Positions 1-22,069 of a stretch of 22,069 nt of DNA are shown here, in pieces. The notes under the pieces were generated by a model, which had not been told where the DNA came from, did no database searches, and saw only the letters and a list, made by a program, of their open reading frames with translations. This DNA is from a virus. Location of the stretch: the IMG/VR virus record IMGVR_UViG_3300030060_003110, positions 20,813-42,881 of that record; one strand, 5' to 3'. The translations under genes were made by a program, and so were the position numbers. Positions within the stretch are counted from its first letter, which is position 1, and each line of letters begins with the position of its first letter.

Positions 1-169
1 GTCCTCTTGTTAAAGCAAGTTCGTTAGACCTGTCAGCGAGTTCATTTGCTTTTTTTGTAACTTGATTTGTTCTTTGAAATTGTTTTTCTAAGTTTTTTAA
101 AACTCTATTCATTTCAACTAAGGCCGCATTATTCGCAATAAGCGTATCAGTATATGTCGGCCTAGACAT
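1..169 (-). CDS. Tape measure protein, N-terminal fragment (cut by window edge)
   Basis: An ATG at 169-167 opens a frame that stays open for 56 codons to the window edge. The peptide begins MSRPTYTDTLIANNAALVE and continues as a charged, heptad-like helix rich in Leu, Asn, Lys and Glu. A ribosome binding site, AGGTGAT, overlaps the stop of the preceding frameshift ORF (174) and is well spaced from the ATG. Tape measure proteins are long coiled coils that set tail length and are loaded onto the tail by the chaperones encoded just upstream. Identification rests on position after the tail tube and a G/GT-type chaperone pair, and on the helical N terminus. Too little is present to recognise a family. 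Confidence 0.7.
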   Translation of the reverse strand, partial: MSRPTYTDTLIANNAALVEMNRVLKNLEKQFQRTNQVTKKANELADRSNELALTRG

Positions 170-173
170 TTAA

Positions 174-398
174 TCACCTAATATTACTCATAGAACTTTT
201 TGTTGCCTTATCCATTTCTTCTGCTTTAAGTTTCTCCGCTTCTGCATGAACAACTAACAAATCTTTAACTAGACTTACTGGCATTTTATATATTTCTAAA
301 GGACTTATTCCAAGTGCCTGAGATAAAGAATAAACAACAGTAAGAGACACAATTTCAGGGTCAGATACTTTACCCTGTAATGCGGCTCTTACTCTTCT
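174..398 (-). CDS. Frameshift extension of the tail assembly chaperone (T-like domain)
   Basis: This is a 74-codon frame in the -1 phase relative to the chaperone at 389-757. It is open from the seven-A slippery run to a TGA at 174-176. No start codon with a ribosome binding site serves it, so it is probably made only as a fusion of about 194 residues (120 from the upstream frame plus 74). The peptide begins RRVRAALQGKVSDPEIVSL and includes GISPLEIYKMPVSLVKDL, then a Glu/Lys/Ala helix. It reads as real protein and looks like the T part of G-T chaperones. In lambda-like phages the GT fusion recruits tail tube subunits to the tape measure. The tape measure ATG follows five bases after the stop. 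Confidence 0.75.
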   Translation of the reverse strand, partial: RRVRAALQGKVSDPEIVSLTVVYSLSQALGISPLEIYKMPVSLVKDLLVVHAEAEKLKAEEMDKATKSSMSNIR

Positions 399-757
399 TT
401 TTTTCCTTCATCATCCTCCAATGCCGAAAATGGGTTTGGTAGGATTTCTTTTAATTGATTCCCAATATAGGGAGTGAGTCGTAAAATATCAATAGCAGAA
501 AGACTCGGTTCAGTCTTTACTATAAAATTTTCAACCATGAACTTAAACATAGCATTTAAATCAATATCCATATCTTGACGCTTTGCATCAATCTTCATCA
601 TACTGTTCATGGCTTTATCTACTTCAAGCCATGTGGGTTCTTTAACCCACACCTTGAGGTATTCTTCTTTTTCGGGTGCTACTTTAATATAATGTAGCGT
701 AGGCTCGGTTAGTGCAAATAGCACACTTTTATCTGATACAATCTTTTTGTTCAACAT
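389..757 (-). CDS. Tail assembly chaperone (G-like)
   Basis: The product is a 122-aa, mostly helical, acidic protein between the tail tube and tape measure genes, the classical place for a lambda gpG-like chaperone. The frame can be extended to a GTG at 766, but AAGGTGG five bases before the ATG at 757 favours the shorter start (MLNKKIVSDKS). It ends GKKEE, and the last Lys codons form a run of seven A (398-404) in the phase A_AAA_AAA, which permits a -1 slip into the downstream T-like frame. The unshifted product would be the abundant G form and the shifted product the rarer GT form. Function is assigned from gene order, size and slippery site; sequence similarity is only suggestive. Confidence 0.75.
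   Translation of the reverse strand: MLNKKIVSDKSVLFALTEPTLHYIKVAPEKEEYLKVWVKEPTWLEVDKAMNSMMKIDAKRQDMDIDLNAMFKFMVENFIVKTEPSLSAIDILRLTPYIGNQLKEILPNPFSALEDDEGKKEE
398..404 (-). other. Programmed -1 ribosomal frameshift site (A_AAA_AAA)
   Basis: The minus strand carries seven A in a row, read as GGA AAA AAA GAA. This fits the X_XXY_YYZ slippery heptamer, with both tRNAs re-pairing on AAA after a one-base slip. The zero frame stops three codons later (TAA at 389-391), while the -1 frame stays open for 74 codons. Site, phase and location all match the conserved frameshift of siphovirus tail chaperone genes. Confidence 0.75.
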
Positions 758-806
758 ATTATCCACCTTTTATACCAACAAACAAACAAACGGTGTTGGT
801 GGAATA

Positions 807-902
807 TTACTTAGTTAATTTAGATTTCTTTTTAACTTTTTTTTCTTTCTTCATAAGGTTGCGAGCAACCTTTTCTTTATTTTTATCGTATGCAGAAGGC
901 AA
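807..902 (-). CDS. 31-aa Lys-rich peptide of unknown function
   Basis: A short frame starts at TTG (902-900) and ends at TAA (807-809). The predicted peptide begins MPSAYDKNKEKVARNLMKK and continues Lys-rich to the end. The start is supported by GGTGATTTAG directly before it, which overlaps the tail tube stop. This is the same arrangement that serves the TTG-started gene at 10504. Thirteen of the 31 residues are Lys, so nucleic-acid or acidic-surface binding is possible, but no family is recognised. It fills most of the 140-base gap between tail tube and chaperone. It could be an untranslated spacer by chance, but the coding phase and ribosome binding site argue for a gene. Confidence 0.5.
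   Translation of the reverse strand: MPSAYDKNKEKVARNLMKKEKKVKKKSKLTK
855..872. repeat. Perfect 8-bp inverted repeat with T-rich flank
   Basis: The sequence is AAGGTTGC-GA-GCAACCTT, followed on the plus strand by a T-rich tract (873-886). In RNA it would form a 7-bp stem with a four-base loop. The T tract lies downstream only in the plus direction, so it could stop antisense transcription. In the minus direction it lies within the small Lys-rich ORF, where it might instead slow ribosomes or transcription before the chaperone gene. Confidence 0.35.
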
Positions 903-907
903 CTAAA

Positions 908-3145
908 TCACCCTTGTAGCATCCAATGAGTAGTAACTTCACAAAGAGAACAAGTTCTCGGCATAACTGTTGCTTCAACAACAATTGGGCCTTTATCATC
1001 AGCAATTGGGAAATTGTTTGCGCTGAGATAATAGTTTTGGAAGTTTAGGTTAATCTTCTCTCCTGTTGATTTTGTAAAAGTTAATTCAATAGTATTGCTG
1101 GTATCTTCCGATTGATTTAACAATTCATTGTATAATCTATCATCAGTCACATGACCAGTAAATGAAATCTCATAGGTTCTTTGTGCGGGAATAGCCTCCT
1201 GAACAGATTTGCTACCAACACCAAAGAATCTTCGGTCTTGAAGAGAATTGTTCATAGTCAAAGTCAAAGTATTAATCTTCAAGAAAGCGTGTCCAAAGCA
1301 CTTAAACACACCATCGGAGAAGAAGAAAGGCTCTCGGAGTTCATCAATAGAAGTAAAATTAAAGAAAGCAGTTTCATCAGTAATGGCTCTTCTAGCATCA
1401 TATGATTCTGTCTTTTCTAATGAATGAACATTTCTAGTATTTGCGCTAAGAGACATCTTAACTTCTTCGTTCTCATTAGCCGTCAAAGTAAGCGTATTAA
1501 CTCGGCATCCTCTTGCGATTTTAACAAAGTTTAATTCTTCATTATCATCAGCAGTTTGAGTTCGGTATGTGTTAGAAGAAGGCAATTTGCTCATAACTTG
1601 CTCTAAAGCAAAAGAAGGAAGAAGGTCTTGTTCTTGCTCGGCAAATGTATATTTGATAGCGTTTTGTAATTTACCACTAGTTAATGAGAAAGCACCCACT
1701 TTATCAAGGTTTGCTCTATCATCAATTGATTTATTAACAGGAGGAGTCATTACATTTACACTATTTTCACGAACAGACCTTTGAAAAATTGGGCCTGTTT
1801 CTGAAATTGAATTGTAGTCAATATATACTGCATTTGCGCTTTCAGCAGTAAAATCATTCGTTGGAGGAGTCCCGCTTGGCGCACTTTCACTAAAAACATC
1901 GCTTGTGCTAATATTTCCAATATCAACATTTGTGCATTTTCCTAAGAAATAATACAACCAAGCACCATGATTTGCTACAATGCTCAAATCAGCCGCACCT
2001 GCGGTTTCAATGCCTTTATACTGATAAGTAAAGTTTCTTGAACCGCCAAGAGATAAATTGGTTTGTTTCATTTCAACCTCAGTAGTAGGGAAAGTAATAG
2101 ATTCTGTAATTCCTAACCATGTATCAGCAAGAAGCCTTTTACCTGTTGTAGTAGTTTCAGCGAGCAAAGCCAATACTCCATTTGTTCCACCATTAGAAGT
2201 AATAGTTAAATTACCGCTTCCGCTAACCGAAGAACCTGCATTTGTTAATGATACACCCGTAATTATTCCACCTTGAACACTACCCATAGTAATAGTTGAA
2301 TCTGCTAAACCAGTTTTAGCAATCATAGCCGCACCAACATAGCCTCCTGTTTTATTTGTAATAGTCAATGTTGCTCCACTTCTGCTTACAGACACATCTT
2401 TTCCACTTAAAGCGGTTAATACTGATTGTGCAATTTCTTCGCCTGTTGCACTATCAGCAACCGCAACAACAACAGAATCGTTGCTTGATGAAGAAGGGGT
2501 TGAAGCCCCCGCAGTATTAAACAATACATCTAGTGTAGTTATTCCATTTGTTCCTGACGGAGAAGCAAGATTAATTGTTAATAAATCACTATCATAATTT
2601 GTTCCGCTTTCAGCGGCAAATGCAACAGTAGATGATTCAGCACTTAAAGTTAATTTTATTTCTGCGCCTGTTGAAGTAATACCGCTAACACCGTTAATTC
2701 CTGTTCCTGCGCTTCCACCAGCACTATTGGTAATAATGGATTCATCTGCCTCAATTTGAGTTCCAGCAGTAGTAATAGTGGGCGTTCCCAAAACACTTCC
2801 AGTAGTGCTATCTTTTGGAGCAGGACATGGCGCACCATATGAATCAATAAGGAAATAATCATCGGAGGCTAAAGTAGCAACAGAAGGAGTAATAGTAATT
2901 GTTGTTTCAGCATTAGCAGTAATTCTGTGAATAGTTTGTAGAACATCACTTGAATTATATCTGCGAATAACACAACCAACATATAAGTTATTAACTAGTC
3001 CAAAATTACCTGTAAAGTCGGTATGCAAAGTAAATGTAGATACATTACTTCCTGCACTTCCAGTTGTAATTTTACAATACAAGTCCAATTCAGGGACTTT
3101 TGTAATGCTTGCTCCGCTTCCTAAAAATATATCGCCATTTACCAT
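908..3145 (-). CDS. Major tail tube protein with inserted beta-rich domains
   Basis: This 745-aa protein is rich in Thr, Ser, Gly and Val. Residues 1-110 look like the start of a tube subunit (ELDLYCKITTGSAGS). Residues about 115-330 are low-complexity Thr/Ser/Gly beta repeats (for example SGATLTITNKTGG) typical of Ig-like or surface-decoration insertions. The remainder, from about 345, resembles a tail tube core and ends in VTTHWMLQG. I have an impression of HW-LQG-type endings in related virus tail proteins, but cannot verify it here. The gene lies between the tail-terminator candidate and the chaperone, exactly where siphoviruses encode the tube. It is two to three times the usual length, explained by the insertions. 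The ATG at 3145 has GGGGGAG upstream. The shell of the tube is expected to be a hexameric ring stack. Confidence 0.75.
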   Translation of the reverse strand: MVNGDIFLGSGASITKVPELDLYCKITTGSAGSNVSTFTLHTDFTGNFGLVNNLYVGCVIRRYNSSDVLQTIHRITANAETTITITPSVATLASDDYFLIDSYGAPCPAPKDSTTGSVLGTPTITTAGTQIEADESIITNSAGGSAGTGINGVSGITSTGAEIKLTLSAESSTVAFAAESGTNYDSDLLTINLASPSGTNGITTLDVLFNTAGASTPSSSSNDSVVVAVADSATGEEIAQSVLTALSGKDVSVSRSGATLTITNKTGGYVGAAMIAKTGLADSTITMGSVQGGIITGVSLTNAGSSVSGSGNLTITSNGGTNGVLALLAETTTTGKRLLADTWLGITESITFPTTEVEMKQTNLSLGGSRNFTYQYKGIETAGAADLSIVANHGAWLYYFLGKCTNVDIGNISTSDVFSESAPSGTPPTNDFTAESANAVYIDYNSISETGPIFQRSVRENSVNVMTPPVNKSIDDRANLDKVGAFSLTSGKLQNAIKYTFAEQEQDLLPSFALEQVMSKLPSSNTYRTQTADDNEELNFVKIARGCRVNTLTLTANENEEVKMSLSANTRNVHSLEKTESYDARRAITDETAFFNFTSIDELREPFFFSDGVFKCFGHAFLKINTLTLTMNNSLQDRRFFGVGSKSVQEAIPAQRTYEISFTGHVTDDRLYNELLNQSEDTSNTIELTFTKSTGEKINLNFQNYYLSANNFPIADDKGPIVVEATVMPRTCSLCEVTTHWMLQG

Positions 3146-3172
3146 GCTAACTCCCCCTTCCTAACAAACTTA

Positions 3173-3685
3173 CTAGGGAATACTTAATGCAAATCTTTTC
3201 GCTTCTAATGATACTTTATATCCGAACAAACGCTTGGCTCTATCATTTGATTCGCTTCTTGAACCAACAAATAATTGATTAAATCTTGAACCATCACTTG
3301 CAGTATAACCTTTCCGTTTGCTCTCAAGAACCCTACGCAGTATCAAGTATATAGCCCTTAGCCTATCTTTTCCGTGTGAGGCATCTGCTCCGCCTCGCTC
3401 ATCGTGCAAAACACGAATATGAAGAGTAAATGAATAAGTTTCATTTCTTACATCATAATGAATTGTTGGATATTCAATTGATTGTGAATCCTCAAATACT
3501 ACAATTGTTGCGGGTGTTCTGCTCAAATCTACACGAACACCCTTATTTGCAGACAATGTTCTAATGTCAATAAAATCAGGCGTAACGGCATGAGAAGCAT
3601 CAATTTCTCCTGCACTAACAAGAGCAGTAGCATTAGATGACCAATTGTTTGATAACAAATCTAAGAGAAGAGAGACTTCATCCAT
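3173..3685 (-). CDS. Probable tail terminator / neck protein
   Basis: This 170-aa alpha/beta protein has the pattern LLDLLSNNW at the N terminus, a central beta region (TIHYDVRNETYSFTLHIRVL) and a helix DRLRAIYLILRRVLESK. That resembles tail-completion or neck proteins, which cap the tail tube and meet the head connector. The position directly before the tail tube gene supports this. The ATG at 3685 follows AAGGAGGTTGAAGG, a strong ribosome binding site, and the gene overlaps the end of the 71-aa gene by 25 bases. No catalytic residues are evident. The assignment is by context and fold impression. Confidence 0.5.
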   Translation of the reverse strand: MDEVSLLLDLLSNNWSSNATALVSAGEIDASHAVTPDFIDIRTLSANKGVRVDLSRTPATIVVFEDSQSIEYPTIHYDVRNETYSFTLHIRVLHDERGGADASHGKDRLRAIYLILRRVLESKRKGYTASDGSRFNQLFVGSRSESNDRAKRLFGYKVSLEAKRFALSIP

Positions 3686-3876
3686 CCTTCAACCTCCTTA
3701 TTTATTTGTTGCTCAATCTGTTTTTGATATTCTTCTAAAGCAAACTTCATAACTTCATCATCACTAAAACCAATATCAATTCCTAATACTTCAGATGCTT
3801 CTTTCATAGCCAGTTGTCTTTCTTTTTGGATTTGAAGTAATTCATCAAATTTAGACAAATCTATTTTAATTGCCAT
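3661..3876 (-). CDS. 71-aa helical protein in the connector region, unknown
   Basis: The small charged helical protein begins MAIKIDLSKFDELLQIQKE and ends WMKSLFS. It starts four bases after the stop of the adaptor gene and overlaps the next gene, so it is translationally coupled to both. The heptad-like Leu/Ile/Glu/Lys spacing suggests a coiled coil. In siphovirus gene order this is where head-completion or stopper proteins are encoded, but it is shorter than known stoppers. I do not recognise the family. No strong ribosome binding site precedes the ATG; re-initiation after the adaptor stop is likely. Confidence 0.6.
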   Translation of the reverse strand: MAIKIDLSKFDELLQIQKERQLAMKEASEVLGIDIGFSDDEVMKFALEEYQKQIEQQINKEVEGWMKSLFS

Positions 3877-3880
3877 AAAA

Positions 3881-5191
3881 TCAATCCAAGAAATAAACTA
3901 AATCGCCTTTGCCTTTCAAAATATCCATCGCTTCTTTACGAAGTATATCATATTTTTCTTTAGTAGAAATATTACCACCCGATTCTGTAATTAGAATACT
4001 TTGGTCATCATGTCGTATAATTTCCGATGCTGCTAATTTTGTTGTTGCTTCGTGAATAGCAGAAGGAACTCTATTATCTCCAGCAATATATGAAACAATA
4101 ACTGAATTGTTTCTATGATAAGGATAGTCCTTTAAAAAGAAAATACGCCCTTCTTCATTAATTGTCCAATAGTCGCCAAGCCTTCTTAAATCCTCTTTAT
4201 CTGTAAATGCTTCTAATGTGCAAACAGTTGGAATTTGACTAGTAGTAGCAAATGTCAGATTTCCTGAAAATGCGCCTCCCGTTGTAGCATGAGTTAAAAC
4301 AACAGTTGTTGAATCAGTAATAGAAGCAATTGTAGCGGCAGAAGGAACATTAGCACTTCTTTCACCACTTATTGTCATCCCTACTGCTAATTTACTAGAA
4401 TCAGCAACGGTGAGATTAACTGAGTTATTACCTGAAGTAGCCTGTTTTATGGTAGCCTTAAGAATACAATCAGCCCCATCATCGCCCGAAAGTAGGGATG
4501 AGAAGAGGATTTGCTTGCCATTTGACTTAGCCTTTGCTGCATAGAAAAAGTCTGAAATGGATAAATTAGATTGAGAGAGGCTTTTTGGAGCAGTTGCACC
4601 AGTAAATTGAGACATTGAAGGAAATGATTCGTTTACCAAAGAGATGATTTCTTCATTGGTTGTTTTGATACCAAAGGTATTATTGAATTCATCGTTTGCT
4701 AAATCAGTCAAATCGTTTTCTGCAAGCATCTCAAAAGACACACCGCTATTTGGTAATTGAAGAATAATAGAATTTAAGTCTCTAAAGTTATCAAGTAAAG
4801 TTATTTTTGCTTGAGCCGATGCAATTTCAATATACTGGCTTCCTTGCCATAAAAGTAGAGAAACAATCTTTCTTACTTTCATTTTGGTTAATTGCACAAA
4901 ACCAACATGACCGCCATAATATGCCTTGTGTGGCAGGTGAGAAAATTCAAAGTTATGATACTCGTCCTTTGTGATAATTGGACGGTATGAACGCTTTACC
5001 TTGTCATCAACGATTCCTTCAACCCTTTTGATGATTGACCCGATTTGAGCCAATGTAGGGTATGTTGATGCTGAAAAAGCAGGAACTTGGAGTAAATTAG
5101 CAACCTCAGTAGCATTTGTATAGAAGCCCCGACCTTGAGAATAATCAGGATTAATTTCTGTAAAATCGCTTGGTGAGATTGTTTGACCCAT
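3881..5191 (-). CDS. Head-tail adaptor with inserted Ig-like domain
   Basis: Residues about 25-75 (ATEVANLLQVPAFSASTYPT, then IIKRVEGIVDDKVKRSYRP) match the helical start of gp6/gp15-type adaptors, which bind beneath the portal. The C terminus returns to helix (HEATTKLAASEIIRHDD, YDILRKEAMDILKGKGD). Between them, about residues 245-320, sits a beta insertion with VNLTVADSSKLAVGMTISG and ITDSTTVVLTHATTGG. This pattern is widespread in phage decoration domains. At about 436 residues it is far longer than a bare adaptor of 100-200. A TTG at 5203 and GTG at 5200 are possible starts, but the ATG at 5191, six bases after GGTG, is preferred. That puts the start just after the stop of the preceding gene. 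Confidence 0.65.
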   Translation of the reverse strand: MGQTISPSDFTEINPDYSQGRGFYTNATEVANLLQVPAFSASTYPTLAQIGSIIKRVEGIVDDKVKRSYRPIITKDEYHNFEFSHLPHKAYYGGHVGFVQLTKMKVRKIVSLLLWQGSQYIEIASAQAKITLLDNFRDLNSIILQLPNSGVSFEMLAENDLTDLANDEFNNTFGIKTTNEEIISLVNESFPSMSQFTGATAPKSLSQSNLSISDFFYAAKAKSNGKQILFSSLLSGDDGADCILKATIKQATSGNNSVNLTVADSSKLAVGMTISGERSANVPSAATIASITDSTTVVLTHATTGGAFSGNLTFATTSQIPTVCTLEAFTDKEDLRRLGDYWTINEEGRIFFLKDYPYHRNNSVIVSYIAGDNRVPSAIHEATTKLAASEIIRHDDQSILITESGGNISTKEKYDILRKEAMDILKGKGDLVYFLD

Positions 5192-5192
5192 T

Positions 5193-6806
5193 TTAGACAC
5201 CAATCATTCTCTTTAATTTTCTCACATTCTTTTTGAGTTTATTTGAGTAAGAAACCATACTTCTGTTTTGCCTTGAGCGAGAACCGCTTAGGTTGTATTC
5301 GCCATGCTTCCTCGCTTCAAATGTTAATTCGACATATGCCTCTTTAAAAGCCTCTTTAATGTTATCAGCACGAACAGTTTCGGCTTTTACTTTTTCTTTA
5401 CCAAATTCAGCAGACTCTTTTGTTCTTTGAACTCCAGTATCTCCAACCTCATAATATCTAATTTCAGACTTATAATCATCTTTTTCTTCTCTTGGCAATT
5501 TAGCATATTCTTCTTCAGAAATAAATATTTTATTTCCATCTTCATCTTTTTTTGTCTTGTGGCTAAATGCTCTCTTAGATTGTTCATCAACCATTTGTTG
5601 AGTTACAGGTTTTCCTGTTTCCATTTCTATTAAATCTTCTGCTGCGGTAGCAAACTCTCTATATGTTGGTTCTGTTTTCTTTTTAGTTCTAATATTTCCA
5701 ATGACCTTAAAAGAATAAACTTCATCAGGAACAACTAAAAATGGATTTAATATTCTCATAATAATATTTTTGACTCCTTCATCTTTGAAGAAACCATCAA
5801 TTGTTCCTGCCCCATCTCCTTCAAATTCAAGATATGCTTGTTTTGCTGATTCTCCTTCAGGAGTATAGTTAAATGTATAATATTTATCCCCAATTTGAAT
5901 AATATCTTCATCTCTCATTCTATCTGTTCTGTTTAAATCATCTGTTGCGGCTTGAACAACCAAATTGTTTATTTCATCATCGGTGCTTTCAGAAATTGGA
6001 ATTTTATCTCCTACTGATTCAAATTCACCATCTTCATTTAATTTGGCTTCTATAACATAATTATCTTGTGCAGATAGTTTGTCTAACTGTTCTAAAACAG
6101 ATTCAGGAATATTAAAAGAATAATCAATTACTTCTTTTCCGATGATTGTTTTTGTATTACTTGGTCGATACCCTGCTTCTTGACCTGTTGTTTCTAAGAT
6201 ATAATCTGACTTTACCTTTTCTAAATCACCATAATCAAAATTCGGAAATATAGCCTCAATGTGTCCTTTAAGGCCACTTCGGGCAGGTTGGTGAGAGTAA
6301 TTAAATCTATCATTAAATTTTGCGTGTTCTCTAAAAACAAAGTCAAAGGCAATTCGAGGTTCTTTTCCATACGCTGAAAAGAAATCCTCAAAGTCAAAAT
6401 TAGGTAGTTTGGTTTTACCTCCACGAATAAAGGAAACATCTGTTCCTTTTAATCTACCGAGAACCCTTGCGTTAGTAATATCTTTAACTTTTTTATCTTC
6501 AATAAAGGAAAGATTTGCTTCATTAGGACTTTTATCTCTCTTACGAGAAAATATTTTCCATGAATCAGTATCTCTTTCTAAGATAGGCTTTAATGGTTCA
6601 TCAAGAACTTTTTCTAAAATTTTAGTTAATTCGCTCTTTAATGCAGCACTATTTGGCTCACTTTCTTCTACACTTTCAATAGCCTTTCTCATTTTACGAC
6701 GAAATTCTTTATCGCCATTAAGAATATAATCTTTCATTTGGGTTTCAATAAAAGACGCTGAACGGGGCAAACTAAGAGTCTGCTTACCCCAGTTAAAATT
6801 AACCAT
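5193..6806 (-). CDS. 537-aa unknown protein between head and connector genes
   Basis: This is a mixed alpha/beta protein starting MVNFNWGKQTLSLPRSAS. It has a Lys/Glu-rich middle (residues about 400-470) and a strongly basic C terminus (KLKKNVRKLKRMIGV). The ATG at 6806 has an ideal GAGGTGA, which overlaps the previous gene's stop (TGAGGTGA). Placement just before the adaptor suggests a minor capsid, connector or internal virion protein, possibly touching DNA through the basic tail. No conserved motif was recognised, and I would not assign an enzyme activity. Confidence 0.6.
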   Translation of the reverse strand: MVNFNWGKQTLSLPRSASFIETQMKDYILNGDKEFRRKMRKAIESVEESEPNSAALKSELTKILEKVLDEPLKPILERDTDSWKIFSRKRDKSPNEANLSFIEDKKVKDITNARVLGRLKGTDVSFIRGGKTKLPNFDFEDFFSAYGKEPRIAFDFVFREHAKFNDRFNYSHQPARSGLKGHIEAIFPNFDYGDLEKVKSDYILETTGQEAGYRPSNTKTIIGKEVIDYSFNIPESVLEQLDKLSAQDNYVIEAKLNEDGEFESVGDKIPISESTDDEINNLVVQAATDDLNRTDRMRDEDIIQIGDKYYTFNYTPEGESAKQAYLEFEGDGAGTIDGFFKDEGVKNIIMRILNPFLVVPDEVYSFKVIGNIRTKKKTEPTYREFATAAEDLIEMETGKPVTQQMVDEQSKRAFSHKTKKDEDGNKIFISEEEYAKLPREEKDDYKSEIRYYEVGDTGVQRTKESAEFGKEKVKAETVRADNIKEAFKEAYVELTFEARKHGEYNLSGSRSRQNRSMVSYSNKLKKNVRKLKRMIGV

Positions 6807-6816
6807 TTATTTCACC

Positions 6817-7476
6817 TCACATGAGCCATTTTGCCCAAGCAGCACCCTTTTGAATTGCTGAACCTAAACCTAAACCGCTTTGCGGTGGTTCATAACTCAT
6901 TTGTCCTTGAGCATCAATCCAGTAAGGACGGCCATATCCATCTGTTCCATTTGGAGGAATAGGATAACCTGAACCATTATTCATAGCACCCTGCATTTGA
7001 GCATATTGTTGCTGATTACCAGTTAATCCTGCAATTGCTCCTGCGGCAGTAGGTTGGGTTATTTGTTGTATTCCGCTACCACCAAAACCTTGAGATTCAA
7101 GATATTGTTGCTTTGCCATCTTTCTTTGCATAATAACTTCGGTATTGATAGCCGATTGCAATAATTTTTGAATGTCTAAGTCAATATTTTCTTGAGTAAT
7201 TCTTTCATATTCTCTCATAGAGTCAGGATTCACAGAAATAATGTTTCCGTTTTGACTAAATGCTAATTTAGCCAGCATTTGAGAAACTACTCTTTCAACA
7301 ACATCTTCCATTAACTTTTCAAGAGCAACTAAAAATTGTTCTCCGTGATATTGAAAAAACTCTTCAACATGATTTTCTTGTAAAGATAATAAATTATTTA
7401 CTGTCTTAAATTGTGCGTCTCCTTGTGCTTGAACTGCGCCTAAAACAGTTCCATTACTTGTTCCTAAAATTCCCAT
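6817..7476 (-). CDS. Gln/Gly-rich protein of the GTPase cassette, unknown
   Basis: The 219-aa protein has two parts. The N-terminal ~125 residues are helical (LLSLQENHVEEFFQYHGEQF, then VALEKLMEDVVERVVSQMLAK). The C-terminal ~95 residues are low-complexity Gln/Gly/Ala/Pro with Tyr (GYPIPPNGTDGYGRPYWID), ending in a short hydrophobic helix AAWAKWLM. The start at 7476 follows AAGGAGGC, overlapping the stop of the zinc protein. The low-complexity half could be a flexible tether or fibre-like region, and the last helix might contact membrane. No family is recognised. Confidence 0.55.
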   Translation of the reverse strand: MGILGTSNGTVLGAVQAQGDAQFKTVNNLLSLQENHVEEFFQYHGEQFLVALEKLMEDVVERVVSQMLAKLAFSQNGNIISVNPDSMREYERITQENIDLDIQKLLQSAINTEVIMQRKMAKQQYLESQGFGGSGIQQITQPTAAGAIAGLTGNQQQYAQMQGAMNNGSGYPIPPNGTDGYGRPYWIDAQGQMSYEPPQSGLGLGSAIQKGAAWAKWLM

Positions 7477-7478
7477 GT

Positions 7479-8159
7479 TTATGCCTCCTTAACTAATTCT
7501 TCTTTTCCTTCTTCTTGCGGTAATTCATTTAGTGCTTGAACATTATGCTTAAGCATTAAATGATTGAGTCTTTCTGTCATAATATTTATTTCTGTAATCA
7601 AACGAATGACTTCATCCGTTGCCGTCTTTGAATCTCCTAATGCGGGTGGGGTTATAAACCATCCTGCTGATGTAAGGCTCATAACATCTTCTTTGCTTAA
7701 AGTTTTAATTGGCCCACCTTTAAGAATTTTAGGCATTCGTGGTTTAAACGAACTAAATTCTAAACCATGCTTATCTGCAAGTATTTGTTGTTGTAGCATT
7801 TCTAATTGAACATAAATAGAAGCGTGTTTAGGACAATAAGTTCCCATTAGTGGTCGTCCTTTTGTTACACCATCTAAAGGCATTGGTGGGCGCATATAAT
7901 CACCTTGTTCCCAAATATGATGAAAACCACAAACAACACACCTATCTTTAAGATTAAACTTTTTTCCATACTTAATGCCTAAGAACTTCTTTGGTTCTGC
8001 TTTTAAAACCAATTTAAGTTCTTTTAGTTGAGCCTTTGGTTTAAATGAAATAAACTTGTATTCTTGCACAACACCGCTTGCTCTTGCCTGTTGAAGTGGC
8101 GAAAGCGTCGGATTAAATTGTTGTGGTGCAGTTTGTCCTATAATGTTGTTTTGATACAT
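7479..8159 (-). CDS. Zinc-binding (CxxC...CxxH) protein next to the GTPase
   Basis: This 226-aa protein has one likely zinc site: C74-x2-C77 with H80/H81 close by (DRCVVCGFHHIWEQGD), and C109-x2-H112 (TYCPKH). Residues 33-70 are Lys-rich. The C-terminal ~60 residues form a helix with a Leu repeat (ITEINIMTERLNHLMLKHN). It starts five bases after the GTPase stop, so the two are almost surely co-translated. It could be a structural zinc protein of the virion or an adaptor for the GTPase. No enzyme signature is visible and no family is recognised. Confidence 0.6.
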   Translation of the reverse strand: MYQNNIIGQTAPQQFNPTLSPLQQARASGVVQEYKFISFKPKAQLKELKLVLKAEPKKFLGIKYGKKFNLKDRCVVCGFHHIWEQGDYMRPPMPLDGVTKGRPLMGTYCPKHASIYVQLEMLQQQILADKHGLEFSSFKPRMPKILKGGPIKTLSKEDVMSLTSAGWFITPPALGDSKTATDEVIRLITEINIMTERLNHLMLKHNVQALNELPQEEGKEELVKEA

Positions 8160-8164
8160 AATAA

Positions 8165-8833
8165 TCAGTAATCCTTTATCATTGTGGTAATTCCTCTATA
8201 AACCATTTCGGGGTCAGATTTTGCAGATACAATATATTTGAAACATGGTATTCCTTTATCGTTTAACTTTCTCATACCGTATTTGAATGGTTCAAAAATC
8301 TCATGTTTATCTATTTCTTGGCCTTCTGCTAATGGATATTTTTTACCCCAAATATCATATTTATTTGCCCAAATACCTACTGCCATTGGATAATCAGATT
8401 CTCTTTTCTTTTTTCCATTTGACCATCTTTTTGAAATTATTGAATCAACTAAAAATTTCCATGCTAATTGGTGGTCTAAATTAATTTCATTATCTAAATG
8501 TCGGTGGTCAATCATAAAAACAACGTATTTTACTCTTCGGTTTTGCATATCTTTTTCCCATTCTTTCCAGTAAATTGCTTCTCCACCAATATCTGCACTT
8601 CTTACTGTATGGGAATTACCATCTATTTTAACATTTTTTCTCGTTGCTCTATGTCGCCCAACAGTTCTATCGTTAATTTGCGGAACTTCTCCTCTTGTTC
8701 TTAATTGATGACTTAATGTTGTTTTACCAACCATTGTTGCTCCATAGACTCCAAAATTAATAGCGTGAACTTTTTTGTAAAATCCTATAATTGCTTCACC
8801 GACAAGAATAGCAAATCCTGTCATTAATGACAT
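8165..8833 (-). CDS. Membrane-linked Arf-like small GTPase
   Basis: All core GTPase motifs are visible, numbered from the ATG at 8833. The P-loop is GATMVGKT (31-38). A switch-I Thr candidate is T57 in DRTVGRH. The Walker B/switch II is ADIGGE (80-85), the Arf/Sar/G-alpha form of DxxG, with Glu where Arf has catalytic Gln. G4 is ANKYD (156-160) and G5 is SAK (203-205). Residues 2-20 (SLMTGFAILVGEAIIGFYK) form a hydrophobic or amphipathic helix before the first strand, as in Arf proteins or the anchored SR-beta. The frame reaches a GTG at 8845, but the ATG at 8833 follows GGTGGGGG and overlaps the previous stop as TAATG. Such a switch inside capsid genes is unusual. A role in membrane attachment, remodelling or assembly is inference. 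Confidence 0.8.
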   Translation of the reverse strand: MSLMTGFAILVGEAIIGFYKKVHAINFGVYGATMVGKTTLSHQLRTRGEVPQINDRTVGRHRATRKNVKIDGNSHTVRSADIGGEAIYWKEWEKDMQNRRVKYVVFMIDHRHLDNEINLDHQLAWKFLVDSIISKRWSNGKKKRESDYPMAVGIWANKYDIWGKKYPLAEGQEIDKHEIFEPFKYGMRKLNDKGIPCFKYIVSAKSDPEMVYRGITTMIKDY

Positions 8834-9051
8834 TAATGCCCCCACCCATTGAGAAGGTTATCAAATAACCAACCCATAATATTAATATCAAAAACACCTA
8901 AAATATTTCCGATTAGAAAACCTGAAAGACAGATACAAGAACCCCAAAAAAGCATTCGCATCTTCAAAAAGAAAATGTCTGCTGAATGCGCTCTTTGTTG
9001 ATTATAAGCATAATCTGAATCAGAAAAGCCCATTATGTCGCCAAAGACCAT
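8833..9051 (-). CDS. 72-aa single-span membrane protein
   Basis: The N terminus is polar (MVFGDIMGFSDSDYAYNQQ) and is followed by a positive stretch and a hydrophobic span at about residues 33-54 (MLFWGSCICLSGFLIGNILG). The tail, DINIMGWLFDNLLNGWGH, is partly amphipathic and Trp-bearing. The ATG at 9051 has GGCGGTGAAAG upstream. The stop overlaps the GTPase ATG (TAATG), so production of the two is coupled one to one. It could be a membrane partner of the GTPase, a holin-like protein or an integral virion protein. No family is recognised. Confidence 0.6.
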   Translation of the reverse strand: MVFGDIMGFSDSDYAYNQQRAHSADIFFLKMRMLFWGSCICLSGFLIGNILGVFDINIMGWLFDNLLNGWGH

Positions 9052-9062
9052 TCTTTCACCGC

Positions 9063-9446
9063 CTATTGTAGTGCGGCTAAGAACTCATTACCAACGCTAT
9101 TCTCTTCTTCTTGTTGAACAGGTTGATAAAAGGAAGTGTTGTATTGTTTTGCACTTTCACGCATCTTTTGTCGTTGTTGTTCATCTCTAGCCTTTCTTTC
9201 CCAGTATGCCGCAATTTTACGGTCTAAGAGCCAAAGTTCAATTCTATCATTGAGTGATAAATCAAAGATTGCTTTCATAACCATAATTGCACCAATTGTT
9301 CCTAAACCAAATAAAACAGAATGGGCTAATGGGCCATATGGGAAATTCATTCCAAATGCCGCATATGCCCAAACATTTGTTCCGCTTAATGCACCGACAA
9401 ATAGAATTGTCATAATTAGACGAGTATCTTGACTTAATGCTGCCAT
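9063..9446 (-). CDS. 127-aa protein with two membrane spans and a charged tail
   Basis: Two hydrophobic segments, about residues 10-32 (LIMTILFVGALSGTNVWAY) and 40-64 (AHSVLFGLGTIGAIMVMKA), form a hairpin. They are followed by a long charged helix (RKIAAYWERKARDEQQRQKM) and a polar tail. The topology, with two spans and a charged C terminus, is compatible with a holin, a membrane anchor or a scaffold for the GTPase. The ATG at 9446 follows GAGGTGTTTAA, which contains the stop of the preceding gene. It is the first of three consecutive genes encoding membrane-associated products. The function is not recognisable from sequence. Confidence 0.6.
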   Translation of the reverse strand: MAALSQDTRLIMTILFVGALSGTNVWAYAAFGMNFPYGPLAHSVLFGLGTIGAIMVMKAIFDLSLNDRIELWLLDRKIAAYWERKARDEQQRQKMRESAKQYNTSFYQPVQQEEENSVGNEFLAALQ

Positions 9447-9455
9447 TTAAACACC

Positions 9456-9776
9456 TCAAGCAAATTCGACTGAAACTGCTGCGCCTGTTCCTGCACCAGT
9501 AGATATTTCTAAGTATAGTCCATTAGAAGCAATTACACCATGCATATCAAATTCAAATGTTGAACTGTTATAAAGTGTTGGGTCGGCTGGATTAGGGGCT
9601 TGAAGGATTATTCTTGCTAATTCTTTACCACTTGCGGCACTATCATTATCAAATACCTTAACAGTAGTTACTCCTGTTGTTCCAGTATATTGAGCATGAA
9701 TGCTAATTAATTTACATCGTTCACTAGAAACTACTGCACTTGACGTTAATACTCCACTACTTCTGCAACTTGGCAT
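9456..9776 (-). CDS. Small beta-sandwich virion protein (decoration-like)
   Basis: The 106-aa protein is beta-rich, with the pattern ISIHAQYTGTTGVTTVKVFD and a closing GLYLEISTGAGTGAAVSVEF. This pattern is common in small surface proteins of marine tailed viruses, where a two-sheet fold decorates the head or a fibre. Cys4 and Cys21 lie near the N terminus. The gene is third after the capsid gene. The ATG at 9776 follows GAGTGAT. The stop is embedded in the ribosome binding site of the next gene (TGAGGTG). Confidence 0.55.
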   Translation of the reverse strand: MPSCRSSGVLTSSAVVSSERCKLISIHAQYTGTTGVTTVKVFDNDSAASGKELARIILQAPNPADPTLYNSSTFEFDMHGVIASNGLYLEISTGAGTGAAVSVEFA

Positions 9777-9837
9777 GATTCATCACTCTCGCTCAAACTG
9801 TCTATGAGGCATCACCCTCTTAACCCTATCGCTAAGA

Positions 9838-10158
9838 TTATTCAGTCAAAGACGACTTTTTGCTCTTAGCAGGGGCTTTCTTGGTTTTAGGCTTAGCGGG
9901 AAGAAGATATGCACACAGTTTATCGTGTGTATCTAAATCCCTGCCTAAAGCCTTCCCTAATCGAGTTAAGATAGATGGGTCAATTTGCTTCAATTCTTTT
10001 CTCTCACTTTCAGCAAAAGAAATATCAAGGCAATTATCACCTAAATACCGTAAAGCGTCTTGAACAGGAACATCTAAAGAAATATTCCTCGCCAATAACT
10101 CTCCATTGACAAAGAGCGTTTTTGCTCTTGAACCTTTGGTTAGTTTAATTGTTGCCAA
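9838..10158 (-). CDS. 106-aa protein with Lys-rich tail, unknown
   Basis: It starts with TTG at 10158, supported by TGAGGTGTTTTAA just upstream, with no ATG near the N terminus. The N-terminal part is a small beta region (IKLTKGSRAKTLFVNGELL). The middle is helical (DPSILTRLGKALGRDLDTHD) and the last ~18 residues are Lys/Ala/Pro-rich (KPKTKKAPAKSKKSSLTE). The tail could bind DNA inside the head or the negatively charged capsid interior. It is co-transcribed with the capsid and decoration genes, so a virion or assembly role is likely, but no family is recognised. Confidence 0.5.
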   Translation of the reverse strand: MATIKLTKGSRAKTLFVNGELLARNISLDVPVQDALRYLGDNCLDISFAESERKELKQIDPSILTRLGKALGRDLDTHDKLCAYLLPAKPKTKKAPAKSKKSSLTE

Positions 10159-10168
10159 TTAAAACACC

Positions 10169-10504
10169 TCAAAGGAGGCCAAAGACTCTTACACGAACCA
10201 TTCCTTCATCAGCAGTTCCGCTTTGTTGAGCAGAACCAGTAGAAAGAATGATTTTAACGCTAGAAACCGATTCATAAGCACCTGCGGTTGAAATCACAGG
10301 TCTTGCTGAATGTCCGATTTCTTCAACGCCAGTAATCATAACTTGGGTAATTTGACTTAATCCCACTTCAGTAGCAGTTAAGGTAATACCACCAGCAACA
10401 TAATTAGTGATGTTAATGATTGCATCAACCATATATTCATCGCCATTTGCTCTTGGTTTGGTAAAACCTTTATGGTCTGCCAATAATGTAACTGTATGTG
10501 CCAA
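10169..10504 (-). CDS. Capsid-associated decoration or cement protein candidate
   Basis: This 111-aa beta-rich protein lies directly after the major capsid gene, the usual place for a cement or decoration protein. The strands VDAIINITNYVAGGITLTA and SSVKIILSTGS, with an MVRVRVFGLL ending, suggest a compact beta fold. Translation starts at TTG (10504), shown by GAGGTGATTTAG immediately upstream; the next in-frame ATG would delete 24 residues. The stop codon of the capsid gene lies inside this ribosome binding site. A minor structural role is inferred mainly from position and size. Confidence 0.55.
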   Translation of the reverse strand: MAHTVTLLADHKGFTKPRANGDEYMVDAIINITNYVAGGITLTATEVGLSQITQVMITGVEEIGHSARPVISTAGAYESVSSVKIILSTGSAQQSGTADEGMVRVRVFGLL

Positions 10505-10514
10505 CTAAATCACC

Positions 10515-11867
10515 TCAAAGAAGATTGGTAATCTTTCCTTGACCCTTAAAGTAAGAACAACCAGTTTCACCCATTGTTCGATAAAGAGCCTTGTTTCCGA
10601 GATTACCAACACCAAATGGGTTTCCGTTGCTGATACCATCTTCAAAGTATTGAGTCGGCTTCATAACAGATAGCCACAAATGGTCAGTATCAAGGAAAAG
10701 CATATCGCTGATTTGACTTGAGTTATTACCAGTTGAAGGCATAGCGGCAACAGGAATCAAAGGAATGTCGTAATAGGTAGAAACACGGAATCCGACTTCT
10801 GCACCCTTAACACCACGAACACCGTTCACAGTAGGAACAATCTCTTTTCTATCCATGAATCGCTCTTGAGCCTGTAATAAGTCAGAAAGCGTTTGAAGCG
10901 TATCATATCCAGTAAGAATAACCTTTGGAGAACCACCTGCAACACGGAGTCTGCGAACCATATCGTTAATAACAGTAAGCGTCAATTGTCGTGCTTCTGC
11001 TGAAAGGTAGCCATCACCGAAAGAAACTTCTGCATCCAAATACTCGTTGCCTGATGCACTTCGGAGTTTTCCGTAAAGAGTGTCAATTTGTTGGTCAGAA
11101 GCAGAATCAACAAGGTTTCCACCAGAATTGTCAGCCAATTCAGTAATTTCTGCGGAGTTACTTACAATCTTGTAAAGAGAAGTATATCCTCTATCAATAG
11201 CATTTGCTGTGTTATATGCCGTAGTCGGAGAATAGTTCTCTAATGGCATAACAAGCATTGAATTTTGAACTTCTGCGTGATGCTTGCCCATATCTTCTCT
11301 TAATTGAGCACGAATATCACCAATACCATCATCAATTTGAGCCATTTCCATAGCCAATTCGCTGAATGCGAATTGATGAGCAATAATCTTTGGACTGGTG
11401 AATAGTGTGTCGTATTCAGGAGCAATTGATTGAAGTCCGTCTGCATCCGAATCTAATGAGGCATTTTCAGGAACACCACCAATTCGGTCTGCTCTCAAAG
11501 CATCAGCACCATAAAGTGCAGTATTGAGAGTAGTGTTTGAAGCGGCAGAAATGTCCAAAAAGTTTCCTGCTCCACCAGCAGGTCGCTTCTTGAGGATTCT
11601 CCAACCACTTGAAGAATAAGGACGCTTTGCGATAACAGATAATGCGTTGCATTCTCGGTTTAGCATAGACCAAACCTTTTGACCGTAAATCTTATTGTAA
11701 AGATTTGCGTTAATTCCTGATGGGTCGCTTAATGCTCCATCGTGAGCGACATGAATGCCACTTACTGTTCCTGCGGCCTTTAGCAATTGATTGCTAATAT
11801 GCCCAGTAGCGTTTGTTCCATATGTTTGTGCTTCTAAATCTGCAATTGTGTTAATATATCCAACCAT
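10515..11867 (-). CDS. Major capsid protein, HK97 fold
   Basis: This 450-aa protein follows the protease-scaffold gene. Features that fit the HK97 shell fold are an N-terminal arm region, a long helix (LTVINDMVRRLRVAGGSPKV) before a conserved KVILTGYDTLQTL strand-turn, and a P-domain-like end. The end contains LFLDTDHLWLSVMKPTQYFE and a Cys/Gly-rich terminus. It lacks a long N-terminal delta domain, in keeping with a separate scaffold. It would form the icosahedral head by hexamers and pentamers after scaffold removal. The ATG at 11867 has GAGGTGATTTAAC, the strongest signal type in the window, matching the high expression expected. The family is assigned from order, size and patterns. Confidence 0.85.
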   Translation of the reverse strand: MVGYINTIADLEAQTYGTNATGHISNQLLKAAGTVSGIHVAHDGALSDPSGINANLYNKIYGQKVWSMLNRECNALSVIAKRPYSSSGWRILKKRPAGGAGNFLDISAASNTTLNTALYGADALRADRIGGVPENASLDSDADGLQSIAPEYDTLFTSPKIIAHQFAFSELAMEMAQIDDGIGDIRAQLREDMGKHHAEVQNSMLVMPLENYSPTTAYNTANAIDRGYTSLYKIVSNSAEITELADNSGGNLVDSASDQQIDTLYGKLRSASGNEYLDAEVSFGDGYLSAEARQLTLTVINDMVRRLRVAGGSPKVILTGYDTLQTLSDLLQAQERFMDRKEIVPTVNGVRGVKGAEVGFRVSTYYDIPLIPVAAMPSTGNNSSQISDMLFLDTDHLWLSVMKPTQYFEDGISNGNPFGVGNLGNKALYRTMGETGCSYFKGQGKITNLL

Positions 11868-11878
11868 GTTAAATCACC

Positions 11879-12550
11879 TCAAAGGTTTCCTCCAACCATC
11901 TTATGAATGTCAGCCCAATCCATTTCGGCTAATTCATCCATTGTAGGGAGATTGATAGTGGCTTCTTCTTGAGCCTTTAGAATTGTTTCCTTCTCAGCCG
12001 TCAAAGACTTTCGGAGGGAAGCAAATTCATTCTTAAGAGAAGCAATTTCGCTTTGTGCATCATATTGAGCCTTAGCGAGAACACTCTCTCTTGAAGAGGT
12101 TTCAGCCTTGAACCTGTGTTCAAACTGCTTTTGAAGGTTATCGTAAGCCAACTTTTCAAGTTGTTCTTGACGGAAAGCCTCGTAAGCCTTCTCAATGTTT
12201 CCAACAGACAAATCAAGAGTTTCTAACTCATTGTTGTCGAATGCCTTAACAACTGGTAAATCAGATGCTCTCGGCTTTCCGTTGTCAATAACGATTCTAT
12301 CAGCAGGTTCGCCAATTTCGACACCTGCTCCATCAACGGTAGAAACGTAGGCTTTGGCTTCATCATCCATGTATTCACCCATGCCTTTTTCATCCATCAT
12401 CTTTTCATCGTCCATGTTTTCTTCATCGTCCATAGCCATGCCCTTTTCTTCATCCTTCATGTCCATGCTTTCTTCTTCTTCTTTTCTTAGCATATTGACT
12501 TCTTCCATAAGAGCGTCAAGTTCTGCCAATGCTTTTTCTATTTTGGTCAT
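11879..12550 (-). CDS. Internal in-frame start producing separate scaffold protein
   Basis: Inside the protease gene, AGGTGA lies five bases before an in-frame ATG (codon 185, 12550-12548), exactly at the junction between the protease domain and the scaffold helix. The product (MTKIEKALAELDALMEE and onward) would be a free scaffold of 223 residues. Lambda and related phages use the same design, with the scaffold (Nu3) translated from within the protease gene (C) so that scaffold greatly outnumbers protease. The spacing and strength equal those of the best starts in this window. Confidence 0.6.
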   Translation of the reverse strand: MTKIEKALAELDALMEEVNMLRKEEEESMDMKDEEKGMAMDDEENMDDEKMMDEKGMGEYMDDEAKAYVSTVDGAGVEIGEPADRIVIDNGKPRASDLPVVKAFDNNELETLDLSVGNIEKAYEAFRQEQLEKLAYDNLQKQFEHRFKAETSSRESVLAKAQYDAQSEIASLKNEFASLRKSLTAEKETILKAQEEATINLPTMDELAEMDWADIHKMVGGNL

Positions 12551-13102
12551 TTTGTTCACCTTTTTTGTTTTTTCTTGCTTTAAAATATCAAATCTTGCTT
12601 CTGGATTAATTCCTTTTTCACAAATTGTTACTTCATGTAATTCTAATTTACTTATTTCATTGTATTGTCCTAATTCTTGGTGGGTTTTCTTTACTTTTTC
12701 TAAAGCCTGTCCTCCAATACTAAAACTCCTCAATGAACCTTTTCTAATGCCTCTATTAATTTCTTTGGCTTTTTCTATATCGTCTCTTAATTTAATAACT
12801 ACGAAGAATCCTACATCATCAACTTCTGTTTTAAACAATCTCCCTGATTTATCTCGGTATGATTCTACTACTTCTCCGACTTGAACATTAGAATGATTAG
12901 TCATTACATTTCTAAATTTGGGGTTCTCCATATATTTGTTTACCGCTTCTTTGAGGGCTTTGAGTGTGATTAAATCATTTTGCTTATCAACGATTTCAAT
13001 GCTTGCATATCCTCCAATCATTAAATCGTCTTGGCTCTTGAGAATCCTGAAATCCGAAGTGTTGTTTCGCATCACCGCAGAAGTCATTCTTCTCAATCCC
13101 AA
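11879..13102 (-). CDS. Prohead protease fused to scaffold (XkdF-like)
   Basis: Residues 28-170 form a herpes-type (S78-like) prohead protease. The start is GGYASIEIVDKQNDLI, the His motif is VMTNHSNVQVGEV (H70), the Ser motif is SLRSFSIGG (S128 the likely nucleophile) and the third residue region is LELHEVTI (H156/E157). Residues 185-407 are scaffold-like. They comprise a helix, a Met/Asp/Glu-rich linker (about 213-247), a long coiled coil (303-380) and the C-terminal tag MDWADIHKMVGGNL. The protease would remove scaffold during head maturation. The TTG at 13102 opens the frame, but the ATG at 13087 (MTSAV) is a good alternative. A TATA box lies 16-23 bases upstream of 13102. Confidence 0.85.
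   Translation of the reverse strand: MGLRRMTSAVMRNNTSDFRILKSQDDLMIGGYASIEIVDKQNDLITLKALKEAVNKYMENPKFRNVMTNHSNVQVGEVVESYRDKSGRLFKTEVDDVGFFVVIKLRDDIEKAKEINRGIRKGSLRSFSIGGQALEKVKKTHQELGQYNEISKLELHEVTICEKGINPEARFDILKQEKTKKVNKMTKIEKALAELDALMEEVNMLRKEEEESMDMKDEEKGMAMDDEENMDDEKMMDEKGMGEYMDDEAKAYVSTVDGAGVEIGEPADRIVIDNGKPRASDLPVVKAFDNNELETLDLSVGNIEKAYEAFRQEQLEKLAYDNLQKQFEHRFKAETSSRESVLAKAQYDAQSEIASLKNEFASLRKSLTAEKETILKAQEEATINLPTMDELAEMDWADIHKMVGGNL
12556..12561 (-). promoter_or_regulatory. Internal ribosome binding site for the scaffold
   Basis: The sequence AGGTGA precedes ACAAA and ATG within the protease reading frame. It is complementary to the CACCT of the 16S rRNA 3' end. The surrounding codons are Lys/Val/Asn-rich linker, so the motif is not forced by a conserved domain. 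Similar strings do occur by chance elsewhere in Glu-Gly-Glu coding stretches, but seldom with a well-spaced in-frame ATG. Confidence 0.55.
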
Positions 13103-13117
13103 CTAACCATCAACGAG

Positions 13118-13125
13118 TATATAAA
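13118..13125 (-). promoter_or_regulatory. Archaeal-type TATA box ahead of the capsid genes
   Basis: The minus strand reads TTTATATA in the 30-base gap between the ligase stop (13133) and the protease start. A start site about 26 bases downstream of the box centre falls near 13093-13099, a few bases before the ATG at 13087. The mRNA would therefore be nearly leaderless, consistent with the weak ribosome binding site there. No clear purine-rich BRE precedes the box. It is the only good TATA box seen in the gaps of this window. Confidence 0.5.
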
Positions 13126-13132
13126 GAACAAC

Positions 13133-15679
13133 CTATTCTTCAGTAGGAAGGGGTAATTTGTTATACCTATCTTCATAAATATTCCATTTTCCTTCATCTC
13201 CCTCTTTATCAGCAGGAGTTTGTTTGAATCCAGTCCATGCAAGCCACATTTTTTCTCCATCCACATCTAAGACTCTATAATGCATTTTAGTTTCAAACTT
13301 GTTTCCTTCTAAGAAATATTCATGGTAGCCGTCTCTTTGAATACCTAATCTTATTTTACCAGAATCGACAACCTTTCCTTTAGTTACAGTTTTTGCTACT
13401 TCTGCTGGATATTTACCAGCAGCCCCGAATAAATCAAACATCTCTTCTTCATTCTCAATATCAATTGTCCAAAACATATTTTCTGTCTTTAATTTAATTG
13501 CTAATGTTAAGTTATCATCTTCTCTAGCATATAATTTAAATTCACCTTCTCTTAATTCAGGAGGTGTTTTATATTCACCTTCAACGAGTTTAATATCTTC
13601 TTTCATGATTTCTTCTTCCTGCATAATTTTATCATCATCAGCAGAAATTTTACCATTCTTTTCACTAATGCCATCTCTAAGAATTATCCACTTCTTTAAC
13701 TTCTTTACATCAGATTCAAGAACATCTTCGTATAAATCTTTATGTTCTTTCACTAAAAAGTTATGCAGTTCTTTAGGAGTTTTATCTCCCCTTTCTTTTA
13801 AGTGCTGAAAAGAAGCCACAGTCAAATCGCTTTGCTTAGACTTCATAATATCAATCGCTTGTTGTTTCCACATATCTAAATCCATTGTAGCATTCTTAGA
13901 CATTAAATTATCTTCTTCATATCCATAAATAGTAAAGCCATCCAAATCATATTTGATAATTACATTGGCTTCTCCATGAATATGGTCTGTTATTTTAACA
14001 CCTTTTGTAAATGCCTCAACATCATAATTAAGAGACTTCTTAGTATCTTGAGATAATAATTCTAAAGTTACGAGTTTATCAGGATATTCTACTTCAGGAA
14101 TCTCAATAGGCTTTGCTGAGAATAAACTAAAACCATCTCCTTTCTTTTTAACTTCATCAACCTTTACTCGAATAATTTCTCCAACATCAACTGAAATTTT
14201 AGTATTCAATGCTTTGCCTACATTTAAATAATGTCTCTTATCTATTTCAACAGCACCAGTCATTTCTTCATCAACTGGCCCAACACCAACAGTATAAGAA
14301 TAAAGATTACTTTTTGTCTTTTTCTTTTCTAAAACAATAACATCTAAATCTACAAACTTCTTTAATTTAATCCACTTAGGATTTTTCTTTGTTCCGATGT
14401 AATATGTTGAAGTAGAATCTTTGATAACTACTCCTTCAGATGTAGGAATTTCCATCATTTCTTCGGCATACTTTTCAATATCCTTTAAGTTGTCTGCTTG
14501 ACGAGTATCTTTCTTTGATGGATAAGCAATCGCTTCTCCTGATTTAGCAGAATAATTGTTAAATAAAATTGTCATTCTATTTTCTAATTCTTCATCTGCT
14601 AATGTTTGTGCTTCATGTCGAATAATATCAAAAACATGGCATTTTAATTTAGCCTCTTTATATTTATCTTTAAATACATGAGCGATAGTATCGGCTCTAT
14701 GAAGAGGTTCATCCCCATCAAAGAGAACCAATTCGCCATCAAAAATACAATCACCGTATTCTTTCTTTTTTAATTCCTCAGTCTGTTCTTTACATTTATC
14801 AGAAATGTCCTTACCATTATAAGAATAAATAGTAACTTTATCGTCAATTTTATGTAATTGCACTCTCATGCCATCATACTTTTCTTGAACATACCAATTA
14901 CCACTAAAGCCCTTTAATTCTTCAATATCCTTAACTTCAAAAATTCTATACATTGGTTTATTAGGAATAATAAATTGAGAGATGGATTTTTTCTCATCAT
15001 TAGGAACAGACTTCTCTACTCCCTCAATATCTTTCAATTCTTCCCAATCCTTCTCTTCATTCTTAGAAAAGAAAATTAGTTCCAACATATCCATAGCAGC
15101 CTTTACTTTGGATTCGACCTTCTTTGAGTCTTTTCCATCCCCATAATGCTCAATAATATAGAGGGCTATGTCATCCGATTCTATGTCAAGTCCTCTAAGA
15201 CCCTCCGTAATTGTGTCGGGTTGCATCCCTTTAACGCTGTAAATGTCAGCAGATAGGGCTTTATTGTCATCCCTTAGAGCATAATGCACAAATTTAACCA
15301 TGCTTTCTGGATTATCCAGTAATTCTTCAAGGACATTATCCTTGAACATAGAAGCGAATGGGTCGGCAACAATAGAAGATGAATAGCGAAGCAATTTTAT
15401 TTTTTCATACAGTTCCTTCGCTTGTCTTGAAGTAGGGTCTTTTGTGTCCTTATCTTCTAAATCCTTCTCATCAATGAAGTTTCTCATTTCCTTTCCTGCG
15501 GCATCTGATTCTTCATATGATTCAGTAATCATATCAACCGCTTTACGCCAACGACCCGAATATTCTGTTGGGTCGTGAATAGCAGATAAATAGGCTACTC
15601 TTGTCTTTTCAAATAGACGAAGAATTTCTTGGGAAGGTTGCTTATCCTTCTCAATAGAAGCCAATTTCATACGAATCAT
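13133..15679 (-). CDS. ATP-dependent DNA ligase with long terminal extensions
   Basis: The 848-aa enzyme carries the nucleotidyltransferase motifs in order: I EKYDGMR (K267 the adenylated Lys), III IFDGELV (312-318), IIIa HVFDII (348-353), IV EGVVIK (415-420) and V WIKLKK (436-441). An OB-fold region follows to about 530. It would seal nicks using ATP. Residues 1-250 are helical and are not an evident ligase DNA-binding domain. Residues about 712-820 faintly resemble the LigD 3'-phosphoesterase fold (GKVVDSGKIRLGI, then HEYFLEGNKF, MWLAWTGFK) but lack its catalytic His pair, so that activity is unlikely. The ATG at 15679 overlaps the previous stop (ATGA). Placement between portal and protease genes is unusual for a replication enzyme. 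Confidence 0.85.
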   Translation of the reverse strand: MIRMKLASIEKDKQPSQEILRLFEKTRVAYLSAIHDPTEYSGRWRKAVDMITESYEESDAAGKEMRNFIDEKDLEDKDTKDPTSRQAKELYEKIKLLRYSSSIVADPFASMFKDNVLEELLDNPESMVKFVHYALRDDNKALSADIYSVKGMQPDTITEGLRGLDIESDDIALYIIEHYGDGKDSKKVESKVKAAMDMLELIFFSKNEEKDWEELKDIEGVEKSVPNDEKKSISQFIIPNKPMYRIFEVKDIEELKGFSGNWYVQEKYDGMRVQLHKIDDKVTIYSYNGKDISDKCKEQTEELKKKEYGDCIFDGELVLFDGDEPLHRADTIAHVFKDKYKEAKLKCHVFDIIRHEAQTLADEELENRMTILFNNYSAKSGEAIAYPSKKDTRQADNLKDIEKYAEEMMEIPTSEGVVIKDSTSTYYIGTKKNPKWIKLKKFVDLDVIVLEKKKTKSNLYSYTVGVGPVDEEMTGAVEIDKRHYLNVGKALNTKISVDVGEIIRVKVDEVKKKGDGFSLFSAKPIEIPEVEYPDKLVTLELLSQDTKKSLNYDVEAFTKGVKITDHIHGEANVIIKYDLDGFTIYGYEEDNLMSKNATMDLDMWKQQAIDIMKSKQSDLTVASFQHLKERGDKTPKELHNFLVKEHKDLYEDVLESDVKKLKKWIILRDGISEKNGKISADDDKIMQEEEIMKEDIKLVEGEYKTPPELREGEFKLYAREDDNLTLAIKLKTENMFWTIDIENEEEMFDLFGAAGKYPAEVAKTVTKGKVVDSGKIRLGIQRDGYHEYFLEGNKFETKMHYRVLDVDGEKMWLAWTGFKQTPADKEGDEGKWNIYEDRYNKLPLPTEE

Positions 15680-16212
15680 CTATTTCTTTCGTATTCAGGG
15701 TCTAATGTTTCTCCCGAATATTCTGAATCATAAAATTTAGTTTGTTCAGGGACTTGGGATAATTCCTTTTCAAGAGCCGATAACTTTTGGTTAATCTCAA
15801 CCATTTTATCCATAATTGCAGGTTGCTCACTAATCTTGGCTTCTTTGATTTGCTTAGCCATACCAGAAAGCATAGCACTAAGACCATCAATTTGACTAAT
15901 TAACTTAACTCTCTTCTCATCATCTAAGAAAGGATTAGTTTCGTAATCTTCAGGTAGAATGTTCTTTAACAACATGACCATTTTAGTAATTTCTCCTGCA
16001 TAAGCATGAAAAGTAGTTGGCCCATCATTTGATTCTGCCTTGTAGTTATAGTTTTCAGCCTTTGGTCGCTTTAATTTAACTGCTTCTGAATCATCATCTT
16101 CAGGATTTCTGTTATTATCCATTATGGACTGATAAAGAATTTCTTTGGCTTCTCTTGCCTTTTGAATCATAAGGCTAATCTTTCGTTCTTCTCTTGTTAC
16201 TCTCTCAGGCAT
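15676..16212 (-). CDS. 178-aa helical protein upstream of the ligase, unknown
   Basis: The protein is charged and helical. It has a basic N-terminal helix (MPERVTREERKISLMIQKAR), a Asp/Glu-rich link and a C-terminal coiled coil (ISQIDGLSAMLSGMAKQIKE, DKMVEINQKLSALEKELSQ). The start at 16212 lies after GGAGTGATTTAA, within which the preceding gene stops. Its own stop overlaps the ligase start (ATGA), so the two are translationally coupled and may work together. A scaffold- or chaperone-like role is possible. No family is recognised. Confidence 0.55.
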   Translation of the reverse strand: MPERVTREERKISLMIQKAREAKEILYQSIMDNNRNPEDDDSEAVKLKRPKAENYNYKAESNDGPTTFHAYAGEITKMVMLLKNILPEDYETNPFLDDEKRVKLISQIDGLSAMLSGMAKQIKEAKISEQPAIMDKMVEINQKLSALEKELSQVPEQTKFYDSEYSGETLDPEYERNR

Positions 16213-16217
16213 TTAAA

Positions 16218-16463
16218 TCACTCCATCTTTGAAACCATCTTGTGAATTTCCGACCAATCCATACTTGAAACATCAGTAGTAGGTAATGAATCCATACCAC
16301 CGACTGTATTATCAATAGCAGGTGTAGGGCTTTGAGAAACAACTAAACCTGCCTTCATTAAAAGGCTATCTTTTGCATAAATGGTCTTTTCCAATGCTTC
16401 AACCTTAGCAGTTAAAGCCTTAATGATTTCTAATACGTCTTTGTTAATACTTTCTTCTGTCAT
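16218..16463 (-). CDS. 81-aa coiled-coil protein with scaffold-like C-terminal tag
   Basis: Residues 8-30 form a short coiled coil (LEIIKALTAKVEALEKTIY). A flexible Ser/Pro/Thr linker follows, then the C terminus SMDWSEIHKMVSKME. The final segment is almost identical to the scaffold's end (EMDWADIHKMVGGNL), and both are preceded by LPT and an Asp. The linker-plus-tag layout suggests that the tag docks to a common partner, most simply the capsid protein. The gene overlaps its predecessor by ATGA, and the ribosome binding site AAGGAGGAAAAG is strong. No known family is recognised. Confidence 0.65.
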   Translation of the reverse strand: MTEESINKDVLEIIKALTAKVEALEKTIYAKDSLLMKAGLVVSQSPTPAIDNTVGGMDSLPTTDVSSMDWSEIHKMVSKME

Positions 16464-16825
16464 CTCTTTTCCTCCTTCTTTCCGCTAGGATGCACTAAGT
16501 CTCTTAATTGTCTGTAAAGAAGTTCATACTCTTTACGAAGTTTCGTAGCAGTAGCCACTATATCAATGTTCCTTTCATCCATTGACTTCATTTTCTTATT
16601 TAACTTCTTATCTGATTTAATTAATTCCAATTCTTTAAGAGTAGAAATTAATTCACCCAGTTTAGTAAAATCTTGACCGAAAAATTCCGTTGGTTCAGCC
16701 GCTTGAAGAGTTTTCTTTAACTTCTTTCTTCCTTTGGCATCTAAAGAATCAAGCAGTTTCTTAGGTCTTTTTTTCTCTTCTTTGAGAATAAAATTTTCTC
16801 CTTTTCCATAGTAATCCCATGTCAT
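16460..16825 (-). CDS. 121-aa basic helical protein, unknown
   Basis: It begins MTWDYYGKGENFILKEEKK and continues with Lys-rich helices (DAKGRKKLKKTLQAAEP) and an amphipathic helix at the C terminus (ATKLRKEYELLYRQLRDLV). The ATG overlaps the stop of the 537-aa upstream gene (ATGA), and its own stop overlaps the next start in the same way. The N-terminal Trp followed by ILK resembles other short proteins in this window. The charge pattern fits a DNA- or protein-binding virion component. No family is recognised. Confidence 0.55.
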   Translation of the reverse strand: MTWDYYGKGENFILKEEKKRPKKLLDSLDAKGRKKLKKTLQAAEPTEFFGQDFTKLGELISTLKELELIKSDKKLNKKMKSMDERNIDIVATATKLRKEYELLYRQLRDLVHPSGKKEEKR

Positions 16826-18435
16826 TCTTCTTCCTCCACATTAGTAAGACTCTTTAATTCTTCAATAATGCTTCCTAATACATTTGTCTTTTCTTGATAC
16901 TTTTCAGATGCTTCTTCAAATTCAGTCATTTTAGCAGCATTAAGAGTAGGGAATCCTTCAAAGAAGCCATCAACCACTCTAATATCAGGATTTTCCATCA
17001 TAAATTCAGTAAAGCCTTGAGTAATCTCTCCTTCTGATTCACGGGTAATTTTAGCCATCTGATTAGAATATCTTCTTAAATAAGACAACAAATTAATGCC
17101 CTTTGTTAATTTTTTCTTAACAGGAGTGGACGGCTCTAGTTCTCTAAACATACCTAAGAACTTTTTAAGTTCTTTAATATTTTCATCTTGGTCAAAAACA
17201 TCAAGGTCTGTCATTAGTCGCTCTATCTTTCTTCTTTCCTGAGCAATTTCTCTTTCTAATTCTTGAGTCGCTTCGCTTAAATACTTATCTTTATTTTCTG
17301 TAATGTCCTTAAAAGTATTAGTTAAGGCTTGAATATCCTTAACTCTTCCCGAAGCAATTACTCTTTTTAGGGAAGAGTTTAACTTTTGTATTTTTCTGCC
17401 GACTATTTTATCTTTATCTTTAAGAAGTTCTTCTAACTGCTTAATTTTATTTTCAAGAAATACTTTAGTTGCCATAACCTGTCTATTATTAGTTTCAACA
17501 TTTTCAATTTTTCTTAATGCTCTTTCATATTGAACATTTACTCCTAAATTAACATCTTTCTTTTTGGCTCTTTCCATCATTTTTAGCCGTTCTCTTTTAA
17601 CCCTTCTTCTATCAACAAGATTTCTAGGCTTTCTGCCATATTTTTGAGTATGTAATAGTTCAAAGACCTTTAAGAAATCAATTGGTTCTTTTCCTTCGAC
17701 TTCAAATGTTAAATCTAAAATACCTTTGAGGGTTCTATCTATTCTATTAACATCAATATCCTTTCCTGTTCTTTCTTCTTCACTTTGGGTTCTATTTATA
17801 TTATATTTTTTACCAGTCAAAATCCCATCAACTAAAAGTTTTCCATATTTATTATTTAGGTAATCAGGGTCTTTTTTAATCAAAGTCAATAAGGTAAGTA
17901 ATTTACTAGATTTTGCAGCAGTAGCACCTAATTTAAGATAATCTTTCATAGCCCCTCTAACTACGGTTACTTTTCTTGTTTTTTCTCTTACTTGTTTTTC
18001 AACAACTTGAACATTTGCTTTTTCAGCAATATCCAAAAGAACATCTTTTTGATAATCTAATTCAGATAGTGCTTTATAAGCATCTTTTTCTTCAGATTGT
18101 CTATTAATTCTTGAACCATAGGCTTCTTCTTCTAATCTTGATTCTCTTTCTGCTTCGGAAGAATAAACTTCTTCTTCGGTTGTTAAATCAGATTCACCTT
18201 CTTCAAGGCTTTGTTGTTCATCAGCCCTTCTTTCTTCTTCCTCTTCTTCATTCTTAGCAATCGTAATATATCTACGATACTCAATCATATTTTGAGAAGT
18301 AAGATTATTTAGTAATGAAGCCTTAATCAAAGAAATATTAGCCCCTTCATTAACTAATGAAGAAGTCTCTTCGTCTAAATTAGCCTTTCTTAAAACATTC
18401 ATCAAAGACTTATCTTTGGCTAATTTATAATACAC
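16822..18435 (-). CDS. 537-aa long helical protein, unknown
   Basis: It starts with GTG at 18435, supported by TGAGGTGATTAA just upstream, and there is no ATG until codon 12. The protein is rich in Glu, Lys and Leu. An acidic stretch lies at about residues 62-110 (NEEEEEERRADEQQSLEEG), a basic patch at about 270-290 (RRRVKRERLKMMERAKKK), and heptad-like coiled coils at about 325-425. It could be an internal head protein, a scaffold partner or a packaging-linked factor, judging from its place after the portal. No enzyme motif is visible. Confidence 0.6.
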   Translation of the reverse strand: MYYKLAKDKSLMNVLRKANLDEETSSLVNEGANISLIKASLLNNLTSQNMIEYRRYITIAKNEEEEEERRADEQQSLEEGESDLTTEEEVYSSEAERESRLEEEAYGSRINRQSEEKDAYKALSELDYQKDVLLDIAEKANVQVVEKQVREKTRKVTVVRGAMKDYLKLGATAAKSSKLLTLLTLIKKDPDYLNNKYGKLLVDGILTGKKYNINRTQSEEERTGKDIDVNRIDRTLKGILDLTFEVEGKEPIDFLKVFELLHTQKYGRKPRNLVDRRRVKRERLKMMERAKKKDVNLGVNVQYERALRKIENVETNNRQVMATKVFLENKIKQLEELLKDKDKIVGRKIQKLNSSLKRVIASGRVKDIQALTNTFKDITENKDKYLSEATQELEREIAQERRKIERLMTDLDVFDQDENIKELKKFLGMFRELEPSTPVKKKLTKGINLLSYLRRYSNQMAKITRESEGEITQGFTEFMMENPDIRVVDGFFEGFPTLNAAKMTEFEEASEKYQEKTNVLGSIIEELKSLTNVEEEE

Positions 18436-18444
18436 TTAATCACC

Positions 18445-18669
18445 TCAAAATGGAATGTTTTCTTTCTTTCCTCTTTTCTTAGAGGGTAATAGAATAACAT
18501 CGGGGTTATCTGCCGAAGAAGGTAAAGCCTTATGAGAAGTATCTGGTGGTAATCCGACAGACATATCTCGGTTTTTCTTTACTTTATTATTTTGTTGTGC
18601 AGTTAAAGCCTTTACTTGGGCTAATTCTTTTGTTAATCTTCTTTGCTTTTGGTTTAAATCTTCGCTCAT
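18445..18669 (-). CDS. 74-aa basic protein downstream of the portal, unknown
   Basis: The small protein has a helical N terminus (MSEDLNQKQRRLTKELAQVK) and a disordered Pro/Ser tail ending KKRGKKENIPF. Its ATG overlaps the stop of the preceding gene (ATGA) and its stop overlaps the ribosome binding site of the next. No motif is recognised. It is more likely a real gene than chance because of the tight overlaps on both sides. Confidence 0.5.
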   Translation of the reverse strand: MSEDLNQKQRRLTKELAQVKALTAQQNNKVKKNRDMSVGLPPDTSHKALPSSADNPDVILLPSKKRGKKENIPF

Positions 18670-18947
18670 ATTGTTGCCTCCATTAAATTACCTTGTGTGC
18701 TTTCTAAAATTTGAATAAGTTCTTCTCTTGACATTTGACCAATTTTATCCATAACGGCATCCATTAAATCTTCTCTTGTCATTTCAGCCAATTCGTCTAG
18801 TTCTTCCCCAAACATAGAATCAAATTCAGGTTCATCTGTTCTCCCTACTGGAGCAATATTAGGCTTTCCACCAGCAATTCTAGTTTGTGGTTTCTTTCTT
18901 TGCCTTCTATCTTGCATATTCTTTAATATTACTTCTCGCCAATCCAT
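18666..18947 (-). CDS. Small acidic-basic protein with N-terminal DWREVILK motif
   Basis: The protein begins MDWREVILKNMQDRRQRKK. It then has a basic, Gly/Pro-rich linker and an acidic helical C-terminal half (EELDELAEMTREDLMDAVMD, then REELIQILESTQGNL). A TTG at 18956 could extend it by three residues, but the ATG at 18947, just after the portal stop, is simpler. The N-terminal motif matches the C-terminal tag of the scaffold in its MDW..I/V..K core. The acidic half resembles small assembly chaperones. No family is recognised. Confidence 0.55.
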   Translation of the reverse strand: MDWREVILKNMQDRRQRKKPQTRIAGGKPNIAPVGRTDEPEFDSMFGEELDELAEMTREDLMDAVMDKIGQMSREELIQILESTQGNLMEATI

Positions 18948-18948
18948 T

Positions 18949-20589
18949 TTAACCAACTCTTCTTTCTGTTCTTTTATCGTTGTTTTGATTTCCAGCGTCT
19001 AACGGCAATCCCGACATTCGCTTATCGGGTGCTACGTTCATCGAGGGTTTATTTCTTGTGGTCGCAGGGTTCTCCTGTGGCTTGCTTCCGCCCTGTAAAG
19101 CCTGTTCTTGCATTTGTCCCATTTGTGAAGCATCAATGTTTGTTCCTGCATAGGGGTCAGTTTCAGTTTTTCCTTCTTCTCCCTGTCCTTCAGGCGGTGC
19201 TTCGGGTTCAGGCTTCTTAAAGGTAAATTGACCATCTTCATCCATATCAACCTCAAAGCCTAAATTCTTTGTTGATGCAGCAATATTGACTTCAATCTCA
19301 CGCTTACGAAGAACAGCAATTTCATCCTCTTCTTCGCTTGGAGGTAGTTTTAAATTCCAATCTGTAATACCAAATTGTTTTACAAGGAATGGGAAAACAT
19401 AATTATTATAGACAGTCTGTGCTTTTTGAACGGCTCTATTTGTAACAAGAATTTGCATACCTTCATTGTTTAATCCACCGCTTGTAGTATTATCAGCCAT
19501 GAATACCTTGCTTACACCATAAAATGCTGAGATTCTATCTCTCAAATCATCTTTAACAGACACATAATCCATCTCTTTTAGACTGTCCATGAATTTAATC
19601 CATTCAACCGCACCTTTCCCTCCTTCTGCTTCAATTCCCATAACAGGAATAAAGTGAGGGTCGGCCTCCATCTTTTCTTTTACTGAACGCCAAAAGGAAC
19701 GCATTGAATCCATATTTCTGGTTTGAACTGCAAGTAATCCTCTTGGCATTCTACTCTTAGTATATGATTGATTAACATAGTTTTCCATAGCAATAAGAGT
19801 CATAATATTGTTAAATAAAGTAATAACTGGAGACATACCATAAAGACGAGAAGGACTGTATTTACTAAAATGTAGCACTTCTCCTTTCAAAAAGTGCTGG
19901 TCATCTCCATTTACTCTATTTACATAGTGAATAGGGAATAAATGACTATTACAAATCTCACACTTTTCATGTGGGTCTTTGTGAATAACACCACGATGAT
20001 TTACACAAGTAAAACCTTTTGTTCCTCTTTGTCCATTCTCATCGCTATAAATAAACATAGTAACGGGGTCGCCACGATAAACTTCTTTAATACGATGCAT
20101 TCTAATTTTACCATTACCATCAATAAAGTATTCTTTAACAAGAACAATGTAAGCATCATCCATAATGTTTAAATCATCTTCAAGTTCCTGTAATACATCA
20201 ATAAATAACTGCTCGGATTTATTAACATACCCTTCAATAAACTTTTCAGCATATTCTAATTGCTTAACATCAGGAATTTTAAGGTCAGCACTTTCACAAC
20301 GAGAACATTCTTGAACTGGTCTTTTATGTTCTTTACCACAGTTATTACATCGTGCTTCATATGCTTTTTCCCAAACATATCCTCTTCTAAATACTTCTTG
20401 TTTTAATTGAGTAATACAAGTCCTTGCAATAACTGATTGATTAACGATATTGTAGATAATTGGGCCAGTCATCATGTGATTGGTTTCTCTTTCTTGAATA
20501 CCCATGTTGTAGACTTTTCTATCAGCAGGTTTGGGAGTTTGTCTCCTAAACAAGTTAGTGATACTAAATCTTCTTTTTTCTTCAACCAT
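18949..20589 (-). CDS. Portal protein with two zinc knuckles
   Basis: The 546-aa protein carries portal-like patterns: YGMSPVITLFNNIMTLIAM (the stem/helix region), LKEMDYVSVKDDLRDRIS, and YGVSKVFMADNTTSGGLNN followed by a helix. The latter is typical of portal crown/wing regions. Two zinc sites are visible: C81-x2-C84 with C95-x2-C98, and C195-x2-H198 with C210-x2-C213. Most portals have none. The C-terminal ~80 residues are disordered (Gln/Gly/Pro). It forms the dodecameric DNA channel at one vertex and binds the terminase, whose gene is not in the window. The ATG at 20589 follows GGGGGTCTGATTC. Confidence 0.85.
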   Translation of the reverse strand: MVEEKRRFSITNLFRRQTPKPADRKVYNMGIQERETNHMMTGPIIYNIVNQSVIARTCITQLKQEVFRRGYVWEKAYEARCNNCGKEHKRPVQECSRCESADLKIPDVKQLEYAEKFIEGYVNKSEQLFIDVLQELEDDLNIMDDAYIVLVKEYFIDGNGKIRMHRIKEVYRGDPVTMFIYSDENGQRGTKGFTCVNHRGVIHKDPHEKCEICNSHLFPIHYVNRVNGDDQHFLKGEVLHFSKYSPSRLYGMSPVITLFNNIMTLIAMENYVNQSYTKSRMPRGLLAVQTRNMDSMRSFWRSVKEKMEADPHFIPVMGIEAEGGKGAVEWIKFMDSLKEMDYVSVKDDLRDRISAFYGVSKVFMADNTTSGGLNNEGMQILVTNRAVQKAQTVYNNYVFPFLVKQFGITDWNLKLPPSEEEDEIAVLRKREIEVNIAASTKNLGFEVDMDEDGQFTFKKPEPEAPPEGQGEEGKTETDPYAGTNIDASQMGQMQEQALQGGSKPQENPATTRNKPSMNVAPDKRMSGLPLDAGNQNNDKRTERRVG

Positions 20590-20642
20590 GAATCAGACCC
20601 CCTGTTTTATTCCTACGCTATCCTCGCCTATCAACGCTTCGG

Positions 20643-20882
20643 TCAAGGGCTTCCGCTATCCTCAATATCATATCTTTCATTACTTGAACGAAGCATTTCT
20701 TCCAGAATGCCATTTAAGTAAGTGGCTCTTTTTTCAGGTTTCTTAAATCCCAATTTTAAATAATATACAACCATTCTTTGATTGATAGAGGCAAGATTAG
20801 AATACCTAACATATTTGGTTCTATCTCTTGGTAATTCATCATCCAGAATACCATCCTTTAATTTTTTCCATGTCATTGTCAT
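20643..20882 (-). CDS. 79-aa charged protein upstream of the portal, unknown
   Basis: The product starts MTMTWKKLKDGILDDELPR. It is a helical protein with a Tyr/Arg-rich middle (RTKYVRYSNLASINQRMVVYY) that resembles a small regulator or structural protein. The ATG at 20882 overlaps the stop of the zinc-ribbon ORF (ATGA), and GGGTGA lies six bases upstream. A second ATG at 20876 is possible. It again has Trp near the N terminus with a nearby IL, as do several neighbours. No family is recognised. Confidence 0.55.
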   Translation of the reverse strand: MTMTWKKLKDGILDDELPRDRTKYVRYSNLASINQRMVVYYLKLGFKKPEKRATYLNGILEEMLRSSNERYDIEDSGSP

Positions 20883-21013
20883 TTTGATTCACCCATTCCT
20901 TTTGGTCTGTCGTGTGCAATCCAACATAGTTCGCAGAAACTAAATGGCATTTGTCCTTCAATATAACAAATACCACAATAAATAAAATTATGATTTCCTA
21001 ATTGTTTCAACAA
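20879..21013 (-). CDS. 44-aa zinc-ribbon protein
   Basis: A short frame starts at TTG 21013 (or 21010) and ends at TGA 20879. It encodes two Cys pairs, C13-x2-C16 (IYCGICYIEG) and C27-x2-C30 (SFCELCWIAH), the classic layout of a single zinc ribbon. AAGGTGGAA lies immediately upstream of the start, inside the end of the DUF6321-like gene. Its stop overlaps the next ATG (ATGA), so it sits correctly in the operon. It could bind nucleic acid or stabilise a complex. Confidence 0.65.
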   Translation of the reverse strand: MLKQLGNHNFIYCGICYIEGQMPFSFCELCWIAHDRPKGMGESK

Positions 21014-21297
21014 TTCCACCTTCTTCGGGCGGCTCTTGCTTTTTCACTATAAGTGCCATCAGCCCGCTTAAATCCCCTTGACCTTGCACAAAAAGATTTA
21101 CGCCTTTTTGCTGCTTTACCGCCAGGTTTTAATTTACTTGGCTTTTTAGTAACTGGACGCTTTAAATTAGCACCAGTTTCTCTTTTAAATTTAGCACGGC
21201 CTTTCGCACTTAATCCACCAGTCTTTGCGTGAATCTTTTTGTTGTAGCCTTTGAAGGGCTTCTTTTTCTTTTTAAGAATCTCCTGCCATTCTTCCAT
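21007..21297 (-). CDS. DUF6321-like basic protein
   Basis: This 96-aa, extremely Lys/Arg-rich protein carries a pattern I recognise from marine virus and giant-virus proteins assigned to DUF6321: TGGLSAKGRAKFKRETGANL, then GGKAAKRRKSFCARSRGFK and the ending ARAARRRWNC. Its function is unknown; the charge suggests binding of DNA or RNA. The N terminus is MEEWQEILKKKKK, another Trp..ILK start. It follows the winged-helix-like gene closely and ends just after the zinc-ribbon start. Confidence 0.75.
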   Translation of the reverse strand: MEEWQEILKKKKKPFKGYNKKIHAKTGGLSAKGRAKFKRETGANLKRPVTKKPSKLKPGGKAAKRRKSFCARSRGFKRADGTYSEKARAARRRWNC

Positions 21298-21301
21298 TAT
21301 A

Positions 21302-21739
21302 TCATGCTCCTTGCATATTTGTTCCAGTTTGTCTTATAGAAGGTAAAGATGAAACTCCTTGTGAACCTATTGCACTTTTTGCTCGCTCAAGGTCTTGTTG
21401 AGTAATAGGTCTATTATAGAATTTATAGGCTGTTTTAATTTCCTGTTTAAGTCTTTTTCCATACTGTTTTACGGCTTGATTATATGCAAATTTTACATTA
21501 TCATCTTGGAATTTAATGCCAAACTTTTCAATATCTTCTGGTTTATGAGTGTAAATATCTCCATCTTCATGCATAAAGATTTTACCTTCCTTTCTTAACT
21601 TAGATAGGGTTTGTTTGATTTCTGCTTCTTCACCAAATTGCTTTAGGTTTTTCATACCTAATGCTCCGCCTTCTTTCTCAATCTCACTAAGAATTTTTGA
21701 TTCTAAATCTGCCTTTAAAATTGTTTTCCAATCATTCAT
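21302..21739 (-). CDS. Winged-helix-like protein with N-terminal DWKTILK
   Basis: The 145-aa protein starts MNDWKTILKADLESKI. Residues about 12-66 look like a small winged helix: a helix (ILSEIEKEGGAL), a helix (EIKQTLSKLRKEGKI) and a two-strand wing (FMHEDGDIYTH). The rest is helical with a disordered end. It may bind DNA or a protein partner. A GTG at 21748 could extend the frame, but AGGTGA five bases before the ATG at 21739 fixes the start. The ATG overlaps the stop of the phosphatase gene (ATGAATGA). Confidence 0.6.
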   Translation of the reverse strand: MNDWKTILKADLESKILSEIEKEGGALGMKNLKQFGEEAEIKQTLSKLRKEGKIFMHEDGDIYTHKPEDIEKFGIKFQDDNVKFAYNQAVKQYGKRLKQEIKTAYKFYNRPITQQDLERAKSAIGSQGVSSLPSIRQTGTNMQGA

Positions 21740-22052
21740 ACTTTTCACCTATCATATAGCCTAATTTTTTTCCTGCTTCAATGTCGCTTGGATAATGACT
21801 TCCCATTTGTATTCTTGATAAAGAAATCTTGTCAGCCATTTCTTTGAGTTCTTTCTTTTTGTCTGGATATTTTTTTCCTAATACTTTTTCTAAACCATGA
21901 GCAAGCATTGAATGTCCACTTGGAAATGCAGGAGTATCGTCTGTTTTTGTTTTTGTTGTTCTTATTTTATCAGATATTTGATGAGGTCGTGGTCTTTGAT
22001 ATTTCATCTTAAGAGTTATGGCATAATAGTTAATATCTTTCATAAAATCCAT
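21732..22052 (-). CDS. PAP2-family phosphatase, probably partial at the window edge
   Basis: All three PAP2 signature motifs are present in order: K15-x6-R22P23 (KMKYQRPRP), P44-S-G-H47 and S79-R-x5-H86-x3-D90 (SRIQMGSHYPSD). H47 and H86 would be the catalytic His residues. PAP2 enzymes remove phosphate from lipids such as phosphatidate or undecaprenyl diphosphate, or from small soluble substrates. From the ATG at 22052 it is only 106 aa, with no membrane spans. However, the frame is open to the window edge and no ribosome binding site precedes this ATG, so an N-terminal part may lie outside. Cellular location is therefore undecided. Confidence 0.75.
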   Translation of the reverse strand: MDFMKDINYYAITLKMKYQRPRPHQISDKIRTTKTKTDDTPAFPSGHSMLAHGLEKVLGKKYPDKKKELKEMADKISLSRIQMGSHYPSDIEAGKKLGYMIGEKYE

Positions 22053-22069
22053 GTAATTATTTTTATCTT

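Follow-up and report, generated by a model that had tools for sequence, protein, structure and literature searches.

A fixed five-gene block around a predicted Arf-like small GTPase in the head module of magroviruses

The small GTPase ArvA of haloarchaea, which bears an amphipathic helix at its N-terminus, is described as being required for vesicle formation in Haloferax, and its operon partner ArvC is described as a zinc-ribbon protein (PMC10927574). The head module of HVTV-1, a member of the Druskaviridae, carries a major capsid protein (MCP) and an adaptor that are related to those of the locus considered here. Rab/Ras GTPases of eukaryotic giant viruses, which are represented in BFVD and regarded as sporadic host captures, are virus-encoded and have the same fold as the GTPase described below, their hosts being eukaryotic. 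To our knowledge, little has been described about how archaeal tailed viruses exit from their host cells.

The window, a 22,069-nucleotide stretch of the IMG/VR record IMGVR_UViG_3300030060_003110, is part of a magrovirus-type contig. Magroviruses, tailed viruses of the marine archaea Poseidoniales, are widespread in the ocean and known from metagenomes only; the Aoguangviridae have no cultured member (PMC10768690). Magrovirales genomes measure 90-110 kb, encode PolB and an ATP-dependent ligase, and have oppositely transcribed head and replication modules. Contigs of the window's relatives measure 92-97 kb, the window's own record being a 42.9-kb fragment; an ATP-dependent ligase domain (PF01068) was matched, and PolB-like and ERCC4-like ORFs were identified by eye on the opposite strand in another part of the record. 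The window MCP is 25% identical to that of HVTV-1.

Gene order and co-occurrence in the head module

Five genes, E to A, lie between the capsid genes and an adaptor-type gene (Table 1), whose product is read as an adaptor through its relation to HVTV-1 gp125. The preliminary description of the locus had placed the five genes correctly, and they are genuine: every relative with coverage preserves the frames, their order and the strongly conserved residues. The ATG of gene C (8833-8831) shares one base with the TAA stop of gene D, giving TAATG. A longer GTG frame for gene C (start at 8845) was dropped because the matches of most relatives begin at the internal ATG. A "decoration" label given earlier to gene F (9456-9776) found no backing, as no family was found for its product and HVTV-1 gp123 did not match it.

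Table 1. Features of the window discussed in the text
Feature	Positions	Strand	Description
S78 prohead protease	11879-13102	-	upstream; PF04586, E 3.2e-10
MCP (SU10_MCP)	10515-11867	-	upstream; PF17236, 26.3 bits (cut-off 24.1)
Gene E	9063-9446	-	127 aa membrane protein, two hydrophobic spans
Gene D	8833-9051	-	72 aa, one-span protein
D/C junction (TAATG)	8831-8835	-	insertion site in relatives
Gene C	8165-8833	-	222 aa, predicted small GTPase
C/B junction	8160-8164	-	insertion site most used among relatives
Gene B	7479-8159	-	226 aa, CxxC...CxxH; starts 5 bases past C
Gene A	6817-7476	-	219 aa, Gln/Gly-rich; starts 2 bases past B
537-aa variable gene	5193-6806	-	downstream boundary of the five-gene block
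Adaptor-type gene	3881-5203	-	downstream; HVTV-1 gp125 homologue (BLASTP E 1e-7; phrog_17057 E 1.8e-13)

Loci were sampled by way of either the MCP or the GTPase. Among 80 MCP-sampled loci, 41 were too short to judge, and all 39 that extend at least 6.2 kb past the MCP contain the five genes in identical order; internal absence of any of the five was found in none of 410 loci of the redundant set. Because these loci are complete and in order, the row is a fixed core block and not a cassette that is gained and lost, and the arrangement, judging from the sequences, is not due to chance. That the five genes keep together was thus borne out. The preliminary description had proposed joint gain and loss as a check; with zero losses observed, a test of co-gain or co-loss has no power. 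At the downstream boundary, the 537-aa gene was recognised at a coverage of at least 50% in 28 of the 80 loci sampled by the GTPase, a number of these loci being too short to contain it, and at the same coverage in none of 79 MCP-sampled loci.

The tight coupling that had been read from the spacing of the genes does not extend to all four junctions. In MCP-sampled loci, no ORF was inserted at E/D (0/59) or at B/A (0/44), but D/C was split in 6 of 56 loci and C/B in 11 of 50. Because insertions occur only on the flanks of the GTPase gene, the row resolves into the units E-D, C and B-A.

It had also been stated that a membrane gene set is not normally present between the decoration and adaptor genes of tailed viruses. 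This view is weakened by HVTV-1, in which gp124, a one-span gene that recurs in eight Druskaviridae records, occupies the slot immediately before the adaptor gene gp125. A P-loop protein was absent from HVTV-1 gp121-gp128. As a candidate homologue of E, gp124 was rejected after hhalign gave no support.

A terminal W-x-x-I-L-K tag, which is probably a capsid-targeting signal marking capsid cargo, was observed on dozens of unrelated magrovirus proteins. The S78 prohead protease of the window carries it at its C-terminus (...MDWADIHKMVGGNL), and none of the five proteins A-E has it.

Sequence and predicted fold of the GTPase

The five nucleotide-binding motifs of small GTPases are named G1-G5. 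In C they read G31-x4-GKTT39, T57, D81-x-GG84, N157-K-x-D160 and S203-A-K205, all invariant in 79 non-redundant GTPases (alignments A6 and A8), and motifs and modelled fold together identify C as a predicted intact small GTPase of the Ras superfamily. A shallow alignment (A1; 27 sequences of at least 82% identity) gave an AlphaFold2 model with a pLDDT of 43, and the broader alignment A8 was needed to reach a pLDDT of 79.6 and a pTM of 0.78. The resulting model is an alpha/beta G-domain (Foldseek against the PDB, E down to 1e-8). In VIA-align, the first 26 listed rows are all Arf/Arl entries or Arf complexes (Z 16.4-15.5); among the matches listed, Gtr (Z 15.6) and Ras (Z 15.1) lie within about 1 Z of Arf.

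Members of the Arf/Arl/Sar family, including the Asgard protein ArfR (8ouk), are the best structural matches listed (Z 16.4-15.2), and share with C the N-terminal helix and the DxGG and NKxD motifs. C differs from them in Ser2, in its G5 motif SAK, in an identity of 14-20% and in forming a sequence family of its own. The window protein has Ser at residue 2, as do at least 90% of the 79 GTPases. N-myristoylation needs Gly2, which is missing from some Arl and Sar proteins; C, having Ser2, lacks such a site and is for this reason not filed in the Arf family. A hydrophobic helix spans residues 2-22 of the model, with a mean hydrophobic moment of 0.35; it is amphipathic in 81% of the 79 members (shuffle p<0.1) and only moderately so, with a median shuffle p of 0.06. 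Its resemblance to the N-terminal helices of Arf and ArvA makes a membrane role plausible.

C scored 19.9 bits against PF01926 (cut-off 21.9) and 20.8 bits against TIGR00231 (cut-off 42.5), and among the 79 members 69 matched the former and 74 the latter at E<=0.01. The PF01926 cut-off was reached by one relative, and one of 10 near-complete contigs was matched, the profile being too coarse to judge presence. C is the most conserved of 16 genes compared, with a mean identity of 86% in GTPase-sampled loci; in MCP-sampled loci the mean identities are 65% for C and 61% for the MCP.

Nothing matched C at 1e-5 among INPHARED phages. Tailed viruses were absent from the 49 named entries among the best 50 BFVD fold matches, so that C widens the range of viruses in which small GTPases are found. 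No report of such a GTPase in tailed viruses, or of any GTPase in magroviruses, was found in the papers searched, among them PMC10160649 and PMC8651126; an earlier mention elsewhere is possible.

Partner proteins and comparison with the Arv operon

E is predicted to consist of a two-span hairpin, a charged helix and a tail with an invariant FL near its C-terminus (alignment A11); its best 19-residue Kyte-Doolittle score was at least 1.6 in 30 of 31 proteins, and the second span scored at least 1.2 in 30 of 31. A search of the PDB gave no relative of E, and matches in PHROGs were weak and scattered. D reached a best score of at least 1.6 in 25 of 27 proteins, and an invariant RAHSAD motif precedes its span (alignment A12). 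B contains invariant C74-x2-C77 and C109-x2-H112 pairs (alignment A10), presumed to form a zinc site, and matched no known family. In A, a conserved N-terminal region is followed by a variable Gln/Gly-rich stretch and a conserved C-terminal tail that ends in ...KGAAWAKWLM (alignment A9). Matches to GGDEF (A), Csm6 HEPN (B) and Sak4, along with further matches below the cut-offs, were discarded as chance.

With the ArvA-ArvB-ArvC system, as published, the block shares a GTPase annotated as PF01926 and nevertheless Arf-like, an amphipathic N-terminal helix, a zinc protein in the operon (here putative) and a euryarchaeal setting (PMC10927574); C is likened to ArvA on the basis of that description. 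Unlike the ArvA operon, the viral row has two membrane-protein genes in front, followed in order by the GTPase, the putative zinc-site protein and A. ArvB (PF09846, DUF2073) and ArvC (PF09845, DUF2072) were found in none of 11 magrovirus records, Haloferax volcanii being positive for both, and capture of ArvB/ArvC was rejected for these records.

Possible roles and origin of the block

A tentative reading, to which a rough probability of 0.38 is assigned, is that the five genes are a fixed late-gene block of magroviruses around a virus-encoded Arf/ArvA-like GTPase acting at the host membrane, and it suggests that the virus works on this membrane during assembly or exit. C, made together with the head proteins, would in its GTP-bound state be anchored to the host membrane by the N-terminal helix; D and E would form a membrane platform, and B and A, towards the capsid, would connect or regulate it. 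Through GTP loading and hydrolysis, virions undergoing maturation could then be docked at this membrane, or the membrane itself reshaped. In this reading, E-D, C and B-A are probably three sub-units of one machine. Both the joint function and the membrane work of the five genes are what we infer from universal ordered co-occurrence, invariant G1-G5 motifs, the modelled Arf-like fold with its helix, the strongest constraint in the comparison and the predicted spans of D and E; the ArvA/ArvC precedent, by analogy, suggests a membrane reading as well, and the lack of the W-tag in the five proteins also speaks for it. Against it stand the closeness of Arf, Gtr and Ras in Z, the lack of ArvB/ArvC homologues in the 11 records and the moderate amphipathicity. 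A narrower form, in which an Arf-type membrane switch was fixed in the head module and C works with E-D and B-A to bud virions, or dock them, at the host membrane in a vesicle-like exit, is doubtful. If true, it would provide tailed viruses with a way out of the cell that is non-lytic or assisted by membranes, comparable to the euryarchaeal ArvA pathway. A single recombinant protein and liposomes would be enough to put the question of egress to the test, as C is universal in the sampled clade, conserved above the MCP and built like the membrane-bending switches of eukaryotes and Haloferax.

The stable co-occurrence could also reflect simple vertical descent of neighbouring head-module genes, the five products having no joint function and the GTPase serving elsewhere, in host takeover or as an assembly or packaging chaperone. 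Co-occurrence with zero losses carries little functional information, and the ORFs inserted on both sides of C are compatible with a functionally separate GTPase. This explanation is rather unlikely: the uninterrupted E/D and B/A junctions beside the split flanks of C argue for at least two functional pairs, and the head-module neighbours at 9838-10158 and 5193-6806, despite lying in the same module, are often unrecognisable in relatives.

Two further proposals give the membrane proteins other tasks. In phage P22, gp7, gp16 and gp20 are described as an ejection conduit (PMC8402733), and A, D, E and perhaps B might likewise be ejected virion proteins that form a channel in the host membrane. 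Such an entry apparatus would suit the location between head and adaptor genes and the Gln/Gly-rich A with its conserved tail, six of 39 A proteins weakly matching a virion structural family (PHROG 14074, best E 3.4e-4); it is unlikely, given that the five proteins lack the W-tag of probable magrovirus capsid cargo and that a nucleotide-switch GTPase would be unusual inside a virion. A lysis or egress timer, with E as a holin-like hairpin, D as its partner and the GTPase gating or timing the opening of the host membrane, is improbable. The two-span hairpin and charged tail of E, the second small membrane protein D and the fact that no other lysis gene was noticed in passing among the window ORFs speak for it. 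However, sequence identity in E stays high in both its loop and its soluble tail, and no holin family matched E up to an E-value of 0.1, one of 31 proteins touching an Rz-like spanin family (E 0.033). We know of no lysis cassette with a GTPase and two soluble partners like B and A.

A cellular origin of C was considered and rejected after two conserved peptide patterns, scanned against GTDB, led to a single contig, labelled Maricaulis (L086). On this contig the five genes are all present in the same order as in the viruses, together with a stretch that matches the window protease, and it is most likely a misbinned virus.

Setting and conservation of the five-gene block

The IMG/VR virus record from which the window derives is 42,881 bases long, and contigs of its relatives span 92-97 kb. 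Read against the ICTV profiles of the Apasviridae and Aoguangviridae, the virus belongs to the magroviruses, which are tailed viruses infecting Poseidoniales. Its major capsid protein (MCP) shares 25% identity with that of HVTV-1 (Druskaviridae), a kinship that agrees with PMC8651126. The five ORFs run head to tail from 9446 to 6817 (see the table), separated by 11 bases between E and D, 5 between C and B, and 2 between B and A, while the start of C overlaps the stop of D by one base (TAATG, 8835-8831). Upstream lie the MCP (PF17236), an S78 protease, an ATP-dependent DNA ligase and the portal. The ligase (848 aa) sits within the head module with portal and protease on either side, a position kept in relatives.

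Co-occurrence was assessed in the best 80 MCP relatives, chosen without regard to the GTPase and searched with five protein profiles. Wherever enough DNA followed the MCP, each gene was found (E 55/55, D 51/51, C 45/45, B 39/39, A 39/39), and the complete row was present in order in all 39 loci with enough downstream DNA, the other 41 being too short for the whole row to be judged. Furthermore, none of 410 loci with at least two of six genes had an internal gap (428 loci in total, contigs often repeated). Because all five genes always occurred together and no internal gaps were seen, the block is a fixed component of the head module. The preliminary description had suggested testing whether the genes are gained and lost jointly; their constant association is borne out, while a sample containing no loss cannot show co-gain or co-loss.

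Mean identities to the window proteins in GTPase-sampled loci were 86% for C, 80% for A, 78% for E, 76% for D and for the MCP, 72% for B and 55% for F, an ORF between the MCP and E. The 537-aa gene at the downstream border averaged 43% and was recognised in 28/80 of these loci, some of which were too short to contain it, and in 0/79 MCP-sampled loci. Identities in the MCP sample were C 65%, MCP 61%, A 60%, E 54%, and B and D 50% each. The block is thus a conserved island with variable genes on both sides, and the GTPase is its most conserved member.

Insertions of more than 180 bases were confined to the junctions flanking the GTPase. In the MCP-, GTPase- and pattern-sampled loci, respectively, they occurred at D|C in 6/56, 16/78 and 8/71 and at C|B in 11/50, 22/77 and 18/65, compared with 0/59, 0/78 and 0/67 at E|D and 0/44, 0/76 and 0/60 at B|A; the latter two samples share contigs, and both agree with the MCP sample. 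Because only D|C and C|B are interrupted, E and D act like one pair, B and A like another, and the GTPase like a unit flanked by insertion sites. Coupling, which had been read from the tight spacing of all five genes, therefore holds for the two pairs but not for the GTPase and its neighbours.

Coordinates of the block genes and of proteins discussed in the text (L-numbers denote loci fetched from relatives)
Feature	Position	Strand	Description
E	upper end of 9446-6817 row	-	two hydrophobic spans
D	8833-9051	-	one span
C	after D in row	-	GTPase
B	after C in row	-	CxxC...CxxH protein
A	lower end of 9446-6817 row	-	Gln/Gly-rich protein
DNA ligase	13133-15679		ATP-dependent
S78 protease	11879-13102		C-terminal motif
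81-aa protein	16218-16463		C-terminal motif
Window ORF	21302-21748		N-terminal motif
Window ORF	21007-21297		N-terminal motif
Window ORF	18666-18956		N-terminal motif, one-residue-longer form
Relative	L014:10675-11130		motif example; tagged insert inspected
Relative	L022:9503-9997		motif example
Relative	L018:3814-4314		motif example
Relative	L035:10675-11136		tagged insert inspected
Relative	L049:10684-10971		tagged insert inspected
Relative	L061:5224-5511		tagged insert inspected
Relative	L015:9706-9996		tagged insert inspected
HVTV-1 gp124	L083:12214-12546		one strong span

The GTPase and its partner proteins

Because G31-x4-GKTT, T57, DxGG, NKxD and SAK are invariant in an alignment of 79 non-redundant GTPases (at least 58% identical to that of the window), C should bind and hydrolyse GTP. 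Pfam matches at E<=0.01 among the 79 were to MMR_HSR1 (69), Roc (45), SRPRB (19), Arf (18) and Ras (15), and 74 matched NCBIfam small_GTP. In the predicted model of C (pLDDT 79.6, pTM 0.78), helix 2-22 precedes the G domain; the N-terminal helix has a mean moment of 0.35, and in 81% of the 79 proteins the moment lies above that of shuffled sequences (p<0.1). Foldseek placed Rab and Ras in the top PDB rows, and VIA-align placed Arf/Arl first (Z 16.4 to 15.5). Gtr (15.6), the Asgard HodArfR1 (15.2), Ras (15.1) and a mimivirus Rab (14.8) scored almost as high, so that an Arf fold is favoured, yet not set apart from other small GTPases. Where the best 50 BFVD rows carried names, these pointed to eukaryotic giant viruses and comprised GTPases along with other proteins; no relatives of C were found in INPHARED phages. 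One pattern scan of GTDB genomes returned a single contig (L086, NZMJ01000024.1). It is assigned to a Maricaulis genome and holds the complete five-gene block in the viral arrangement, most likely because viral DNA was binned in error.

Alignments of the partners revealed invariant features in three of them: in D, RAHSAD immediately ahead of its only span; in E, which consists of a hairpin and a charged helix, FL close to the end; and in B, C74, C77, C109 and H112. In A, a variable Gln/Gly stretch separates a conserved N-terminal region from a conserved tail (KGAAWAKWLM in the window). Identity in D drops to 33% outside RAHSAD. Searches with the alignments of A, B and E and with the window sequence of D gave no confident family, and a PDB sequence search with A, B and E gave no relative; the one hit, for B, was weak and covered just 49 residues (E 0.0065), and was judged to be chance.

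Possible function and origin

PMC10927574 describes ArvA of Haloferax as an Arf1-like small GTPase that bears an amphipathic helix at its N-terminus; vesicles are absent when ArvA is missing and over-produced when there is extra ArvA. The arvA operon contains a zinc-ribbon protein. The viral block resembles the operon as described there in that a helix-bearing GTPase is followed by a protein with a presumed zinc site (B), but differs by two added membrane proteins, D and E. ArvB and ArvC were each found in 0/11 magrovirus records. The data supply the genes, their conservation, the GTPase site and the predicted fold and spans; a mechanism built on them would have C insert into the membrane in a GTP-dependent manner and act as a switch during head maturation, recruiting its partners to the host membrane or reshaping it. 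The block proteins might form a complex and serve in docking or exit.

In HVTV-1, four genes extend from the MCP to the adaptor gp125. The last, gp124, lies directly before the adaptor and encodes one strong span; 8 records of the group retain it. No P-loop was present among gp121 to gp128. Since no relationship between gp124 and E could be detected, we offer only as a suggestion that a membrane gene at the head-to-adaptor slot may predate magroviruses, with the GTPase part added later.

A tryptophan motif on unrelated proteins

Most ORFs inserted next to the GTPase start with MWxxILK despite belonging to many unrelated families: without their first ten residues they formed 35 clusters, one of them an MCP artefact, and the I, L and K of the tag are encoded by differing synonymous codons. 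Among 553 called ORFs of five records, W-x-x-[ILV]-[LIHMV]-K occurred 51 times within the first 15 residues, 10 times near the C-terminus and 11 times internally (6.15, 0.90 and 0.11 per 1000 residues); replacing W with F, Y or L left 1, 4 and 3 N-terminal occurrences. The S78 protease ends in the motif (MDWADIHKMVGGNL in the window), which was strict in 91/151 distinct protease C-termini; among the other 60, the eight listed all have the W but depart from the strict form with IHR, VHR or LNR. The five block proteins of the window lack the tag. The tag is common to many small proteins and to the protease, an enzyme that has to get inside the prohead, and is therefore probably a capsid-targeting signal for packaged cargo. 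Internal proteins of T4 have a comparable signal. Tagged inserts could be effectors delivered along with the genome. By eye, those inspected resemble HExxH metalloproteases, GNAT acetyltransferases and a nucleotidyltransferase; Pfam backed GNAT in 2/74 tagged inserts.

Follow-up and report, generated by a model that had tools for sequence, protein, structure and literature searches.

A small GTPase that drives vesicle formation has been described in Haloferax: ArvA (also referred to as OapA), an Arf-like protein annotated with PF01926 that carries an N-terminal amphipathic helix (Mills et al. 2024, PMC10927574). Its deletion abolishes RNA-associated vesicles, its overexpression raises vesicle number, and its operon partners are ArvB (OapB, PF09846) and the zinc-ribbon protein ArvC (OapC, PF09845) (PMC10927574). 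Here, we describe a small GTPase encoded by a tailed virus, whose universal presence beside membrane proteins suggests a virus-run switch at the host membrane, most likely one used in making or releasing particles.

The window, that is, the whole stretch of DNA analysed (22,069 nucleotides), lies in a 42.9-kb IMG/VR record. Magroviruses are tailed viruses of abundant ocean archaea, and the window virus probably belongs to the Magrovirales, clade A (Apasviridae). We infer this from its MCP, which is of the HVTV-1 type and distantly related to that of the Druskaviridae, from the longer related records, which are mostly 92-97 kb in length (Magrovirales genomes are about 95 kb), and from the position of the following gene, which adjoins that of the prohead protease (11879-13102):

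13133-15679, minus strand: ATP-dependent DNA ligase of 848 residues, in the head operon

The group A magrovirus contig_156409 likewise has its ligase beside the prohead protease (PMC7318539). The window ligase has long N- and C-terminal extensions. Among the other genes of the window, the portal protein (18949-20589, minus strand; phrog_18178, 1.6e-65) carries two zinc-ribbon-like insertions (CNNCGKE...CSRC and CVNH...CEIC), a DUF6321 protein (21007-21297, minus strand; Pfam 1.7e-14) is a small basic domain, and a small PAP2-superfamily protein of the lipid phosphatase/haloperoxidase type (21732-22052, minus strand; Pfam 3e-13) is a possible lipid-related enzyme. One 184,733-base IMG/VR contig holds two different GTPase loci about 92 kb apart (L014 and L113) and is probably two magrovirus genomes fused in assembly.

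The GTPase gene and the parts of its product are as follows:

8165-8833, minus strand: small GTPase of 222 residues, from the ATG at 8833 to the stop codon at 8165
8768-8830, minus strand: N-terminal hydrophobic/amphipathic helix, residues 2-22, placed by the AlphaFold2 helix and hydropathy
8720-8743, minus strand: G1 or P-loop, GATMVGKT, residues 31-38
8657-8668, minus strand: G2 or switch I, R56-T57-V-G, with R56 and T57 identical in 245/245 relatives
8579-8593, minus strand: G3 or switch II, DIGGE, residues 81-85 (preceded by A80), with Glu or Gln at position 85
8354-8365, minus strand: G4, NKYD, residues 157-160 (preceded by A156)
8219-8227, minus strand: G5, SAK, residues 203-205

The preliminary description of this DNA had placed the gene at these coordinates and had listed the P-loop, ADIGGE, ANKYD, SAK and a hydrophobic N-terminus, and every one of these motifs is found in the 222-residue protein; the strand had to be corrected, as the coding strand is the minus strand and the plus strand of 8165-8833 is riddled with stop codons and non-coding. 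A GTG at 8845 is a possible alternative start that would add four residues, but it is not conserved, and at the position equivalent to 8833 the relatives have ATG (165), TTG (43) or GTG (19). The ordered G1-G5 pattern is present in 68/69 diverse relatives and in 0/20,000 shuffles of the window protein, E13 is, like R56 and T57, identical in all 245 aligned relatives, and the median dN/dS of the GTPase is about 0.07 (with similar values for its neighbours tm127 and Zn226); the GTPase motifs are therefore not due to chance. W92, which follows the switch II DIGGE after six intervening residues, is also invariant.

By its sequence and its predicted fold, the window protein is a genuine Ras-superfamily small GTPase. 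Single-sequence profile matches stayed below the cut-off (Pfam MMR_HSR1 8.5e-4, NCBIfam small_GTP 2.6e-4), which is the one point in favour of a P-loop protein of another class, an ATPase or kinase merely resembling a GTPase. We regard such a protein as extremely improbable, as the guanine-specificity motifs NKxD and SAK are conserved and one relative (L190) exceeds the Pfam cut-offs for Ras (25.0 bits versus 21.6) and MMR_HSR1 (22.3 versus 21.9). Pfam matches among the 69 relatives were to MMR_HSR1 (66), SRPRB (57), Roc (54), Ras (38) and Arf (30). An AlphaFold2 model built from these 69 sequences (pLDDT 73.9, pTM 0.73), which replaced a 14-sequence model with a pLDDT of 54, has the Ras-like order of elements, with helix 2-22 leading directly into strand 1 (25-31). 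When this model was compared with the PDB using Foldseek, a search in which the best match could have been a non-GTPase P-loop family, the best matches were all small or Ras-like GTPases, chiefly of the Rab and Ras kinds, with E values down to 8e-9, a top probability of 1.00 and target TM scores of at most 0.73, so that the small-GTPase assignment of the preliminary description stands.

Against predicted viral structures, the 50 Foldseek matches listed were all from eukaryotic viruses, chiefly Ras/Rab proteins of giant viruses, with no prokaryotic-virus protein among them. Queries with the window and clade-B proteins gave no match in the plasmid and phage collections, and the search of cellular genome contigs gave a single match, on a viral contig binned with Maricaulis. 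This contig (L082, NZMJ01000024.1), filed under a Maricaulis MAG, carries a GTPase with 86% identity and is most likely a magrovirus contig mis-binned with Maricaulis. Within the collections searched, which comprised cellular contigs, plasmids and phages, the GTPase family is new and virus-only. We found no published mention of a magrovirus GTPase in the magrovirus papers and ICTV profiles consulted; it may have been annotated in Philosof 2017 or Prabhu 2025.

The GTPase likely, if not provenly, belongs on the Arf side of the Ras superfamily, judging from the DxGG[EQ]-x6-W signature, found in 69/69 relatives, and from the solved structures that best match a divergent clade-B member. This member matched 8oun (‘GTP-binding protein’; 0.0039) and then Arl8A/B and related proteins (Arl8 0.036), followed by a phosphate-loop protein and by 8oum, and the same DxGG-x6-W spacing is seen in the 8oun and Arl8 alignments. 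On the other hand, Pfam scores are near-equal across Ras, MMR_HSR1, Roc, SRPRB and Arf, and the family profile scored Ras (0.027) and Arl (0.034) in the PDB nearly alike; the term ‘Arf-like’, used from the outset, is partly supported, by the signature and the closest structures.

The residue at position 85, where Arf has Gln and the window protein has Glu, had been suggested to slow hydrolysis. This idea was dropped: Gln and Glu alternate among relatives (of 245 sequences, 168 carry Glu and 77 Gln), with at least three changes at this position along the family tree. Moreover, the Q61E exchange in Ras has been reported to raise intrinsic GTPase activity (PMC2987813), so that Glu85 need not mean a slow enzyme and gives no ground for regarding the window protein as an inactive or slowed mutant.

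Less clear-cut is the character of the N-terminal helix, which had been called a membrane helix. It is hydrophobic and conserved, with a best 19-residue hydropathy (KD19) of 1.62 in the window protein and the invariant Glu13 in its middle, but as a transmembrane segment it is borderline, and it is more polar in the sister clade B, where hydropathy is about 0.9-1.2 over 18 residues and positions 16, 17 and 20 are polar. Its hydrophobic moment is 0.26-0.38 (0.33-0.38 in clade B). From its sequence, the helix looks amphipathic as much as transmembrane and borderline for membrane insertion; given the polar residues and the moment in clade B, it is just as likely to be monotopic or to bind a partner as to span the membrane, and it could bind a protein rather than the membrane.

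The GTPase gene is the third of five closely spaced genes with the same direction, in the order tm127, tm72, GTPase, Zn226 and g219, which form a block inside the head operon, between a cement-type gene near the MCP gene and the gene preceding that of the adaptor. The other four block genes are:

9063-9446, minus strand: tm127, probably a membrane protein with two helices and a charged tail; first block gene
8833-9051, minus strand: tm72, a small one-helix membrane protein with a conserved RAHSAD motif
7479-8159, minus strand: Zn226, with an invariant zinc-finger-like CxxC...CxxH; starts 5 nt past the GTPase gene
6817-7476, minus strand: g219, a conserved helical protein with a Gly/Pro/Gln-rich C-terminal part; last block gene

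In the window, the block genes are separated by a few nucleotides or overlap by 1 nt, as do the tm72 stop codon and the GTPase start codon (TAATG). Among the 23 window proteins scanned, only three have transmembrane-like segments, and these are the products of the consecutive genes tm127, tm72 and GTPase. Profile searches with tm127, tm72, Zn226 and g219 gave no reliable match to a known family, and neither Zn226 nor g219 showed homology to ArvB, ArvC or coat proteins. Single profile matches of the block neighbours (to Csm6, GGDEF, galactokinase and gp6) were discarded as isolated and weak.

The location among head genes is as compatible with a role in assembly or in the virion as with one at the host membrane. 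If the role is in the virion, particles would carry the GTPase, the membrane proteins and g219, which would work during entry, for instance as a complex for ejection or membrane penetration. The genes flanking the block encode virion components and g219 resembles a conserved structural protein; its match to a virion-protein family is, however, weak (E 0.0075) and was not reproduced in relatives, and outside the cytosol a GTP switch would have little to do. A packaged complex appears decidedly improbable.

Across magroviruses, the block is strictly maintained. It is complete in 152/152 distinct magrovirus loci with sufficient flank, and, seen from the MCP side, the GTPase is present in 53/53 magrovirus loci with sufficient sequence. 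The search of related virus genomes thus bears out the location of the gene among head genes, which does not vary between the magrovirus loci examined. Among the widely shared head genes of the window, median identity peaks in the GTPase, at 84% (protease 78%, MCP 71%, Zn226 69%). These observations bear on two further explanations. In one, the GTPase would be a host-takeover switch that imitates a small GTPase of the host (ArvA-like or involved in polarity or division), or competes with it, and redirects vesicles, division or the cell surface; altered surface properties could, for example, bring about superinfection exclusion. Membranes in archaea are under small-GTPase control (PMC10927574), and the viral fold matches listed, giant-virus Ras/Rab proteins and other GTPases, are presumably host-directed. 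Genes of this kind are, however, usually patchy and fast-evolving, whereas the magrovirus GTPase is universal in its group and leads the head genes in conservation, and no close cellular source was found in the cellular contigs, plasmids and phages searched, so that we consider host takeover unlikely.

In the other explanation, the block would be a membrane-docked morphogenesis factor that tethers the portal or procapsid to the membrane, with GTP hydrolysis providing a checkpoint in assembly or a chaperone step and the GTPase being catalytic and absent from the virion. The fixed position of the block between the cement-type and adaptor genes in all 152 loci and the conservation of the GTPase, the strongest among the head genes, speak for such a factor. 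We know of no tailed virus that uses a Ras-type GTPase in head assembly, and relatives that lack the block and still make heads argue against it. At the MCP-side locus, the GTPase was not found in three haloarchaeal viruses (HVTV-1 and relatives). Five marine contigs (L288, L289 and L292-L294), first found with a methanogen-type virus query, also lack the block: their MCPs score about 475 bits against the magrovirus profile (HVTV-1 about 380), g111 is kept, as is the adaptor in loci that are long enough, g106a is weakly recognised, and the cement-type gene directly adjoins the gene before the adaptor, with zero block genes between. Profile searches of whole records found no GTPase in these contigs, the haloarchaeal viruses, L282-L284 or BK063666. 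The five contigs lie near the magroviruses and may represent another order among marine archaeal viruses. At the place of the block, two other loci (L116:14214-14546 and L282:10347-10637) encode a small HVTV1_124-type protein with an N-terminal hydrophobic stretch; this type of protein is found in haloarchaeal and related viruses and showed no similarity in sequence to tm127 or tm72.

Because the site is empty in relatives with homologous MCP and adaptor, the block has been gained or lost as a unit and heads can form in its absence. This is our main reason for preferring a function at the membrane or host envelope over one in capsid assembly itself, and a morphogenesis factor appears possible but rather unlikely.

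Beyond the fold class, linkage and conservation described above, we infer docking, partners, timing and purpose as follows. In the proposed model, which draws on Arf, Sar1 and ArvA, the GTPase would be a late, membrane-docked GTP switch that times a membrane step. In its GTP state, it would dock on the cytosolic face of the host membrane via the N-terminal helix together with tm127 and tm72, and would recruit Zn226, a possible regulator or effector, and g219. GTP hydrolysis would time the membrane step late in infection, the likeliest being an Arf/Sar1- and ArvA-like remodelling or opening of the membrane that serves egress, with membrane-bound head assembly as the main rival. We hold this model tentatively, as the leading one among those considered here. 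Its more elaborate form, a self-contained GTP-driven membrane machine in which the Arf/Sar1-like GTPase, a pair of membrane adaptors, a zinc-finger regulator and a coat-like protein would reshape the archaeal membrane in egress or membrane-bound assembly, is a doubtful possibility; the block members could also act separately and be joined merely by operon order.

A universal and strongly conserved GTPase in a block with membrane proteins is a concrete and testable candidate, and in practice the five genes make a near-perfect set of markers for magroviruses. An Arf-type switch in a prokaryotic virus would bear on the origin of GTPase-driven membrane work outside eukaryotes and, if the model is true, the GTP-driven membrane machine would be the first encoded by a tailed virus of prokaryotes.

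How, then, does this GTPase compare with known systems? SR-beta has a clear transmembrane helix and a DxPGH-type switch II; like SRPRB, the viral family has an N-terminal hydrophobic element followed by the GTPase, and the SRPRB matches in 57 of the 69 relatives are weak and below the cut-off. The Ras/Rab proteins of giant viruses (Edafosvirus, Pithovirus, Klosneuvirus and others) are likewise virus-encoded and of the Ras-superfamily fold, but they share 10-19% identity with the magrovirus protein, belong to viruses of eukaryotic hosts and, as far as is known, are not part of a capsid-operon block. With Arf, Arl and Sar1, the viral GTPase shares DxGG[Q/E]-x6-W, the T-[IV]-G switch I, the GKTT P-loop and an N-terminal helix directly before strand 1; unlike them, it has an invariant Glu in that helix, an invariant Arg before the switch I Thr and an insert before NKxD. 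The likeness to ArvA (HVO_3014) is drawn from its published description, and we do not claim membership of the same family. ArvB (PF09846) was found in 0/17 magrovirus records, with a positive Haloferax control, and ArvC (PF09845) was absent from the block, the 17 records giving one marginal match, in an unrelated 688-residue frame; a shared ArvB/ArvC operon was accordingly rejected, and the zinc motif of Zn226 is unassigned and differs from that of ArvC. In contrast to the ArvA operon, the viral block has two membrane proteins. Both ArvA and the magrovirus protein are single-domain small GTPases of Arf-like character and PF01926-type annotation; in both, an N-terminal helix precedes strand 1, an operon partner carries a zinc motif and the setting is archaeal, and, by analogy, the viral protein may work like ArvA.
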